Shown one piece after another: positions 1 to 64,000 of a stretch of 64,000 nt of DNA (positions are counted from its first letter, which is position 1; every line of letters starts with the position of its first letter). The notes under the pieces are model-generated. The model did not search any database. It was not told where the DNA came from and worked only from the letters and a program-made list of their open reading frames with translations. Source of the stretch: an uncultured Spirochaetaceae bacterium. GTDB lineage: Bacteria; Spirochaetota; Spirochaetia; Sphaerochaetales; Sphaerochaetaceae. The stretch spans positions 62,001-126,000 of the forward strand of contig CALXLH010000025.1 of NCBI GenBank assembly GCA_944389145.1, read 5' to 3'. The position numbers and the translations under genes were made by a program.

Positions 1-1
1 C

Positions 2-967
2 TCATATCAGGAGATGATAAAGCTCTCCGCATTCTCGGATATCTTCTCCTACTACCTCTCGCTCACCCATTTCGACAATATAGAGCAAGGAAAGGATTTC
101 CAGATGGATGGCCTTCATCAGAACAGGCTTATACACCGCTTCGACTTCAACATACTCAACAAGGTCCGGTTCGCCGTGAACATCGGGGCTCAGATGCTCA
201 CTGATGCGCCGTTCGATCTGAGGATGCTCAACCCCATGATGATCATCCACAACTGGAACAACAACTCTGAATCGATCGATCTCGAAGCCGATAACGGGGA
301 TGAGCTGAACAATATACTTGGATTCGAGCTTGAATATGCGTTCCTTCCCGGATTCATCGCGACCGGGCAGGTAGTAATCGACCAGATGAAGATATACGGA
401 GAGAATAACAGCACCGTTCCCGCAGCCTTCGGATTCATGCTCAACGTAAGGAACATCCTCACGCTTGATGACGGATACCTTGATTCATATATCGAGGGCG
501 CCTATACATCGCCATATCTCTACCTGAACTACAAGACGATGAACGGCGAGGACTGCTATATGCTCGACCATATCATAGGATACCGCTTCAGCCAGAACAA
601 CACCACGGAAGAAAGCTACACAGGCTACGTCTATGGCCCTGACGCGATCGTTCTCTCCCTGGGGACTGAATATATCTCCCTTGACAGCTGGAGCGTAAAG
701 GGCAGCCTGCTCTATATGGCGCATGGCGATAACGGCAAGGAGGACTGGAGAGACCGGAACAACAGGACAGGACTGACGGATCCCACGCCGACGGGAATCG
801 TCGAGCACACCTTCTCCACGCGTGTAGGCGGAAGCTACTCATTCACGGAAAGCCTCAAGCTTACCGCGGAGGTAGCCGGAATCTTCCAGTGGAACTACCA
901 TAACCAGAGAGACGTGTTCCGCCCGACATTCCAGGCCGCTATCGGGATATCCTGGACAGCACTTTGA
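2..967 (+). CDS. Outer-membrane beta-barrel protein, possibly Wzi-like, 5'-truncated
   Basis: The reading frame is open to the left edge, so the start of the gene lies outside the window; the first visible ATG at base 14 is probably internal. The visible 320 or so residues alternate polar and hydrophobic residues and end in ISWTAL, as barrel strands do. A segment reading LRMLNPMMIIHN recalls the conserved 'R.LNPLMIYHN' region of Wzi-type capsule-assembly proteins, which anchor or organise surface polysaccharide at the outer membrane. Assignment to Wzi is tentative; an outer-membrane barrel is more secure. The gene is followed by a 500-base gap, so it ends its transcription unit. Confidence 0.6.
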   Translation, partial: SYQEMIKLSAFSDIFSYYLSLTHFDNIEQGKDFQMDGLHQNRLIHRFDFNILNKVRFAVNIGAQMLTDAPFDLRMLNPMMIIHNWNNNSESIDLEADNGDELNNILGFELEYAFLPGFIATGQVVIDQMKIYGENNSTVPAAFGFMLNVRNILTLDDGYLDSYIEGAYTSPYLYLNYKTMNGEDCYMLDHIIGYRFSQNNTTEESYTGYVYGPDAIVLSLGTEYISLDSWSVKGSLLYMAHGDNGKEDWRDRNNRTGLTDPTPTGIVEHTFSTRVGGSYSFTESLKLTAEVAGIFQWNYHNQRDVFRPTFQAAIGISWTAL

Positions 968-1467
968 TCAGAAACGGCTTCTTTCCAGCCCCGGGAAAGG
1001 GGCCTGCATGGCTATGGAAGCTTCCCCTGGCTCCCATGCGTCTCATACGCTTTCTCTCCGCATCCTCGAAGCATCGGGAGATGCGGATATCATCACGGCA
1101 TCCATCGCTGATTATCACAAAGCCATTCATGCAGCCTCCTGCCATATATACGCCCTGACAATGCATCCGGGCCAACATGGGGCATCAGCAACCGGATTGA
1201 TACAATTGCAGGCACGACAGCGCAGATTCAAGATAGCTTATTGCTATCTTATTCCAATGCATAATGTTATTATCCATCAAAGATAATATGTTCGGTATAT
1301 TGCCATTCAAATTTCTTTACGCTGCCATCGTATCTGGCCTTACAGGCTAGCCAAGAGGGGGTTTGCCTGCTATCATTCTCTCGCAATCACGAGGCATCGC
1401 CCCGGAGACTTAACGAAGATAAAGGGCTGGCATTGCCAGACAGATAACATGGAGTGACGACAAAGAG
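968..1467. other. 500-base intergenic region upstream of dat
   Basis: No convincing gene is present; the short frames here lack ribosome sites and recognisable protein features. A GC-containing inverted repeat (tccgcatc...gatgcgga, near 1057-1087) could close off the upstream transcript. Two further AT-rich hairpins near 1230-1250 and 1268-1288 are listed separately. The region presumably holds the dat promoter, but no single -35/-10 pair stands out. Confidence 0.5.
1230..1288. promoter_or_regulatory. Two consecutive AT-rich inverted repeats upstream of dat-ddc
   Basis: The first is AAGATAGC-TTATT-GCTATCTT, eight perfect pairs over 1230-1250. The second is TATTATC-CATCAAA-GATAATA, seven pairs over 1268-1288. 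They lie about 180 bases before the dat start. They could be operators or leader hairpins; neither is followed by a T-tract convincing enough for a terminator. Confidence 0.35.
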
Positions 1468-2817
1468 ATGGAAATGACACAGACCAACGAGTACTTTATC
1501 TCTCGTCAGAGTGACTTTGAGTCCTCTGCCAGAAGCTATCCAAGGAAGTTCCCGTTCGCACTTAAGAAGGCAAAGGGATCATGGGTCGAAGATGTTGAGG
1601 GAAACAGGTATCTTGATTTCCTCTGCGGAGCAGGAACGCTCGCTCTTGGACATAACGATGACGAGGTGTCGAAGGCAATGGTCGATCTGATAACCAGCGA
1701 TGCACCGCTGCACACGCTCGACCTCACGACACCGGTAAAGGACAGGTTCGTTGAGACGGTCATATCCATCCTTCCCGAAGAGATGCGGAACAACGTCAAG
1801 ATACAGTTCTGCTCTCCTTCCGGAACCGATGCCACCGATGCCGCAATAAAGCTATGCAAGACCGCGACAGGCAGGGGCAACGTCATAGCATTCAGCGGCG
1901 GCTATCATGGAATGGGACATGGAGCCCTGGCTCTAACAGGCAATCATAATGCGAAGAAGAGCGTGCAGAACCTGATGCCAGGCGTCCAGTTCATGCCATA
2001 TCCCTACTCATACAGATGCCCGTTCGGAATCGGAGGAGAGAAAGGAGCCGAGGCATGCGGTGCATACTTTGAACGCATGCTCAAGGACCCCGAAAGCGGA
2101 GTGACGCTCCCTGCAGCCGTCATCATCGAGCCGATCCAGGGGGAAGGCGGTGTCATTCCCGCGCCAAAGGGCTTCCTGCAGACTGTGAGGAGAGTCACGA
2201 AGGAACTCGGCATCCCCCTCATCGTAGATGAGATCCAGTGCGGCATAGGACGCAGCGGTGACTTCTTCGGCTTCCAGGAGTCCGGGATAATCCCTGATGT
2301 GATCCTGATGAGCAAGGCAGCCGGTGGCAGTCAGCCGCTCAGCATCGTCGTATATGACAAGAGCCTCGACAAATGGACCGCAGGAGCCCATGCAGGAACG
2401 TTCCGAGGAAATCAGCTGGCGATGGCTGCCGGCACGGTACTCATGAGAAGGGTATCGCAGCCAGAGTTCCTCGAGGATGTGAGAAGGAAAGGGGCATATC
2501 TCAAGACAGCGCTCGAAGCACTGAAGGATGAGGTAAGCATCATCGGTGACGTACGCGGACGCGGCCTGATGCTGGGAATCGAGTTCATCGATCCGAACGG
2601 AAAGAAGGATATCATGGGAAACCCTGAGCCATCCGGAGAGATCGCGGCAACGGTCCAGCGCCTCTGCTTCGAGAACCATCTGGTCATGGAGAAAGGCGGC
2701 AGGAATGGCAGCGTCATGCGCTGTCTCTGTGCCCTGAATGTCTCCATGGATGATATAAGCACGATGCTCAGCATATTCTCCAGCGTCGTAAGGAAGGTAA
2801 ATGCCGATCACGCTTGA
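1468..2817 (+). CDS. dat: Diaminobutyrate--2-oxoglutarate aminotransferase
   Basis: A 449-residue class-III PLP aminotransferase that would convert L-aspartate semialdehyde to L-2,4-diaminobutyrate using glutamate, in the cytoplasm. Visible family marks are the glycine-rich FCSPSGTDATDAA segment, EPIQGEGG, VDEIQCGIGRSG before the cofactor pocket, and MSKAAGGSQPL, whose lysine (about residue 283) should hold PLP. HAGTFRGNQ is typical of the DABA branch. The downstream decarboxylase starts inside the last 17 bases, so the pair is translationally coupled and together makes 1,3-diaminopropane, as in Acinetobacter and Haemophilus. An EctB role in ectoine synthesis is less likely because ectA and ectC are absent. 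A second ATG two codons in is a possible alternative start. Confidence 0.88.
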   Translation: MEMTQTNEYFISRQSDFESSARSYPRKFPFALKKAKGSWVEDVEGNRYLDFLCGAGTLALGHNDDEVSKAMVDLITSDAPLHTLDLTTPVKDRFVETVISILPEEMRNNVKIQFCSPSGTDATDAAIKLCKTATGRGNVIAFSGGYHGMGHGALALTGNHNAKKSVQNLMPGVQFMPYPYSYRCPFGIGGEKGAEACGAYFERMLKDPESGVTLPAAVIIEPIQGEGGVIPAPKGFLQTVRRVTKELGIPLIVDEIQCGIGRSGDFFGFQESGIIPDVILMSKAAGGSQPLSIVVYDKSLDKWTAGAHAGTFRGNQLAMAAGTVLMRRVSQPEFLEDVRRKGAYLKTALEALKDEVSIIGDVRGRGLMLGIEFIDPNGKKDIMGNPEPSGEIAATVQRLCFENHLVMEKGGRNGSVMRCLCALNVSMDDISTMLSIFSSVVRKVNADHA

Positions 2818-4252
2818 TGATAAGACAGTCCTTTCCTCACGGGATGATGATAAGGGCGCATTGAGGGAACTTATTTCCGATACGCTTGACGCCATCCTCG
2901 ATTCAATCGAGGATGACTCGGCGTTCTCAGGCATCGATCCATATCATCTGAGAGATGAAGTGAGAAGCCTGGGCTTCCTTCCTGAAGAAGGAAAGGGATG
3001 GGAAGATACCATGGAAAGCGTCCGGAAGACCATACTCCCCAATATGCTCAGGACATGGTCCCCATCCTATATGCCCCACCTCCACTCCCCTGCGCTTCTT
3101 GAGTCGATTGCCGCAGAGCTTATCATCGCGGCATTCAACGACAGCATGGACAGCTGGGATCAGAGCCCTGCCGCCACGGAGATCGAGGAATCCATGATCC
3201 ACGGCCTCTGCTCGCTCTTCGGCTATGACGAAGGCGCTGATGGCACGTTCACATCAGGCGGGAGCCAGTCGAACATGTCCGCGGCGATCGCTCATCGCGA
3301 CAGATACATAGCAGAGCGTCTTGGATGGGACGTCAAGAAGAAGGGACTGCCGCCAGAGGCCGCTAGGCTGCGGATGTACACCTCTGCGATCGCCCATTTC
3401 TCATTCCAGAAGAGCGCCCACATCATGGGCATGGGATATGATTCCGTCGTCCCTCTCCCGATAGATAGCAATGCCCGTATCGATATAGGCAAGGCGGAAG
3501 AGATCATCGGCAGGGATGCAGAGGAAGGCTATCTGCCGTTCCTGATCATAGCCACGGCCGGCACTACGGATTTCGGAAGCATCGATGATATATCATCACT
3601 GCGGAGGATAGCAGATAGATACGGAGCCTATCTCCATGTAGATGCGGCATATGGATCAGGAGCCATCATGAGCGGCCGGTACAGGGACAGGCTTGGGGGC
3701 ATCAGCGCAGCAGACTCCATAACGATCGACTTCCACAAGATGTTCCTGCTTCCTATAAGCTGCTCAGCGGTCCTCGTGAAGGAACGGAAGGCCCTCGACT
3801 GCTTCCTCATCCATGCGGATTACCTCAACAGGGAAGAGGATGAGGAGGATGGATACATAAACCTTGTCGGCAAGTCGATGCAGACGACACGGCGCTTCGA
3901 TGCGCTGAAGGTCTATATCTCCTTCAGGGCAAGAGGCCGCAGAGGATATGCGAAGATCATAGACCGTGCGATAGAGAACGCCGCCTATCTCTATCAGAGG
4001 ATAGCCTCAGATGAGGCCTTCATTGCACCTGTGCGACCGGAGCTGAGTTCTGTCGTATTCGCGCTGAAAGGCGGGGACGATCTGAATAAGAGGATAAGGA
4101 GAATACTCCTGTCGAAGGGAATAGTAATAGGACAGACTGTATACCAGAGCCAGGTGATGCTCAAGTTCACGCTCCTCAATCCTGCCCTCACCTATGAGCA
4201 TATCGATACCCTGATAGCAACGATAAAGGAGATGGCCGCATCCCTTGAATGA
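2801..4252 (+). CDS. ddc: L-2,4-diaminobutyrate decarboxylase
   Basis: A 483-residue group-II PLP decarboxylase expected to turn L-2,4-diaminobutyrate into 1,3-diaminopropane, a precursor of norspermidine-type polyamines. FTSGGSQSNMSA binds the cofactor phosphate, HVDAAYGSG supplies the aspartate that contacts the PLP ring nitrogen, and ITIDFHKMFLLPISC contains the Schiff-base lysine (about residue 313). The start overlaps the end of dat by 17 bases and is preceded by AAGGAAGG. Related glutamate or tyrosine decarboxylases share this fold; the pairing with dat is what favours diaminobutyrate. No terminator is obvious before the convergent neighbour. Confidence 0.85.
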   Translation: MPITLDDKTVLSSRDDDKGALRELISDTLDAILDSIEDDSAFSGIDPYHLRDEVRSLGFLPEEGKGWEDTMESVRKTILPNMLRTWSPSYMPHLHSPALLESIAAELIIAAFNDSMDSWDQSPAATEIEESMIHGLCSLFGYDEGADGTFTSGGSQSNMSAAIAHRDRYIAERLGWDVKKKGLPPEAARLRMYTSAIAHFSFQKSAHIMGMGYDSVVPLPIDSNARIDIGKAEEIIGRDAEEGYLPFLIIATAGTTDFGSIDDISSLRRIADRYGAYLHVDAAYGSGAIMSGRYRDRLGGISAADSITIDFHKMFLLPISCSAVLVKERKALDCFLIHADYLNREEDEEDGYINLVGKSMQTTRRFDALKVYISFRARGRRGYAKIIDRAIENAAYLYQRIASDEAFIAPVRPELSSVVFALKGGDDLNKRIRRILLSKGIVIGQTVYQSQVMLKFTLLNPALTYEHIDTLIATIKEMAASLE

Positions 4253-4270
4253 GGATGCGGACCTCGGTAC

Positions 4271-5884
4271 CTACTCTACCTTCTCTACCCACCCCGTTAT
4301 CCTATGCTCCTTCGAATCCAATGATAACCCAAGCAGATGGACAGAAAGCCCTTTCCTCCTTGCCTTATCGCGGTACTTATCGGCATATCCTCTCTCCTCG
4401 ATCTGCCGCAGCGCTGCATCGGCGCTCCCGTCAAGCTTCGTCTCAATGATGTAGATGTTCCTTCCAGCCCTTGCGAACAAATCCATACGGCCACGAGATG
4501 TATGCTCCTCTGAGCGAGGAACCTCATCAAGGGAGGCTCCGAGCATAGTGATGATCAGACCGCCATACAGAAGCTCATCACAGCAGAGATGATCGTAGGA
4601 TACCACGCTCAGCACATGATTGATGCTCTCTACCGCCCCCTCAACGTCTCCCTCTGAAAGTGCGCGCCTGATCTGCATGGAATAGCTCATCGTATAGGAG
4701 TCAGCGAACCGTTCAGGAAGATAGGTATCTCCCCAGGATGCAAATAATGTCTCCATAACCTCGTGGTTCGGAATGCGGAGCCTTATCGCATCCTTATCGG
4801 CTGAGTCAATAGTAAGATAGCCGGTCATAAGCAGAAGCGCCAGCAGCCTGCTTACAGGCATCTCCTCGTCGGAGAGGAAATCAAAGATGCTGAAAAGTTC
4901 AAGATCCTGCCTCGTTATAGTCATTGGACTAAGCTTGTCGAGAGTGATGCGATGCCTCCTTGCGTAGTTGATGACAATCGTCATATTCCCGGTCCTTATC
5001 CAGTAATTCTCAAGCTCGAGATAGTACATGAACATGCCGATCGAGACAGGGTTGTATACCCTCACACCATTAGGCGAGAGAAGATACCCGTCATACATCT
5101 CCCTCAACGCCTCATACACTCCCTCCTCGCTCAGCCCCTCCTTCTCCGCATACTCAGCTATCCCCTCTCCGAAGTTCTCGCGAAGCTCATCCTCTGTATA
5201 GCCGAACATCCCAGAGAACCTGTCATCCATCGAGATGTCCACCAGGTTGTTCAGGCCGCTGAATATGCCAAGTCCGCTGAACTTGAGGATTCCCGTTATA
5301 TATACCAGATGAAGACGTGCCGAGAGCCCCTTGAACGTGGAGTAGAAACGCCGCAATGCCTGCTGTATCTCCGCCAGTCTCTCAGTCTCATCGCAGGAGT
5401 TGAGCGGCCTGTCGTACTCATCTATCAGTATCACAGGGGCAGAGCCGTACTTGAACGAAAGCTCATCGACAAGATCCACGATCATCGCCCTAGGCTCAGC
5501 AAGCTCTATCTCGATCCCGGACAGCCTGGCAGTACGCCGGAGCTCCCTTGAGATGAATGCATCTATGCCTTCAGCGGTGAAGGTCCCGAGGATCGCGAAA
5601 TCTATGTGTATGACAGGATGGAACTCATAGTCATAGCCTGTGCTGTCTATGTAGAGCCCCTTGAAGAGCTCCCTCCTTCCAAGGAACAGGCTCTCAAGGG
5701 TAAAGGTGAAGAGGCTCTTACCCATCCGCCGAGGAGCCGTGGAGACTATGACATTGGAATCAAGATCAAAAAGCCTCCTGATATACATCGTCTTATCGAC
5801 GTATACCTTTCCACTCTTCCTTATACGCTCGAACACGAAGCTTGAGAATTCCGCCCTATCCATATCCTTATTCTCTCTGTCCAT
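4271..5884 (-). CDS. AAA-ATPase-like protein with C-terminal PD-(D/E)XK nuclease-like domain
   Basis: A 537-residue protein of the paired AAA-ATPase_like and PDDEXK_9 families that are multiplied in spirochaetes, Bacteroidetes and Clostridia; its cellular role is not established. APRRMGKSLF near residues 50-59 is the Walker-A-like loop and VILIDEYDRPL near 160 the Walker B. The middle has the family segment FSGMFGYTEDEL and YDGYL. The C-terminal GRMDLF...IYIIETKLDG carries the D and ExK of a nuclease-like core. The start is supported by AAAGGAGGT five bases before the ATG. It is a single-gene unit convergent with ddc; it could be mobile-element or defence related, but nothing in the neighbourhood shows that. 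Confidence 0.8.
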   Translation of the reverse strand: MDRENKDMDRAEFSSFVFERIRKSGKVYVDKTMYIRRLFDLDSNVIVSTAPRRMGKSLFTFTLESLFLGRRELFKGLYIDSTGYDYEFHPVIHIDFAILGTFTAEGIDAFISRELRRTARLSGIEIELAEPRAMIVDLVDELSFKYGSAPVILIDEYDRPLNSCDETERLAEIQQALRRFYSTFKGLSARLHLVYITGILKFSGLGIFSGLNNLVDISMDDRFSGMFGYTEDELRENFGEGIAEYAEKEGLSEEGVYEALREMYDGYLLSPNGVRVYNPVSIGMFMYYLELENYWIRTGNMTIVINYARRHRITLDKLSPMTITRQDLELFSIFDFLSDEEMPVSRLLALLLMTGYLTIDSADKDAIRLRIPNHEVMETLFASWGDTYLPERFADSYTMSYSMQIRRALSEGDVEGAVESINHVLSVVSYDHLCCDELLYGGLIITMLGASLDEVPRSEEHTSRGRMDLFARAGRNIYIIETKLDGSADAALRQIEERGYADKYRDKARRKGLSVHLLGLSLDSKEHRITGWVEKVE

Positions 5885-5954
5885 CGGGGACCTCCTTTAT
5901 TATATACGCCTTGAAGCCCCTTTTCTGCCAACAAGGAGAGCGAAAAAGATAAAG

Positions 5955-5987
5955 AAAAAAAGAAAAACAGGCCCCCGAAGGAGCCTG
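5955..5987 (-). terminator. Rho-independent terminator of the porin-like gene
   Basis: Read on the minus strand, CAGGCTCC-TTCG-GGGGCCTG forms a stem with a TTCG loop, followed by TTTTTCTTTTTTTC. It lies 30 bases after the stop codon of the porin-like gene and before the AAA/nuclease gene start, separating the two. Confidence 0.85.
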
Positions 5988-6016
5988 CCATTTGGTTTTT
6001 AAGGTCGATACCTCTA

Positions 6017-7153
6017 TTAGAAGTTAACAGAGATGATCGGGGTGATGGAGAAGCCAGTTGCCTTAACAGCGCCCTGAGCAATATCGCCGCCCTTGTCTCC
6101 ACCCTCGTTGTCGAGGTAGGAAGCGCCACCCTCTGGAGCAGAAGCATACTGGAGGTTGAGCTGGAGGGTAACACCGCCAACAACCTCGTAACCAACGTTA
6201 GCACCAACATAGAAGCTGTCAGCAATAACATCGAAATCACCAATACCACCATAGACGTTGAGAAGGACGTTCTCGATAGCATTGATGTCAGCACCGAGGT
6301 GGAGCCTAGAGGTAGCATCATCAAGAACATACTCAGCAAATGCGGAGAATGCATCCACGCCACCATAGACCTGAGCAGAAAGGACATTCTTCTCTGCACC
6401 ATAGTAGTACTTGTCAGCAACGCCTACTCCGAGGTCGAAGTCAAGACCAGCAAGAGCGCCAACGTTGACATCAGCAGCACCACCAACGACACCATAGGCA
6501 TCCTTGTTACCAGAAGCACTGTCGCCAACATATGCCCAGTCAACGGATATTGCAAGTCCGTCCATCGGCTTCGTCATGATAGATGCGATGAGGTCGCCAT
6601 CCTGTGCCGCGCCATTGAGCTTATCAGCCTTGCCACCTGCTGCGAGTGCAGGAGAACCACCGACCTGAACGGTCAGGAGGCTGCCATAACCAACGGTAAG
6701 GTTCGTCCAGAGACCCGGCTCGTCAGTCCTTACGCGGTCATAGTTAAGACCGGACTTGTTGGTGTAAGCCCTCTGTGCCGTGATCCTGTCATTGGCAACA
6801 AGCTGAAGCTGAGCAGTCCAGTCGGTCTCTGCGCCACCGATCATCTTGGCAACATCCATCGTGATGTCTCCGGCAATCCTGTTTCCATGAGCAGCATCAT
6901 TGAGGTTAGATCCATCAAGATAGACCTCGCCTTCGAGTCCGATCGTCCAGTAACCGTTCTCATCTGCGAAACCAAGGTTGAGCTTGGTCTGGTTAGAATT
7001 TGCATTATCCTGTCCGAAAATCTCATTCTTCCAAGTTCCGTCATTGACAGCGAAAACATAGCCCGTTCTGAAATTTCCAGAGAAGTTTACTGCTGCGAAA
7101 GCGCCAGAAACAGCGACTGCAAGTACGAGCAGTGATACAAGTACTTTCTTCAT
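6017..7153 (-). CDS. Major outer-membrane porin-like protein
   Basis: A 378-residue secreted protein. Residues 1-20 (MKKVLVSLLVLAVAVSGAFA) are a signal peptide with an AxA cleavage site. The mature part is rich in Gly, Asn, Asp and aromatic residues in alternating patterns and ends ITPIISVNF, with the terminal phenylalanine used for barrel insertion. It resembles spirochaetal porins with a strand-forming FSGNFRTGY start. An ATG four codons upstream is also open, but the Shine-Dalgarno GGAGGA overlaps that codon and sits correctly only for the chosen start. A consensus promoter and strong terminator flank it, fitting an abundant single-gene product. The solute is not deducible. Confidence 0.75.
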   Translation of the reverse strand: MKKVLVSLLVLAVAVSGAFAAVNFSGNFRTGYVFAVNDGTWKNEIFGQDNANSNQTKLNLGFADENGYWTIGLEGEVYLDGSNLNDAAHGNRIAGDITMDVAKMIGGAETDWTAQLQLVANDRITAQRAYTNKSGLNYDRVRTDEPGLWTNLTVGYGSLLTVQVGGSPALAAGGKADKLNGAAQDGDLIASIMTKPMDGLAISVDWAYVGDSASGNKDAYGVVGGAADVNVGALAGLDFDLGVGVADKYYYGAEKNVLSAQVYGGVDAFSAFAEYVLDDATSRLHLGADINAIENVLLNVYGGIGDFDVIADSFYVGANVGYEVVGGVTLQLNLQYASAPEGGASYLDNEGGDKGGDIAQGAVKATGFSITPIISVNF

Positions 7154-7223
7154 TACATCCTCCATTTAACTCAGGGTAGGCCTCAAAGAAGCCTATTACT
7201 CCCTTTTCCGTTAATTCAGCAAA

Positions 7224-7253
7224 ATTGTAGCAACCGCTTCATTTAGTTGTCAA
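7224..7253 (-). promoter_or_regulatory. Sigma-70 promoter of the porin-like gene
   Basis: On the minus strand TTGACA, an 18-base spacer and TACAAT lie about 70 bases before the start codon. The -35 is a perfect consensus, as expected for a highly expressed outer-membrane protein. Confidence 0.8.
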
Positions 7254-7329
7254 GCTAAATCCATATTCCTCACGCGTCTTACACAATAAAAAATATATGT
7301 GTTGAATATAAGCAAAATGTGTGTTTTAT

Positions 7330-7344
7330 CTAACATGATGTTAG
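7330..7344. promoter_or_regulatory. Palindrome upstream of the porin-like promoter
   Basis: CTAACATGATGTTAG is a perfect seven-base inverted repeat around one central base, about 77 bases before the -35 box of the porin-like gene. It could be a regulator site; no partner was found elsewhere. Confidence 0.3.
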
Positions 7345-7534
7345 GTAAATATACCTTTTTCTTCATTGAAATCATACATGATGTATTGCAATGCAGGTAA
7401 AAGAGGCAATCCGTAAGGAAAGAGGAAGGACAGCACTGGAAAAAGTTTTTTCAGGCATCGATAGTAAAAGCTTACTACCTCATAATCCGACACACGGTGG
7501 ATAACTGTCGGGAAATGATCATAAAGGCATGAAG

Positions 7535-7558
7535 AAAGCCCGGCTTTCACCGGGCTTT
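7535..7558 (-). terminator. Terminator of enolase
   Basis: AAAGCCCGG and CCGGGCTTT pair around a six-base loop just after the enolase stop; on the minus strand TTTCTTC follows. The T-tract is short. Between this hairpin and the porin-like promoter nothing else codes for a recognisable product. Confidence 0.75.
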
Positions 7559-7578
7559 GAATGTGCATCCAGGCTCTC

Positions 7579-8883
<1,305 letters not shown>

Positions 8884-8914
8884 CTATTGATATATTCAGT
8901 TTAAAGCTACAGTT

Positions 8915-8943
8915 AATATCAGCTGTTTCGCCTCAAAAGTCAA
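8915..8943 (-). promoter_or_regulatory. Promoter of eno
   Basis: On the minus strand TTGACT, a 17-base spacer and GATATT precede eno by about 40 bases. Confidence 0.6.
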
Positions 8944-9082
8944 GGAATGCCGGCACTGCCCACGCGAATGCCCAAAAGCGGTCACCGCGCCTCAGACTAG
9001 CCAAAACCGACAAAGTGACGGGAAGTGACGAGCGATGAATGCAATCTGCTTATTAGCTATGGCACAGCCTGTGAAGTTCTGA

Positions 9083-9088
9083 TAGTAT
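9083..9088 (+). promoter_or_regulatory. Extended -10 box before the glycosyltransferase
   Basis: TGATAGTAT contains TG-n-TAGTAT, an extended -10 element, 34 bases before the glycosyltransferase start. No good -35 is visible, which is normal for extended -10 promoters. Confidence 0.4.
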
Positions 9089-9122
9089 CTCAGAGAGAAA
9101 TGAACAAGGGGTTGGAATCCTG

Positions 9123-10385
9123 ATGCACATAGCCTTCGGGTTCGACATTTTCTATCCAGAGACCAACGGTGTCATAACGACAACGATCAATCTCGCAAAC
9201 AACCTGATCGAGATGGGGCATCAGGTATGGTTCTTCGTACCTAGGGAAAAGGCATTCAAGGCCGATGTGATAGAGAAAGGCATCAGGATAGTGCACGTCA
9301 AGGCCATCCCAGCCTGGATATACAAGGGCATAAAGCTGCTGCCGATCTACGGCTCATACCTCATGCCTTACCTGATCAAGTACAGGATCGACATCGTGCA
9401 TAACACGACGCCATGGCTGATGGGCATGGCCCTCAATCACGCGGCACGACGCCTGCACATACCGACGCTGGCAACTCATCATACGCTGATAGACAATCCT
9501 ATATATATAAAGTACGCGTTAAAGAGCACGAAGCTCGCCAATGCCGCGCAGGATGCGATCTGGACAGTCGTGTTCAACCCATTCTTCCGCCTTACATGGA
9601 TGGCGACCGCCCCAAACCGCGAGACCTGCCGCCATGTCCAGGAAAAGATACCGGGGCTCGAGGTCAGGTACGTCTCGAACGGAATAGACATCTCAAGGTT
9701 CGAGAACGTGAGGAAGGAATCCCCCCTGCCCTCCGCCATCGATCCATCATGGCTTGGAAAGAGGACGCTCCTGTATGTAGGAAGGCTTGGCTACGAGAAG
9801 GCGATAGACATAGCGATCGAGGCCTTCGCCATCTGCCTTAGGAAGAATCCGGATGCCCGCTTCATCATCATCGGACAGGGACCTGCCCATGAAGCGCTCG
9901 TGAAGCTCGTCCAGAACCTCGGGATTGAGAACAATCTTCACATGACAGGACTCATTCCGAACGATGAGATCATCGGCTCTGGGCTGATAAGGAAGGTATC
10001 ATGCTTCGTGACCGCATCGCTTTCCGAGAACCAGGCGATCACCGTGATAGAATCGCTATGCTCAGGAACCCCGGTCATAGCCGCCGATGTGGACAACATG
10101 AAGGCGCTGTTCTCCGAGAGCGAGGGCTGGTTCTTCCGCGGCGGCGATGCTGAGAGCCTCGCAGAGGTAATGGATCATGTGCTTAACAGCGAGGAGGAAC
10201 GCGATGAGAAGGCAGCGAACGCAGTCAAGCTGCGCTCTCGCTTCGATGGCAGGGTGGTCGCAAGGCAGTTCGAAGGCATATATAAGGAGCTGCTGAGGAT
10301 GAAGGATGAAGGCTTCTATGTCCCTGGCGGGGAGAAGCGTGCAGGGAAATACCTCAGATCCATTCAGAAGAAGGCCGAGAAGTAG
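9123..10385 (+). CDS. Glycosyltransferase family 4
   Basis: A 420-residue retaining GT-B glycosyltransferase of the group that includes diacylglycerol glucosyltransferases. The N-terminal domain opens with FGFDIFYPETNGVIT, where many GT4 enzymes have the acceptor-loop glycines; TLATHHTL follows near residue 120. The C-terminal donor domain has LLYVGRLGYEKAID and the EX7E motif in SENQAITVIESLCSGTPVIA. No membrane segment is present, so it probably acts at the inner face of the inner membrane on a lipid acceptor. Its end overlaps the convergent outer-membrane gene by 22 bases. The acceptor could be a glycolipid or an envelope polysaccharide; sequence alone does not decide. Confidence 0.85.
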   Translation: MHIAFGFDIFYPETNGVITTTINLANNLIEMGHQVWFFVPREKAFKADVIEKGIRIVHVKAIPAWIYKGIKLLPIYGSYLMPYLIKYRIDIVHNTTPWLMGMALNHAARRLHIPTLATHHTLIDNPIYIKYALKSTKLANAAQDAIWTVVFNPFFRLTWMATAPNRETCRHVQEKIPGLEVRYVSNGIDISRFENVRKESPLPSAIDPSWLGKRTLLYVGRLGYEKAIDIAIEAFAICLRKNPDARFIIIGQGPAHEALVKLVQNLGIENNLHMTGLIPNDEIIGSGLIRKVSCFVTASLSENQAITVIESLCSGTPVIAADVDNMKALFSESEGWFFRGGDAESLAEVMDHVLNSEEERDEKAANAVKLRSRFDGRVVARQFEGIYKELLRMKDEGFYVPGGEKRAGKYLRSIQKKAEK

Positions 10386-11548
10386 GCTCCAAGCTCATAA
10401 TCAAAGCCCCCAGAGTATCCCTCCATCGGCATATAGTCATAGAAGATGCTCACATATGCGCGGAATACGCCCATCACGTTAAGCTGAAGCCTGGCTCCGA
10501 CAGAGCCGTACAGCTTGACGCTCTCGCTCCGGTCAAGGCTGTTAAGGACCCTTCCTGCAGATACCGCATTCTCTAGGAACACATGAAGCTGAGGATATGT
10601 ACCTACCGTGATGAACTCAGGGCCGTTGAGTATGACGCCGAAATAGGCATCGGTTATGAATGAGCGAGGCGGTATCTCATCACCGCGGAACCTTACCGAA
10701 TATGCATAGCGCGGGACATCGGATCCGAACAGGAACTGGCAATGGAGACTGAAGTCGGTAACGATGGAAAACAGATTCATATCCCCGGAGCTGAGTTCAT
10801 AAGCCGTGTATTTCCAGGATGCATCATACAGGATCCTGTAATAATCGATCCGGGCACCGGTATTGATCATTGAGAGCCCGTCATTGAACAGCCACCACGG
10901 GGCGAAGGATGCGGAGATCGAGAAATCATAGCCATCGGGATGGATATAATGGTCATCGAGATTACGGAACTCCATCCCGATGTTCAGCGAGGTCGCGAGC
11001 GAATAGAGGTTGCCGGAAAGCTCAGGCGTCCCTGGATAGTCCTTGCGTCCTCCTGGGAAATATGCTTGGTTGCCGAACACGCCGCTTCCGTCATTCACGT
11101 TATCCTGGATATCCGCAAGCGAGGCAAAGGCCTGCTCCCACCTCATGCCAAGGGAGAAATCGAGGACAAGGAAATCCGGATCATCCTTCTCCAGGCCATC
11201 CACCACGCCCTGCTCGAATCCGACGGTTCCATATGAGAACACGACCGAGTAGTTCTCGGCAGAGCCTGGATTATGATCGGTTATCAGCGCTCCCGTCTCA
11301 GGATACTGACGGAGCGTGCGCTGCGCCATGCCGGCCTCAACCCTGACAACTACCTTGGTGTTCAGATCAGGGAACAGATCGATATGATCTATGCCGAACT
11401 CTCCCCAGAAGCTTATCGGGAATGCTCCCATCGCGAAATCGGTAAGGTAAGAGGCATTCACTATGTTAGAGAAGAATACCTCACCCTCAGCAGCAAGCGA
11501 TGAGATCGAGAGAGCCATGATAAGCAGGAGAGCCCTTATGCGACGCAT
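10364..11548 (-). CDS. Predicted outer-membrane beta-barrel protein
   Basis: A 394-residue protein of no recognised family. MRRIRALLLIMALSISSLAA is a signal peptide. The rest shows repeated amphipathic strands with many aromatic residues and ends YELGAYFSAFF with a terminal phenylalanine, all typical of a barrel. No Shine-Dalgarno is close to the start; GGGAG lies 23 bases upstream. The gene is divergent from the queuosine-precursor transporter, separated by fewer than 50 bases, and overlaps the 3' end of the glycosyltransferase. Confidence 0.6.
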   Translation of the reverse strand: MRRIRALLLIMALSISSLAAEGEVFFSNIVNASYLTDFAMGAFPISFWGEFGIDHIDLFPDLNTKVVVRVEAGMAQRTLRQYPETGALITDHNPGSAENYSVVFSYGTVGFEQGVVDGLEKDDPDFLVLDFSLGMRWEQAFASLADIQDNVNDGSGVFGNQAYFPGGRKDYPGTPELSGNLYSLATSLNIGMEFRNLDDHYIHPDGYDFSISASFAPWWLFNDGLSMINTGARIDYYRILYDASWKYTAYELSSGDMNLFSIVTDFSLHCQFLFGSDVPRYAYSVRFRGDEIPPRSFITDAYFGVILNGPEFITVGTYPQLHVFLENAVSAGRVLNSLDRSESVKLYGSVGARLQLNVMGVFRAYVSIFYDYMPMEGYSGGFDYELGAYFSAFF

Positions 11549-11557
11549 ACGGTAATC

Positions 11558-11586
11558 TTATCATTTTGCGCTCCCTGTGGTATAGT
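11558..11586 (+). promoter_or_regulatory. Leaderless-type promoter of the queuosine-precursor transporter
   Basis: TTATCA, a 17-base spacer and TATAGT lie nine bases before the ATG. Transcription should begin at or within two or three bases of the start codon, and no Shine-Dalgarno is present. An in-frame TTG further upstream would fall inside this promoter and is therefore rejected as a start. Confidence 0.6.
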
Positions 11587-11595
11587 CTTGCCGCT

Positions 11596-12267
11596 ATGAA
11601 TAACAAGGTACCGGAAAACCCACTGGAAAACCGGATCGGCAGCTTTCAGCCACTTACGGTGGTGACTGCCCTTCTCGTCACGCTCTATCTGACGGCGAAC
11701 CTCATGGCCGTAAAGATAATCAACATCGGACCTCTGGCGCTATTCGATGCGGGAACCATCACCTTCCCCTTCGCATACATGCTTGGAGACGTGCTTGCCG
11801 AGATATGGGGATACAGGACAGCCAGGAAGGTCATAATCCTGACATTCGCCTGCAACCTCATGCTCGTCATCTTCACCGCGATCGGAGTAGTGCTCCCCTA
11901 TCCTGAGTACATGGAGGACGTACAGAGAGCCTATTCCACGATCTACACCTATGTGCCGAGGATCGTGCTGGCATCCCTTCTCGCATTCCTCTCAGGCGAG
12001 CTGCTGAACGCGAAGGTGCTTGTCATGATGCGGAACAGGCAGAAGGATGGAAGGAGGCTCTGGATGAGGACCATCGGATCATCCGCCGTGGGCTATGCCA
12101 TAGATTCAGCCGTATTCGTGCTTATCGCATTCACCGGGACGACGCCGGCAGATGACCTCGTGTCGATGATAGCGCTCCAGTACGTCGCAAAGCTGCTTCT
12201 GGAAGCAGTATTCGGAACGCCGCTTGCCTATGCGGCGATCGGATACCTGAGGAGGAGATATTCATGA
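11596..12267 (+). CDS. yhhQ: Queuosine-precursor transporter, YhhQ/VUT family
   Basis: A 223-residue inner-membrane protein with about six hydrophobic segments, of the family that imports queuosine precursors (preQ0, preQ1 or queuine). LTANLMAVKII, PFAYMLGDVLAEIWGYRTARKVI and the C-terminal AIDSAVFVLIAF...ALQYVAKLLLEAVFGTPLAYA are the conserved parts. The next gene starts four bases before this one stops, so the two are coupled; the partner is a small radical-SAM protein, consistent with uptake followed by chemical conversion of a queuosine-related compound. Translation probably starts from a leaderless mRNA. Confidence 0.85.
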   Translation: MNNKVPENPLENRIGSFQPLTVVTALLVTLYLTANLMAVKIINIGPLALFDAGTITFPFAYMLGDVLAEIWGYRTARKVIILTFACNLMLVIFTAIGVVLPYPEYMEDVQRAYSTIYTYVPRIVLASLLAFLSGELLNAKVLVMMRNRQKDGRRLWMRTIGSSAVGYAIDSAVFVLIAFTGTTPADDLVSMIALQYVAKLLLEAVFGTPLAYAAIGYLRRRYS

Positions 12268-12953
12268 GCGGTCTCGATCGCTATAGCGTGATAAGGCAGG
12301 GAATGAAGCGTGAGTTCATACTCCTTCAAGGCACGGGGTGCAGGTGGAAGCGATGCACGTTCTGCGATTACCATCTGGACACGTCGGAGGATCCATATGC
12401 CGTGAATAAGCCTGTCCTTGACAGCGTCACTGGCGAATACGGCGTGCTTGACGTGATAAACTCAGGCTCGGCCCCGGAGCTTGACAGGAAGACCGTTGGG
12501 CATATCGCAGCCATCGTAAGGGATCGCGGCATACATGATCTATGGTTCGAGTCGCACTGGATGTACAGGAACATGCTCCCACGCTTCGCCTCCGCATTTC
12601 CCTGCAGGGTCCACTTCCGTGCCGGCGTCGAATCATTCGATCCGGCGATCAGGGAAGCATGGCACAAGGGGATACCTGAGGACGTAACCCCTGAGATGAT
12701 CAGGGAGCATTTCGAAGGAGCATGCCTCCTTGCAGGGATAAAGGGACAGACGAGGGAGAGCATCATGAAGGATGTGGATACAGCTGACAGGCTGTTCTCC
12801 TACTACTCGGTGAACCTGTTCACTCCCAACTCGACAGCCACTGAAAGGGACGAGGAACTCTGCATGATATTCATCGAGGAGCTGGCTCCGGCCATAAGAA
12901 GGAAGGCCAAGGCGGAAGTGCTTGTGGAAAACACCGATCTCGGTGTCGGCTGA
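12264..12953 (+). CDS. Small radical-SAM protein, QueL-like queuine lyase candidate
   Basis: A 229-residue protein with cysteines at 26, 31 and 34 in GCRWKRCTFC, a CX4CX2C arrangement rather than the usual CX3CX2C, followed by CDYH. The remainder (VINSGSAPELD, FRAGVESFDP) fits a shortened radical-SAM barrel. Overlap with the YhhQ gene by four bases argues that it acts on the imported compound. QueL, a radical-SAM lyase of gut Clostridia releasing queuine from queuosine 5'-phosphate, is known to occur with YhhQ; identity with QueL is inferred from context and size. A different queuosine- or deazapurine-related reaction remains possible. Confidence 0.6.
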   Translation: MSGLDRYSVIRQGMKREFILLQGTGCRWKRCTFCDYHLDTSEDPYAVNKPVLDSVTGEYGVLDVINSGSAPELDRKTVGHIAAIVRDRGIHDLWFESHWMYRNMLPRFASAFPCRVHFRAGVESFDPAIREAWHKGIPEDVTPEMIREHFEGACLLAGIKGQTRESIMKDVDTADRLFSYYSVNLFTPNSTATERDEELCMIFIEELAPAIRRKAKAEVLVENTDLGVG

Positions 12954-13053
12954 TGGCTCAGAATTGACAGAAGAGCTATAAGAATGGTAGCGTTAGAAGA
13001 GCTGTTTCCATAGGAAGCAGCTTGCTTATATCAACGGGAAAAGAGGTCTTGAG

Positions 13054-14556
13054 ATGCCTTCAGATAACGAAAAGGGTATTGAATTCCCCCAGAACGGCAG
13101 TAAGGGCGCAGAGGGAAAGCACAAGAAGCAGAAGAAGTCGATCGGCTGGATCATCGGAGTCGTGGTCCTCATACTGATATCGGTAACGTTTATACTCCCG
13201 ACTACAGTCTTCTCCGGCAGCAGCTCGATAGAGTTTGGCAGATACAACGGAGAGAAGATAGAGCTTGAGTACGGCAACTACTTCTACAATCAGGTGGCTT
13301 CCCTTTCCAGCCAGTATCCGATGAATGCGATGAACAGCCTCCAGATATACATGCAGGCATACTACAGCACAGTATTCGAGATCGCCTTGAGGCAGATGGC
13401 GGAGCAGGCAGGCATCAGGACGACGGATTCCACGGTCAATGACGCGATAATCCAGAGCGGATACTTCAACAATGATCAGGGAGTGTTCGACTCAGAGGTA
13501 TACAGGAACGCATCGCAGATGGAGAAGTCAGCGGTGCGTGCCCAGGTTGAGGAGCTGCTGCCTTCGCAGATGGTGCTTGCTGACATCACGTCCGTAAGGA
13601 CTTCGGATGCGGAGAGCGACTTCGTCGCAGCGCTCAACGGCAACACCAGGACGTTCCAGTACATCACGGTCGGTCCGGAGACCTACCCTGATACCGATGC
13701 GTGGGCATATGCGGAGGCTAACCCCGCTCCGTTCCAGGCCATGGATCTTTCCGTCATCACTGTTGCCACGGAGGATAGTGCCAATGAGCTCCTCGCCTCC
13801 ATACAGAGCGGCGAAGCCACATTCGAGGATACAGCCCTCGCAAGCTCAACCGACAGCTACAAGGATGCATCCGGAGAGATGGGCAGCGTCATGTACATGA
13901 CCCTCGAGAGCCAGCTTGTCGATGCCGCTAACGCCGCTACGATATATGGAGCCGCCGTCGGCGATATCCTCGGACCATTCCAGACCGTCTCCGGCTATTC
14001 GATCTACAGGGTGAACAGCGCGGCAGCCGCAGCAGATCTTGAGAATGAGGATAACCTCAACGCAGTCAAGGCGTATATCGCGGAGAACGACAGCGAGACG
14101 ATGGGCACATATCTCCAGGCCAAGGCCGATGAGGTCTATGCGACCGCTGTTGAGAGCTGGGATGATGCGGCAGCCATCAGCGGCGTAAGCGTGACCGATG
14201 TCGCAGCCGCGGCACCGAACCCGGCAGGTTCTTCCCTGATCAACGGACTATCCTTCGCGGATCCGGACAGGCTCCTTTCCGGAGCAGTCGCCGGCGACGA
14301 GGCCTTCGAGAGAGAGATCTTCAACGCCGAGCTTGATTCCGTCATCGCTCCAAGGCTCTCAGGTAGCGAGTACATCATCGTGCGCCCGCTTGCCTCAGAC
14401 AGCTCATCAGAGCTCAGCTCGTCCTACGTGACATCGCTCTATCCCACGATATTCGTTCCCTCGATATCCCAGATGGATCTCCAGTCATCGGTGCTTTCAT
14501 CGAATGGATTCGAGGACAACTTCTTCCAGGTCTATCTCTCAAGGATATCCGGCTGA
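13054..14556 (+). CDS. SurA/PpiD-like membrane-anchored peptidyl-prolyl isomerase
   Basis: A 500-residue envelope foldase. A lysine-rich cytoplasmic start (KHKKQKKS) precedes one membrane segment (about residues 29-49), placing the rest in the periplasm. Residues 60-200 are the helical SurA_N-like chaperone region, and a PpiC-type rotamase domain follows near 215-330, recognisable from DEL-spaced ATEDSANELLASIQSGEATFEDTALASS and GPFQTVSGYSIYRV patterns. It would assist folding of exported and outer-membrane proteins. AAAGAGGT lies before the start. The transcript ends at a strong hairpin. Confidence 0.75.
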   Translation: MPSDNEKGIEFPQNGSKGAEGKHKKQKKSIGWIIGVVVLILISVTFILPTTVFSGSSSIEFGRYNGEKIELEYGNYFYNQVASLSSQYPMNAMNSLQIYMQAYYSTVFEIALRQMAEQAGIRTTDSTVNDAIIQSGYFNNDQGVFDSEVYRNASQMEKSAVRAQVEELLPSQMVLADITSVRTSDAESDFVAALNGNTRTFQYITVGPETYPDTDAWAYAEANPAPFQAMDLSVITVATEDSANELLASIQSGEATFEDTALASSTDSYKDASGEMGSVMYMTLESQLVDAANAATIYGAAVGDILGPFQTVSGYSIYRVNSAAAAADLENEDNLNAVKAYIAENDSETMGTYLQAKADEVYATAVESWDDAAAISGVSVTDVAAAAPNPAGSSLINGLSFADPDRLLSGAVAGDEAFEREIFNAELDSVIAPRLSGSEYIIVRPLASDSSSELSSSYVTSLYPTIFVPSISQMDLQSSVLSSNGFEDNFFQVYLSRISG

Positions 14557-14571
14557 GGAAGATAAGCATGC

Positions 14572-14601
14572 AAGGAAGGCGGCTTCGGCCGCTTTTCTTG
14601 T
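14572..14601 (+). terminator. Terminator whose tail overlaps the next promoter
   Basis: AAGGAAGGCGGC-TTCG-GCCGCTTTTCTT forms twelve pairs (two G-T) with a TTCG loop; the T-rich arm runs directly into the extended -10 of the next gene. It ends the foldase transcript. Confidence 0.85.
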
Positions 14602-14607
14602 TATAAT
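14599..14607 (+). promoter_or_regulatory. Extended -10, leaderless-type promoter of the DUF2804 gene
   Basis: TG-T-TATAAT is a perfect extended -10 box only six bases before the ATG, with no Shine-Dalgarno. It begins at the last bases of the preceding terminator. Confidence 0.65.
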
Positions 14608-14613
14608 GGACCT

Positions 14614-15633
14614 ATGGAACAAGAGATCCTTTCCCCGATCCCCCTGCTCACGCCAAGAGGGGCGCTCTCCGAAGAAGGCTGGGCCCGCCAGCCTTACTGG
14701 CGATTCTCGATAAGCGACACGAATAAGGCGCTCCTGAAGCAGGCAGACAGATACATGATCACAGATCCTGAGAACAGGATAGCCATAACCGTTGACCTGC
14801 TCATCCTTGGCCTCCGCCGCTTCTTCTCCATCGCCTTCATCGATATCGAGGGAGGCCATATAGCCAAGGCCGAGGCGCAGGGGCTCTCAAGGGGCAGGGA
14901 TGCCATCCTCCCTGACGATCCCCTATCCGACCATGAATTCTCCTATTTCGATGAAAGGGTCACCATGGCTGCCGTAAGGCGCGGCAGCAAGCTGCAGCTC
15001 CTTGTCACTGCGCCATACATGCATATGGCCTCGGGAGATACAGGCATCAAGGCACATATCCTCCTGCATGACGGCAAGGGAGAATCCATGAACGCGGCCA
15101 TTTGCCAGAAAGCAGAGAGACGACAATGGATCGTATGCTCGGCACAAGGCCCGATGAGGGCCGAGGGAACGCTCTTCATAGGACACAGGAGGATGGAGCT
15201 TTCAGGCTCCAGCCTGGGATCGTATGAATGGGAGAGAAGCAGGTGGAATGACGGTACGGCCTTCCGCTCCTCCTGGATATCAGGAGAGGCAGGCGGAGAG
15301 CCATGGGCAATCATCATCGGGGATGGGAAAAGCGGCAGGAACATGAACGCCATCATCAGAAGCGGCCAGGTCCACAGGATCGGGAGCGTAGCCATAACCC
15401 CTGCAGCAGAAGGCTATCACATCAGCGGCGACGGCATCTCCATAGACATGAAGGCCTGCGCCAGACGGGAGATATCAGCAGGCAGAACGCTTGCATCATG
15501 CTCTGGAAGGCAGTGCTTCGGACTCTGCAGCGGCGAGATCTCGGCAGAAGGCATGGCCTTGATAACCTTCTCTGACGCCATAGGACTCATTGAGACAGGA
15601 GAAGGAACGACAGGCCGCAGGAAAGACACATAG
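14614..15633 (+). CDS. DUF2804 family protein
   Basis: A 339-residue cytoplasmic protein matching the DUF2804 family of unknown biochemical function. The N terminus LLTPRGALSEEGWARQPYWRF is the family opening, and the repeated beta-strand pattern with SYEWERSRWNDGTAFRSSW resembles the lipocalin-like barrels of this family and its carotenoid-hydratase relatives. No signal peptide is present. It stands alone between a terminator and the helicase gene and appears to be translated from a leaderless mRNA. Confidence 0.7.
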   Translation: MEQEILSPIPLLTPRGALSEEGWARQPYWRFSISDTNKALLKQADRYMITDPENRIAITVDLLILGLRRFFSIAFIDIEGGHIAKAEAQGLSRGRDAILPDDPLSDHEFSYFDERVTMAAVRRGSKLQLLVTAPYMHMASGDTGIKAHILLHDGKGESMNAAICQKAERRQWIVCSAQGPMRAEGTLFIGHRRMELSGSSLGSYEWERSRWNDGTAFRSSWISGEAGGEPWAIIIGDGKSGRNMNAIIRSGQVHRIGSVAITPAAEGYHISGDGISIDMKACARREISAGRTLASCSGRQCFGLCSGEISAEGMALITFSDAIGLIETGEGTTGRRKDT

Positions 15634-15649
15634 CCATTCCCTGCCCTGA

Positions 15650-15677
15650 TGGACAGTTCTCCGCATTCTGATACAAT
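15650..15677 (+). promoter_or_regulatory. Leaderless-type promoter of the DEAD helicase gene
   Basis: TGGACA, a 16-base spacer and TG-A-TACAAT (extended -10) lie eight bases before the ATG. No Shine-Dalgarno is present. Confidence 0.6.
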
Positions 15678-15685
15678 GGCATCAT

Positions 15686-17506
15686 ATGGATGAACTACTC
15701 CCAGGATTCAGAGCGCTGGGCCTCACGGAGCCAACGCTCAAGGCATTGAAGGAAAAGGGGTTCGAGGAACCCACTGAGATACAGAAGCTTGCAATACCGC
15801 GCCTCTTGGAAGAAGGCACGGAGATCGTCGGCCAGGCACAGACCGGAACAGGCAAGACCGCAGCGTTCGCGCTGCCTATCCTAGAGACCATCGACCCTGC
15901 GTCAAGCGATGTGCAGGCCCTAATACTCGTACCTACGAGGGAGCTTGCCGGTCAGGTCGCGGAAGAAATCGGATCGCTGAGGGGCGAGCGGAATCTTGAA
16001 GTCACCCCGATATACGGCGGGGCAAGCATGGAGGCCCAGCTCAAGAAGCTGAAGAAAGGCGTGCAGATCGTGGTCGGAACGCCTGGAAGGATACTTGACC
16101 ACATAAGGCGAGGCTCCCTTAGGCTCGAAGCCTTGCGCTTCATGGTGCTCGATGAGGCTGATGAGATGCTTGACATGGGCTTCATCGATGATATCGAGCA
16201 GGTGCTGAGGGCCGTGCCGGAGAGGAAGAGGATGCTCATGTTCTCCGCTACGATGCCTCCGCAGATCATGCGCCTCGCAGAGAGCTTCATGAAGAATGCC
16301 GAGGTCATCAGGACCCAGAAGAAGGAGAGTGCCACGCTGAGTGCCGACCAGATCTACTATGAGGTCAGGGAATCAGACAAGCTTGAGGCGCTTACGAGGA
16401 TAATCGATAAGGAAAGCGACTTCTACGGCGTCGTATTCTGCCGTACGAAGCTTCAGTGCGATGAGATCGGCAGCAAGCTCCGTGACAGAGGCTATGACGC
16501 GGCATCGCTCCATGGCGACCTGTCGCAGAGGGAACGTGAACAGATACTGAGGAAGATGAAGGAGCATCAGATATCCATACTCGTCGCTACCGATGTAGCC
16601 GCACGCGGCCTCGATATCCAGGACCTGACGCATGTCATCAACTACTCCATACCTCAGGATCCGGAGATCTACATCCACCGCGTAGGACGCACGGGAAGGG
16701 CCGGGAAGAACGGAACCGCCATCACCTTCATCACCCCCTCAGAAGCAAGGAAGTTCTCCTTCATACGCAAGGCATCGCGCGCAGAGATCCGCAAGGAGGA
16801 GATACCTGAGGCAGAGGAGATCATCGAAGGCAAGAAGGCAAGGATCACTGCTCAGGTGGAGAATGCGCTTTCAGAGGAACCAAGGAACGAATACCTTGAG
16901 ATTGCGAGGAAGGTTCTCATAGGGCGCGATCCCGAGATGGCCTTTGCCAGCATCCTCGGCTATATCTACCGCAATGAGCTGGATATAACACAGTATAGGA
17001 AGATAGAGGCGATAGCCCCGAAGGCAAGGAAGGAAAAGGCCCGCAAGAGCGATAGGAGCCAGAGGAATGACGATGAGGACATGACAAGGCTCTTCATAGC
17101 CCGCGGCAGGCGTGACGGACTGACAAAGGGGATGCTTGCGAACATAATCATCGAGCAGGCTGGCGTCAGGGACGAGGACCTGGTGGATATCGAGGTTCTG
17201 GACGATTCATCATTCGTCAGTGCGCCATACTCGGTTGCTGAGACGATCCTCAAGGCATACTCAGAGCGTACCGTCAAGGGAAAGCCCATCGTTACCAGGG
17301 CCAGGCAGGAGAAGAGGAAGGGAGAGCCTAAGCGCAAGGCATCCGGCAAGAGAGACGCTCTCAAGGGCAGGAAGCGCAGGAAGGGATGGGAAGATGAGTT
17401 CCAGCCATATGGACGTGATACGATGGCGGGAGAGGACGGACATCTCTCATTCCCCGACCGCCATAAGGGACCGAAGCAGAAGAGGGCTCAGAAAAGGAGG
17501 AAATGA
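15686..17506 (+). CDS. deaD: DEAD-box RNA helicase, DeaD/CsdA type
   Basis: A 606-residue ATP-dependent RNA helicase for ribosome assembly and mRNA turnover. The motifs appear in order: AQTGTGKTAAF (I), PTRELAGQ (Ia), GTPGRILDHI (Ib), VLDEADEMLDMGF (II), MFSATMP (III), HGDLSQRERE (IV), TDVAARGLDI (V) and YIHRVGRTGRAG (VI). Residues about 465-550 form a DbpA-type RNA-binding domain (MTRLFIARGRRDGLTKG), and a lysine/arginine-rich tail follows. The next gene, glf, starts within its stop codon. Expression appears to start from a leaderless mRNA. Confidence 0.93.
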   Translation: MDELLPGFRALGLTEPTLKALKEKGFEEPTEIQKLAIPRLLEEGTEIVGQAQTGTGKTAAFALPILETIDPASSDVQALILVPTRELAGQVAEEIGSLRGERNLEVTPIYGGASMEAQLKKLKKGVQIVVGTPGRILDHIRRGSLRLEALRFMVLDEADEMLDMGFIDDIEQVLRAVPERKRMLMFSATMPPQIMRLAESFMKNAEVIRTQKKESATLSADQIYYEVRESDKLEALTRIIDKESDFYGVVFCRTKLQCDEIGSKLRDRGYDAASLHGDLSQREREQILRKMKEHQISILVATDVAARGLDIQDLTHVINYSIPQDPEIYIHRVGRTGRAGKNGTAITFITPSEARKFSFIRKASRAEIRKEEIPEAEEIIEGKKARITAQVENALSEEPRNEYLEIARKVLIGRDPEMAFASILGYIYRNELDITQYRKIEAIAPKARKEKARKSDRSQRNDDEDMTRLFIARGRRDGLTKGMLANIIIEQAGVRDEDLVDIEVLDDSSFVSAPYSVAETILKAYSERTVKGKPIVTRARQEKRKGEPKRKASGKRDALKGRKRRKGWEDEFQPYGRDTMAGEDGHLSFPDRHKGPKQKRAQKRRK

Positions 17507-18606
17507 TGCGGGATCATTACGACTTCATCGTCGTAGGCACGGGATTGTTCGGATCGGTATTCGCACACGAGGCAGTAACGAATGGTCATTCCGTACTAGC
17601 AATAGAAAGACGCGATCACATAGGAGGCAACATATACACGGAGCGGCGTGATGGCATAGACATCCACCGCTATGGAGCCCATATCTTCCATACCTCGGAC
17701 AAGGAGGTATGGGACTATGTGAACGCGCTCGTGCCATTCCGTCCCTTCATCAACTCCCCTATCGCGAACTACAAGGGCCACATCTACAACATGCCGTTCA
17801 ACATGAACACATTCTCACGCATGTGGGGAATCGTGACCCCTGATGAGGCAGCGGCCATCATCGAGGAGCAGCGGAAGGAGATCAAGGGTGAGCCGAGGAA
17901 TCTGGAGGAACAGGCCATAAGCCTCGTAGGACGCGACATATACCAGACGCTCGTGAAGGGCTATACGGAAAAGCAGTGGGGACGGAGCGCCTCAGAGCTT
18001 CCTCCTTCGATAATCAAGCGCATCCCCGTACGCCTTACCTACGACAACAACTACTTCAATGATATCTATCAGGGAATCCCTGCCGACGGCTATACGGCAC
18101 TGATAGAGAAGCTTCTCGATGGAGTGGACGTCATCCTCAGCACGGATTACACCGAGGACAGGGAACGCTGGAACAGCCTTGGGGACAAGGTACTATACAC
18201 AGGCTGCCTCGACAGGCTCTACGGCTATCGTGAAGGGAAGCTACAGTACCGTTCCGAGATCTTCGAGGAAGAGAGGATCGGGAAGGAGAACTATCAAGGA
18301 GTGGCAGTGGTCAACTACACCGACCGCGAGACGCCATACACGAGGATCATCGAGCATAAGCACTTCAGCGCGGCCTCATCCCCTGTCACATGGATCAGCC
18401 GTGAATATCCGGTGGACTATGAGAAGACGGATGAGCCGTTCTATCCGATAAACGATGAGAGGAACAATTCCCTGTACGCACGGTACAGGGACATTGCGGG
18501 AAAAGACAGCAGGCTCATCATCGGAGGCCGCCTTGCAGACTACGCCTACTATGACATGGACAAGACGGTAAGGGCGGCTCTGAGAACCGCTCAGATGTGG
18601 GTATGA
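17506..18606 (+). CDS. glf: UDP-galactopyranose mutase
   Basis: A 366-residue flavoenzyme that interconverts UDP-galactopyranose and UDP-galactofuranose for surface glycans. VVGTGLFGSVFAHEA binds FAD, followed by IERRDHIGGNIYTE, GAHIFHTSDKEVWDYVN, the mobile-loop region KGYTEKQWGRSASELP and IPADGYTALIEKLL; the C terminus has IGGRLADYAYYDMD. Two adjacent ATGs exist; the second is chosen because AGGAGG then lies five bases away, and its A is also the last base of the helicase stop, a TGATG coupling. The end overlaps the convergent trpR by 16 bases. Confidence 0.95.
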   Translation: MRDHYDFIVVGTGLFGSVFAHEAVTNGHSVLAIERRDHIGGNIYTERRDGIDIHRYGAHIFHTSDKEVWDYVNALVPFRPFINSPIANYKGHIYNMPFNMNTFSRMWGIVTPDEAAAIIEEQRKEIKGEPRNLEEQAISLVGRDIYQTLVKGYTEKQWGRSASELPPSIIKRIPVRLTYDNNYFNDIYQGIPADGYTALIEKLLDGVDVILSTDYTEDRERWNSLGDKVLYTGCLDRLYGYREGKLQYRSEIFEEERIGKENYQGVAVVNYTDRETPYTRIIEHKHFSAASSPVTWISREYPVDYEKTDEPFYPINDERNNSLYARYRDIAGKDSRLIIGGRLADYAYYDMDKTVRAALRTAQMWV

Positions 18607-18941
18607 TCCTCATCATAGCGCGATGAAAGGAGGCGGCGCATGAAGCCGTCCTCCTTCTTGAGCATGCGGGACCCCCTTGTTATCTTGCAGAGCGACAGGC
18701 CCCTCTCCGATGCGATCTCGCGCTGGGGCTTTCCCTTATATATGTCATCCATCAGAAGCCAGCGTGCAATCATGTCCTTGCGTTCTGACTCAGTGAAGAG
18801 ATCGTCGAAGAGCGCCTTCATGTCATCGGTATCCGAAGTGGAGGCGAAAACGGAGATTATATCCTCATAGGCAGCCCTTGCCTCTTCCTCAGGAGTCGGC
18901 TTCGGAGGAGCCTTCCTTCGCTTTCTATCTACAGTATCCAT
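18591..18941 (-). CDS. trpR: TrpR-family transcriptional repressor
   Basis: A 116-residue protein whose residues about 40-105 match the Trp repressor fold: LFTESERKDMIARWLLMDDI for the dimer core and QREIASERGLSLCKITRGSRML for the helix-turn-helix. An additional lysine-rich N-terminal arm of about 35 residues precedes it. TrpR binds tryptophan and represses biosynthesis or uptake genes. A palindrome with the TrpR operator core lies before the trpX-like gene at 56.6 kb, a plausible target. The gene has its own promoter in the 3' end of cls. Some PF01371 members are YerC-like rather than tryptophan-responsive. Confidence 0.78.
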   Translation of the reverse strand: MDTVDRKRRKAPPKPTPEEEARAAYEDIISVFASTSDTDDMKALFDDLFTESERKDMIARWLLMDDIYKGKPQREIASERGLSLCKITRGSRMLKKEDGFMRRLLSSRYDEDHTHI

Positions 18942-18947
18942 ATGAAA

Positions 18948-18976
18948 AGAGTACGGCCTTAGCGCCTTGCAGTCAA
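18948..18976 (-). promoter_or_regulatory. Leaderless-type promoter of trpR
   Basis: On the minus strand TTGACT, a 17-base spacer and TACTCT lie six bases before the ATG, with no Shine-Dalgarno. The -35 begins three bases after the cls stop codon. Confidence 0.65.
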
Positions 18977-18978
18977 TC

Positions 18979-20499
18979 TCAAAGGGCCGGAGAGAAGAGA
19001 CGCAGGAAATAGCGGATCACGCGGAGGGGAAGGCTGACGTTACGGGCCATGGCAACCGTCTGCTCGCGCGACATGTCAAAGGTCTTCTCGAAGTCGCGGC
19101 GGACGCTCTCGACCACAGGAGAGCGGAAGAAAAGCACCGAGAGCTCGAAATGGAGGTAGAACGACCTGTAGTCGAGATTCGTCGTACCTACGATCGCAAC
19201 CTCATCATCGACAAGGAAGGTCTTGGAATGAAGGAATCCTGGGATGTACTCATAGATCCTGACTCCAGCCTCCAGAAGCTGCAGATAGTTGGATCGGGAG
19301 ACCTCGAACACTGATTTCTTATCGGGATGATGCGGCGTTATGATGCGCACATCGACACCGGAGCGGGACGCGTCGGAAAGCGCCTCTATCATCGAATCAT
19401 CGGGTACGAGATAAGGAGTCGTTATCCAGATATGATCGCGCGCCATGCTTATCATCTTCTTATAGACATTCTCCGTGGTCGTATCTGAATCGAGGGGATT
19501 ATCGCCAAAAGGCTGTACGAATCCCTCGCTCCGGCCCATCACCCTCGGCAGATAGAGCGAGAGGTCATCATGGCCGCCGGCAACGCCCATCCACATCTCA
19601 AGGAAGAGATATGTGAAGTTCCATACCGCAGCTCCCTTGATCTTGACTGCATTATCCTTCCAGTATCCGAAGCGGATCATGTCATTGGAATACTCATCGG
19701 CGAGGTTAAGTCCGCCCGTATAGCATATATTCCCATCTATGTTGAAGATCTTCCTGTGGTCACGGAAGTTCAGGCGAGGATTGAAGTGTATCCTGACACG
19801 GTTGAAGGCAACGGCCTTCAGCCCCTTCTCCCTGAGACGCCTGTCATAGTTCTTGGGCAGTGCGCTTATCGAGCCGAGATCATCGTATATGACACGCACA
19901 TCGACCCCTTCCCGGGCCTTGCGCTCAAGGACAGAGAGGATCCTCTCCCACCAGTGGCCTTCGCCTATGATGAAGTACTCGATGAATATGAAGCGCTCCG
20001 CCTCCTCCACCTCAGACAGAAGATCGCAGAAGAAATCATCGGCATACTCGAAATACCTGCATTCGGTATCCTTCCATGCGGACATCCCCGTGGAGTTGCG
20101 CACGAAGAGCGAGAGCTTCCTGAACTCCGGAGAGATGGAATACAGCTCCTCATCGGCATTCCGCTGGAAGCTGTCCTCGCGCGGAAGCGACTTATGGAAG
20201 GCGGCTGTCTTCCTGCGGGAGAAATACCCCAGCTTCTTGTTGGCCATGAGGAAGTACAGCACCGCTCCATAGAGAGGGAAGATGCATATGAGGAAGATCC
20301 ACACGGTCTTGTACGCAGGCTTCTCAGGACGGGTGAAGACCACGAAGCCCATCAGGATCGAGAAGACAAAGAAGAAGTAGAAATAACCCTTGTAATAGCT
20401 TGCCCATATCACGAAATAGGCAATGACGGCAAACTGGAGGATGAATGCGAGGACCGACCAGAGAAGGCGTGACGTGAGTACCTTGAAGAACTTTCTCAT
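18979..20499 (-). CDS. cls: Cardiolipin synthase
   Basis: A 506-residue membrane enzyme joining two phosphatidylglycerols into cardiolipin. Three hydrophobic segments in the first 85 residues (FILQFAVIAYFVIWAS, YFFFVFSILMGFVVF, IFLICIFPLYGAVLYFLM) anchor it. Two phospholipase-D catalytic motifs follow: FRDHRKIFNIDGNICYTGGLNLADEY near residue 245 and FLHSKTFLVDDEVAIVGTTNLDYRS near 420. The start overlaps the queH stop (four bases), so both form one operon. Confidence 0.93.
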   Translation of the reverse strand: MRKFFKVLTSRLLWSVLAFILQFAVIAYFVIWASYYKGYFYFFFVFSILMGFVVFTRPEKPAYKTVWIFLICIFPLYGAVLYFLMANKKLGYFSRRKTAAFHKSLPREDSFQRNADEELYSISPEFRKLSLFVRNSTGMSAWKDTECRYFEYADDFFCDLLSEVEEAERFIFIEYFIIGEGHWWERILSVLERKAREGVDVRVIYDDLGSISALPKNYDRRLREKGLKAVAFNRVRIHFNPRLNFRDHRKIFNIDGNICYTGGLNLADEYSNDMIRFGYWKDNAVKIKGAAVWNFTYLFLEMWMGVAGGHDDLSLYLPRVMGRSEGFVQPFGDNPLDSDTTTENVYKKMISMARDHIWITTPYLVPDDSMIEALSDASRSGVDVRIITPHHPDKKSVFEVSRSNYLQLLEAGVRIYEYIPGFLHSKTFLVDDEVAIVGTTNLDYRSFYLHFELSVLFFRSPVVESVRRDFEKTFDMSREQTVAMARNVSLPLRVIRYFLRLFSPAL

Positions 20500-21026
20500 C
20501 GCCTGTCCCTCAGGGAGAACTCACAGCCGCAGTAATCCTGCCGATACAGCCCATATTCCCTTGAAAGCTGCACGGAACGGTTGAATCCGTCCTTCTTCTT
20601 GAAGTCTATCCTCTGGAATCCCTCAAGATCCTCGGCGACACCGAAGATAACCGCGCTGGACTTGAACCGGGAGACGGTTAGCGTAGTAGTGAACTCATCT
20701 ATCCCAAGCTCTCGGGCCTTGGCCGCCGTCCTGAGCAGATTGAAGCGGAAGCAGAGAGAGCATCTCTCTCCATGCTCCCGATCTTCCTCATGGCCCTTCA
20801 CGGCCTCCCTCCAGGCCTCATGGTCATAGTCATCGAGTATCACCTCAAGGCCATGGCGCCTGGCGACGATAAGGAGGTTCTCATAGCGCTTCAGGAATTC
20901 TGATTCGGGAAATATATTGCTATCGGAGAAGAACAGCACGGGTTCATAACCCTCAGAGAGGAGCCGTTCCACGCTGGATGTGGAACATGGCCCGCAGCAA
21001 ACATGAAGCAGTATCCTCTTTCCCAT
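20496..21026 (-). CDS. queH: Epoxyqueuosine reductase QueH
   Basis: A 176-residue iron-sulfur protein of the DUF208/QueH family, which reduces epoxyqueuosine to queuosine in tRNA. Conserved cysteine sets are HVCCGPC near residues 8-14, ERCSLCFRF near 85-93 and YCGCEFS near the C terminus. In-frame upstream ATG and TTG codons exist, but they fall inside the -10 region; the chosen start gives the family's usual beginning just before the CCGPC motif. cls follows with a four-base overlap. Together with the YhhQ and radical-SAM genes at 11.6-13 kb it shows that this cell modifies tRNA with queuosine. Confidence 0.92.
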   Translation of the reverse strand: MGKRILLHVCCGPCSTSSVERLLSEGYEPVLFFSDSNIFPESEFLKRYENLLIVARRHGLEVILDDYDHEAWREAVKGHEEDREHGERCSLCFRFNLLRTAAKARELGIDEFTTTLTVSRFKSSAVIFGVAEDLEGFQRIDFKKKDGFNRSVQLSREYGLYRQDYCGCEFSLRDRR

Positions 21027-21037
21027 AGGCTTAGAGG

Positions 21038-21066
21038 ATGATAACATACTGAAAATCAAGACTCAA
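21038..21066 (-). promoter_or_regulatory. Promoter of queH-cls, near-leaderless
   Basis: On the minus strand TTGAGT, a 17-base spacer and TATCAT lie 11 bases before the chosen queH ATG, leaving a leader of only a few bases. Confidence 0.5.
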
Positions 21067-21076
21067 CGGTGAAAGC

Positions 21077-22150
21077 ATGTTAAGGAAATATCAACAATGG
21101 CCGGCAATAGCCCTGCTCGTGCTGGCAATCGTATTCATGGTGACGCCATCAGTGCCGCCATTCATCGTGTTCATCCTGCTGATAGCCTCAGCGGTGCTGT
21201 TCTTCATCTCTTCGAGAGGCTCCTATTACTTCTCAAAGGCGTATAAGATCTTCAAGGCCGGCAACTTCGCCCGCTACGAGGAGGGCCTTGGATACATAAG
21301 GAAGGCGGTGAAGGCCGGGATGCCCGACAACTACCTTGTGATCGCGGCGTCGGTGATGATGCAGTATGGAGACATAGAGGAAGCGAAGAAGGTCCTGGAG
21401 CCGCTTGTCGGCAGCAAGGACAAGCAGACAGCTGCGCTGGCGAAGATAACGCTCTCGATGTACTACTTCGCATACGATGATCTGGAAAGGGCCATAGAGC
21501 TCTGCGAGAGTGCCAGGGATGATGACAAGTCGGAGGACCGCAACCTCTTCGTGAATCTCTCGATATACTACCTGAAGAGCGGGAAGAGAAAGGACTTCCG
21601 CAAATGCGTGAAGGATGCGATGAGCCGCTTCCCCTCCTCCCCTGCCGTTGCCGACATGCAGGCGATGATGTTCATGATCGATGAGAGATGGGACCTTGCC
21701 GGAGGCATGCTATATGCGATGTTCGAATCCATGACACCGTCGTTCGCCGATCCGTATGTCCACATGGCGATGGTCTACCTTCACTATGGAGAAATCGGGA
21801 AGGCACGGAAGGAGCTTGAGAAGGCCGCCGCTGCGGTATTCACCAATATATCCATGTATAAGAGGGAGGATATAGAGGCGATGAAGAAGGGTCTGGAGAC
21901 CCCGGACGAGGCACTGGAATGCACGCTGGCGATCAATGGCAACGCCCCTGCCGTTGCAGCCGGAATAAGGCCGGAATGGCATAAGGGCGAGATCATCGAG
22001 GATATGTCGCTACTGCCGGGCTTCCCGCCAGAGCCTGACTTCCACAAGGCCGCCACCCCTGCCAAGGATGACGTGGAAGGGGAAAGCGGAGAGGTCAATA
22101 CCGAGCTCACGGAAGCCGATGAAAGATGGCTGGAGAGGCACGAGGACTAA
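21077..22150 (+). CDS. Membrane-anchored tetratricopeptide-repeat protein
   Basis: A 357-residue protein not assigned to a named family. Two hydrophobic segments near residues 10-45 anchor it; the remainder is helical with TPR-like repeats (for example YLVIAASVMMQYGDIEEAKKVLEPL, LVNLSIYYLKSGKRKDFRK, PYVHMAMVYLHYGEIGKARKELEKA). The C-terminal 70 residues are acidic and probably disordered. It is divergent from queH and its last four bases overlap the convergent patatin gene. A scaffolding role at the membrane is a guess. Confidence 0.6.
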   Translation: MLRKYQQWPAIALLVLAIVFMVTPSVPPFIVFILLIASAVLFFISSRGSYYFSKAYKIFKAGNFARYEEGLGYIRKAVKAGMPDNYLVIAASVMMQYGDIEEAKKVLEPLVGSKDKQTAALAKITLSMYYFAYDDLERAIELCESARDDDKSEDRNLFVNLSIYYLKSGKRKDFRKCVKDAMSRFPSSPAVADMQAMMFMIDERWDLAGGMLYAMFESMTPSFADPYVHMAMVYLHYGEIGKARKELEKAAAAVFTNISMYKREDIEAMKKGLETPDEALECTLAINGNAPAVAAGIRPEWHKGEIIEDMSLLPGFPPEPDFHKAATPAKDDVEGESGEVNTELTEADERWLERHED

Positions 22151-24138
22151 TACTTCAGCGAGATCAGGAATGAGGCTGCGAAGCTGTTTGCCCATGAGTC
22201 GTAGCCCATCCTGATCCTCAGCGGCAGCTCCATCAGCCCGATAAGGGAGACAGCTGTCTGCAGCTCAACTCCCGTGGAGACATTCACCGTCGTGTCCCTG
22301 ATAAGCAGATCGCAGTAGACTCCGACCTCGCTGTCCTCGATGATCAGGAACTCTCCGAATGTCGGCGTATAGGGCACATCATAGCCGAAGGCCAGCGAAA
22401 GCATCGTCACATGGCTGGAGGCTGCATCAGTGAAATCAGCATCCTTCCCAAGCATCGGGCTTGTGTATCCATCGGAGAGGAACATCGGCACATGCCCGCT
22501 TCCATCGATGCTTATCCTGGAGAACACGCGCGCATCGATAAAGAGCGAATCGGCAGGCGGAAGCAGGAAGCGCGATGATACGTCGACATCAAGATAATTG
22601 CCCATGTTACGGAAATCGATCTCATCGGCCACGAGCATGTAGCCGAGGGAGATATCAGGGTTGAACCAGTCAAGGGTAAGCCAGCCATCGAAGAAGGCTG
22701 AGGCCACGAGGGCACTGCCGCCCTGGAAGTCTGTGCGGTATTCGAATGCTTCCTTGAGCGATACCCCGAAAAGATCCTCCGTGGTCATGATCACCCAGTC
22801 AAGCCCCTGCCGTGCGTACAGCTCAGGGATATACCATGGCTCATGGCCGAAATCGAACGAGCTTTCAAGGGTAATGCGGAGATTATCAAGCGGATAGTAG
22901 GCAAGATAGCCCTCGATCATCGGATAGGCGCCTGTCGTCTGTGGCGTCGTGAAGTCAAAGGCAAATCCTGCGGACACCCCAGCCTCGAAGCCGAAGTAGC
23001 GATAATCGAAATCAACGGCAAGATCGACAGCGTCATTCAGATAGCGGCGGAAATCCCCGTTCTGATCCGACTCGAAGCAGATACCGAGCGTGTATGACGG
23101 AGAGACTGCCTCGACACGGTCAAAGTACTTCAGGCCGTTCTTCACCGTGGCAATCGCTCCCTCATAGCCTCTCCTATCCCGTCCAAGGCTGCTGCTTATG
23201 CCGCCGCACCTGTAGATTCCGGAAAGCTCATCGGCCATTGCCTCGGCGCTCCTGTAGCCTATGCCGGCCATCTCTTCCATCTTCTCGAAGTCCATGAAGG
23301 AGAACTGTTCCACGTCGCAGCGTATCCATATGAAGTCATCATGGGCCTTCATGTCAGCCGCGGCCTTCTGGTTCTTGCCGATATCAAAGGAGGAGTTGAG
23401 CACGGTCACGACGTTACGCAGGTTTATAGAAGAGAGATCGTAGAACGTCGTTGAAACGATTATGGTATCGGAATACTCGAACGCTGCGCTCACAGGTGCC
23501 AGTGATATCACTCCGCCATCGATCAGCAGATGGCCTTTGTATTCCTTCGGTGCGAAATATACAGGAAGCGCGAAAGAGGCAAGAAGCACATCCGTGAAGT
23601 CTCCCTCGCAGATCCTTATCTCACGCTTGGTGACAAGATCCTCGCATACTACCATCACAGGGATGTCGAGATCCTCCAGCTGCAGGTCCTTGCCCACGAC
23701 TCCCCTTATCAGGGTCTCAAGCCCCGCTGGATGGAGAAGGCCGCCTTCTATCGGGAGGGTGAAGGAGAATAGCGATGAGAGGTTTGCGGAGGTGAGTACC
23801 TCGATGATCTGCTCAGGAGAAAGCCCTGCCGCATAGAGCAGGCCTATGATAGACCCCATGCTGTTCGAGATGATGAAGTCCGGGACTATGCCTTCGCTCT
23901 CAAGATATGAAAGCACTCCGAGATGAGCCAGCGCGCGGGCGCTGCCGCCAGTGAGGACCAGGCCTACAGGATCCCTTTTCCCCTCCGTCTTCTCCAATAT
24001 CCTCTCACGGAACGACTGATCTCCGTATGTGATAGGTATATCAGAGATAAGGATGCGCGACGCGCTCTCATCGAGGGCAGCGAAGAGCGAAACAGACAGC
24101 AACAGCACCATGATAAGCGAAACGAGTCTCTTGAGCAT
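22147..24138 (-). CDS. Patatin-like protein fused to a putative outer-membrane barrel
   Basis: A 663-residue exported protein resembling PlpD-type (type Vd) patatin autotransporters. The chosen start gives the signal peptide MLKRLVSLIMVLLLSVSLFA; the frame stays open 44 codons upstream but the promoter lies there. The patatin domain spans about residues 55-330, with the dyad aspartate in LLIDGG (207). The nucleophile loop reads SNSMG (Ser93) instead of GxSxG, and the oxyanion loop reads LTGGSARALAHLG instead of GGGxRG. The last 300 residues are strand-rich and end FLISLKY, as a barrel would. Phospholipase activity is therefore uncertain. Confidence 0.72.
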   Translation of the reverse strand: MLKRLVSLIMVLLLSVSLFAALDESASRILISDIPITYGDQSFRERILEKTEGKRDPVGLVLTGGSARALAHLGVLSYLESEGIVPDFIISNSMGSIIGLLYAAGLSPEQIIEVLTSANLSSLFSFTLPIEGGLLHPAGLETLIRGVVGKDLQLEDLDIPVMVVCEDLVTKREIRICEGDFTDVLLASFALPVYFAPKEYKGHLLIDGGVISLAPVSAAFEYSDTIIVSTTFYDLSSINLRNVVTVLNSSFDIGKNQKAAADMKAHDDFIWIRCDVEQFSFMDFEKMEEMAGIGYRSAEAMADELSGIYRCGGISSSLGRDRRGYEGAIATVKNGLKYFDRVEAVSPSYTLGICFESDQNGDFRRYLNDAVDLAVDFDYRYFGFEAGVSAGFAFDFTTPQTTGAYPMIEGYLAYYPLDNLRITLESSFDFGHEPWYIPELYARQGLDWVIMTTEDLFGVSLKEAFEYRTDFQGGSALVASAFFDGWLTLDWFNPDISLGYMLVADEIDFRNMGNYLDVDVSSRFLLPPADSLFIDARVFSRISIDGSGHVPMFLSDGYTSPMLGKDADFTDAASSHVTMLSLAFGYDVPYTPTFGEFLIIEDSEVGVYCDLLIRDTTVNVSTGVELQTAVSLIGLMELPLRIRMGYDSWANSFAASFLISLKY

Positions 24139-24144
24139 GAAAAT

Positions 24145-24173
24145 ACGATAACCAAAACGAAAATTACATTCAA
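24145..24173 (-). promoter_or_regulatory. Leaderless-type promoter of the patatin gene
   Basis: On the minus strand TTGAAT, a 17-base spacer and TATCGT lie six bases before the ATG, without a Shine-Dalgarno. It is back-to-back with the tRNA-Leu promoter. Confidence 0.55.
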
Positions 24174-24179
24174 CACGGC

Positions 24180-24209
24180 TTGCCCGCTTCGCCATCATTC
24201 TGCTATCAT
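24180..24209 (+). promoter_or_regulatory. Promoter of tRNA-Leu
   Basis: TTGCCC, an 18-base spacer and TG-C-TATCAT (extended -10) end nine bases before the mature tRNA 5' end. Confidence 0.55.
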
Positions 24210-24218
24210 CGGCTATCT

Positions 24219-24300
24219 GCCGGCGTGGTGAAATTGGTAGACACAGTAGACTCAAAATCTGCCGGGGCAACCCTTACCGGTTCAAGTCCGGTCGCCGGTA
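24219..24300 (+). tRNA. tRNA-Leu(CAA)
   Basis: A class-II-length tRNA of 82 bases. The acceptor arm is GCCGGCG pairing with CGCCGGT (first pair G-U), the D arm is GTG/CAC, the anticodon stem is GTAGA/TCTGC with loop CTCAAAA giving anticodon CAA, a long variable arm follows, and the T arm is ACCGG-TTCAAGT-CCGGT. The discriminator is A, as required for leucine. The CCA end is not encoded. It reads UUG codons. Confidence 0.95.
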
Positions 24301-24591
24301 TAGAATTTCCTAGGTTTAATTACTTATCCTGTAAAGGATCAATATCTAAGATTATATTGTATTTGCTACCAAGCTATAACGGAGAGGATCACCGCTCCCA
24401 CCCACGCCAATGTGCGGAATGCAATATGTATCAGTCGATCATACTAAACATCATCCTGGGAAATGCTCTCATCAGGATGGCTTCGGCCCTCCTTTCTTAT
24501 ACCGATAGCGCTTCACCGGTCAGCGCCTAGACAGTATACCCGATAAGAGCGATACATTGACAAAGTACCCATTTTTGACTTACAATAAACC
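24301..24591 (+). other. Intergenic region between tRNA-Leu and the toxin-antitoxin remnant
   Basis: About 290 bases without a recognisable gene. A weak hairpin ATCCT/AGGAT follows the tRNA. Near 24475-24500 AGGATGGC-TTCG-GCCCTCCT with one mismatch is followed by TTCTTAT and resembles a decayed terminator. The toxin promoter occupies the right end. Confidence 0.45.
24557..24586 (+). promoter_or_regulatory. Leaderless-type promoter of the toxin-antitoxin unit
   Basis: TTGACA, an 18-base spacer and TACAAT lie five bases before the toxin ATG; no Shine-Dalgarno is present. This is one of the closest matches to consensus in the window. Confidence 0.65.
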
Positions 24592-24860
24592 ATGGATAAA
24601 TACGAGGTATTCATCAGCAAGAAAGCACTTAAAGGGATTGAGAAACTCCCTGAGAAAGAACGGAATACGCTTGTTAAGCTGATAAAGGACCTCAAGGTTT
24701 CGGGACCTATACAGCCGGGTTATCGGAACTACAGCGCTTTGGACGGTAATAGAATCACTGCCATCTGAGCTATCGCTGGGTAGCATGCTGGTATGAGGAA
24801 AAAGGCGAATTAAGGATAGAGGTGTATTATGTTGGTAGTCGTGAATCAGCCCCTTATTAA
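24592..24860 (+). pseudogene. Frameshifted RelE/HigB-like toxin
   Basis: The frame from the ATG reads MDKYEVFISKKALKGIEKLP... for 58 codons, then stops at TGA (24766-24768). The RelE-type C terminus continues in another frame as HCHLSYRWVACWYEEKGELR... to TAA at 24860. The junction reads AATAGAATCACTGC; one additional base (AATAGATATCACTGC) would restore NRYHCH, so a single-base deletion near 24753-24755 is the simplest explanation. Toxins of this family cleave ribosome-bound mRNA. No slippery heptamer is visible, so programmed frameshifting is unlikely. The antitoxin gene begins inside the 3' end. Confidence 0.8.
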
Positions 24861-25200
24861 TGATTTCAGGATCGAGGGAACGCTTTCCAGTACGTTTCTT
24901 GACAATCTGAGAAAGGAGTTCGGCGATTCCATGAAGATCATCAAGCAGGACGATGATGAAGGATGGGTGAACGTCGAGGATCTGGATTGGTTCAAGGAAG
25001 CCGTTGCGAAGGAGACACCCGGTAGCAATCTCCGTTTCTACCGGAAGCTTGTCGGCATGACCCAGAAGAAGCTTGCAGAGAAGCTCGGAATGAACAAGCA
25101 GCATATATCTGATATGGAGAATGGCCGCCGGGCCATAAGCAAGAAGACCGCAAAGGAGCTCGGCAAGCTCTTTAAGGTCTCCCCTGCCAGGTTCATATAG
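24829..25200 (+). CDS. XRE/HTH antitoxin of a RelE-HigA type pair
   Basis: A 123-residue DNA-binding antitoxin. Residues about 70-120 form a helix-turn-helix domain: LRFYRKLVGMTQKKLAEKLG, then MNKQHISDMENGRRAISKKT. The N-terminal half (TFLDNLRKEFGDSMKIIKQD) likely contacts the toxin. AGAGGTG lies seven bases before the start, inside the toxin sequence, an order (toxin first) typical of higBA-like loci. It remains intact although the toxin is broken, so it may persist as an autorepressor or as protection against related toxins. Confidence 0.8.
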   Translation: MLVVVNQPLINDFRIEGTLSSTFLDNLRKEFGDSMKIIKQDDDEGWVNVEDLDWFKEAVAKETPGSNLRFYRKLVGMTQKKLAEKLGMNKQHISDMENGRRAISKKTAKELGKLFKVSPARFI

Positions 25201-25553
25201 AACCTAGCGGCATATGATGCGATCAGGCTCGGCATATCTTACCTAGCCTATTCAAGCAGGAATCACCCCACCCGTGAGCGTCTCATAGTCCTCTGCTGTG
25301 AGATGGCTCCAGGATTGGCACATTGACGATAGGACACTAAGCAGCATATCGGGTAACTCATCCGACGCTTTGCAGGCTATTTATCCGACAAAATGCAGGA
25401 CAATATACCACATAGTATATAAATTTGGATTAATCACAGGCCATGATAGATCATGACTATCCCCTATTCCTGAATGGTCAGAACCATCCATATCGGACAA
25501 AATGATGAGAATTGACTTTTTACAGATCACACGATCGGTCGTAGATTCAGGAC
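25201..25553. other. 350-base intergenic region before the hemolysin III gene
   Basis: No gene is apparent. It contains a perfect palindromic hairpin CATGAT-AG-ATCATG near 25442-25455, a five-pair ATGGT/ACCAT repeat near 25476-25489, and two copies of a GACAAAATG word with A-T-C-[CG]-G before it (near 25383-25395 and 25493-25504). AT-rich sequence unlike the flanking genes suggests remnant or regulatory DNA. The promoter of the next gene occupies the end. Confidence 0.4.
25519..25547 (+). promoter_or_regulatory. Leaderless-type promoter of the hemolysin III gene
   Basis: TTTACA, a 17-base spacer and TAGATT lie six bases before the ATG, without a Shine-Dalgarno. Confidence 0.6.
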
Positions 25554-26219
25554 ATGGAAAACTGGATAGCTACCCACATAACGCTGCCGATTCACATGCC
25601 GACGATCTCAGAGGAGAAGGAGAACGCCTATTCGCATTTCCTGGGGCTGTTCCTCTCGATGATAGGATTCGCGTTCGTACTAGGCTCCTCAGGGATTCCT
25701 GACCACGACGCCTCGAAGGCAGGCATGGTAATATTCGCCCTCTCGAACATCGTGCTCTATGCCGCCTCAGCCTTCTACCACATCATCCCAGCAGGAACGG
25801 CGAAGAAAGCGCTGAGGGTATTCGATCACAGCGCCATCTATATCCTCATAGCAGGATCATATACCCCGCTTCTGATGTACATAGGCACACCGCTGACGCT
25901 ATCATTCACGGCTGCGATCTGGGGAGCGGCACTCATCGGCATACTCACTACGCTACGCTTCTGGGGACGCTTCTATCCCGTGCATATCGCGCTATATGCG
26001 CTTATGGGCTGGTCGGTGGTGCTGATCTGGAACGAGGTCATCCCGCACATTCCACGGCAGCTCTTTCTATTCATGCTCTCCGGTGGGATAACCTACACGG
26101 TCGGAATCATCTTCTACAGCATCAGGAAGATACCTCATCACCATCTTATCTGGCACCTCTTCGTACTTGGGGGAAGCATCTGGTTCTTCATAGGATACTG
26201 CACGTACCTTCTTGCCTAA
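25554..26219 (+). CDS. Hemolysin III / PAQR family membrane protein
   Basis: A 221-residue inner-membrane protein with seven predicted hydrophobic segments. Family marks are ALSNIVLYAASAFYHI near residue 75, VFDHSAIYILIAGSYTPLL near 95, and HHHLIWHLFVLGGS near 200, which supply the Ser-His-Asp-His metal site of PAQR proteins. Members are hydrolase-like, linked to membrane-lipid homeostasis; the historical hemolysin name is not evidence of toxicity. The deacylase gene follows after 27 bases and may be cotranscribed. Confidence 0.9.
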   Translation: MENWIATHITLPIHMPTISEEKENAYSHFLGLFLSMIGFAFVLGSSGIPDHDASKAGMVIFALSNIVLYAASAFYHIIPAGTAKKALRVFDHSAIYILIAGSYTPLLMYIGTPLTLSFTAAIWGAALIGILTTLRFWGRFYPVHIALYALMGWSVVLIWNEVIPHIPRQLFLFMLSGGITYTVGIIFYSIRKIPHHHLIWHLFVLGGSIWFFIGYCTYLLA

Positions 26220-26246
26220 CGAGTCCCATACGTAGAGACTATTGGC

Positions 26247-26711
26247 ATGAAGACGAATGCAATGAGGATCCTGGAATCGCTCTCCATGCCATATGAGGTA
26301 CACACCTATCAGTTCGATGAGGACCATCTTGATGCCATACATGCAGCGAAGAGCGCAGGCCTCGATCCTGAACGCGTGTTCAAGACGATAGTCATGCGCA
26401 ATTCGGAGAATCAGATCTTCGTCTTCTGCCTTCCCGCAGAATTCGAGATATCGATGAAGAAGGCAAGGGCGCTGACAGGAAGCAGGGACATAGACCTGAT
26501 AAAGCAGTCGGAGATGTTGGCACTCACGGGCTATATCCGCGGAGGCTGCTCTCCGCTTGGCATGAAGCGGCACTACCCCACATTCATCGAGGAAACGGCT
26601 CTTCTCGAGGACACGATCTATGTCAGCGGAGGGCAGAGAGGGCTACAGCTGGAAGTACGCCCAGAGGACCTGAGAATGGCCGCGGAAGCACGGTTCGCCG
26701 ACTTTACCTGA
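26247..26711 (+). CDS. ybaK: Cys-tRNA(Pro) deacylase YbaK
   Basis: A 154-residue stand-alone editing domain that hydrolyses Cys-tRNA(Pro). AAKSAGLDPERVFKTIVMR holds the invariant lysine region; CLPAEFEISMKKARALTG and LTGYIRGGCSPLGMKRHYPTFIEE are the signature segments. No Shine-Dalgarno is evident. It sits near the tRNA-Pro gene, although on the other strand and not in one operon. The last eight bases overlap the convergent nitroreductase. Confidence 0.92.
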   Translation: MKTNAMRILESLSMPYEVHTYQFDEDHLDAIHAAKSAGLDPERVFKTIVMRNSENQIFVFCLPAEFEISMKKARALTGSRDIDLIKQSEMLALTGYIRGGCSPLGMKRHYPTFIEETALLEDTIYVSGGQRGLQLEVRPEDLRMAAEARFADFT

Positions 26712-27222
26712 CGTATCTTACCCTGCCATCCCTGCGAGGCCTTGCAGGAGCTTCCTCAATGGCATAGCCAAGGATGCAGTGGCCGATGCCCCGCCATTCT
26801 CCCTCGATTCCCCAGCGCCTGAGCATCTCCTTTCCCTCAGCCGAGCAGAACTCCTCATAGGCCCTGTGTATCCAGCAGGATCCGATGCCGATGGCGTGGG
26901 CGGCATTGAGCATGTTGAGTATCATGGCACTGCCATCCTCGACGGCAGTATGGGAATCGCCGCGTGCAAGGACCACGATCACGGTAGGCGCTCCGTAGAA
27001 CGGATCACTGGATGTCCCCATGATACGAGCATTCAGGCGCGATAGCTCCCTCACCTCTTCTTCCTTCTGGATGACGACCATCATCGCATCCTGCCTGTTC
27101 GATGCAGAGGGCGCATAGAGCCCGGCCTCTACTATTTCCTTAAGGATATCATCGGGTATCTGCTCGCTCCTGTAGCTACGGCAGCTCCGCCTCTCGATAA
27201 GGGCCTTGACAACATCGTTCAT
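26704..27222 (-). CDS. Nitroreductase-family FMN protein
   Basis: A 172-residue flavoprotein of the NfsB/FRP fold. IERRSCRSYRSEQIP provides the FMN-contacting RRS.R motif, LYAPSASNRQD lies near residue 36, and the C-terminal IGHCILGYAIEEAPARPRR with its conserved glycine-tyrosine segment closes the fold. A GTG directly before the ATG extends the frame, but GAGGTGA is placed for the ATG. The electron acceptor cannot be predicted. It is separated from tRNA-Pro by a strong terminator. Confidence 0.85.
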   Translation of the reverse strand: MNDVVKALIERRSCRSYRSEQIPDDILKEIVEAGLYAPSASNRQDAMMVVIQKEEEVRELSRLNARIMGTSSDPFYGAPTVIVVLARGDSHTAVEDGSAMILNMLNAAHAIGIGSCWIHRAYEEFCSAEGKEMLRRWGIEGEWRGIGHCILGYAIEEAPARPRRDGRVRYVR

Positions 27223-27260
27223 CACTTCACCTCTGCCTGTGATGATAGCACATGAAAAGT

Positions 27261-27290
27261 GAGAGCCGCATCGTAAGAGATGCGGCTCTC
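27261..27290 (-). terminator. Terminator of tRNA-Pro
   Basis: GAGAGCCGCATC and GATGCGGCTCTC pair perfectly over twelve bases around a six-base loop, four bases after the tRNA end; on the minus strand ACTTTTC follows. Confidence 0.8.
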
Positions 27291-27294
27291 GTAG

Positions 27295-27367
27295 TCGGGC
27301 AGAGAGGATTTGAACCTCCGACCCCTTGGTCCCGAACCAAGTGCGCTAGCCCCTGCGCTACTACCCG
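27295..27367 (-). tRNA. tRNA-Pro(CGG)
   Basis: Minus-strand tRNA of 73 bases. Acceptor CGGGTAG pairs with CTGCCCG, the D arm is GCGC/GCGC, the anticodon stem CTTGG/CCAAG encloses TTCGGGA giving anticodon CGG, and the T arm is GGAGG-TTCAAAT-CCTCT. The discriminator is A and CCA is not encoded. Confidence 0.95.
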
Positions 27368-27378
27368 GAAACAAGGCG

Positions 27379-27407
27379 ATTATACTTACTTGTCCGCACC
27401 GTGTCCA
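27379..27407 (-). promoter_or_regulatory. Promoter of tRNA-Pro
   Basis: On the minus strand TGGACA, a 17-base spacer and TATAAT end eleven bases before the mature tRNA. Confidence 0.7.
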
Positions 27408-27489
27408 CCTCCCTGCACGGAAAGGCAGGATATTTCCCTAGTAGTTATTTACTACTTAATCCTGTATCATATGGTTAAGTACTGTGTTA

Positions 27490-27517
27490 TTGACACTTTA
27501 GCACCGATTCGTAAGAA
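27490..27517 (+). promoter_or_regulatory. Promoter of the acyl-CoA ligase gene
   Basis: TTGACA, a 16-base spacer and TAAGAA lie 24 bases before the start codon, leaving room for the AGAGG ribosome site. Confidence 0.5.
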
Positions 27518-27541
27518 TAGACCCGGTCAAAGAGGATTCAA

Positions 27542-29260
27542 ATGGCAGAACACATCTGGAACGAACTAGACAGCTTCAGGGGAAGGATCATAAAGGGCGA
27601 CTGGCCGACGATCCCTCAGTTATTCATGATCTCGACCGAGAGGTTCGGTGATAACATCGCATTCTCGGTATTCGAGCCTGACAAGAAGGCCCTGACATAT
27701 AAGGAGGCCTTCCAGAAGATCATGAAGGCCGCGGCCTATCTCCAGGCGAAGGGCATAAGGAAGGGCGACAGGGTCCTCCTGAACGGAAAGAACAGTCCTG
27801 AATGGGCAATCGCGTACTTCGCGATACTCGCAGCAGGCGCGGTCATCGTTCCGATAGACAACCAGATGCATACCGACAGGTGCATGAGGCTCTCCGAGTA
27901 TGCGAAGGTCAGGTTCGCCATATGCGACCTCGATGTGCTGGAGAAGATGAAGGGCATCGGTGGCTCCTGGTATGATTCGCTCTATGGCATGCTGCTGCTT
28001 AAGGGAAAGAGCGACAGCTACCAGAGGCTGCTGGATGTCGAGATCGATCCGCTTCCCCAGCCCGTGGAAGTAAGCGAGAATGACTATGCCGCGATACTCT
28101 TCACCTCCGGTACGACGGGAAACGAGAAGGGCGCGGTGCTGAGCCACAAGAACATCGTCAGCAATGTCTATCAGGCAGCGGAGTTCGTACCATACCTTAC
28201 CGACAAGGAGGTATTCTACGCGCTGCTTCCCCTTCACCATAGCTACTGCTGCACCACGGTGCTGCTTGAGAGCGTGAAGTTCGGAGCAGAGTGCCTCTTC
28301 GGCCACGGCATCATCGTCTCAAGGATGATCAACGACATGAAGATGGGCAAGGTCACCGTCTTCATGGGAATCCCGCTCCTCTACAATAAGGTAATCGCAG
28401 GAGTGATGAAGAAGCTCAAGGACAAGGGAGCCCTCACATACAACCTCGTAAGGACGCTGATGGCTATCAACGGCTGGTGCAAGAAGGCATTCGGCAAATC
28501 CCCGTTCAAGGGATTCTTCCAGAAGAAGATCCTCAGCCAGCTCGGACTTGATCACTCCAGGATACTCATCTGCGGCGCAGGTCCCCTCTCCCCTGTCGTA
28601 TTCAAGCAGTACCAGCAGCTGGGACTGGACTTCCTGCAGGGCTATGGCCTTACGGAGGCCTCCCCTGTCGTGACGCTCAACCCGCCATCGCACTTCAAGG
28701 TCGATTCAATCGGATGCCCGCTTCCATTCATCGATATGATAATCGCAGACAAGAACGCCGATGGCATCGGAGAGATAAGGATCAAGGGGCCGAACGTCTG
28801 CCTCGGATACCTCGACGATGAGGAGAACACAAAGGCGCTCTTCGATGAGGATGGCTATATGAAGACGGGAGACCTCGGCTACATGGACAGCGAGCGCTAT
28901 GTCTACCTCAAGGGCAGGGCGAAGAACATCATCGTCACAGAGGGCGGCAAGAACGTATTCCCAGAGGAGATCGAGGATATGTTCCAGCTCTACGGACAGG
29001 TCGAGCAGATCCTCATCCGCGGTTTCCAGATGAAGAAGGATGTTCCCAGCGAGTCGATAGAGGCAGTGATCTACCCCTCACAGGACTATGCGAAGGAGAA
29101 CAACCTGGACAAGGATGGCATGAGGAAGGAAATCGAGGCAATCATCAAGGAGGTCAATAAGGATCTCGTAGGCTATAAGAAGATCGAAAAGCTGACGATC
29201 GTCGACGAGCCGATGCAGATGACGACCACTAAGAAGATAAAGAGAGCCACGGTGCAGTAA
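27542..29260 (+). CDS. Long-chain acyl-CoA ligase / AMP-binding protein
   Basis: A 572-residue adenylate-forming enzyme that activates a carboxylate, most likely a fatty acid, to its acyl-AMP and then CoA (or carrier protein) thioester. The P-loop ILFTSGTTGNEKGAVLSH is near residue 190, YGLTEASPVV near 380, MKTGDLGYMD near 440, and the C-terminal catalytic lysine region TTTKKIKR is at the end. There is no membrane segment. AGAGG lies eight bases before the start. It is a single-gene unit ended by a GC hairpin. Acyl-ACP synthetase activity is an alternative. Confidence 0.87.
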   Translation: MAEHIWNELDSFRGRIIKGDWPTIPQLFMISTERFGDNIAFSVFEPDKKALTYKEAFQKIMKAAAYLQAKGIRKGDRVLLNGKNSPEWAIAYFAILAAGAVIVPIDNQMHTDRCMRLSEYAKVRFAICDLDVLEKMKGIGGSWYDSLYGMLLLKGKSDSYQRLLDVEIDPLPQPVEVSENDYAAILFTSGTTGNEKGAVLSHKNIVSNVYQAAEFVPYLTDKEVFYALLPLHHSYCCTTVLLESVKFGAECLFGHGIIVSRMINDMKMGKVTVFMGIPLLYNKVIAGVMKKLKDKGALTYNLVRTLMAINGWCKKAFGKSPFKGFFQKKILSQLGLDHSRILICGAGPLSPVVFKQYQQLGLDFLQGYGLTEASPVVTLNPPSHFKVDSIGCPLPFIDMIIADKNADGIGEIRIKGPNVCLGYLDDEENTKALFDEDGYMKTGDLGYMDSERYVYLKGRAKNIIVTEGGKNVFPEEIEDMFQLYGQVEQILIRGFQMKKDVPSESIEAVIYPSQDYAKENNLDKDGMRKEIEAIIKEVNKDLVGYKKIEKLTIVDEPMQMTTTKKIKRATVQ

Positions 29261-29269
29261 GCGATAAGC

Positions 29270-29291
29270 AAGGCCCTTCGGGGCCTTTCTT
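29270..29291 (+). terminator. Terminator of the acyl-CoA ligase gene
   Basis: AAGGCCC-TTCG-GGGCCTT followed by TCTTCATT, nine bases after the stop codon. Confidence 0.8.
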
Positions 29292-29312
29292 CATTCTAAT
29301 GCCCTGATGCGC

Positions 29313-29318
29313 TACAAT
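29313..29318 (+). promoter_or_regulatory. Leaderless-type -10 box of the mtaD operon
   Basis: TACAAT lies six bases before the ATG with no Shine-Dalgarno; the best -35 (TTCATT, 17 bases upstream) is weak. An upstream in-frame start would overlap this box and is rejected. Confidence 0.5.
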
Positions 29319-29324
29319 AGAGCC

Positions 29325-30605
29325 ATGACGACGCTTATCAAGAACGCCCTGGTCATCCCGATGACAGAGCGCGAGAAGACGCAGGAAGCAAGCATACTCA
29401 TACAAGACGGGATCATCAGAGGGATCGGCAGCGGGTACACCGAAGCAGACGAGATCATCGATGCCTCTGGTATGATTGCGATGCCATCGTTCATCAACGC
29501 GCACATCCATCTTGCGATGGTCCTGATGCGCAACTACAAGGATACCGCGGAGAACCTGCAGGACTGGCTTTCCGAGATATTCCCGATAGAGGACAAGCTT
29601 CAAGATGATGATATCTACTGGGCCTCCCTGCTAGGCGCAGCTGAGCTGATAGACTCAGGCTGCACGGCCTTCGCCGACATGTATTTCTATGCCTGGAACA
29701 CGGTAAGGGCTGCGAGGAGCGCTGGCATAAGGGGCATCATAGGGCAGACACTGTTCGGGGATGGAGCGGAGACAAGGAAGAGGCTCAGTGAGACCGTGCC
29801 TATCATAGATGATGCGATCGGAGGCTCTGACATGTTCCGGCTGGATGCCGCGCCCCATTCGATCTACACATGCACCGCTGAGACATATGAGGAGGCTGCC
29901 CGCTGGACCGCAGAGAGGGGGTCGATGCTCCACACGCATCTTTCCGAGACAAGGAAGGAGGTGCTGGATTCGGAGCGAGAGTTCGGCAATAGGCCCGCAG
30001 AGTACCTGGAAAGGCTCGGAGTATTATCAGTGCCTTGCTATCTTGCGCATTCGGTGCATATCAATGAGGCAGAGATGGATATCCTCTCATCGCACGAAAG
30101 GCTCTCCGTGGTACACTGCCCCTCATCGAACATGAAGCTGGCATCTGGCGCAGCTCCTGTGAAGGAATACAGGGAAAGGGGCATCAATGCTGCGCTCGGG
30201 ACCGATGGGGCCTCTTCCAACAACAATCTTTCGATGATCAAGGAGATGAACGCTGCGGCAATGCTCGCCACGATCTCTACCCTTACCCCATCAGCTGCGC
30301 GTCCCTATGATATCCTGGAGATGGCGACGATAAGGGGAGCAAGGGCCCTCGGACTGGATGACAGGATCGGAACGATAGAGGCAGGCAAGGATGCAGATAT
30401 CGTGCTGATCAATGCAAATGACGTGAATATGACGCCGATGAATGATCCCTTCTCAGCCATCGTGTTCTCCGCGGACAGGAAGAATATAGACACGGTATTC
30501 TGCCGTGGGCGGAAGCTTAAGGAGAAGGGACAGCTTCTCACCATAGACCGTGAAGAAGCGATGAGGAAGACAAAGGAATGCTGGAACGGCATCCTAAGGA
30601 GGTAG
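29325..30605 (+). CDS. mtaD: 5-methylthioadenosine/S-adenosylhomocysteine deaminase
   Basis: A 426-residue metal-dependent amidohydrolase deaminating methylthioadenosine to methylthioinosine (and SAH to S-inosylhomocysteine). Ligand motifs appear in order: FINAHIHLAMVLMRN, LHTHLSETRKEV, YLAHSVHINEAEM and ALGTDGASSNNNLSM. The surrounding genes, a cupin two bases downstream and then mtnA, place it in methylthioadenosine salvage. Other members of the family act on guanine or triazines, but these neighbours favour MTA. The start is set by a -10 box six bases upstream. Confidence 0.88.
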   Translation: MTTLIKNALVIPMTEREKTQEASILIQDGIIRGIGSGYTEADEIIDASGMIAMPSFINAHIHLAMVLMRNYKDTAENLQDWLSEIFPIEDKLQDDDIYWASLLGAAELIDSGCTAFADMYFYAWNTVRAARSAGIRGIIGQTLFGDGAETRKRLSETVPIIDDAIGGSDMFRLDAAPHSIYTCTAETYEEAARWTAERGSMLHTHLSETRKEVLDSEREFGNRPAEYLERLGVLSVPCYLAHSVHINEAEMDILSSHERLSVVHCPSSNMKLASGAAPVKEYRERGINAALGTDGASSNNNLSMIKEMNAAAMLATISTLTPSAARPYDILEMATIRGARALGLDDRIGTIEAGKDADIVLINANDVNMTPMNDPFSAIVFSADRKNIDTVFCRGRKLKEKGQLLTIDREEAMRKTKECWNGILRR

Positions 30606-30607
30606 AT

Positions 30608-30937
30608 ATGCAGAAGTTCTTTCTTGATGAGGATATCGAGAAGAAGACGCTCGATGAGAAGTCTGGACGCAAGGTGCTTGCGCACACGAGGGACCTGATG
30701 GCCTGTCATCTCTGGTTCGACAAGGGCGCAGTCGGTACGCCTCACACCCATCCCCATACCCAGATAGCATACATAATCTCAGGACAGTTCGAGTTCACCG
30801 TCTCAGGGGAGACCCATACGGTAGGAGCCGGAGACAGCGTGCTCATCCCCTCTGGAGAGCTCCATGGCACCGTGTGCCTTGAGAAAGGAGAGCTTATCGA
30901 CATATTCACCCCTGAAAGGGAGGACTTCCTCGGATGA
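30608..30937 (+). CDS. Single-domain cupin between mtaD and mtnA
   Basis: A 109-residue double-stranded beta-helix protein. PHTHPHTQIAYIISGQFEFT holds the HxH...E metal ligands and IPSGELHGTVCLEKGELIDIF the second cupin motif with the final histidine. AGGAGG overlapping the mtaD stop serves as its ribosome site, and mtnA begins four bases before its stop. It resembles KdgF-like cupins. In Rhodospirillum rubrum a cupin acts in the MTA-isoprenoid shunt on a methylthio-sugar phosphate; a related job here is suggested only by its position. Confidence 0.75.
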   Translation: MQKFFLDEDIEKKTLDEKSGRKVLAHTRDLMACHLWFDKGAVGTPHTHPHTQIAYIISGQFEFTVSGETHTVGAGDSVLIPSGELHGTVCLEKGELIDIFTPEREDFLG

Positions 30938-31959
30938 CTGAGGACATCAGGGCGCTGGAGTTCGTGGATGGGTCACTTCGCCTGATCGACCAGCGCCTGC
31001 TGCCCATGCACCTTGAATACCTGGAGGCAAGGAGCGAGGAGGATGTATTCCAGGCCATCCGCACCATGGTGGTCCGAGGGGCCCCCGCTATAGGGGGAGC
31101 CGCGGCCTATGGCGCATACTTCGCACTATGCGAGGCAGAAGGAAACGCAGATTCATTCAAGGCCAGATGCACGCATCTCATGTCAGCCCGGCCCACTGCG
31201 GTGAACCTCGAGTGGAGTGTAAGGCGGATGATGAGGAAGGCTGAGGAGACCGGATATGACAAGGATGCGCTCCTGAGGGAAGCTGACCTCATCGTCAGGG
31301 AAGACGTGGAGATGAACCACAGGCTATCAGAGATAGCCCTTTCGCTCATACGCCATGGCGACACCATACTCACACACTGCAATGCCGGCGCACTCGCGAC
31401 CTGCGGCTGGGGAACGGCCCTGGGAGTGATACGCACGGCATGGGATGCAGGACTTGATATAAAGGTCTATGCAGACGAGACGCGTCCAAGGCTCCAGGGA
31501 GCCCGGCTTACCGCATGGGAGCTTACCGAGGCTGGCATTCCGGTGACGCTTATCCCTGACAGTGCCGCTGCGACCCTGATAAGAGAAGGAAAGATCGACC
31601 TCATCGTGCTTGGCGCAGACAGGATCACTGCAAACGGAGACGTTGCGAATAAGCTAGGCACGTTCCCGCTGTCGATAGTCGCGAAGGAATACGGCGTACC
31701 GTTCTACTCCGCGGCCCCGACCTCAACGATCGACTTCTCCATGAAGGAAGGAAAGGATATCCCGATAGAAGAGAGGGATCCAGATGAGGTAAGGATGATA
31801 GATGGGGTGCAGATAGCCCCCAGGGACGTTCCTGTCTTCAACCCGTCATTCGACGTGACTCCCCATCAGAACATAACAGGGATAATCACTGAGAAAGGCA
31901 TCATCCGCCCTCCTTTCGACAGGAATATCGAAAGGATAAGAGAGGGAGAGACGCTATAG
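30934..31959 (+). CDS. mtnA: S-methyl-5-thioribose-1-phosphate isomerase
   Basis: A 341-residue enzyme converting methylthioribose-1-phosphate to methylthioribulose-1-phosphate. VRGAPAIGGAAAYG near residue 50, ILTHCNAGALATCGWGTALG near 145 with the catalytic cysteine, and GADRITANGDVANKLGT near 230 with the catalytic aspartate identify it against eIF2B-like relatives; PFYSAAPTSTIDF follows. The start overlaps the cupin by four bases. Later methionine-salvage genes (mtnB, mtnD and so on) are not in the window, so the pathway may be a shunt. Confidence 0.95.
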   Translation: MTEDIRALEFVDGSLRLIDQRLLPMHLEYLEARSEEDVFQAIRTMVVRGAPAIGGAAAYGAYFALCEAEGNADSFKARCTHLMSARPTAVNLEWSVRRMMRKAEETGYDKDALLREADLIVREDVEMNHRLSEIALSLIRHGDTILTHCNAGALATCGWGTALGVIRTAWDAGLDIKVYADETRPRLQGARLTAWELTEAGIPVTLIPDSAAATLIREGKIDLIVLGADRITANGDVANKLGTFPLSIVAKEYGVPFYSAAPTSTIDFSMKEGKDIPIEERDPDEVRMIDGVQIAPRDVPVFNPSFDVTPHQNITGIITEKGIIRPPFDRNIERIREGETL

Positions 31960-32018
31960 CACAAAGCCGAGCCGCTCTCCACGAGGGCCCGGCGAAGCTG
32001 ACGGAATGGTATACGGAT

Positions 32019-33917
32019 TCAGTAGATCCTTACCTCGAACACCTTTGCCGAGGAGGCTCCATTCGTTGAATCTATCCTGATTACGGCCTCATCCGCCAGG
32101 ATGGACGGAACCTTCACGATATTCAGCCTCTGGTAGTTATCCCTTACCGTCGTAGCGAAGACCTCCCGCCCCTCAAGGCTCAGGATTATCGTGTAATCCT
32201 TGACGAGATCCTTGGCTACGCCTATAGGCTCCTTGTCAAGGAAGGCCTTTGAGACGGAGATGCAGCGCTCCTCGGAAAGGTCTGGATCGAATGTGAGCCG
32301 CACCTCATTCACCTCATGGGCGTCACTGAACCTGAGACAAAGAGCGGCCTCGCCTTCCGAAAGCGGCCGTGAGATCCACTCATTGCATTCTGTATCGGTA
32401 TTGCGGCTTATGCCATTGATGACCTTAGAGGCTTCGGCTCCCGGCTCCTCTGATGTAGCCGTTACCTTTGCCTTCCTTGCGATATCATCAGGATCCTCAT
32501 TACGGACTCCAAGGATATAGCAATCATCCTTCAGAAGGGCCTGCCGCAGCTCCTTGATGTGCTTCTCCCCATACTCCTTCGGAGACAGGCCAAGCCTTGC
32601 GGCGGCTGCGGCTGCGGTTCCTGCGGCCTGACCGCCTATGGCGCATGTGGCCATCACGCGGGTAGACCCCATGGCAAGCTTGCTTGCGCTTATATCACGG
32701 CCAGCCATCATGAGGTTATCGAATCCCTTTGCGCAATAGCAACCATAAGGAATACCATAGAACCCATCGAAGCTCCTGACCTTTGAAGGGATCTCCCCTT
32801 TCGCCGCAAAGCCACCGGCGGTATGCTCATCCATCGGCCAGCCGCCATAGGCAACGCCGTCCTCGAATTCCCTGTTCGCGGAGATATCATTCTCGGTTAG
32901 GATATAATCACCTACAAGCCTGCGGCTCTCGCGCATTCCGGCAAGGTTTCCGACCCAGACAAGCTCATAGTTCTCTGCACCATGGTCACCGCCGTTCTTT
33001 ATATGATCCCATACTCCGTATATGGTCTTATATAGCTCCCAGCGGATTTCCTCGCTGCTCTTTATGATATCATCCCAATCTCCGCCGAGCTCGATCCACC
33101 AGTATCCGGACTGCACATCGTATTTCTCTACGAGCTGATCACGATGATCCTCATAGTCCTCATCGGGCTTAAGCACCACGACATCATCTGCATCATGGTA
33201 TACGACGATATCCCCATGATATCGATGCTTGAAGAACGATTCATCGAACGTGTAGGCCCAGTCCGGCTTTATGAAGCGCACAGGATGGCCCATGTCACGG
33301 GCAACGAAGTATATGGTATTGCCCATTGTCTCGCCATCTGGCTTTTCCGGCGCATCCTTCTCATCAAACTCTCCCCTGGCCTCCCGACCGATCCTGTATT
33401 CAGCACCCGCGAAGTATCCGAGGGTACCGTTTCCGGTAGCATCTATGAAGATGCCTCCCTCGATGCGGTATTCTGTCTCCGTCGTCATCTGATAGCACTT
33501 CACAGCCTCGATGTGCGATCCATCCGATATGACCTCATGCATGGTAGTATTCATGAAGCAGTCAAGATTGGGCTCGGCCTTTATCATCGACCAGAGAACA
33601 CCATCCCAGATTGAGTAATTGTAGCTATCATTGAGATACTTATTCTCAAGCTGGGCCTCCATCAGGATACCTGTCTCAGCAGCGTTGCGCTTCCCCCAAT
33701 GGCAGGAGGCTCCGCTTATGTGCATCCGGGTCTCGCTGCTGGCATTGCCGCCGAATACGCTGCGATCCTGTATGATCACAGTCTTAGCACCATGGCGAGC
33801 GGCGGCTATGGCTGCGCAGAAGCCGCTCATGCCGCCACCGATCACGATCACATCATACTTCCTTGCTATGGCTTCATTGGCAGAGCTATCACGCCTTTCC
33901 CTTACATATCCCTTCAT
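32019..33917 (-). CDS. FAD-dependent oxidoreductase, second tandem copy
   Basis: A 632-residue flavoprotein of the FAD_oxidored (PF12831) type. The Rossmann motif YDVIVIGGGMSGFCAAIAAA is near residue 24, FGGNASSETRMHISGASCHWGK near 60, and the second FAD contact FIDATGNGTLGYFAGAEYRIG near 165; MAGRDISASKLAMGSTRVMAT is near 420. From about residue 500 a beta-rich module resembling a galactose-binding-like domain follows. It is the same length as its upstream neighbour and shares long identical blocks, showing tandem duplication; its ATG shares the A of that gene's TGA. Last gene of the transporter operon; substrate unknown. Confidence 0.82.
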   Translation of the reverse strand: MKGYVRERRDSSANEAIARKYDVIVIGGGMSGFCAAIAAARHGAKTVIIQDRSVFGGNASSETRMHISGASCHWGKRNAAETGILMEAQLENKYLNDSYNYSIWDGVLWSMIKAEPNLDCFMNTTMHEVISDGSHIEAVKCYQMTTETEYRIEGGIFIDATGNGTLGYFAGAEYRIGREARGEFDEKDAPEKPDGETMGNTIYFVARDMGHPVRFIKPDWAYTFDESFFKHRYHGDIVVYHDADDVVVLKPDEDYEDHRDQLVEKYDVQSGYWWIELGGDWDDIIKSSEEIRWELYKTIYGVWDHIKNGGDHGAENYELVWVGNLAGMRESRRLVGDYILTENDISANREFEDGVAYGGWPMDEHTAGGFAAKGEIPSKVRSFDGFYGIPYGCYCAKGFDNLMMAGRDISASKLAMGSTRVMATCAIGGQAAGTAAAAAARLGLSPKEYGEKHIKELRQALLKDDCYILGVRNEDPDDIARKAKVTATSEEPGAEASKVINGISRNTDTECNEWISRPLSEGEAALCLRFSDAHEVNEVRLTFDPDLSEERCISVSKAFLDKEPIGVAKDLVKDYTIILSLEGREVFATTVRDNYQRLNIVKVPSILADEAVIRIDSTNGASSAKVFEVRIY

Positions 33918-35815
33918 CAGTATATCCTCACCTCATATACCCTAGCTGCTACGTCACCGTTAGTGCTAAGTATCCTGATAACCACCTGATCAGCCTCAAT
34001 CCCATCAAAGCCACATATGCTGAGACGTTGATGATTGCCCTGAACAGCCCTGGCCGCCACTTCCTCTGAATCCTTCAGAAGGACGACTTCATAATCCTTG
34101 ACAAGACTTCGAGGAACGCCGGTCTCCTCCTTATCGATAAATGACTTGGCTACCGATATCGTCTTCTCCTGATTGAGATCAGGATCAAACGTGATCCTTA
34201 CCTCATGTATGACGCTAGGTGCCGCGAGGTGGAAGCCCAGCATGGCTCCTTCGCTGTCCAGCGGCCCTGACACCCACAGGTTGCAATCATTACCTACCGT
34301 TCGGGAAACACCGCTTATCACGTTCTCTGGAGGATATCCCGACGCTGATGAAGAAGCCGACACGCGGCTGGTGCGGGCCAGGTCAGCTGGATCATCGTTC
34401 CTAGCCCCTGGAATATAGCAATCATCCCTGAGAAGCCGCTGACGCAGTTCTTCTATATGAGATACCCCGAGCTCATGCGGAGTGATATGATGCATCACAG
34501 CCAAGGCCGCGGCCGTTCCTGCAGCCTGTCCGCCTACCGCGCATGTCCCCATCACCCTGGTGGACCCCATCGCCTGCTTGCTAGCGCTGATTATCCTGCC
34601 GCAGAAATAGAGATTATCGACATCCTTCGAGACATAGCAGCCATATGGTATCGAATAAAGCCCCTCAAAGCTCCTGACCGTTGATGGGATCCGTCCTTTT
34701 GCCCGGAACCCTGCCGCTGTATGGTTATCCATAGGCCAGCCGCCATAAGCGACAGCATCAGGAAATATCCTATTGGACAGGATATCATCCTCGGTAAGGA
34801 CATATTCTCCGACCACCCTCCGGCTCTCCCTTATGCCAGGAAGGTTACCAACCCATAGAAGCTCATAATTCTCTGCGCCATGATCGCCCCCGTTCTTTAT
34901 ATGATCCCATATGCCATATACCGTCCGATAGAGCTCCCAGCGTATATCCTCAGCATCCTTTATGATGTCATTCCAGTCACCACCGAGCTCGATCCACCAG
35001 TACCCGGACTGCACGTCATACTTCTCGACAAGCTCTCCTTCCGCCGATTCATAGTCCTTTCCCTTCTCCATGACGACTACATCATCGGCACTGTGATACA
35101 CCGCTATATCACCATGATACCGATAAGCGAAATCGGACTCATCGAACGTATATGCCCATGATGGCTTACGGAAAGAGACAGGGTGTCCTGTGTCATACGC
35201 GCAGAACAGTATGGTGTTTCCCATAGTGTCGCCATTCTCATCATCAGGAGCGCTCCTCTCTCCATATTCCGATGATGACTCCGTACCGAATCTGCATTCT
35301 GCACCGGCAAAGGCCGATAATGTCCCAAGGCCGGTCGCATCTATGAATATCTCGGCTGAAAGACGGTATGTCTGCTCAGTGGTCATCTGATATGCCGTTA
35401 TTGACCGGATATGCCCTCCATCCGCATCAACAGAAACCATGGAAGCATTCATGTAGCAATCCAGATTCTCCTGACCAAGCATCCGTGACCAGAGAACGCC
35501 ATCCCAGATAGAGTAATTGTAGCTATCATTCAGGTACTTGTTCTCAAGCTCGAGCTCCATCACTATTCCCGTCTCAAGCGCGTTCTTCTTACCCCAGTGG
35601 CATGAGGCTCCGCAGATATGCATACGGATCTCACTGCTTGCGTTGCCACCGAATACGCTGCGATCCTGGATAATCGCAGTCCTGGCACCGGTACGCGCAG
35701 ATGCAAGAGCCGCGCACATGCCGCTCATACCGCCACCTACGACAACCACATCGTATTCCTTAGACAAGGGAAAGGCCTTGCCAGGAACGCGCTTCTCATG
35801 GATGAAGAATCTCAT
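33917..35815 (-). CDS. FAD-dependent oxidoreductase, first tandem copy
   Basis: A 632-residue paralogue of the next gene. YDVVVVGGGMSGMCAALASA binds ADP, FGGNASSEIRMHICGASCHWGK follows, and FIDATGLGTLSAFAGAECRFG is the second nucleotide contact. The C-terminal 130 residues (GVSRTVGNDCNLWVSGPLDS onwards) form a predicted beta-sandwich that may bind sugar. It starts five bases after the second permease gene, so uptake and oxidation are cotranscribed. No signal peptide is present; the reaction should be cytoplasmic. Whether it acts as a dehydrogenase, oxidase or a non-redox flavoenzyme cannot be read from sequence. Confidence 0.82.
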   Translation of the reverse strand: MRFFIHEKRVPGKAFPLSKEYDVVVVGGGMSGMCAALASARTGARTAIIQDRSVFGGNASSEIRMHICGASCHWGKKNALETGIVMELELENKYLNDSYNYSIWDGVLWSRMLGQENLDCYMNASMVSVDADGGHIRSITAYQMTTEQTYRLSAEIFIDATGLGTLSAFAGAECRFGTESSSEYGERSAPDDENGDTMGNTILFCAYDTGHPVSFRKPSWAYTFDESDFAYRYHGDIAVYHSADDVVVMEKGKDYESAEGELVEKYDVQSGYWWIELGGDWNDIIKDAEDIRWELYRTVYGIWDHIKNGGDHGAENYELLWVGNLPGIRESRRVVGEYVLTEDDILSNRIFPDAVAYGGWPMDNHTAAGFRAKGRIPSTVRSFEGLYSIPYGCYVSKDVDNLYFCGRIISASKQAMGSTRVMGTCAVGGQAAGTAAALAVMHHITPHELGVSHIEELRQRLLRDDCYIPGARNDDPADLARTSRVSASSSASGYPPENVISGVSRTVGNDCNLWVSGPLDSEGAMLGFHLAAPSVIHEVRITFDPDLNQEKTISVAKSFIDKEETGVPRSLVKDYEVVLLKDSEEVAARAVQGNHQRLSICGFDGIEADQVVIRILSTNGDVAARVYEVRIY

Positions 35816-35819
35816 AGCA

Positions 35820-36662
35820 TCAACCCTTTACGGCACCTGCCGTCAATCCGGAGACAAGCTGCCTGCCGGCTATCGTGAAGACGATGAGGATAGGGATGAC
35901 TGCTATCGTCGTCGATGCGGTCAGCGGTCCCCACTCCAGACCGAAGAATCCCATGAAATCATAGATGGACTGCTGGATGACCTTCAGGTTACCGCTGACC
36001 ATCACAGATGCCGTGATGTAATCATTCCAGCTTCCGATGAATATGAACAATGCAGCAGAGGCGATCGACGGCTTCACCAAAGGCGGAACCAGACGCGTGA
36101 CTATATAATGCTGGCTTACTCCATCGATCCTTGCAGCCTCCTCCAGCTCGAATGGCACGGCCTTTATCCCCGCAATGAATATCCATATGGCCATTGGAAG
36201 ATTATACGCCGCATAGATCAGAGGCAGCGTATAGAACTGATTCGTCATATGCAGCTTGAGCATATAGAGATAATTCGGAATCAGCAGTACGGAGCTTCCG
36301 CCGGATAGAGGAATTCCCACTACAACGAGGAAGAAAAGGAGGCTCTTGAAGCGGAACTTCCGCCTTGCGAACCCGTATCCGGCAAGATAGCCAAGGATAA
36401 GTCCGAGCATTATGGCGAACAGCGAGAAGAGGACGCTATTCATGATTGACCTGAAGAACTGCCCGGACAGGACTGTCTGATAATGCATCAGAGTAGGCTC
36501 GAATCCGAATATCTGGGGAGGGATCCTAGATATCTCCCGAGGATTCTTCAAGGATGTGATGACACCCCAGAATACGGGAATGAGATTGATTACGGCGAAG
36601 ATTGCCGCAATAAGATATTCAACAGCCCGGATCGTATACTTCCTTACCTTATGATTATTCAT
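35820..36662 (-). CDS. Carbohydrate ABC transporter permease, MalG/UgpE type
   Basis: A 280-residue inner-membrane permease with six hydrophobic segments and the EAA loop EEAARIDGVSQHYIVTRLVPPLVKP near residue 190 that docks the ATPase. It pairs with the permease gene ending ten bases upstream and the binding protein before it, forming a CUT1 importer for oligosaccharides or polyols. The gene is cotranscribed with the two FAD oxidoreductases. Confidence 0.92.
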   Translation of the reverse strand: MNNHKVRKYTIRAVEYLIAAIFAVINLIPVFWGVITSLKNPREISRIPPQIFGFEPTLMHYQTVLSGQFFRSIMNSVLFSLFAIMLGLILGYLAGYGFARRKFRFKSLLFFLVVVGIPLSGGSSVLLIPNYLYMLKLHMTNQFYTLPLIYAAYNLPMAIWIFIAGIKAVPFELEEAARIDGVSQHYIVTRLVPPLVKPSIASAALFIFIGSWNDYITASVMVSGNLKVIQQSIYDFMGFFGLEWGPLTASTTIAVIPILIVFTIAGRQLVSGLTAGAVKG

Positions 36663-36672
36663 GGCATATCCC

Positions 36673-37548
36673 TCAGATCTTGTATTTCGCGACCTTGATA
36701 TAGCATGCGATGATTATCACGGTGCATATCATTATCAGAACCGAAAGGGCGCTAGACTTACCGAACTCGTAATAGACGAAGCTGAGATTGTACTGCTCCA
36801 GCGTGACTACGTTGGTGGCATTGACAGGGCCGCCTCCAGTAAGGACCTTAGGTACAGTGTTATTCGTGAAATTACTTACGGTAAGGACTATGGTGGAAAG
36901 CAGTACCGATGACTTTATCATCGGAAGCTTTATCAGGAATAGCGTCTGCAGGGAGTTGGCTCCATCGATGTGCGAGGCCTCTATCAATGTATCATCGATA
37001 CCCTTGAGCCCCGCAAGGATCATGACCATCGCATATCCGATCGTCCTCCAGGAAAGCACGAATATCAATGCGACCTGGGCAGCTGTCTTATTCTGGATCA
37101 CATCAACCCCGGCAAATCCCATGGCCCTTATTATCACGTTGAAAAGTCCTAGCTCGGCATTGAACATCCATCTCCAGAGAAGGCCTGCGACGACCATGGA
37201 TATAACCCATGGGATAAGGCCTATCATCTCAATGAAATAGGCGAACAGGCCGCTGCGGCGATCGATCCATAGCGCAAGGACCAGACCAAGGAATATCGAT
37301 ATGGCCGTTGACGCGAACGTGACTATGAATGTAATGAGGAATGACTGCGATATCCTAGGAGTAACGAAGCATTCGATATAGTTCGCTAGGCCGACGAAGC
37401 TTCCCTGCATCATATACTTATACTGATAGAAGCTGCAGTATAAGGCGAAAATCAGCGGGATGATAAGGAACATGATCAGCAGAAGGCTGGCAGGTACCGT
37501 ATAGAGGATACTTAGATTTATTTTCTTCTTTCCCATAGATGTCTTCAA
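36673..37548 (-). CDS. Carbohydrate ABC transporter permease, MalF/UgpA type
   Basis: A 291-residue permease with six membrane segments (first near residues 13-33). The EAA loop reads EASHIDGANSLQTLFLIKLPM near residue 190. It lies between the binding protein and the second permease in one operon. No ATPase gene is found in the block, so a shared MsmK-like ATPase elsewhere in the genome probably energises the transporter. Confidence 0.92.
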   Translation of the reverse strand: MKTSMGKKKINLSILYTVPASLLLIMFLIIPLIFALYCSFYQYKYMMQGSFVGLANYIECFVTPRISQSFLITFIVTFASTAISIFLGLVLALWIDRRSGLFAYFIEMIGLIPWVISMVVAGLLWRWMFNAELGLFNVIIRAMGFAGVDVIQNKTAAQVALIFVLSWRTIGYAMVMILAGLKGIDDTLIEASHIDGANSLQTLFLIKLPMIKSSVLLSTIVLTVSNFTNNTVPKVLTGGGPVNATNVVTLEQYNLSFVYYEFGKSSALSVLIMICTVIIIACYIKVAKYKI

Positions 37549-37604
37549 AGAACTAGGCTGCTGACACGGCAGAGCATCAACAGCCTAGTCATATATCTGA
37601 TTAC

Positions 37605-38870
37605 TTAACGGCCGTTCGCCCTATTGAACTCATCAGCAGTCTGCTGCAGAGCCTCTAGAGGATCCATGCCATTACCGACTACGCGCTGCACAGCCTCATT
37701 CAGGTTGATCTTCCATCCGGCGTATGCCATATCATTAGGCGTGATGAAGCCATTTGCGAACGCATCAAGCATCACAGGCAGATAATCGTTGTCTTCCGTG
37801 ATCGTGATATGCTCAAGCGTAGATGCCCTGACAGGGGCCTGTGCTCCGACCTCGACCCACAGCAGATCAGCCTCAGGAGAGTACATCTTCTCCAGGAACC
37901 TTCCTGCCATCTCCTTGTTCTTGGATCCCGACCAGATTCCTGCGAACCATCCATCGATGACACATCCGCCAGGAAGCGACATCACCTTGACGTCCTTTGG
38001 ATCGAAGCTGCAGGTATCCTTGATCGATCCGATACGGACCGCGCCTGCGATGAACATCCCGTATCTACCAGCGCTGAACTCGCTGATTATATCCTCAGTT
38101 CCGAGGTTGAGGCATCCTTCAGGGGTAACGCCGATATCAATGCAATGCGTGATCCAGTTCACGCCATCGACGCCAACCTGGTTCGCCCACATCGCCCTTC
38201 CATCCTCATCAAAGAGCGCGCCCTGCTTATCTATGAGCCAGTTGGTGAGGAGCTGCGGATCCGAGTATCCTGAAGGGAAGCTCTGGCCAAGGCCATAGGT
38301 AGTTATGCCATTCTCCGTCTTCGTCATCTTGATAGCCGCGTCAAGGATCTCATCCCATGTCTCTGGGACATCGCATCCTGCTGCCTCAAGCAGATCAGCG
38401 CGGTAGTACATGACAAGAGCATTCTTGTTAAGGCATAGCGTATAATGCTTTCCGTCCCTCTCTCCGAAGCGGAAGAACGCGTCATCGATATCCTTTATCT
38501 CTTCCTCGCTCCACTCTCCCAGGAACAGGTTCTCAAGAGGTTCAAGGGCACCCGCATCAAGCACGCCGCTCAGCTCATCGCGGGCACACCAGATGATATC
38601 AGGAGCGCTTCCCGTAGCATGAGCCGTGAGGAATTCAGCGGTCATTGTCGCATAGTTCTTAGGTTCGACGATGATATCAACGCCAGGATTATCAGCCTCG
38701 AACTCGGTTATCATCTGCTTCAGAGCGACATTCCTTCCATTCGAAGGGTTCTCTGGATCCAGAAATGTCCACATGACGATCTCTGTCTTTCCGTCCCCTT
38801 CCTGCGATCCGGAAGCGATGACAGGGAATAACGCCAACAATAATAAAAAGCCAACCAATAATCTCTTCAT
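37605..38870 (-). CDS. Sugar ABC transporter substrate-binding protein
   Basis: A 421-residue periplasmic binding protein of the CUT1 (MalE/UgpB) class. MKRLLVGFLLLLALFPVIAS is a signal peptide without a lipobox cysteine. Family segments include EIVMWTFLDPENPSNG, the MITEFEADNPGVDIIVE strand-helix near residue 50 and MFIAGAVRIGSI near 260. AAGGAG lies seven bases before the start. It is the first gene of the five-gene transporter-oxidoreductase operon, and its promoter carries the shared operator-like element of this locus. Confidence 0.9.
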   Translation of the reverse strand: MKRLLVGFLLLLALFPVIASGSQEGDGKTEIVMWTFLDPENPSNGRNVALKQMITEFEADNPGVDIIVEPKNYATMTAEFLTAHATGSAPDIIWCARDELSGVLDAGALEPLENLFLGEWSEEEIKDIDDAFFRFGERDGKHYTLCLNKNALVMYYRADLLEAAGCDVPETWDEILDAAIKMTKTENGITTYGLGQSFPSGYSDPQLLTNWLIDKQGALFDEDGRAMWANQVGVDGVNWITHCIDIGVTPEGCLNLGTEDIISEFSAGRYGMFIAGAVRIGSIKDTCSFDPKDVKVMSLPGGCVIDGWFAGIWSGSKNKEMAGRFLEKMYSPEADLLWVEVGAQAPVRASTLEHITITEDNDYLPVMLDAFANGFITPNDMAYAGWKINLNEAVQRVVGNGMDPLEALQQTADEFNRANGR

Positions 38871-38919
38871 AATTTCTCCTTTTTATGCCAGGTTGCTTTC
38901 TGCACTCCTTTATACGAAA

Positions 38920-38968
38920 AGGCTAACATAGGAAAATATAGCTGTAAACAACTTTTTAAAATTTGTTT
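38920..38968 (-). promoter_or_regulatory. Promoter and operator-like element of the ABC-FAD operon
   Basis: On the minus strand TTTTAAAAAGTTGTTTACA runs into the -35 TTTACA, with a 17-base spacer and TAGCCT. The site is also an imperfect palindrome, AAACAA-(11)-TTGTTT, centred at 38957. The same element precedes two other promoters of this locus, so it is probably bound by the nearby ROK regulator. Confidence 0.6.
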
Positions 38969-39132
38969 CAAAACTATTTCAAATAGGTAGGATATATTTG
39001 CTGGTCATACAATAAATATTTATTTATCTATTAATTAGCTGAATTTATACACTTTCCTCGCCTGCTGCAGCCCATCGGGTTCCCCGTCTTTCGGCTGCAT
39101 TTATTCCAGATATCCGGGGAAACAGGATCATG

Positions 39133-39187
39133 ACTTTTAAAATTAAATTTAAAAAGTGTTTACAAATCAGATGACCGGGATTACCCT
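39133..39187 (+). promoter_or_regulatory. Promoter and operator-like element of the first dehydrogenase operon
   Basis: ATTTAAAAAGTGTTTACA ends in the -35 TTTACA, with a 17-base spacer and TACCCT. The left half ACTTTTAAAATT makes the site an imperfect palindrome with AAATTTAAAAAGT. It matches the element before the binding-protein gene except for one base gap. Confidence 0.6.
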
Positions 39188-39219
39188 GAAGAAGGATATA
39201 CCCCTAAAAGGAGCATAAC

Positions 39220-40263
39220 ATGGAAGGAAAGATGCTGCAGCAGGTCATGACGGCCCCAGGCGAAATATCGTTTCGCGAGATAGATATTCCATCTATAGCC
39301 AATGATGAAGTCCTCATAAGGATCAGGATGATCGGAATCTGCGGAAGCGATATCCATGTCTATCATGGAAAGCATCCGTTCACCAGATATCCTATAACGC
39401 AAGGACACGAGGTCTCTGGTGATATCGTTGAGATCGGATCCGCGGTAACAGGATTCCAGATAGGAGATAAGGTTACGATAGAGCCACAGGTCGTATGCGG
39501 CAGGTGCTACCCTTGCCGGCATGGTAAATACAACCTTTGCGAGGAGCTCAAGGTGATGGGATTCCAGACAACAGGCACTGCAAGCACCTACTTTGCCGTT
39601 CCGCAGGAAAAGGTGACCAAGCTCCCACCGGAGATGAGCTTCGAAGAGGGAGCGATGATCGAACCCCTGGCAGTAGCGGTCCATGCGGTGAAGCGCCTTG
39701 GAGATATAAAGGGATTGAATATAGCGGTAATCGGAGCTGGTCCCATAGGGAATCTCGTCGCACAGGCAGCAAAGGCGATGGGAGCTGCAGGCGTACTGAT
39801 AACCGACATAAGCGAATACAGGCTTAAACTTGCAAAGGACTGTGGCATAGACTGCATCTCAAGGAGCGACAAGGAGAATCTGGGAGATGCCATGATCAGG
39901 GCATTCGGCCCCGATAAGGCCGATATCATCTATGACTGCGCAGGCAATGACACCACGATGGGACAGGCGATAAGATACGCGAGGAAAGGAAGCACGATCA
40001 TACTCGTCGCAGTATATTCCGGAATGGCAAATGTCGATCTCGCGGTGCTGAATGATCATGAGCTCGACCTGAATACAACCATGATGTATCGCCATGAGGA
40101 TTATGTCGATGCAATCAGGATAGTGAATGAGAAGAAGATCCTCCTGGCTCCGCTGATGAGCCGGAAGTTTCCATTCAGAGAATACCTTGACGCATATAAG
40201 TTCATAGATTCAAACAGGGAAACAAGCATGAAGATACTCATTGACGTTCAGGATCAGCAATAA
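39220..40263 (+). CDS. Zinc-dependent alcohol/polyol dehydrogenase
   Basis: A 347-residue medium-chain dehydrogenase of the sorbitol/threonine dehydrogenase group. Catalytic zinc ligands are in IGICGSDIHVYHG and TQGHEVSGD; structural zinc is held by CGRCYPCRHGKYNLC near residues 90-105. The NAD fold has VIGAGPIGNLVAQAAKAMGA near 168 and acid residue D after ITDISEY. AAAGGAG precedes the start. It forms an operon with the FAD oxidoreductase eleven bases downstream. Oxidation of a secondary hydroxyl of a polyol or sugar is expected. Confidence 0.87.
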   Translation: MEGKMLQQVMTAPGEISFREIDIPSIANDEVLIRIRMIGICGSDIHVYHGKHPFTRYPITQGHEVSGDIVEIGSAVTGFQIGDKVTIEPQVVCGRCYPCRHGKYNLCEELKVMGFQTTGTASTYFAVPQEKVTKLPPEMSFEEGAMIEPLAVAVHAVKRLGDIKGLNIAVIGAGPIGNLVAQAAKAMGAAGVLITDISEYRLKLAKDCGIDCISRSDKENLGDAMIRAFGPDKADIIYDCAGNDTTMGQAIRYARKGSTIILVAVYSGMANVDLAVLNDHELDLNTTMMYRHEDYVDAIRIVNEKKILLAPLMSRKFPFREYLDAYKFIDSNRETSMKILIDVQDQQ

Positions 40264-40274
40264 GGAGGCAAGAT

Positions 40275-41633
40275 ATGCATAGGAGGATATCAAAGGAATA
40301 CGAAGTAGCCGTGATAGGCGGAGGGCCGGGAGGAATCCCCGCAGCTATCGCAGCAGCAAGAAGAGGAAGGAAGACGGTATTGGTCGAAAGAAATGCATTC
40401 CTGGGAGGTGCTGCGACCTCGGGCCTCGGGATTCTTGGATATATCGACAGGCAGGGAAACAAGGCTTTAGGAGGAATCGCTCAGGAATTCATAGACAGGC
40501 TGAAGGAAATCCATGGATCGATCGGCCATTATCGCTGTCCCGTGCATAATTCCATCACGCCTCTCAACCCGGATGCTTTCAAGATCGTAGCGCTTGAGAT
40601 GTGTCTTGAAGCAGGCGTTGATGTCATATTCAACCAGGAACTCTATGATGTGAAAGCAGAGAACGGCAGGGTCACAGAAGTCTCCACATATGGAAAATGC
40701 ACGGAATACTTCATCAAGGCAAAGGTGTTCGTCGATGCAACCGGAGATGGAGATCTCGCATATATGGCCGGAGCGAAGTTCGTATCAGGGCAGGATGAGA
40801 CTGGCATCATGCAACCCTCCACTCTGATGTTCTCAGTTTCAGGATACGATCTTGACAGATTCCTTGATTATGCAGAGAAGCACCCAGAGGATTTCGGAAT
40901 CAAGGAAGAGTATGCCCATGGTTATGATCCTGATTTCTTCAGAAGCACTCCTGGGCATTGCTTCATAGGCCTCACTGAGATGATCCGGAAAGCCAGGGCA
41001 AATGGTGATTTCGAAGTGCCAAGAAACCAGTTCATCTACATAACTACCCCTGATAAGGACAGGCTGTCGATCAATACCACGAGAATCCTGAATATCGATG
41101 CGTCAGAGGCTGATCAGCTTTCTGATGGATTGATCGAGGGATACAGGCAGATACATGTCCTGTTACGCTTCATGAACAAGTATGTCCCAGGATTCGAGGA
41201 TGCAAGGCTCGTAGAGATCGCTCCTACGCTTGGGATAAGGGAGACTAGGCATTTCAAGGGCGTTCATACCCTAACCCGCGATGAGATGTATTCCGACTAT
41301 GTAAAGGAAAACGCGATAGCACAGTCAGCGTACAACATCGACATACACAGCGGAACACAGATCCATATAGACCTGACCCCTGTCTCAAAGCCGTTCGGAA
41401 TTCCATACCTCTGCCTCGTTCCTGAGACGCTGGATGGAGTTCTCCTTAGCGGCAGGACGATAAGCGTAGACACTGCGACATATGCATCGGCAAGGGTTAT
41501 GGGGCCGTGCATAGCCGTAGGAGAGGCCGCAGGAGAGGCTGCAGCGATCGCGATAGAGGAAGGGAAGGATGTCAGGGATCTCGATGTCCAGGAAATAAGG
41601 AAGAGGCTCAGGGAAAACGGAAATCTCTTCTGA
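40275..41633 (+). CDS. FAD-dependent oxidoreductase (452 residues)
   Basis: A single-domain PF12831-type flavoprotein, a shorter relative of the tandem pair. YEVAVIGGGPGGIPAAIAAARRG binds FAD, VERNAFLGGAATSGLG follows, FVDATGDGDLAYMAGAKFVSG is the second contact and LSGRTISVDTATYASARVMG is near residue 400. It lacks the C-terminal beta module of its longer relatives. TAAGGAGG lies before the start and the upstream dehydrogenase is cotranscribed. No signal peptide. A strong terminator ends the operon. Confidence 0.83.
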   Translation: MHRRISKEYEVAVIGGGPGGIPAAIAAARRGRKTVLVERNAFLGGAATSGLGILGYIDRQGNKALGGIAQEFIDRLKEIHGSIGHYRCPVHNSITPLNPDAFKIVALEMCLEAGVDVIFNQELYDVKAENGRVTEVSTYGKCTEYFIKAKVFVDATGDGDLAYMAGAKFVSGQDETGIMQPSTLMFSVSGYDLDRFLDYAEKHPEDFGIKEEYAHGYDPDFFRSTPGHCFIGLTEMIRKARANGDFEVPRNQFIYITTPDKDRLSINTTRILNIDASEADQLSDGLIEGYRQIHVLLRFMNKYVPGFEDARLVEIAPTLGIRETRHFKGVHTLTRDEMYSDYVKENAIAQSAYNIDIHSGTQIHIDLTPVSKPFGIPYLCLVPETLDGVLLSGRTISVDTATYASARVMGPCIAVGEAAGEAAAIAIEEGKDVRDLDVQEIRKRLRENGNLF

Positions 41634-41658
41634 TACGTCACTCCCCTTATCATTCATT

Positions 41659-41695
41659 GAGGATGAGCATCTATCCGCTCATCCTCTTCTTATTA
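41659..41695 (+). terminator. Terminator of the dehydrogenase-FAD operon
   Basis: GAGGATGAGC-(8)-GCTCATCCTC, ten pairs, followed by TTCTTATT. Confidence 0.8.
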
Positions 41696-41698
41696 CCT

Positions 41699-41731
41699 CA
41701 GAAGAAGAAAGAGGGGGCATCAAGCCCCCTC
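41699..41731 (-). terminator. Terminator of the second dehydrogenase gene
   Basis: GAGGGGGC and GCCCCCTC pair around a five-base loop; on the minus strand TTTCTTCTTC follows. It is back-to-back with the plus-strand terminator. Confidence 0.85.
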
Positions 41732-41754
41732 ATGACGACGCTGGTGATACGATA

Positions 41755-42780
41755 TCATTCACCCTGCACTATTACCTTTATGGACTCACTGGACATCTGC
41801 ATGAGTATCGCATCCTCAAGCCGGGAATATGGAAAGTGATGCGTTATTATCTCCTTTATATGCAACCTGCCGCTATTGATCAGATCGACGGCCCTCTGAT
41901 GGGTGTCAGGGTTTATCATCGACCCGGCCACAGTAAGCTCCTTCTGATACACATCCTCCAGGCTCAGCTCATGACAGGTCCCAGCCTTTGGAACGCTGAA
42001 GATCAATATATGCGCACCTTTCGCGGCAACTGAGAATGCCTGCCGGACAGCAATCGTATTGCCTACGCACTCTATCACGACATCAGCACCATCTGTTCCA
42101 AGGATATCCCGTACGGCAGAGGATGCATCGGATGACACTGGATCGATCGCATGATCGGCACCCACGGCAAGCCCGATCTTCCTTCTCTCCTCCACAGGCT
42201 CGCTCAGGATCACCTGTGCCGCCCCCTTAAGCTTCGCGAGCTGGACCATCAGCAGGCCTATCGCACCCCCACCTATCACGCATACGTTATCACCCAGGCG
42301 GATATCTGCCCTGTCTATGCCATGGATGCAGCAAGCCAGGGGCTCTGCCATCGCCCCGATCTCCAGAGGAACGGCCTCATCAAGCAGATACAGCTGTGAT
42401 TCCGGCACATAGCAGTAATCGGCGAATCCTCCATTCATATTGACGCCGATAGCCTTCAGGCCAGTACATAGCTGCTTCTTTCCCTTCCTGCAATAATAGC
42501 ATTCGCCACAATAGATATTAGGGTCGACGGTGACATGGTCTCCAGGCTTCACATGCGTACATCCTGTCCCGACCTCGACGACGATTCCTGAAAGCTCATG
42601 ACCTAGTATCACAGGAGGAAGGACATCCGCAGACCCCTTATCCCCATGATAGATATGCACATCAGTGCCGCATACCCCGCATGCCGCAACCTTTATGAGA
42701 ACCTCCCTATCACCAAGCGGGTGAGATGGGAATTCCCTAGTTTCGAACTTACCATCACCAAGGAAGAATGAACCTTCCAT
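41755..42780 (-). CDS. Zinc-dependent alcohol/polyol dehydrogenase, second
   Basis: A 341-residue medium-chain dehydrogenase related to the one at 39.2 kb. ACGVCGTDVHIYHGD and ILGHELSGIV carry catalytic zinc ligands, CGECYYCRKGKKQLC the structural zinc site, and VIGGGAIGLLMVQLAKLKGA the NAD loop. The frame opens four codons earlier, but GGAGG overlaps that region and fits the ATGATG pair; the second ATG, five bases from GGAGG, is chosen. Its promoter carries the locus-wide operator-like element, and the ROK gene ends just upstream on the same strand. Confidence 0.87.
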   Translation of the reverse strand: MEGSFFLGDGKFETREFPSHPLGDREVLIKVAACGVCGTDVHIYHGDKGSADVLPPVILGHELSGIVVEVGTGCTHVKPGDHVTVDPNIYCGECYYCRKGKKQLCTGLKAIGVNMNGGFADYCYVPESQLYLLDEAVPLEIGAMAEPLACCIHGIDRADIRLGDNVCVIGGGAIGLLMVQLAKLKGAAQVILSEPVEERRKIGLAVGADHAIDPVSSDASSAVRDILGTDGADVVIECVGNTIAVRQAFSVAAKGAHILIFSVPKAGTCHELSLEDVYQKELTVAGSMINPDTHQRAVDLINSGRLHIKEIITHHFPYSRLEDAILMQMSSESIKVIVQGE

Positions 42781-42816
42781 CATAACCTCCATCCATATCT
42801 CAGATCTTACACTTAC

Positions 42817-42859
42817 AGTGTAGCATGCGGATCAAAATAGTAAATTACTTTTTAAAAGT
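42817..42859 (-). promoter_or_regulatory. Promoter and operator-like element of the second dehydrogenase
   Basis: On the minus strand ACTTTTAAAAAGTAATTTACT runs into a TTTACT -35, with a 16-base spacer and TACACT. TACTTTTTAAAAGTA is palindromic. It matches the two elements near 38.9 and 39.1 kb in sequence, orientation and position relative to -35. Confidence 0.6.
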
Positions 42860-42881
42860 ATATTTAAAAGAATCACGGAAT

Positions 42882-44015
42882 TCAGATATTCGCAATGAAA
42901 TCATTTATGAGCCGGAGGGCCGCCCCCAGCTTCGGGGCCTTGTCTCCTATCTTGCTGATCTTGAACCCGACCTTTCCATAATCCTTGTACACGCACAGCT
43001 CATCAACATAATCGGCAAGTATGTCGATATCGGACTGATTGATATACCTAAGCAGATATCCGCCTATTATGAAATCACAGTTGATGATCATCCTTATATC
43101 ATCAATCAGGCGTGCAAGGCAGTGAAGATAGCTCTTCCACAGCTTGCTGCATCGGGAATCTCCTCCATGGACCTTCTTGAAGAACTCCGGGAATTCCATC
43201 CCGGCCTTCTCCTTGAGGCTATTAGCGCTGCAGAAGGTCTCTGCACAGCCTTGCTTCCCGCAGTAGCATAATGGTCCATCTGGATCAAGGGTAATATGCT
43301 CTATCAAGCCATTCCGCTTGAAGGTATCGCTGCGATTCCCAAGGATCAGCGTACCGCCGAGGTTCCTGTTCAGCGCGATATAGACAGCATCATCTGTTAT
43401 ATCATCACGGTACCATACCTCAGCCTGGGCAGCGGCTTCAGTGTCATGCACAAGAGACACGGGATAATCGATATACTTCTGGTATGTACTGCGAGAAACG
43501 CCTGTACACTTCAGGATCTCAGAGTACGTGATGGTCTCACCATCATCAGAGATAAGGCCCTGCAGCGATATGCACACACCGAGATTCTGCTCATCGGTAT
43601 ACGGCAAGGCTTTGACGAACTGATTGATCCATTCACCAAGCTTGCTGTAATAGGATGCCTCATTCTCGAATCCGAGCTCAAGGAAATCCTCATCAAGGGT
43701 ATTGCCATAGAGATCAACGGCTACGATCTGCACCCTCTCCTTCAGCAGCTCCACGCCTATGGCTATGCGGGCAAGCGCATTGCAGCAGAATATCTGTGCC
43801 TTCCTCCCTCCGGTTGAATCATAGACGCCGCAATTAGAGACAAGCCCCTGTGCAATCAACGCGTTAAGAGAAGATGCGACAGTCGGCAGGCTTACGTTTA
43901 TCGCATTGGCAATCTCAAGCTTTGAAGCTGTTTTCTGCCTATATAGGAACTCATAGACACGTTTCTGATTTATCTTCTTCACTTCGATAAGCGTAAGTAC
44001 ACCTGTCTTTTCCAT
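42882..44015 (-). CDS. ROK-family transcriptional regulator
   Basis: A 377-residue protein with an N-terminal winged helix (KTASKLEIANAINVSLPTVASSLNALIAQG, residues about 28-58) and a ROK sugar-binding/kinase-fold body. The zinc motif appears as EHI...CYCGKQGCAET near residue 245. ROK regulators respond to a sugar or phosphosugar and usually repress uptake and catabolic genes. Its position inside the transporter-oxidoreductase block makes it the likely regulator of the three shared promoter elements. A -10-like TATCGT five bases before the ATG suggests a leaderless message, but that call is weak. Confidence 0.85.
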   Translation of the reverse strand: MEKTGVLTLIEVKKINQKRVYEFLYRQKTASKLEIANAINVSLPTVASSLNALIAQGLVSNCGVYDSTGGRKAQIFCCNALARIAIGVELLKERVQIVAVDLYGNTLDEDFLELGFENEASYYSKLGEWINQFVKALPYTDEQNLGVCISLQGLISDDGETITYSEILKCTGVSRSTYQKYIDYPVSLVHDTEAAAQAEVWYRDDITDDAVYIALNRNLGGTLILGNRSDTFKRNGLIEHITLDPDGPLCYCGKQGCAETFCSANSLKEKAGMEFPEFFKKVHGGDSRCSKLWKSYLHCLARLIDDIRMIINCDFIIGGYLLRYINQSDIDILADYVDELCVYKDYGKVGFKISKIGDKAPKLGAALRLINDFIANI

Positions 44016-44222
44016 GAACCACGATATTTCCTTTGGTATATTCTAAGCAAGTTTCATCGAATTTACAAAAGCAAATATAGACAGCAGCATGATTATTTAG
44101 GACTCTGCCACGGCCGGGACCGGCAGGCAGGGAAAACCTTCTGGATCCTGATACATAGAGGCATCCCGCATGCCCGATCCTGAAGGCAGATGCAGGATTT
44201 GGACTCCTAAGCCTTAAAGAGC

Positions 44223-44777
44223 TCAGGATGCCCCGTCCGCTATTATCACAATGCCAAGGATCATAAGGACAGCAGGAACGGCTACTCGCTCATAGCGCCT
44301 TATCAGCCGGCCTATCGCATCCCTGCCTGATACGGCGTGCGCTATCATGCACCAGAGCGCCAGCATGATGATGAACACCACGGTCATCGTGATGATATCC
44401 CAGACATCATAGCCGGAGAGAAGCGGGATATACACGCCAAGGTTATCAGCACCGTTCGATATCGCAAGAAGCGCCGTCGGCATGATTCCAAGAGGGATAT
44501 CCTCCTCATCGAGCCCATCTTGCTTCAGGGCATATCGCACGCCAAGGATGATCGGAACGATGCCCAGCACCCATGAATAGCCTGACAGGATGAACGATGC
44601 GGCCCGGGAAGCAGCGATGCTAATAGCCAGGAGCGAAAGGACACCGATGTACTGCCCTGCCATCACACGGCCCTTATACCTAGGCCCGGCAGAGGCAAGC
44701 AGGATCGTCAAGATGAGGATATCATCGACATTCGTACCGGCAAATGCGGCAATCGACTGCAATACCGTATCAATCAT
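44223..44777 (-). CDS. CadD-like cadmium/cation transporter family protein
   Basis: A 184-residue inner-membrane protein with about five hydrophobic segments. FAGTNVDDILILTILLA at the N terminus is the characteristic CadD family segment with paired aspartates in a membrane helix; ALLAISNGADNLGVYIPLL near residue 105 repeats the theme with N-x-x-D-N. Members are linked to cadmium resistance or to export of cations or organic ions; substrate is unknown. The gene begins directly after the tyrS terminator, so it may depend on read-through. Confidence 0.8.
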   Translation of the reverse strand: MIDTVLQSIAAFAGTNVDDILILTILLASAGPRYKGRVMAGQYIGVLSLLAISIAASRAASFILSGYSWVLGIVPIILGVRYALKQDGLDEEDIPLGIMPTALLAISNGADNLGVYIPLLSGYDVWDIITMTVVFIIMLALWCMIAHAVSGRDAIGRLIRRYERVAVPAVLMILGIVIIADGAS

Positions 44778-44810
44778 GAGAAAAGGAAGCTGGCGGTCAT
44801 CACCGCCAGC
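44778..44810 (-). terminator. Terminator of the gltX-glyS-tyrS operon
   Basis: On the minus strand GCTGGCGGT-GATG-ACCGCCAGC is followed by TTCCTTTTCTC, immediately before the CadD-like start codon. Confidence 0.8.
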
Positions 44811-44817
44811 CTATGGA

Positions 44818-46068
44818 TCATTCAGGGATCACCCTCATAAAGCGCTTCTTGCCTGCCTTGAGCATGAACTCCCCATCGGCATCAGCATCAGCAAGCGTTA
44901 TCACGGCCTTTGGATCCGTGATCTTATTGCCATTCACCTCAGCGCCGCCCTGCGTCACAAGGCGCCTTGCCTCTCCGTTGGAAGGAGTAAGGCCGGAACG
45001 GGTGAAAAGCTCAAGCACTCCAACGCCGCTTTCGAATACGGACTTCTCTATAGAGATCGAAGGAACGCCATCCTTGCCGGAGGCACCGCCGGAAGCAAAG
45101 AGGGAACGAGCGGCGCTCCTCGCCTTCTCGGCCTCCTCCTCTCCATGGATGATCTTAGTCGTCTCGTAAGCCAGGCGCTCCTTTGCATCATTGATATTCC
45201 TCTTCGGATCCTCATACTCTGCGATCTCATCGAGATCCATGAACGTAAAGATCTTCATGAAGCGCACGGCATCGGCATCAGCCACATTCCTCCAGTACTG
45301 GAAGAAGTCATAAGGCGAATAGAGGTCAGGAGAAAGGAAGACCGCTCCCTTCTCGCTCTTGCCCATCTTCTTGCCATCAGCGCGCATGATGAGATTGAAC
45401 GTGAGGCCGTAGCACTGCTCTCCCCCCATCCTCTGGATAAGGTCGATTCCCGCAACGATATTACCCCACTGATCCGCGCCACCGATCTGCAGGCGGCATC
45501 CCGTGAGCTCATTGAGCATATGGAAGTCATAGGACTGCAGCAGCTGATAGTTGAACTCAATGAATGAGAGTCCCCGCTCAAGGCGCTGCTTTACCCCTTC
45601 GAAGGTCAGCATCCTGTTGACGGAGAAGTATACGCCTACGTCACGGAGGAACTTGATGTAGTTCAGGTCGACAAGCCAGTCAGCATTATTCATCATCCTG
45701 GCCTTACCGACACCTTCCCCCGGGTTATCAGAGAAATCCACGATCTTACCGAGCTGAGTCTTTATCTTCTCCACATTGCTGTTGATATCCTCGACAGAGA
45801 GGATCTTCCTCATCTCCGTCTTGCCGGACGGATCACCGATGAGGCCGGTACCTCCTCCGACCAGCGCTATCGGAGCATGCCCCGCCTCCTGCAGATGATG
45901 CATCGCGAAGAACGGCACGATATGACCGACATGCAGAGATGGCCCCGTAGGGTCTACACCACAGTAGAAGGAGATCTTCTCCTTATCCATGAGATCCGAA
46001 AGTCCGTCGAAATCGGTACAGTCCTTAACGAAGCCGCGGTCTATGAGGGTCTGGAGGGCCTTGTTCAT
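44818..46068 (-). CDS. tyrS: Tyrosyl-tRNA synthetase
   Basis: A 416-residue class-I synthetase. YCGVDPTGPSLHVGHIVPFF contains the HIGH-type HVGH, YQLLQSYDFHML and GADQWGNI bind tyrosine and tRNA, KMGKSEKGAVFL is the KMSKS equivalent, and residues about 350-416 form an S4 RNA-binding domain (VTQGGAEVNGNKI). Its ATG shares the A of the glyS TGA stop, and AGGAGG lies five bases upstream. Last gene of a three-synthetase operon. Confidence 0.97.
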   Translation of the reverse strand: MNKALQTLIDRGFVKDCTDFDGLSDLMDKEKISFYCGVDPTGPSLHVGHIVPFFAMHHLQEAGHAPIALVGGGTGLIGDPSGKTEMRKILSVEDINSNVEKIKTQLGKIVDFSDNPGEGVGKARMMNNADWLVDLNYIKFLRDVGVYFSVNRMLTFEGVKQRLERGLSFIEFNYQLLQSYDFHMLNELTGCRLQIGGADQWGNIVAGIDLIQRMGGEQCYGLTFNLIMRADGKKMGKSEKGAVFLSPDLYSPYDFFQYWRNVADADAVRFMKIFTFMDLDEIAEYEDPKRNINDAKERLAYETTKIIHGEEEAEKARSAARSLFASGGASGKDGVPSISIEKSVFESGVGVLELFTRSGLTPSNGEARRLVTQGGAEVNGNKITDPKAVITLADADADGEFMLKAGKKRFMRVIPE

Positions 46069-47396
46069 CACACCCTCCTGTACTCTTTCATCTTCTGATG
46101 GATGAATGGGACGAGCTGATCAGCAGCCACCCTCTCCTGCTCCATGGAATCACGGAAGCGGACAGTGACCGTCTGGTCCTGCATCGTCTGGTAATCAACC
46201 GTCACGCAGTACGGCGTTCCGACCTCATCCATCCTCCTGTAGCGCCTGCCAACGGCTCCGCTCTGATCGTAGAAGGTGGTGAAATCGCTCCTGAGATCAT
46301 GCTCAAGCCTGGAGGCATACTCAGCAAGCCCATCCTTCTTCACGAGAGGAAGCACCGCGACCTTCACTGGCGCGATCTGCGGATGGAAATGCATGACCGT
46401 GCGGGTATCACCCTCTGGTGTCGCTTCCTCATCATATGCATCGCATAGCGCCATCAGCACGTTCCTGGTAAGGCCGGCAGATGTCTCAACGACGTATGGG
46501 ATGTACCTCTCGTTCGTCTCAGGATCAAGATACGTGAGATCCTTGCCTGAGAACTTCTGATGCTGCGTCAGGTCATAGTCGGTCCTGGAATGCACGCCCT
46601 CAAGCTCCTGCCATCCCATCGGGAAGAGGAACTGGATATCATAAGCGTCCTTGGCATAGAAGGCAAGCTCATCCGGGCCATGCTGATGCCACCTGAGATT
46701 CTCCGGATGGATACCCATCTTCTTATAGAACTCCATCCTCTGCTCCCTCCAGTACGGGAACCACTGCTCATCAGTACCTGGCTTGCAGAAGAACTGCATC
46801 TCCATCTGCTCGAACTCACATGAACGGAAGATGAAGTTCTTTGTCGTGATCTCGTTGCGGAATGACTTTCCTATCTGGGCGATGCCGAAGGGGATCTTGA
46901 CGCGCGAGGACTGCAGGACGTTCTTGAAGTTCACATAGATGCCCTGCGCGGTCTCAGGACGAAGATATACCACCGATGCATCATCGGCGTTCGCCCCGAT
47001 ATGCGTCTGGAACATGAGGTTGAAGTTGCGAGGAGCCGTGAACGTACCCTTGTTCCCGCAGACGGGGCATGGAGCGTCCAGGTCGATCTGATCTGCACGG
47101 AAGCGTGACTTGCAGACCTTGCAGTCCACCATCGGGTCGGTGAAGTTCGAGACATGGCCCGAAGCCTCCCAGACGCGGGGATGCATCAGGATCGAGGCAT
47201 CGAGGCCCACGATGTTATCATGCATCTGCGTCATCTCCTTCCACCAGAAGTCACGGATGTTGTTCTTCAGCTCCACGCCCATCGGACCATAGTCATAGGC
47301 CCCGTTGAGCCCTCCATAGATCTCGCTGGACTGGAATATGAAGCCGCGGCGGCGGCAGAGAGATACGATCTTATCCATTGTTGCTGCTTCTGACAT
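46068..47396 (-). CDS. glyS: Glycyl-tRNA synthetase, alpha2 (eukaryote-like) type
   Basis: A 442-residue class-II synthetase of the single-chain homodimeric type. [21 protein letters not shown] opens the catalytic fold, CKVCKSRF...CPVCGNKG is a four-cysteine zinc knuckle near residue 90, [14 protein letters not shown] is motif-2 related and [22 protein letters not shown] follows; the C terminus is the anticodon-binding domain ([16 protein letters not shown]). The frame is open 19 codons upstream into gltX, but GAGGAGAAT at the gltX stop fits the chosen ATG. Confidence 0.96.
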
Positions 47397-47397
47397 A

Positions 47398-48876
47398 TCA
47401 ATTCTCCTCAAGTATGGTAAGGCCGCGATGGAGACGTCTCTCAGTCTCCTCAAGGCCGATCAGGTCGATCGAATCGAACAAGGGAAGCGATACCGTCGAA
47501 TTGGTTATGGCGACGCGTATCGGCTGGAACACGCCAGCGACCTTGATCGAAAGCTCGGATGCAAGGGCGGAAAGCTCCGTCTCTATCTCCTCATGGCTCT
47601 TTCCATCCCTCAGGCCGGAGAGGAGGATAGCAGAGCCCTTCCTAAGTGCCTCCGCAGTCTTCTCCAGATCAGAGCCCTTGCCGACATATACCGTCTTATC
47701 CATGACAGGCTCATCCCGGAAGATGAACGCCGTAAGAGGCACGACATCAGAGAGGACCTTCATCCTCTCCTTGACCGGAGGCACGATGCGCGAAACCAAT
47801 GCGCTCTCCTCAGCAGTCAGAGGATCATGGATGAAGCCGGCTTCCTGCAGGTATGGGGTTATGAGGGAAGCGATACGTTCATCCGAGGCCGCCCTTATAT
47901 ACTGACCGTTGAACCAGTCAAGCTTCTTGTAATCGAATACGGCCGGCGACTTGTGGATATTCTCCAGCTTAAAGCACCTCTCAAGCTCCTCCTTGGTGAA
48001 GAACTCCGTAGAGCCGTCAAGGGACCAGCCGACAAGCGTGACATAGTTGATGATAGCCTCCGGAAGGTAGCCCTTGGCCCGGAAATCGCGGACTGCGGTA
48101 GAACCATGGCGCTTAGAAAGCTTCTGTCCGTCCTTGCCCATCACCATCGGCAGATGGCAGTACTGGGGAACCTCCCATCCGAACGCATGGTAGAGAAGCA
48201 CATGAAGCGGCCCCGACGGGATCCACTCCTGAGCCCGCATGATGTGCGTGATATGCATCAGATGATCATCGATCACGTTAGCCAGATGGTAAGTCGGGAA
48301 GCCATCGCTCTTGAGGATGATGGGATCGGGAGAGATATCGCGGTTACGCCTCGTGATATCGCCCATGAGGATATCATGGAAGGTCGTCTTGCCCTCTGTC
48401 GGAACGCGGAGGCGTATGACCGGCCTTATGCCCTGGGCCTCAAGCTCCGCCCGCTCCTCTGCCGTGAGATTGGCGCAGTGCCTGTCATATCCCTGATACT
48501 CGCTCTTGGACTCAGCCTGCTCCTTGCGTAGCGCCTCAAGACGCTCAGGCGAGCAGTAGCAATAATATGCCTTACCCTCAGCGACAAGCTGCTCGGCGTA
48601 CTTCTTATAGATATCGAAGCGCTCCGACTGGATATAAGGGCCATAATCACCGCCTACGACAGGGCCTTCATCCCACTTTACTCCAAGCCATTCCAGCGTG
48701 CTGTAGAGATCTTCAAGCGACTCATCGCTGTAGCGTTCCCTGTCCGTATCCTCGACGCGGAGTATGAATTTCCCACCGGAGGATCTTGCGAAGAAATAAT
48801 TGAATAGCGCAGTACGTATTCCGCCTATATGCTGCAGCCCTGTCGGTGACGGGGCATAGCGAACGCGAACTTCCAT
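47398..48876 (-). CDS. gltX: Glutamyl-tRNA synthetase
   Basis: A 492-residue class-I synthetase. [21 protein letters not shown] holds the HIGH motif, [13 protein letters not shown] follows, and [13 protein letters not shown] is the KMSKS loop near residue 250. The C-terminal helical part binds the anticodon. AAGGAGAAGG lies before the start. It leads the gltX-glyS-tyrS operon; the glyS ATG comes one base after its stop codon. Confidence 0.97.
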
Positions 48877-48901
48877 TTCCTTCTCCTTAGATTGACGCCT
48901 A

Positions 48902-48930
48902 ATCTTATTATCTTTGCCCGTGATTTACAA
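48902..48930 (-). promoter_or_regulatory. Promoter of gltX-glyS-tyrS
   Basis: On the minus strand TTGTAA, a 17-base spacer and TAAGAT precede gltX by about 25 bases; the -35 overlaps the stop codon of the hydrolase gene. Confidence 0.5.
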
Positions 48931-49764
48931 CTCAGAGAACCAGTCCAGCACAGCCTTGACGGCCTTATCCTCCCCCTCCTTATCGCGATCATAGAACGGG
49001 AAGTGCGTGCACTCGTCGATCTTCACGAGGCGATGCTCGCATGAAAGCGTCCTGTCCAGAAGCCGCGCAGGCCCAGGACCGACCACGAGATCCTCTCCTC
49101 CGGCGATGATAAGCGTCGGAGCATCGATGCTGGGGGCCTTGCGCCCGGCCTCATGCATAAGGCGCAGAAGCTCGCAGCTCTGCCTTATGTAGTTCCATGA
49201 CCAGTATTCCCGGCCAAGATATGCGTCATCGGCAGGCGCATCCTCGTAATACAGGACATACGACGGATCGGAATGCCATTCCTTAGGGATCCTCCTCCGG
49301 ATAAGCGAAAGCGCCTTCAGGGACAGAGGAGGCTTCTTATCAGAGACTGCAGGCGCAGCCAGGACGATCCTGTCGAAATGGACGCTTCCGGAGACAAGCA
49401 TAAGCAGCGCTGTTCCCATCGAATGACCGACGGCATGAAGCGTCGCATAACGCTTTCTGAGATCCCCTGCCGCATTCGCAGCGACGGCAAGCCAGTCCCG
49501 TCCAGAGGATCTTGCGAAATCCTCACCGGTCGTTCCGCATCCGGGAAGGCGAGGGACATAGACATCGAAGCCATGATCGAAGAGATCGCGGGCAGGTCGC
49601 ACGAGCTCCCCGGGATATCCGGCATATCCATGGATCAGCAGCACGGCCTTATCAGAACCACCCTTATGGGCAAGCGTGAACGGCCGGGCAGCCTTGCAGG
49701 GGGCAGTCCGATCCTGATACGCCCCGTCATACCATGAAAGTGGCACGGAATAGCGGTAGACCAT
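48925..49764 (-). CDS. Alpha/beta hydrolase, carboxylesterase/monoglyceride-lipase type
   Basis: A 279-residue cytoplasmic serine hydrolase. VLLIHGYAGYPGELVRPAR forms the oxyanion turn, HAVGHSMGTALL carries the nucleophile serine, LIIAGGEDLVVG the aspartate and IDECTHFPFYD the histidine. It resembles YvaK/Est30-like esterases that cleave short-chain or monoacyl esters. Its ATG shares the A of the TGA stop of the membrane LuxR gene, so the two are coupled; the hydrolase may process a ligand related to that regulator, though this is speculative. Confidence 0.85.
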   Translation of the reverse strand: MVYRYSVPLSWYDGAYQDRTAPCKAARPFTLAHKGGSDKAVLLIHGYAGYPGELVRPARDLFDHGFDVYVPRLPGCGTTGEDFARSSGRDWLAVAANAAGDLRKRYATLHAVGHSMGTALLMLVSGSVHFDRIVLAAPAVSDKKPPLSLKALSLIRRRIPKEWHSDPSYVLYYEDAPADDAYLGREYWSWNYIRQSCELLRLMHEAGRKAPSIDAPTLIIAGGEDLVVGPGPARLLDRTLSCEHRLVKIDECTHFPFYDRDKEGEDKAVKAVLDWFSEL

Positions 49765-50666
49765 CACCAGGATGCCTCCTGAAGGAGATTCAGAAGATCT
49801 ATGCGCGACCTGACCTCCGTCTTGGCGAATATGTTGGCAATGTGGTTATTCACCGTATTGACCGAGATATTAAGCTCGGATGCGATCTCCTTATTCGTAA
49901 GTCCCTTCTTTATCAATGCGATCACCTCGTATTCACGCTCGGTGATATGGAAGCGCTCCTGCACGTCCTCGAAGGATATCCCATCCTTCGCAGGCTTATC
50001 CTGATCGGAGGATGCGTCGAGGTGCGCGATGGCTATGAAGAGGAATACGAGTATGGCTATCGTATACGAAAGCGATACAACCGATATCGATATCCCCCTG
50101 AGCCAGGGGAAGATCATGGAGAATACGACGATGGGGAGCATGGCGAATGAGATTATCACCATGGTACGGCACATCGTGCGGACAGAGGCATCCATGATCC
50201 TCTTCCACTCAGAGAACATCACGATGATGCAATAGAGGACCACGAGAGTCCAGATCGCGTACTGGAATATCGAGGAGATGGCGTTCTTCGTGGCAATCCA
50301 GATAATCGAGTCCGCAAGATAAAGCACGCCGGCAAGGAATGCCAGCGCACGCTCTCCCTTCCCTATCGGACGCGCGATCACCCAGTTGCAGAAGAACGGA
50401 ATCATCGAGAGGATGAACGTGGAATCAAGCACCAGGAGTATCTCCCAGATCAGATGCAGGACGAACCGGACCGTCCCGTCGAATGCAAGATAGGAGTACT
50501 CATCAAGAGCGAAGGCCACGACGGCTCCAAGGAGCGTCGCGGTAAAGACAACGCAGGTGCGCGACCATGTGTATCGCGCCCTGCGGTTCCATACGATTGA
50601 CAAGGCCAGGTCCATGCTGACGATGGCCAGGGCAATCAGGCTTATAAGAAGAGGGACAGCCTCCAT
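49764..50666 (-). CDS. Membrane-bound LuxR-type transcriptional regulator
   Basis: A 300-residue protein with about six to seven hydrophobic helices over residues 5-220 and a C-terminal GerE/LuxR helix-turn-helix near 240-298: FHITEREYEVIALIKKGLTNKEIASELNIS then VNTVNNHIANIFAKTEVRSR. Such one-component regulators sense a membrane or extracellular signal and act from the membrane. No receiver domain is present. It starts a few bases after the RloB-like gene and is coupled to the hydrolase. Its targets are unknown. Confidence 0.83.
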   Translation of the reverse strand: MEAVPLLISLIALAIVSMDLALSIVWNRRARYTWSRTCVVFTATLLGAVVAFALDEYSYLAFDGTVRFVLHLIWEILLVLDSTFILSMIPFFCNWVIARPIGKGERALAFLAGVLYLADSIIWIATKNAISSIFQYAIWTLVVLYCIIVMFSEWKRIMDASVRTMCRTMVIISFAMLPIVVFSMIFPWLRGISISVVSLSYTIAILVFLFIAIAHLDASSDQDKPAKDGISFEDVQERFHITEREYEVIALIKKGLTNKEIASELNISVNTVNNHIANIFAKTEVRSRIDLLNLLQEASW

Positions 50667-50669
50667 CAG

Positions 50670-51302
50670 CTACCTTCGCACCTTCTGGTTGTGGGACATA
50701 TCCGCGGTTCCGCAGATCGCGGTGATATCCTCATTCAGAGAGGGCATGGTCGTAGCCTCAAGGCCCGTCGCAGCCTTGGCGAGGGTATTGTAGTTACGGG
50801 CGTTGATGTCAGCGGTGGCATGGCGCGGGAAGAGACGGATATGGGTGTTCAGTCCCTTCGTGAGGAAATACTCCGGGGTCATCTCGAATCCTGGTAGAGC
50901 CTCCCCCAGCCTAGCCTCAAGCGGCGCGATATCAGAGACATATGATGAAGGAGCGCCGAGATGGAACACGAACCAGAGGTCGAACCTCGGATTGATCCAG
51001 CAGAGCCTGATCTTCTTCTTCTCTGTGTACTCCTCCATCGCCTTGATCTCGTCAACGCTCGTTCCGATATCCTCGAAGCCGAAGAGGGCCCACGCGGAAT
51101 CGAACTTCCCATGATTGCGCTCACGGGCGGTGAAATCGATAAGTCCCTTGAGATCCTTTCCCTCAGGAGCCTTCACGACGGTAAGATTGACATAGCGGCA
51201 GTCCTTTCTCATCTGAGAGAAGTAGAGGGCTTCCGCCTCGGTCGCACAAACCAGAAGCATCGTCTGCTTCGGCGCTGTTATGTTCTTCTTGCGCTTGATC
51301 AT
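50670..51302 (-). CDS. RloB-like protein (AbiLii-type)
   Basis: A 210-residue protein of the RloB family (PF13707), a TOPRIM-like partner of RloA ATPases in abortive-infection loci such as AbiL. VCATEAEALYF near residues 18-28 replaces the usual CEG..TE..YF, retaining the glutamate; the acidic strand reads WALFGFEDI rather than the usual FDxD; INPRFDLWFVFHLGAP near 100 matches the NPxFELWxLxHF signature. GAGGAGAG lies before the start and the ATPase gene ends one base upstream. Divergent acidic residues leave nuclease activity in doubt. Confidence 0.75.
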   Translation of the reverse strand: MIKRKKNITAPKQTMLLVCATEAEALYFSQMRKDCRYVNLTVVKAPEGKDLKGLIDFTARERNHGKFDSAWALFGFEDIGTSVDEIKAMEEYTEKKKIRLCWINPRFDLWFVFHLGAPSSYVSDIAPLEARLGEALPGFEMTPEYFLTKGLNTHIRLFPRHATADINARNYNTLAKAATGLEATTMPSLNEDITAICGTADMSHNQKVRR

Positions 51303-51303
51303 C

Positions 51304-52587
51304 TTATCTCTCCTCCCCTTCAGCTTCCTTCACCTCAGGCTCGACAGGCGTGCCATCATGGACGAAGTAGAACTCGCTCGTGATCGGAAGGGCACCATAT
51401 ACACCCTGCATGTAGCGCTGCGTGGCAGGAATCTTGCCGCGCGCTCCCTTGAAGTCCGAAAGCGAGTAATATACGGTAGAGCTTTCCTGGTCCTTCTGAG
51501 CGAACCATACGGCATCACGGCGAAGGAGCCCTTCCTTGAGAAGCGAAGGATTGCAGTCAACGACAAGCATCTGGCTATCCTTATCGCAGTTCTCGAAGAT
51601 CTCGACGAGATGGCACAGGATGTCCGGATGCAGAAGCTGGCCGAAATCATCTATGACGAGGGTCTTGCCGGTTATGAATGCCTCGAAGAAGGCAAAGCCG
51701 ATGACCGTGAGGCGGCGCAGCGACAGCGACTCGCCTGCGAAGATGTTGGCATAACCCTCGGCCTTCTTATCGTTGACGTAGATATGAGTGAACCTCAGAT
51801 GATCCTCACCCTGCTCATTCGTCCTGACCTCGATCCTGTTTATATCCGTGATATCGAGAGCCCAGAGATAGTTCAGGATCTGCTCACCCCAGCCTGGATG
51901 GGCCTTGAGCATATCGCAGGCATACTGCTCTGCCTTGGATGATACTCCCATCGGGAGGATATGCAGCGTCTTCTCGAACCATGTATAAAGCTCGAGCGAC
52001 GTCTGGCCACCCTTGCGGGCCGAGCCGGCGAGGAACGTCCTGTTCTCTGGAAGCTTGGCAGCCTGCCTCTTCTTCTCTCCCCTGTAGAGCTTGCCGAAGC
52101 GGTATGAATAGAGGCCGTCCTCTCCGAGGATGCGCTCGAACATGAGCTTACGGGAATTGTTGATGATGTAGTAAAGGGATTCCTCGAAGATCCTCTCCTT
52201 GTTAGCCTTGAGCGTATAGCGGGCAATGGTGGTAGGGCTCTCCTCCGTCCCCTCGCCCTTATCGAGAAGCACTTCGATTGAGATCGTGGCTGGCGTGGCC
52301 TTATCTATGCCATAGGCGAACACGGTTCCCGTAAGCGCGCCCTGAAGCGGGTTCTCCGGGCCATCAGCGGCCATTACGATCCTCTTGAGGACTTCCAATG
52401 CCCTTACGAAAGAGCTTTTTCCCGCGCCGTTAGGTCCGATGATGGCGCTCGTCTTGATTACCTTGAGGTGGTCATTTACCTCCACGAGCTTCGACGCAGG
52501 GAGCCTTGAATCCTTGACAGCCTGGAAGCTGATGGTCTGAGGTGACTTTACGGACTTGAAGTTCGCAATTGTCATATTTAGCAGCAT
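51304..52587 (-). CDS. RloA-like AAA ATPase (AbiLi-type)
   Basis: A 427-residue ABC-like/OLD-type ATPase. MTIANFKSVKSPQTISF is the typical start of SMC-like AAA_21 proteins, AIIGPNGAGKSSFVRAL the Walker A near residue 50, AGESLSLRRLTVIGFAFFEA a signature-like region and LVIDDFGQLLHPDILCHLVEIF the Walker B near 320, where Asp-Asp takes the place of Asp-Glu. AGGAGG lies five bases before the start. With the RloB-like gene one base downstream it forms a putative phage-defence pair. Confidence 0.82.
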   Translation of the reverse strand: MLLNMTIANFKSVKSPQTISFQAVKDSRLPASKLVEVNDHLKVIKTSAIIGPNGAGKSSFVRALEVLKRIVMAADGPENPLQGALTGTVFAYGIDKATPATISIEVLLDKGEGTEESPTTIARYTLKANKERIFEESLYYIINNSRKLMFERILGEDGLYSYRFGKLYRGEKKRQAAKLPENRTFLAGSARKGGQTSLELYTWFEKTLHILPMGVSSKAEQYACDMLKAHPGWGEQILNYLWALDITDINRIEVRTNEQGEDHLRFTHIYVNDKKAEGYANIFAGESLSLRRLTVIGFAFFEAFITGKTLVIDDFGQLLHPDILCHLVEIFENCDKDSQMLVVDCNPSLLKEGLLRRDAVWFAQKDQESSTVYYSLSDFKGARGKIPATQRYMQGVYGALPITSEFYFVHDGTPVEPEVKEAEGEER

Positions 52588-52634
52588 AAGCTCCTCCTTA
52601 TTGATGAGCCGCAGCCCACCGTTTCTGATTCCCG

Positions 52635-52663
52635 ATTATAGCAAAGCGGGAGAAAAGGGGCAA
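52635..52663 (-). promoter_or_regulatory. Promoter of the RloA/RloB unit
   Basis: On the minus strand TTGCCC, a 17-base spacer and TG-C-TATAAT (extended -10) lie 47 bases before the ATPase start, leaving a normal leader with AGGAGG. Confidence 0.7.
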
Positions 52664-52794
52664 AAAATACGGCAAAGGCTGCGACATCACTCATCGGTAG
52701 CCCGTAACGTATATTCTATCCCCTAAAAATGATGGAATATATCGCTATATTACTGCATTTCATCAGTGATAATCTAGCTAAAGGGGGTATCGTA

Positions 52795-52821
52795 ATGAAA
52801 AAATATCTCAAAATTACTTAA
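52795..52821 (+). other. Eight-codon open frame with a strong ribosome site
   Basis: ATG to TAA encodes MKKYLKIT. AAAGGGGGT lies six bases before the ATG and GATAAT about 25 bases before that. It overlaps the 3' end of the gene on the other strand. It may be a leader peptide, a gene remnant or chance; no longer continuation is visible in any frame. Confidence 0.25.
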
Positions 52822-53179
52822 TATTATTTAAGTATTTCTGGATATCCTCGGCAGAGGAACAGGTCCTGCCCTCCTTCCATGGGCCGGAGGAGATGACGAT
52901 CAGCAAGGGAGTCCCAGGCTCTGATAGATGATCGGAAACCCAATATACAGCGTTCTCCTTCACGCTCTCCGCCACAGATGTGAACCCCGAAAGCACGATC
53001 ACGGAGAACGATGATGAGCTTATCCAGCGCTTTAGCAGCTCCATGCCGCCAGAAGCGCTCGCAGCCTCCTTCGTCTCGCGGCAGCAGCCGCATGGAATGC
53101 CTGAGAATACGAGCTCGGCAGAATGGTAGCCGCCGAGATCCGGAATCATCGATTCATCTGCGTAGAGTATCGCTGCCAT
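52814..53179 (-). CDS. Small uncharacterised protein with a CGCC motif
   Basis: A 121-residue protein with no recognised family. GIPCGCCRETKEA near residue 30 has a cysteine pattern that could bind metal or act in thiol exchange; the rest alternates strands and helices (FSVIVLSGFTS, PLLIVISSGPWKEG) like a small Rossmann or thioredoxin-like fold. An upstream GTG is open, but GAGG fits the chosen ATG, three bases after the lipoprotein stop. It is the last gene of the PdxA-like/lipoprotein operon. Confidence 0.6.
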   Translation of the reverse strand: MAAILYADESMIPDLGGYHSAELVFSGIPCGCCRETKEAASASGGMELLKRWISSSSFSVIVLSGFTSVAESVKENAVYWVSDHLSEPGTPLLIVISSGPWKEGRTCSSAEDIQKYLNNIK

Positions 53180-53181
53180 GA

Positions 53182-54285
53182 TCACCTCAGTAGATAGTCA
53201 TATATAGATATGCCGGGATCGATCTGGACCTCCGTGCCATGCGCTGCGCTGACAAGCTGTTCCTGGGCCTCGGCATCGCGGCGCTGCACGGTACGGATAT
53301 CATCATAGAGGGTACGCACGCGGGAATCCGCTGTCTCGCCAAGCATGCCAGAAAGAATCGAAAGGCTGCCATCGAAATCACCGGTAGAGGCGGTAAGGAG
53401 CGCCGCATTATAGCCTGAGGGGATGTGATGGGAGCTCTCCCATAGCCCCTCAAAGCGCTCCGCAGCCTCACGAGTCTTGCCATCAGCGGCGAGGTCATAG
53501 GCCGCCTCTGCCGCCTCAAGCTTAGGCTTGTTATCCATAAGCGTCACGGTATAGCTCCTAACTGTCGGAGCGAACTGCCTCCTCAGGCCCTCGTTGAAGC
53601 CCCGGATCATGCGGCGGAACAGCTGTTCAACGCCATCGAACCTGGGCCAGTCAGGATCGACCGTCTCCGAGCGCTCTGCCGAATCGACAAAGGTCTTCTG
53701 TGCGACCACGCGCTCTGTCTGGGTATCTATGATGGTGATAGAATACCTTATCGAGGCCTTCTGCCTCACGGTGTAGTCATACCAGTATACGCTCACATAC
53801 TCATTGCAGCTATCGTCCCAGACAAGCTCTGACTGACGGCGGGAGAAGACAGTCTCATCGACATCCATGGATTCTATGCGCGGTATCATGACAGCATCGT
53901 ATCCGGCGTCATTAAGCCTCTTTGATACCATATAGCCTGAGTTGACGATCGATGCGGTCATCTGCATGTCAAGGAGGTTGTAGTATCCGGTATCACGCAG
54001 CGTGGCGTAAAGCTGATCGGAAGCATATGAGGCAACATCGCGGGAGAGAGATGATGCGGCATAGGAGGATCTGATCCGAAGCGTTCCTGCCATGAAGTCG
54101 AGCCCCCTGACCCATGTGGGACCGGGGAGGCTTCCCCGGTACGGCACCACAGGCATCACCGCAAGGTTGCGGTATGCCGACATGTTCACCTCGGAAGGAT
54201 AAAGATAATCAATGGAAACGCTGGTCTGGCAAGATGCCAAGAGCAGAACCACAGCCATTCCCAGTGCAAGAAGCAGCCGTCTCAT
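53182..54285 (-). CDS. Uncharacterised lipoprotein
   Basis: A 367-residue lipoprotein. MRRLLLALGMAVVLLLASC is a signal peptide ending in a lipobox with Cys19. The body begins NLAVMPV, a strand-helix start also seen in CsgG/DUF6340-type envelope proteins, and has a segment ITIIDTQTERVVAQKTF typical of those; a TPR-like helical part follows near residues 260-340. The start overlaps the PdxA-like stop by four bases (ATGA). The role is unknown; envelope location is well supported. Confidence 0.68.
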   Translation of the reverse strand: MRRLLLALGMAVVLLLASCQTSVSIDYLYPSEVNMSAYRNLAVMPVVPYRGSLPGPTWVRGLDFMAGTLRIRSSYAASSLSRDVASYASDQLYATLRDTGYYNLLDMQMTASIVNSGYMVSKRLNDAGYDAVMIPRIESMDVDETVFSRRQSELVWDDSCNEYVSVYWYDYTVRQKASIRYSITIIDTQTERVVAQKTFVDSAERSETVDPDWPRFDGVEQLFRRMIRGFNEGLRRQFAPTVRSYTVTLMDNKPKLEAAEAAYDLAADGKTREAAERFEGLWESSHHIPSGYNAALLTASTGDFDGSLSILSGMLGETADSRVRTLYDDIRTVQRRDAEAQEQLVSAAHGTEVQIDPGISIYDYLLR

Positions 54286-55295
54286 ACCATATAGCTCCTA
54301 TCAGAAAGCCTGAGTGCCTCGATCACCGCGGTTACCATCGGCTTGATGGTCACCCTGTCCTTACCCGCATCCTCCAGTCCCGCATCGCCTATTATGCCAA
54401 GGCGCAGGAACGGCAGTCCCCACGTCAGCATATAGGACTCATCAGGAGCGGCTGCGGCAGAGGCGGCGTAGCCAACGCCTGCCGTCATGACCAGCACGGA
54501 GGAGAATTCCCCCTTCGCGGCACGGCGGAAAAGCACCTCATGAGAGAATGGTCCCTCGACATCAACCCCTATCCGGCGGGCGACCTCGATTGCAGGGATG
54601 ATGAAATCCTCCTCCTCAGGGCCAGTCCACTCGCCGTCCCTGTCTACAGGATTTAGAGAACAGACTCCGATGGGCATATCGTGATCGAAGAAGCGCGATA
54701 TCCTCAGCGCGTCTATCGACACAAGCGCCTCGATCACGTTCTCTCTGGTTATCGCGGAAATAGCCTCCGAGAGCGCACGGCGATGGGTCAGCCCGAACAT
54801 GTTGATCTTCCCTGCGACAATCATGTTCATCAGGCGCGAGGAGGATGCGAAGCGCGAGAGAAGCGAGAATACGGACCTCTCATCATGGCCCGCTGCCTCA
54901 AGGGCCCTGGCGGAGACAGGACTCGTCACGAGGGAATCGGCAAGCCCGTTCTGTATGATCGACACGGCATGCTCAAGGGCCCTGAACGAGGCCTCCCCCG
55001 TCTCTGCGGAGACCTTTCCATATTCAAAGGAAGAGAGGTCGATGGCCGAGGAACGGAAGAAGATGAACCTGATGCCGTCCTCCTCTGCCCTGCGGAGATC
55101 CTCCTCGTCCTCGGCAAGATACCCAAAGCAGGGATCTATCGACAGATCGGAGGCGGTATGGCTGAAGACCCCCTCATCACCCGTTACGATGATTCCGCCG
55201 TCAAAGGTATCTGAAAGCGCCTTCGTTGCCTTGAGTATCATCTCAGGAGATGTGCCAGCAGGCTCTCCCATGGAAAGGACTATGTATCTAAGCAT
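54282..55295 (-). CDS. Divergent PdxA-family protein
   Basis: A 337-residue member of the 4-hydroxythreonine-4-phosphate dehydrogenase fold, which in true PdxA makes a pyridoxal precursor. VLSMGEPAGTSPEMILKA and LADSLVTSPVSARALEAAG match the family well. One metal histidine is kept (LTHRRAL), but the LNPHAGE segment reads SLNPVDRDGE and the YHDQG loop is replaced by TAGVGYAASAAAAPDE, losing two of three metal ligands. It is therefore probably not a standard PdxA. It leads an operon with a lipoprotein and a small CGCC protein. Confidence 0.75.
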   Translation of the reverse strand: MLRYIVLSMGEPAGTSPEMILKATKALSDTFDGGIIVTGDEGVFSHTASDLSIDPCFGYLAEDEEDLRRAEEDGIRFIFFRSSAIDLSSFEYGKVSAETGEASFRALEHAVSIIQNGLADSLVTSPVSARALEAAGHDERSVFSLLSRFASSSRLMNMIVAGKINMFGLTHRRALSEAISAITRENVIEALVSIDALRISRFFDHDMPIGVCSLNPVDRDGEWTGPEEEDFIIPAIEVARRIGVDVEGPFSHEVLFRRAAKGEFSSVLVMTAGVGYAASAAAAPDESYMLTWGLPFLRLGIIGDAGLEDAGKDRVTIKPMVTAVIEALRLSDRSYMV

Positions 55296-55301
55296 GATGC
55301 C

Positions 55302-55307
55302 ATGATA
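55302..55307 (-). promoter_or_regulatory. Leaderless-type -10 box of the PdxA-like gene
   Basis: On the minus strand TATCAT lies six bases before the ATG. No Shine-Dalgarno and no good -35 are visible. Its upstream DNA overlaps the divergent promoter of the acidic small protein. Confidence 0.45.
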
Positions 55308-55327
55308 CCACAGAGAACGGTTAGATG

Positions 55328-55333
55328 TATAAT
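55328..55333 (+). promoter_or_regulatory. Leaderless-type -10 box of the acidic small protein
   Basis: A perfect TATAAT lies seven bases before the ATG, with no recognisable -35. It is separated by only 20 bases from the opposing -10 box. Confidence 0.5.
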
Positions 55334-55340
55334 CAAAGGT

Positions 55341-55502
55341 ATGATCGATCCAGATGATTTATTCGATGGCCTTGATGAAGAGGATGCTGATGGCGAGGAG
55401 CTTTTCTCATTCATTCCGAAGTTGCCCGGCGAGGATCAGTACGATGACGGCGAGAGCGAATACGGAGATCTCGACGATGAGGAATTCGATATAGATTTCT
55501 AA
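55341..55502 (+). CDS. Highly acidic 53-residue protein
   Basis: A very small protein, MIDPDDLFDGLDEEDADGEE onward, with more than a third Asp and Glu and almost no basic residues; it ends FDIDF. No family is recognised. The frame is open 13 codons upstream, but a perfect -10 box there sets the start. Such acidic peptides can be DNA mimics, chaperone-like or disordered linkers; there is no direct evidence for any. It is divergent from the PdxA-like gene and followed by the trpX-like promoter. Confidence 0.55.
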   Translation: MIDPDDLFDGLDEEDADGEELFSFIPKLPGEDQYDDGESEYGDLDDEEFDIDF

Positions 55503-55520
55503 TGTTTCTATAAAAAGTAT

Positions 55521-55546
55521 CTTGACTGCAGATGCGATACTATATA
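55521..55546 (+). promoter_or_regulatory. Promoter of the first binding protein gene
   Basis: TTGACT followed after 15-17 bases by TATAAA/TAAAGT, about 20 bases before the AGGAGG and ATG of the first TrpX-like gene. Confidence 0.5.
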
Positions 55547-55568
55547 AAGTAACTTCAGGAGGAAATCC

Positions 55569-56543
55569 ATGAAGAAGGCTGCATTGTTGATCGTAATCGC
55601 CATAATCGCATTCTCGCTGCTTCCGGCACAGGGCGTGAGGGAAGAGGAAGATAGCGGCATGCTGAGGATCGGGATATCGAAGATGCTTGCGCACCCTGCG
55701 CTCGATGCGATAGAGGAAGGGATAAGGGACTATCTTGCGGAGAGAGGGATCGAGGCGGAATATGATATCCAGAACGCCAATGGCGAGATAAGCACGGCAG
55801 CATCGATCGCGCAGCTCTTCGACACGGAGGATATGGACCTTGTCATCGGCATAGCGACCCCGACCTCACAGGCCCTGGCAAATACGTTCACCGACATACC
55901 TGTGGTCTTCTCCTCCGTAACCGATGTTCCAGCCGCAGGGCTGGATGGGATAGCCAATGTCTGCGGTGTCTCCGACGTGGTACCGTTCCAGGAGCATTTG
56001 GATCTAATAGAGCGTCTGACAGGCGCGAGGCGTATCGGCATGGTCTATACCTCTGGGGAGGCTAACGGGATATCCCTGATGGAGGGGATGAGGAAGACAG
56101 CGGAGGAGCACGGGGTCGAGCTGATCGCGGCCTCCGTCGCTAACTCAGCGGAGGTCAGGACAGCCGCGGCATCCATAATCGACAGGGTGGATGCGATGTA
56201 TGTGGCAACGGACAATACGGTCGTGTCAGCGCTGCCTGCCCTCTCAGACGTCTGCAGCTCTGCCTCCGTCCCGCTGTTCAGCGCCGATACCACATCAGCA
56301 TTCGGCACCGATGTCCTGATAGCAGGAGGATTCGATTACTACGACTCAGGCCGCCTTACGGGAGAGATCGTGGAGCGCATCCTTTCCGGCGAGAGCCCTG
56401 AGGATATAGGGACCGTATACCTGACATCGCTTGAGCTTTATATCAATGTATCGGTCGCGGAGAGGCTTGGCATCACGATACCGGAGGAAATGCTGGCCGA
56501 TGCGGCATATATCATCAGGGATGGAGAGGATATTTCGGAATAA
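55569..56543 (+). CDS. TrpX-like ABC transporter substrate-binding protein, first copy
   Basis: A 324-residue exported binding protein of the ABC_sub_bind (PF04392) family. The first 20 or so residues (MKKAALLIVIAIIAFSLLPA) are a signal peptide without a cysteine lipobox. GISKMLAHPALDAIEEGIRD, DIQNANGEISTAASIAQ and GIATPTSQALANTFTDIPVVF are family segments. AGGAGG lies six bases before the start. The paralogue, a permease and an ATPase follow in order, as in trpXYZ clusters predicted to import tryptophan; the ligand has not been shown. Confidence 0.82.
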   Translation: MKKAALLIVIAIIAFSLLPAQGVREEEDSGMLRIGISKMLAHPALDAIEEGIRDYLAERGIEAEYDIQNANGEISTAASIAQLFDTEDMDLVIGIATPTSQALANTFTDIPVVFSSVTDVPAAGLDGIANVCGVSDVVPFQEHLDLIERLTGARRIGMVYTSGEANGISLMEGMRKTAEEHGVELIAASVANSAEVRTAAASIIDRVDAMYVATDNTVVSALPALSDVCSSASVPLFSADTTSAFGTDVLIAGGFDYYDSGRLTGEIVERILSGESPEDIGTVYLTSLELYINVSVAERLGITIPEEMLADAAYIIRDGEDISE

Positions 56544-56579
56544 ACATTGAATATTTATTCAAACCGTGCATACCGAATG

Positions 56580-56628
56580 TTGAACCTTTCAGGAGCATTC
56601 TTATAATATTCAGTTAACTGAACGGAGG
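56580..56628 (+). promoter_or_regulatory. Promoter and candidate TrpR operator of the second trpX-like gene
   Basis: TTGAAC, a 16-base spacer and TATAAT are followed immediately by TTCAGTTAACTGAA, a perfect 14-base palindrome at 56609-56622, then GGAGG. The AGTTAACT core equals the centre of the E. coli trp operator (CTAGTTAACTAG). Placement at the transcription start would allow simple repression. Confidence 0.6.
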
Positions 56629-56637
56629 TTGTTCCAA

Positions 56638-57642
56638 ATGAAGAAACTGATAGCTATGACGGCGATCCTCATCGCCTCATTCTCGCTCATCGCGGGAGGA
56701 GCAGGAGAAGCGACGGCAGATGACGGCTCTACCCTCATCGGTGTATCCAAGCTGCTTTCCCACGCAGCCCTCGATGCGGTTGAGCAGGGTATGCAGGACT
56801 ACCTGGCAACGACAGGTCTTCCTATAAGGTATGATTTCCAGAATGCCAACGGCGATATCTCGACATCGGCATCCATCGCGCAGCAGTTCGATAGCGAGAA
56901 CTGTGATATAGTGGTCGGAATCGGAACAGCCACGGCTCAGGCCCTGGCTAATGTCTTCACAGACCGTCCGGTGCTTTTCGCGGCAGTCACGGACCCTGCG
57001 GATGCCGGCCTCGTGGCAGACAACTACACAGCGGATCCAGAGTCGAACGTCTGCGGAGTCTCAGACATGAACCCTGTCGAGGCGCAGATCAGCCTCCTGG
57101 CGGAGATCACTGGCGCAAGGACGATCGGAAACGTCTATTCCTCAGGCGAGCAGAATGGCGTCGTGCTTATGGAACAGGCACAGGCCGCATGCGATAAGCT
57201 CGGGCTGGAGTTCGTGCCTGTAGCGATCGCGAACTCCTCCGAGGTCAGGATGGCCACGCAGTCGATCATCGACCGCGTCGATGCCGTATACATCGCAACG
57301 GACAACAACGTCATCTCAGCCATCGCCTCGGTAGACGATGTCTGCTCCGCAGCCGGCAAGCCGATGCTGGTAGCCGATCCATCAGGCATAGACGGACTGA
57401 ACTGCATGATCGCATGGGGATTCAACTACTACTCCATCGGAACGGCGCTCGGCGAGCAGATCGAGGCTATCATAAACGGATCCGAGCCAGGTCCGCTCGG
57501 AACGGTCATCCTCTCAGATCCGGGCGACTTCGAGCTTTGGTTCAATCTCGATACTGCCGAGGAGCTTGGATTCACCATTCCGCAGGAGTATCTGGACACG
57601 GCACAGGTCATCATCAAGGATGGCGTGAAGACAGAGAGGTGA
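56638..57642 (+). CDS. trpX: TrpX-like ABC transporter substrate-binding protein, second copy
   Basis: A 334-residue paralogue of the preceding gene with the same segment order: GVSKLLSHAALDAVEQGMQD, DFQNANGDISTSASIAQ and GIGTATAQALANVFTDRPVLF. MKKLIAMTAILIASFSLIAG is the signal peptide. An in-frame TTG three codons upstream is rejected because GGAGG (nine bases away) fits the ATG. It has its own promoter with a TrpR-like palindrome and a hairpin after its stop, so the binding protein is probably made in excess over the membrane subunits. Confidence 0.83.
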   Translation: MKKLIAMTAILIASFSLIAGGAGEATADDGSTLIGVSKLLSHAALDAVEQGMQDYLATTGLPIRYDFQNANGDISTSASIAQQFDSENCDIVVGIGTATAQALANVFTDRPVLFAAVTDPADAGLVADNYTADPESNVCGVSDMNPVEAQISLLAEITGARTIGNVYSSGEQNGVVLMEQAQAACDKLGLEFVPVAIANSSEVRMATQSIIDRVDAVYIATDNNVISAIASVDDVCSAAGKPMLVADPSGIDGLNCMIAWGFNYYSIGTALGEQIEAIINGSEPGPLGTVILSDPGDFELWFNLDTAEELGFTIPQEYLDTAQVIIKDGVKTER

Positions 57643-57661
57643 TATTCTGCTATCATCGTGA

Positions 57662-57690
57662 AGGCCGTCGCTTGGCGGCCTTCTCTATTT
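57662..57690 (+). terminator. Intercistronic hairpin between trpX-like and permease genes
   Basis: GAAGGCCG and CGGCCTTC pair around an eight-base loop, followed by TCTATTT. A partial terminator here would lower expression of the permease and ATPase relative to the binding protein. Confidence 0.6.
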
Positions 57691-57701
57691 GAGGTTTTGA
57701 A

Positions 57702-58640
57702 ATGATTGAAGGTATTTTCGTTGAAGGTCTGATCTTCTCGATCATGGTCCTAGGCATATTGATAAGCTACAGGATCCTGGACTTTGCAGACCTTACATGC
57801 GATGGATCGGTGGCAACCGGAGCCGCCGTGGCAACGATGTGCATAGTGAACGGGCTCGGCATAACGGTAGGCCTCGTGCTTTCGTTCCTTGTCGGAGTGC
57901 TTTGCGGCCTCGTGACCGCTACGATACACAACAAGCTCCATATCCCGGGGCTGCTGGCGGGAATCCTCACGATGACGATGCTCTACTCCATCAACCTGAG
58001 GATACTCGGGAACAAGGCAAACGTGTCCCTTGTCCGCGTTGATACGCTCTACAGGCTCTTTCCTGATGCCTTCCCCTTCCTCTCGCAGGCAATGGCTGCG
58101 CTGGCAGGCACGCTGATCTTCGTCCTTGCCGTCAAGGTAATCATGGACCTCTTCTTCCGCACGGACCTCGGGCAGGCGCTCGGCGCCCTAGGCGGAAACG
58201 AGCAGGTGATCCTCTCCCAGGGCATGAACCCCGCGCTTCTCAAGCTGATCGGAGTCGGACTCTCAAACGGACTGATCGCACTCTCCGGCGGACTTCTGGC
58301 ACAGTATCAGGGATTCGCTGACGCGAACCTGGGACAGGGAATGGTCGTCCAGGGCCTGGCCGCGATAATGATCGGAGAGTTCCTCTTCTCCTCGAACAGG
58401 ATCTCGCTGATAACCCTCCGCGCAATCCTCGGAGGCATCATATACAAGGCACTGATGTTCCTCGGCAGGAAGTACGGGTACCTCATCGGCATAACGCCAA
58501 ATGACTTCAAGCTGCTTACCGGCATACTTGTCATCATCTCGCTCACCATCGCGCAGATGAGGATCATGGCCTCTGACAAGGGCGCGAGGAAGAAGGCGCT
58601 GGAGAAGACGCTTGGACACAAGGAGGCCGAGAATGCTTGA
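57702..58640 (+). CDS. trpY: ABC transporter permease, TrpY-like
   Basis: A 312-residue inner-membrane permease of the BPD_transp_2 (PF02653) family with eight or nine hydrophobic segments, beginning IFVEGLIFSIMVLGILISYRIL. ADLTCDGSVATGAAV near residue 28 and ALGGNEQVILSQGMNPALLKLIGVGLSNG near 165 are family segments. GAGG lies before the start. Its last eight bases overlap the ATPase gene. It forms the membrane channel of the putative tryptophan importer. Confidence 0.85.
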   Translation: MIEGIFVEGLIFSIMVLGILISYRILDFADLTCDGSVATGAAVATMCIVNGLGITVGLVLSFLVGVLCGLVTATIHNKLHIPGLLAGILTMTMLYSINLRILGNKANVSLVRVDTLYRLFPDAFPFLSQAMAALAGTLIFVLAVKVIMDLFFRTDLGQALGALGGNEQVILSQGMNPALLKLIGVGLSNGLIALSGGLLAQYQGFADANLGQGMVVQGLAAIMIGEFLFSSNRISLITLRAILGGIIYKALMFLGRKYGYLIGITPNDFKLLTGILVIISLTIAQMRIMASDKGARKKALEKTLGHKEAENA

Positions 58641-59421
58641 GATCAGCCATGTCACAAAGGTATTCTTCCCGGGAACGGTCAATGAGAAGGTCGCGCTGGA
58701 GGATATAAACCTCACCGTAAGCGATGGAGATGTCATCTGCGTCATCGGATCCAACGGCTCCGGAAAATCCACGCTATTCAACATGATCGCAGGAACATTC
58801 CCTGTCACATCCGGAACCATCAGGCTCAACGGCAAGGACATAACGAACGCTCCTGAATATAAGAGATCATTCATGATCGGCCGCATCTTCCAGGACCCGA
58901 CGAAGGGAACGAGCGCCAACATGTCGGTGCAGGATAACATGAACCTTGCCTCCTCCAAGGGAATGAAGGGACTCAGGTTCGGACTTACGAAGGAAAGGAA
59001 GGCCGCATTCCGCGAGATGCTCAAGACCATCGGGCTTGAGGACAGGATGGAGGATAACGTAGGTCTTCTCTCCGGCGGGCAGAGGCAGGCACTCACGCTG
59101 CTGATGACAACGCTCTCCCACCCTTCCCTCATGCTGCTTGATGAGCATACTGCCGCGCTTGATCCGAGGAACGCGGAGATCGTCATGGATCTTACAAAGG
59201 AGTACATCGAGCGAGACAGGCTCACGGCGATGATGGTCACCCATAACATGCAGTTCGCCATCGACTACGGCAACAGGCTGATCATGATGGATGAAGGCCA
59301 TATAATACTCGACGTCAAAGGCGAGGATAAGTCCCGTCTTACCGTCCAGGGACTCGTAGATGAGTTCAGGAAGATAAGGAAGAAGGAATTCGCCTCGGAC
59401 GAAGGCCTCCTGACCGAATAG
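58633..59421 (+). CDS. trpZ: ABC transporter ATP-binding protein, TrpZ-like
   Basis: A 262-residue ATPase. VIGSNGSGKSTLFNMIAG is Walker A near residue 40, GRIFQDPTKGTSANMS the Q-loop, LLSGGQRQALTLLM the signature near 145 and LMLLDEHTAALDPRN Walker B; VTHNMQFAIDYG carries the switch histidine. Upstream TTG extends the frame, but AGGAGG six bases before the ATG sets the start. It completes the importer encoded just upstream. Confidence 0.92.
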   Translation: MLEISHVTKVFFPGTVNEKVALEDINLTVSDGDVICVIGSNGSGKSTLFNMIAGTFPVTSGTIRLNGKDITNAPEYKRSFMIGRIFQDPTKGTSANMSVQDNMNLASSKGMKGLRFGLTKERKAAFREMLKTIGLEDRMEDNVGLLSGGQRQALTLLMTTLSHPSLMLLDEHTAALDPRNAEIVMDLTKEYIERDRLTAMMVTHNMQFAIDYGNRLIMMDEGHIILDVKGEDKSRLTVQGLVDEFRKIRKKEFASDEGLLTE

Positions 59422-59446
59422 GCAGGGACCTCTATTCAAGACACGC

Positions 59447-59475
59447 TGATGGCCTCCTCAGGAAGGGGGCCATCA
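59447..59475 (+). terminator. Possible terminator after the ABC transporter operon
   Basis: TGATGGCC and GGCCATCA pair around a 13-base loop shortly after the ATPase stop. No T-tract follows, so it may instead be a processing or stability hairpin. Confidence 0.4.
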
Positions 59476-59534
59476 ATGCTTCCGGCGGCCTCTGCTCATC
59501 TGTCCAAAGAAGGCGCTTAACCTCGATTTAACAC

Positions 59535-59563
59535 TTGCCAGTCTTCGTCCTTTGTCCTAGATT
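59535..59563 (+). promoter_or_regulatory. Leaderless-type promoter of the MATE gene
   Basis: TTGCCA, a 17-base spacer and TAGATT lie nine bases before the ATG, without a Shine-Dalgarno. Confidence 0.6.
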
Positions 59564-59572
59564 AGCGGTGAT

Positions 59573-60925
59573 ATGCAACACAAAGCCGCCTCTCCCCTGA
59601 TGTTCGACAACCGGTACCTTGCAAATCTGATCATCCCGCTGCTGATAGAGACGCTGTTCTCAGTCATGATCGGTATGATGGATACGATAATGGTCGCACG
59701 GGTGGGAGAGCATGCGGTATCCGGCGTATCGCTGGTGGATGCGGTATCCAACCTCTTCGTCTTCCTCTTCTCCGCGTTCGCGACAGGAGGAGCGGTAGTC
59801 GCATCGCAGTATCTTGGCAAGAAGGATCAGAAGAACTCGTGCTTCGCGGCGAAGCAGCTGATCTATCTCTCATTCTTCTTCTCGATGGCAGTCTCTGTCC
59901 TGATGCTCATCTTCCGAGCCTTCACGCTCGACATGATCTATGGAGACATCGAAGAGAGCGTGATGAGATCAGCGCTCGACTACTTCACGCCGATACTCAT
60001 ATCCTTCCCCTTCCTGGCCCTGCTGAACAGCGCGAATGCGATCTTCAGGGCAATGGGCAAGAGCCGCATCACGATGATCGTGAGCATCATCATGAACGCG
60101 ATCAACATCTCTGGTAATGCATTCTTCATCTATGTATGCGGCATGGGGACCTTCGGAGCCGGGCTTGCCTCTCTGATATCTAGGATCGTTGCCTGCGTAT
60201 TCATGCTCTACAAGGTTACGCGGAAGGAGGAGACGATACATGCAGAGAACCTCTTCCGCTTCGATGTTTCCCCTAGCATGATCGGCCGTGTGCTGAAGAT
60301 CGCGCTTCCATCAGGCATAGAGAACTGCATATTCCACATAGGAAAGATCCTCATAAGCTCCACCATCGCATCGTTCGGAACCGCATCGATAGCGGCTAAT
60401 GCAGTATTCGGCGCGCTATCAACATTCGCGAACATCCCCGGTACCGCGGTGGGCATGGCAGCGGTCGCGGTCATAGGACAGTGCTGCGGCGCGAGAGATT
60501 ACAAGGCCGCTACTTATTATGGCTGGAAGCTGCTGATACTGACATACATAATGATGGGAATCACATGCCTGATCATGTATATGCTCACCCCTGAGCTTGC
60601 CATGCTCTACAATCTCTCCAGCGAGGCCTATGCGATGTCTGTGGAGACAATCAGGCTGAACATGGTCCAGACCGCCATATTCTGGCCGCTCGCGTTCACC
60701 ATTCCGAACTTCCTGCGAGCAGCAGGAGACGCGAAGTTCACCATGATCATATCGATAATATCTATGTGGGCTTTCCGCGTGATACTCTCAAGGATACTCG
60801 GAGTGAACCTGGGACTGGGATTCCTCGGTGTTTGCTGGGGAATGTTCATCGACTGGTACTGCCGTGACATCTTCTTCCTCGTACGCTTCATACGTGGAAA
60901 GTGGAAATCGAAGACTGTCGTCTGA
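59573..60925 (+). CDS. MATE-family multidrug/cation antiporter
   Basis: A 450-residue inner-membrane exporter with twelve predicted helices in two six-helix halves. LIIPLLIETLFSVMIGMMDTIMVARVGEHAVSGVSLVD is the family's first-helix pattern, repeated in the second half as IALPSGIENCIFHIGKILISSTIASFGTASIAANAV. The Na+/H+ coupled NorM/DinF branch exports drugs or metabolites; substrate unknown. It stands alone with its own promoter and is convergent with rsfS. Confidence 0.9.
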   Translation: MQHKAASPLMFDNRYLANLIIPLLIETLFSVMIGMMDTIMVARVGEHAVSGVSLVDAVSNLFVFLFSAFATGGAVVASQYLGKKDQKNSCFAAKQLIYLSFFFSMAVSVLMLIFRAFTLDMIYGDIEESVMRSALDYFTPILISFPFLALLNSANAIFRAMGKSRITMIVSIIMNAINISGNAFFIYVCGMGTFGAGLASLISRIVACVFMLYKVTRKEETIHAENLFRFDVSPSMIGRVLKIALPSGIENCIFHIGKILISSTIASFGTASIAANAVFGALSTFANIPGTAVGMAAVAVIGQCCGARDYKAATYYGWKLLILTYIMMGITCLIMYMLTPELAMLYNLSSEAYAMSVETIRLNMVQTAIFWPLAFTIPNFLRAAGDAKFTMIISIISMWAFRVILSRILGVNLGLGFLGVCWGMFIDWYCRDIFFLVRFIRGKWKSKTVV

Positions 60926-61023
60926 TCTGAGCCTGATGGTGCCGGCAAGCCCATCCGAAGGGAAGGAGGATGCATCGGCACCGCCAAGGCTATCTATGCC
61001 AGCTCCATGCAGGAGCATGACGC

Positions 61024-61368
61024 TTATACCAGGTTCTCTGTCGCCTTCCAGAGCTTCTCAAGATTATAGAAGCTCCTCAGTTCCTCGCTCATCAGGTGGA
61101 TTATCACATCACCGCAGTCGATAAGCTCCCAGCCATCGTCTCCGGGGCTCTTATGCCTGTTGTTCACGGTAAGGCCGAGCTCGTTAAGCTCACCCCACAG
61201 CTGATGCACCACGCCGCGAAGGTGGCCGACGGAGCTGACGGTCGCGATGACGAATGCATCTGTCCAGCTGCACTCATGCTCCATATCGATGACGGTAACG
61301 TCTCCGCATCTGTGTTCCTCAAGGTACGCCTTGAGCTTATCTGTCTTCTCCTTGATATCACTCTTCAT
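61024..61368 (-). CDS. rsfS: Ribosome silencing factor RsfS
   Basis: A 114-residue protein that binds L14 of the 50S subunit and blocks subunit joining when nutrients are scarce. VTVIDMEHECSWTDAFVIATVSSVGHLRGVVHQL and the C-terminal DDGWELIDCGDVIIHLMSEELRSFYNLEKLW are diagnostic. GGAGA lies before the start. It is the last gene of the obgE-nadD-yqeK-lipoprotein-rsfS operon, an order shared by many bacteria. Confidence 0.95.
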   Translation of the reverse strand: MKSDIKEKTDKLKAYLEEHRCGDVTVIDMEHECSWTDAFVIATVSSVGHLRGVVHQLWGELNELGLTVNNRHKSPGDDGWELIDCGDVIIHLMSEELRSFYNLEKLWKATENLV

Positions 61369-61371
61369 ATC

Positions 61372-61938
61372 TCAATCTCCAAATATGGAATCAATCCATT
61401 GTCCCATGAAATCAACAGCGCTCTCCCAGCTTACCGGGCCAGGGATTATGCTTCCGAGGCTATATTCGGCATAATCATCGCCTCCAGCTGGAAATGCATC
61501 AAGAAATGCCGAATCGAAGGAAGAGGAAAGCGCGTCTATGTTATCCAGAAACCCGCTTTTCTCCAAGTCCCTGCCGTTCTCCCAGAGGGCAGCCTCAGGA
61601 GATGAGGAGCCAGTCGCCGCGGCAAGCCGTCCCAACAGCCGGCGCCTTGCCCTGTATTCATCGACATCCACGGAATAGATACGATCTGCCGGTACATCGA
61701 AAAGCTCTGATACAGCCTCCGCCAGAGGCTTTCCCGACAGATCCTCGATATATCTGGCCTTCACGCTGCCTGAGATGATCAGGCAGGTCCTATCCGCCTC
61801 GCTCACATACACTGTGATTCCCCCATCAGAGACGAGGGCAATCGATTCACGCCCAGGCCTGCAGGACACGAGGAGAAGCATCAAGGCAATGATGCAGCAT
61901 GCCTTACCCAAGGCGTCCCCCTGCCTTGAGAAACTCAT
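61372..61938 (-). CDS. Uncharacterised lipoprotein in the LytR position of the operon
   Basis: A 188-residue predicted lipoprotein: ACCIIALMLLLVSC forms a hydrophobic stretch ending in a lipobox cysteine near residue 26. The body (GGITVYVSEADRTCLIISGSVKARYIEDLSGKPLAEAVSEL) is not assigned to a family. In related operons a LytR-CpsA-Psr gene often lies between yqeK and rsfS; this protein is shorter and lacks the recognisable LCP core, so homology is not claimed. GGAG lies five bases before the ATG; 35 bases overlap the yqeK end. Confidence 0.65.
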   Translation of the reverse strand: MSFSRQGDALGKACCIIALMLLLVSCRPGRESIALVSDGGITVYVSEADRTCLIISGSVKARYIEDLSGKPLAEAVSELFDVPADRIYSVDVDEYRARRRLLGRLAAATGSSSPEAALWENGRDLEKSGFLDNIDALSSSFDSAFLDAFPAGGDDYAEYSLGSIIPGPVSWESAVDFMGQWIDSIFGD

Positions 61939-62485
61939 AAAGCTCCACGGAAACGCCAGCCTCCCTTATCCCCTTGCTCTGGAAATACGGCCTCTGCATG
62001 TCCATGATCATGATGATCATTTCCTCAAGGGTGCCGCAAGAGAGTATCGCGTTACGCTGGTCATCGCAAAGATGCCTGCGTCCCTTCTCTGCGTAATCCG
62101 CTATATACACAACGGCCCCATACGGCCCCATATCCCTGTGTCCAAGCGTATGATGCCTTACGGCTGTCTTCCAGAAGCCAGGCACCCCGCCGGCATCCTC
62201 ATCGAAATGCGCAGCGGCAAGGGCTCCATGGAGAAGCATGGGATCATTCTCCTCCTCGGGGAAGACCTCTATGCCCTTGGAACGGCAGTAGGATGCGGTC
62301 GAATCATCACAGTCATACCTGTAGGCATCGTGGTATATGCCGATAGAGGAGGCGTCAAGCACAGACAGTCCGAATCGCCCTGCAAGGCTCCTGGACATCT
62401 CCACGACACCGAGGGAATGCTGGAATCTCCTTTCAGGCAGCCTCGCCCTTACGAAAGCCTCAAGCTCTGTATAGATCATGCTCAT
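61904..62485 (-). CDS. yqeK: YqeK-type HD-domain phosphohydrolase
   Basis: A 193-residue HD-domain protein that in this family cleaves diadenosine tetraphosphate. RFQHSLGVVEMSRSLA supplies the first histidine, IGIYHDAYRYDCDD the HD pair, and AVRHHTLGHRDMGPYGAVVYIADYAE the distal histidines and aspartate. AAGGA nine bases upstream supports the start, 26 bases inside the nadD end; a second ATG two codons later is possible. Confidence 0.88.
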   Translation of the reverse strand: MSMIYTELEAFVRARLPERRFQHSLGVVEMSRSLAGRFGLSVLDASSIGIYHDAYRYDCDDSTASYCRSKGIEVFPEEENDPMLLHGALAAAHFDEDAGGVPGFWKTAVRHHTLGHRDMGPYGAVVYIADYAEKGRRHLCDDQRNAILSCGTLEEMIIMIMDMQRPYFQSKGIREAGVSVELYEFLKAGGRLG

Positions 62486-63059
62486 GGATATACTTCCTTA
62501 CGCTCTCGGAGAGCATCTTCTCATCACCGCCACGGATCTCGGTGGAGGATGCGGCAAGTATCTCGCTGGGAATCATCACGACATCAGCCCCTTCCGGCGG
62601 CGATGCCTTATCACCACGGGAGAAGCACCAGAAGCGGACATTAGAGCAGAGATAGCCATAGTCGTGCCAGCTGCTTAGCCGAGCGAGGATATCATCACCG
62701 ATGATGAAATTCACGCGGCCGCCATCCTCGATATCCGGAAGGAAATGCCTGATGGTGTCAGAGGTATAGCTGACGCCGCCCTGCTCTCCTTCCCAGCATG
62801 ATACCTCCACATCAAGCACATCTGACGGGAACATCGCGCGGTAGTCAGACACAAGAAGCCGGAGCATAGCCGCCCTGTCATGGAATGACGCAGGCCTCGA
62901 ATCCTGCTTGAAGTTCGAGATATTCGCGGGAATCACGATAAGGCGCCCGATCGGCGTGAGGACAGCGACCTCATGCATCAGATGGATATGACCAAGATGG
63001 GGAGGGTCGAACGATCCCCCGAGAAGCGCGGTCCTAGGCCTCATCCCTGTAATGGGCAT
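62460..63059 (-). CDS. nadD: Nicotinate-nucleotide adenylyltransferase
   Basis: A 199-residue enzyme that makes deamido-NAD from nicotinate mononucleotide and ATP. ALLGGSFDPPHLGHIHLMHE is the nucleotidyltransferase GxFDPxHxGH motif, FIIGDDILARLSSWHDY the substrate loop and ASSTEIRGG the (I/S)SSTxIR motif. Several in-frame ATGs exist; the one with AAGGA upstream is selected, but the ATG five codons later is nearly as good. It overlaps obgE by 26 bases. Confidence 0.93.
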   Translation of the reverse strand: MPITGMRPRTALLGGSFDPPHLGHIHLMHEVAVLTPIGRLIVIPANISNFKQDSRPASFHDRAAMLRLLVSDYRAMFPSDVLDVEVSCWEGEQGGVSYTSDTIRHFLPDIEDGGRVNFIIGDDILARLSSWHDYGYLCSNVRFWCFSRGDKASPPEGADVVMIPSEILAASSTEIRGGDEKMLSESVRKYIHEHDLYRA

Positions 63060-64000
63060 CGGTATCCATCCTTGACGTGAAGCCCTCTTCCTTCCTCTCA
63101 CCCGAAAGCTCGAGGAGGGCCTTCCTCACATCATCGACAAGATCGTCCATATAGATCGAGAGCGGCAGGACCTTCATATTCCTGTACTTCGCCTTCAGCT
63201 CAGAGAACCGCTCTTCCGCGCCATCCTCATCGATCTTCGTTCCGATAAGGATATGCTCCTTGCCCGCAAGCTCCTCGCTGTACTTCGCAAGCTCCGAAGA
63301 GAGGATATCATAGGCTTCGAGGCAGTTATCAGCGGAAAGGTCCACCATATAGCATAGTCCCTTCGTCCGCGAGATGTGCCGGAGGAACTTATATCCCATT
63401 CCAGCACCTTCGCTCGCCCCCTCGATTATCCCCGGGATATCAGCGATGATCACATCCTGATCCCCATCGCGCAGGACTCCAAGCACCGGTATCTTCGTCG
63501 TGAACGGATAGCCGGCGACCTTGCTCCTAGCATTGGTGAAGAGGTTTATGAGCGAGGACTTGCCTGCGTTCGGGAAGCCCACCAGCCCGATATCCGCGAT
63601 GATCTGCAGCTCCAGCCCGACACGCATCTCCTCTCCAGGAAAGCCAGGCTGCGCGTATTTCGGAGCCTGACGGACCGCGTTGCGGAAATGCCAGTTTCCG
63701 AGTCCGCCCTTTCCTCCTTGGAGGAAGACATAGCGATCGACATCGGTCAGGTCCTTTATCAGCTCTCCAGTCTGGGCATCACGGATCACGGTTCCAGGCG
63801 GAACGGGAATCTCAACATCCCTGCCGTTGCGCCCCGCGCATCGGGCTCCCTGGCCGGGCCTGCCGTTCTCAGCACGGAACGAACGCTGGAGCTTCAGATG
63901 CCCGAGCGTCCTGAGATTCGAGCGCACGACAAAGACAACGTCCCCTCCTCGGCCTCCGTCACCACCGTCCGGACCGCCCTTGGGGACGAACTTCTCCCGG
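63034..64000 (-). CDS. obgE: GTPase ObgE/CgtA, 5' end outside the window
   Basis: The C-terminal 320 or so residues of Obg, a ribosome-associated GTPase involved in 50S assembly and stress. The glycine-rich Obg fold reads through the right edge (VPKGGPDGGDGGRGGDVVF), then QAPKYAQPGFPGEE. The G domain has GFPNAGKSSLINLFTNA (G1), the switch-I threonine in PFTTK, ADIPGIIEGASEGAG (G3) and IGTKID (G4). The C-terminal extension is short. First visible gene of the operon; the start lies beyond base 64000. Confidence 0.97.
   Translation of the reverse strand, partial: REKFVPKGGPDGGDGGRGGDVVFVVRSNLRTLGHLKLQRSFRAENGRPGQGARCAGRNGRDVEIPVPPGTVIRDAQTGELIKDLTDVDRYVFLQGGKGGLGNWHFRNAVRQAPKYAQPGFPGEEMRVGLELQIIADIGLVGFPNAGKSSLINLFTNARSKVAGYPFTTKIPVLGVLRDGDQDVIIADIPGIIEGASEGAGMGYKFLRHISRTKGLCYMVDLSADNCLEAYDILSSELAKYSEELAGKEHILIGTKIDEDGAEERFSELKAKYRNMKVLPLSIYMDDLVDDVRKALLELSGERKEEGFTSRMDTDAHYRDEA

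Follow-up and report, generated by a model that had tools for sequence, protein, structure and literature searches.

An AbiL-type RloA/RloB gene pair with altered catalytic residues in both proteins in Sphaerochaetaceae: a candidate domesticated defence module

The closest described counterparts of the gene pair considered here are the AbiL and RloA/RloB pairs, which it resembles in the order of the genes (the ATPase, then RloB) and in its profile matches; a pair of a Lactococcus phage annotated as abortive phage resistance protein is also similar, with 24% identity in RloA. The accessible part of one source describes RloB as a relative of OLD_TOPRIM domains and of AbiLii (PMC10440598). In PARIS (AriA/AriB), a class 4 OLD-type system, the ATPase and the Toprim protein are split genes as well, judging by the accessible descriptions, whereas the class 2 OLD nucleases and Gabija GajA are single chains, as opposed to the two proteins here. 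The E26A variant of AriB shows no tRNA cleavage in the accessible text of its report (PMC12409363). Bp OLD binds metal A through E400, D455, and D457; in the accessible part of the source, an effect of single metal-ligand substitutions on cleavage is not discernible, and the triple metal-A mutant loses cleavage of linear DNA, with some nicking left (PMC6755086).

Two further precedents are relevant. Cran1, an OLD-family protein of Sulfolobales, has a cell-cycle role and apparently not a defence one, as far as the accessible portion of the paper goes; its active-site residues are all present, and it is a nickase with ATPase activity (PMC12796447). The pair is like Cran1 as an OLD-family protein apparently serving the cell and not defence; unlike Cran1, described in that portion as a single archaeal protein with intact catalytic residues, it is bacterial, made up of two genes, and altered in its sites. 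In ABC ATPases, degenerate sites have an altered signature together with Asp for the Walker-B Glu and, in many cases, an altered H-loop; hydrolysis at such sites is slow, and a Walker-B Asp need not abolish it (PMC7756269, accessible part). A literature search limited to open-access papers found no description of the RloAB lineage reported below.

The window, i.e., the whole 64,000-nucleotide stretch of DNA that was analysed, harbors on its reverse strand the gene of an RloA-like (AbiLi-type) ABC/AAA_21 ATPase (51304..52587; 427 aa; PADLOC AbiLi 6.1e-60, Pfam AAA_21 1.2e-13) and, after 1 nt, that of an RloB-like (AbiLii-type) protein (50670..51302; 210 aa; PADLOC AbiLii 6.9e-7, Pfam RloB 1.5e-9, scoring 38.7 bits vs. 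a cut-off of 31.5). By homology, the two genes are a pair of the AbiLi/AbiLii type. The NCBIfam search with both proteins returned weak matches only, far under its cut-offs, and the sequence searches of the PDB returned zero matches. RloA also has a weak match to the PADLOC AriA model (5.4e-11). Its RloB partner matched, at E-values up to 1, only RloB and AbiLii in Pfam and PADLOC, collections that may not hold an AriB model; the AriB-type partner is labelled DUF4435.

As the sequence-only reading had claimed, a membrane LuxR regulator and a hydrolase directly follow the pair on the same strand, an arrangement that turned out to be conserved across the family. The LuxR-type protein (49764..50666, reverse strand; 300 aa), encoded 3 nt after RloB, has seven hydrophobic segments and a C-terminal GerE helix-turn-helix domain (Pfam GerE 8.5e-17). 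The alpha/beta hydrolase gene (48925..49767, reverse strand; 280 aa; Pfam Hydrolase_4 1.7e-20) shares 4 nt with the LuxR gene and is followed after 48 nt by an ORF on the same strand (47398..48876) which we take to be gltX (glutamyl-tRNA synthetase); its identity, like that of glyS in the window, was assigned by reading the sequence. The Rfam search of positions 44000..60000 returned zero matches.

For the comparison of residues, the aligned sequences (rows) were divided into derived ones, i.e., those of the window's lineage in the Sphaerochaetaceae together with four from two related families (f61 and f62), and canonical ones. The main recount comprised 99 derived and 32 canonical rows of RloB and 96 derived and 32 canonical rows of RloA, with near-identical rows each counted and RloA fragments included. 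A smaller diversity set (66 RloB and 65 RloA rows), whose canonical part consisted of 12 of the 30 canonical loci plus L161 and L162, L035 not being included, gave the same residue picture as the full recount.

In RloA of the window, Walker A (GPNGAGKS) is intact, and its Lys is invariant in the readable rows (90/90 in the family and 4/4 in f61/f62, i.e., 94/94 derived; 30/30 canonical). The Asp-Asp at Walker B (VIDDFG), already remarked on from the window's sequence, is constant throughout the lineage: Glu is replaced with Asp in 92/92 family and 4/4 f61/f62 rows (96/96 derived) vs. Glu in 32/32 canonical rows. Two more changes in RloA went beyond that observation. The signature (ESLSLRRL) has Ser in place of Gly in 92/92 family rows, with Gly found in f61/f62 (4/4) and in the canonical rows (32/32); the switch (VVDCNP) has Cys in place of His in 92/92 family rows, Val in the f61/f62 rows (4/4), and His in 29/32 canonical rows, the three others having Gln. 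RloA of the window differs from AbiL and RloA/RloB at these three changed positions (Walker B, signature, and switch). The rows of f61/f62, in which the Toprim Glu of RloB, the Walker-B Glu, and the switch His are already gone and the signature Gly is present, suggest an order of events for the replacements.

The same three kinds of change, i.e., in the signature, the Walker-B Glu, and the H-loop His, are described for the degenerate sites of ABCB2/B3 and Pdr5 in the accessible part of the source (PMC7756269). The latter are found in asymmetric transporters at one site out of two, whereas RloA is encoded by a single gene and has zero hydrophobic segments in the window. If RloA forms a homodimer, both of its sites would be degenerate.

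The RloB-like protein of the window has LLVCATEAEALYF in the alignment where its canonical relatives have xEGxTE..YF, and ALFGFED where they have FDxD; the Toprim Glu is replaced with Ala20, and DxD with Gly75-Phe-Glu77. The earlier claim that the CEG and FDxD residues had been lost is confirmed for the window; across the lineage, the loss is not uniform at the second Asp. The Toprim Glu is present in 0/94 family and 0/4 f61/f62 rows (0/98 readable derived rows) and in 30/31 readable canonical rows, the single exception (L035) having Gln. The first Asp of DxD is present in 2/95 family rows (L142 and L151) and 0/4 f61/f62 rows (2/99 derived) vs. 32/32 canonical rows. The second Asp is retained in 57/95 family rows, 0/4 f61/f62 rows, and 32/32 canonical rows; in the window, it is Glu. 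Glu was also found at this position in the RloB of one E. coli plasmid used as a control. Overall, a pair without the Toprim Glu and with the first DxD Asp nearly always gone differs from AbiL and RloA/RloB in its RloB as well. It differs also from PARIS, where AriB requires the Toprim Glu according to the accessible part of its description, and the derived RloB has Ala at the inferred equivalent position (PMC12409363).

The derived RloB has, in addition, gained conserved sequence of its own. Its new motifs are FSQMRKDCRYxN and, at the C-terminus, CGxADMSHNQK; in the diversity set, the new cysteines C35 and C197 are present in 44/48 and 47/48 family rows, respectively, and Glu24 in 43/48. Since the loci L077–L156 were retrieved by the patterns QMRKDCR[YF] and [IV]CGxADMSH, the invariance of the motifs there is partly a product of retrieval; among the genus loci found by similarity, the window included, the N-terminal motif is present in 30/30 and the Toprim Glu in 0/30, and in the outer members found by profile the RloB motifs are somewhat more variable. 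The NPxFxLW signature, reported earlier to be kept, is indeed present in the window as NPRFDLW, but it is not strict: in the canonical RloB rows of the diversity set, Asn is found in 4/14 and Pro in 9/14.

The idea that most members of the RloAB family share the substitutions did not hold outside the lineage, where the canonical rows retain the Toprim Glu (30/31) and the Walker-B Glu (32/32) and the controls from other phyla agree. The latter were six plasmid or phage RloA proteins (from Psychrobacter, Emticicia, Enterococcus, E. coli, Klebsiella, and Lactococcus) picked from 14 listed matches, all with the signature Gly, the Walker-B Glu, and the switch His. In the five RloB proteins encoded beside them, the Toprim Glu and the first DxD Asp are present in 5/5 and the second Asp in 4/5. 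Since the canonical spirochaete rows and these controls retain the residues, the substitutions are lineage-specific, and their being a trait of all RloAB was rejected. The altered residues are a property of one lineage, not of one sequence.

AlphaFold2 predicted both proteins with high confidence (pLDDT 92.5 for RloB, 92.4 for RloA). With Foldseek, the RloA model resembles the heads of Rad50, PtuA, and SMC, and the RloB model returned nothing at E 0.001 or better. In a second structural alignment of the RloB model, Toprim domains of OLD class 2 nucleases and Gabija GajA took the top five places with Z-scores of 6.5–7.0, which are below 8 and, by the rule of the tool, tied with unrelated folds at 6.3. 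The Toprim-like fold is probably retained in RloB, and this assignment is mainly by homology to RloB. The aligned ranges (11..198 of the model to 391..594 of 6nk8) suggest that Ala20 is at the position of E400 of Bp OLD. With this putative residue match, the metal-A ligands E400 and D455, as named in the accessible part of the source, would correspond to Ala and Gly in RloB (PMC6755086), and Glu24 would be the equivalent of E404. Residual nicking by the derived RloB may be possible by analogy, since Glu24 is mostly kept, the second DxD Asp is present in 57/95 family rows, and the Bp OLD mutants have leftover activity.

The distribution of the pair is that of a nearly universal component of one family. 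RloB matches were found by protein similarity search in 48/48 genomes of the genus, and a profile built from 20 genus sequences matched in 127/139 family genomes (72/75 of good quality); dropping two weak matches (G450 and G480, E 1e-4) leaves strong matches in 125/139. RloA matches were found in 126/138 family genomes, or 124 without the same two, where the RloA matches are canonical-like with 28–29% identity; family matches that were not retrieved were called derived by E-value (4e-32 or better), not from residues. The carriers include Sphaerochaeta, Bullifex porci, Candidatus Ornithospirochaeta, and Candidatus Aphodenecus. Both genes are missing from 13 family genomes, of which 11 are of 1.1–1.6 Mb (genera g4, g167, g169, g174, and g177) and two are incomplete genomes of g9, and the pair is therefore not universally essential; one more genome scored without RloB (G464) has a fragment of RloA at the edge of a contig. 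The derived pair also occurs outside the family, in 2/4 genomes of f61 (2/2 of good quality) and 2/2 of f62. The Pfam RloB family overall, the derived lineage included, was present in 75/392 sampled genomes of the phylum.

The window RloA has 22–27% identity to the 14 canonical RloA rows of one alignment, and in a maximum-likelihood tree of 81 RloA proteins (a quick search without bootstrap), 51 derived proteins are split from 30 canonical ones by a branch with SH-aLRT of 100. RloA and GltX diverge in parallel, their pairwise distances correlating at r 0.92 (32 loci). The dN/dS values (Nei–Gojobori) are 0.018–0.061 for RloA, 0.036–0.114 for RloB, and 0.040–0.077 for GltX; they are rough, with dS of about 0.7–2.2 near saturation for all three genes and no value for 1/12 RloA, 2/12 RloB, and 1/7 GltX pairs. 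A lone mutated or decaying copy was rejected in view of the low dN/dS and the nearly invariant replacements. Judged by these sequences, the pair is vertically inherited under strong purifying selection and is not patchy or mobile; in its vertical inheritance and near-universal presence in one family, it is again unlike AbiL and RloA/RloB.

Taken together, the pair is probably a domesticated RloAB/AbiL-type defence module that now serves as a housekeeping one, ATP-binding and nuclease-impaired. The altered catalytic residues of both subunits, the near-universal and syntenic occurrence, and the purifying selection are seen directly in the sequences. The sequence-only reading had left the choice between a variant defence subtype with a different chemistry and a repurposed pair; near-universality, a single syntenic place, purifying selection, and the alteration of both subunits give better support to repurposing and less to defence with new chemistry. 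The pair might still be anti-phage, acting by abortive infection with the replacement residues forming a new active site, or with RloB working nuclease-free, and fixed because it is very useful. The homology to AbiLi/AbiLii would be expected then, and the replacements (the three changes of RloA as well as C35 and C197 of RloB) are nearly invariant like those of an active site. Still, this explanation is unlikely: the pair is near-universal at one place together with gltX and has GltX-like distances and dN/dS, unlike mobile defence genes; no RloA-like match among the 143 plasmid and 6 phage records reaches 60% identity to the window RloA; and the window's genome has a separate, canonical RloB elsewhere (L054).

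The neighbourhood of the pair is conserved as the row RloA–RloB–7TM LuxR–hydrolase–gltX across the family. Among the loci with enough flank (the window left out and the canonical outgroup L161 included), the neighbours lie no more than 1.2 kb off their usual spacing in 85/92 (LuxR), 77/89 (hydrolase), 64/79 (gltX), and 60/73 (glyS) loci. The genus g8, which has small genomes, departs from this at three loci (L164–L166): RloA–RloB–gltX is retained, with gltX immediately behind RloB, and LuxR and the hydrolase are gone from there; the search for LuxR in these three genomes returned zero matches. At the same time, LuxR matches were found in 10 of the 13 family genomes without the pair, and CpsB in 3 of the 13.

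Outside the family, in the four loci of f61 and f62 (L157–L160), Wzz/BY-kinase-type and CpsB genes lie upstream of the pair, with CpsB directly before RloA; in L159, the Wzz/BY-kinase gene is broken up into several frames. A ManC-like gene is found further upstream in three of these loci, the stretch of L157 being too short to tell. The Pfam domains of L160 are NTP_transferase, Wzz/GNVR, and CpsB_CapC, with LuxR-type and hydrolase genes upstream of them. Inside the family, CpsB_CapC was detected in 86/138 genomes, in 73 of those 86 directly upstream of RloA, and CpsB adjoins the pair in 56/94 loci (the window, L161, and L162 included). CpsB and Wzz are strongly associated with each other: among the 139 genomes, 81 have both CpsB and Wzz, 5 CpsB only, 7 Wzz only, and 46 neither, the genomes outside the 138 searched for CpsB and the 137 searched for Wzz being scored as absent. 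The link with the derived pair is weak for both genes: CpsB is present in 82/125 genomes with it vs. 4/14 without it (p 0.009), and Wzz in 83/125 vs. 5/14 (p 0.04), with kinship ignored in both tests. An obligate link to capsule synthesis was rejected, since 37/125 genomes with the derived RloB, the window's among them, lack both CpsB and Wzz. Capsule genes are a context, not a requirement, of the pair. As a lead from the neighbours only, the neighbourhood outside the family points to exopolysaccharide or envelope control.

The same neighbours bear on the possibility of a chromosome or cell-cycle factor after the manner of Cran1, with an SMC/Rad50-like ATPase head and a DNA-binding Toprim-like partner. 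The resemblance of the RloA model to Rad50, PtuA, and SMC heads is consistent with it, and Cran1, in the accessible part of its description, is a precedent for a cell-cycle role in the OLD family; at the same time, that description gives Cran1 an intact active site and the activities of a nickase and ATPase, unlike the pair (PMC12796447). The genes conserved around the pair encode a regulator, a hydrolase, CpsB, and tRNA synthetases, and the pair is missing from several small genomes, so such a role is rather improbable, more so than the anti-phage one. A decoy or immunity module, in which the inactive pair would mix with an incoming mobile canonical RloAB and block its toxicity, is the least probable explanation: the joint alteration of both subunits with intact ATP-binding motifs and the presence of canonical RloB in the same family and in the window's genome fit it, but the window RloA is only 22–27% identical to the canonical rows, and the CpsB neighbourhood is left unexplained.

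For the favored reading, that of a domesticated module, we infer the biochemistry, stoichiometry, and cellular function of the pair as follows. RloA would dimerise on ATP like other ABC heads, since it retains both the Lys of Walker A and the Ser of the signature. Its deviations, at the signature, Walker B (Glu to Asp), and the H-loop, are those typical of degenerate sites, so that ATP hydrolysis would be slow or absent and RloA would work as a scaffold or as a nucleotide switch with a long lifetime. Because the Toprim Glu is gone and the first DxD Asp is nearly always gone, RloB may serve as a binding adaptor via its new conserved surfaces, and not as a processive nuclease. The output would be a housekeeping one, most plausibly the control of envelope or polysaccharide in concert with the hydrolase and the LuxR membrane sensor; this is the weakest step of the scheme. 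A fuller scenario is conceivable and decidedly more tentative than domestication as such: the pair, toxin-like and anti-phage at first, may have been captured once in the ancestor of the Sphaerochaetaceae and the two related families, lost the nuclease and the normal ATPase chemistry in both subunits, and gained new invariant sequence. It would then have become a vertically inherited, nucleotide-locked switch which, with the membrane LuxR and originally with an operon of a capsule-type tyrosine kinase and CpsB phosphatase, controls the envelope.

Overall, the pair is of a known kind by homology and new in its predicted chemistry and in its inheritance. Defence proteins are often suspected of having been domesticated; to our knowledge, both proteins of a two-gene defence pair rewritten together and fixed family-wide represent an unusual case. 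As both proteins of the window match the PADLOC AbiL models, defence finders could score the locus as AbiL. If a function can be assigned to the pair, a near-core module would come to light in a spirochaete family that is little studied.

Two cysteines, C35 and C197 (numbering of the RloB-like protein of the window, 50670..51302, minus strand), are typical of the derived lineage, i.e., of the RloA/RloB pairs with altered catalytic residues. In the alignment, C35 is present in 44 of the 48 family rows and C197 in 47 of the 48; each is found in all four rows from the related families f61 and f62 and in none of the 14 rows of canonical relatives retaining the usual catalytic residues. These residues possibly constitute a metal site or a disulfide.

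Upstream of the derived pair, the window encodes a 367-aa protein (53182..54285), which we read as a putative lipoprotein and for which Pfam returned no match; counting the window's own locus, 82 of the 101 loci carry a gene resembling it. In the three loci of the small-genome genus g8 (L164–L166), the LuxR regulator and the hydrolase are absent from beside the pair, and gltX follows RloA-RloB directly. In f61 and f62 (L157–L160), derived RloA is preceded by Wzz/BY-kinase-type and CpsB genes, joined in three of the four loci by a ManC-like gene; this arrangement may represent an original operon. One genome of the family (G443:C1) harbors six CpsB_CapC matches, none adjoining the derived pair.

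The window's own genome also encodes a second, canonical RloB (L054, G000:C14:37797-38348), adjoined by an RloA-like ATPase with the motif GPNGGGKS. This locus provides a comparison for the derived pair from inside the same genome.
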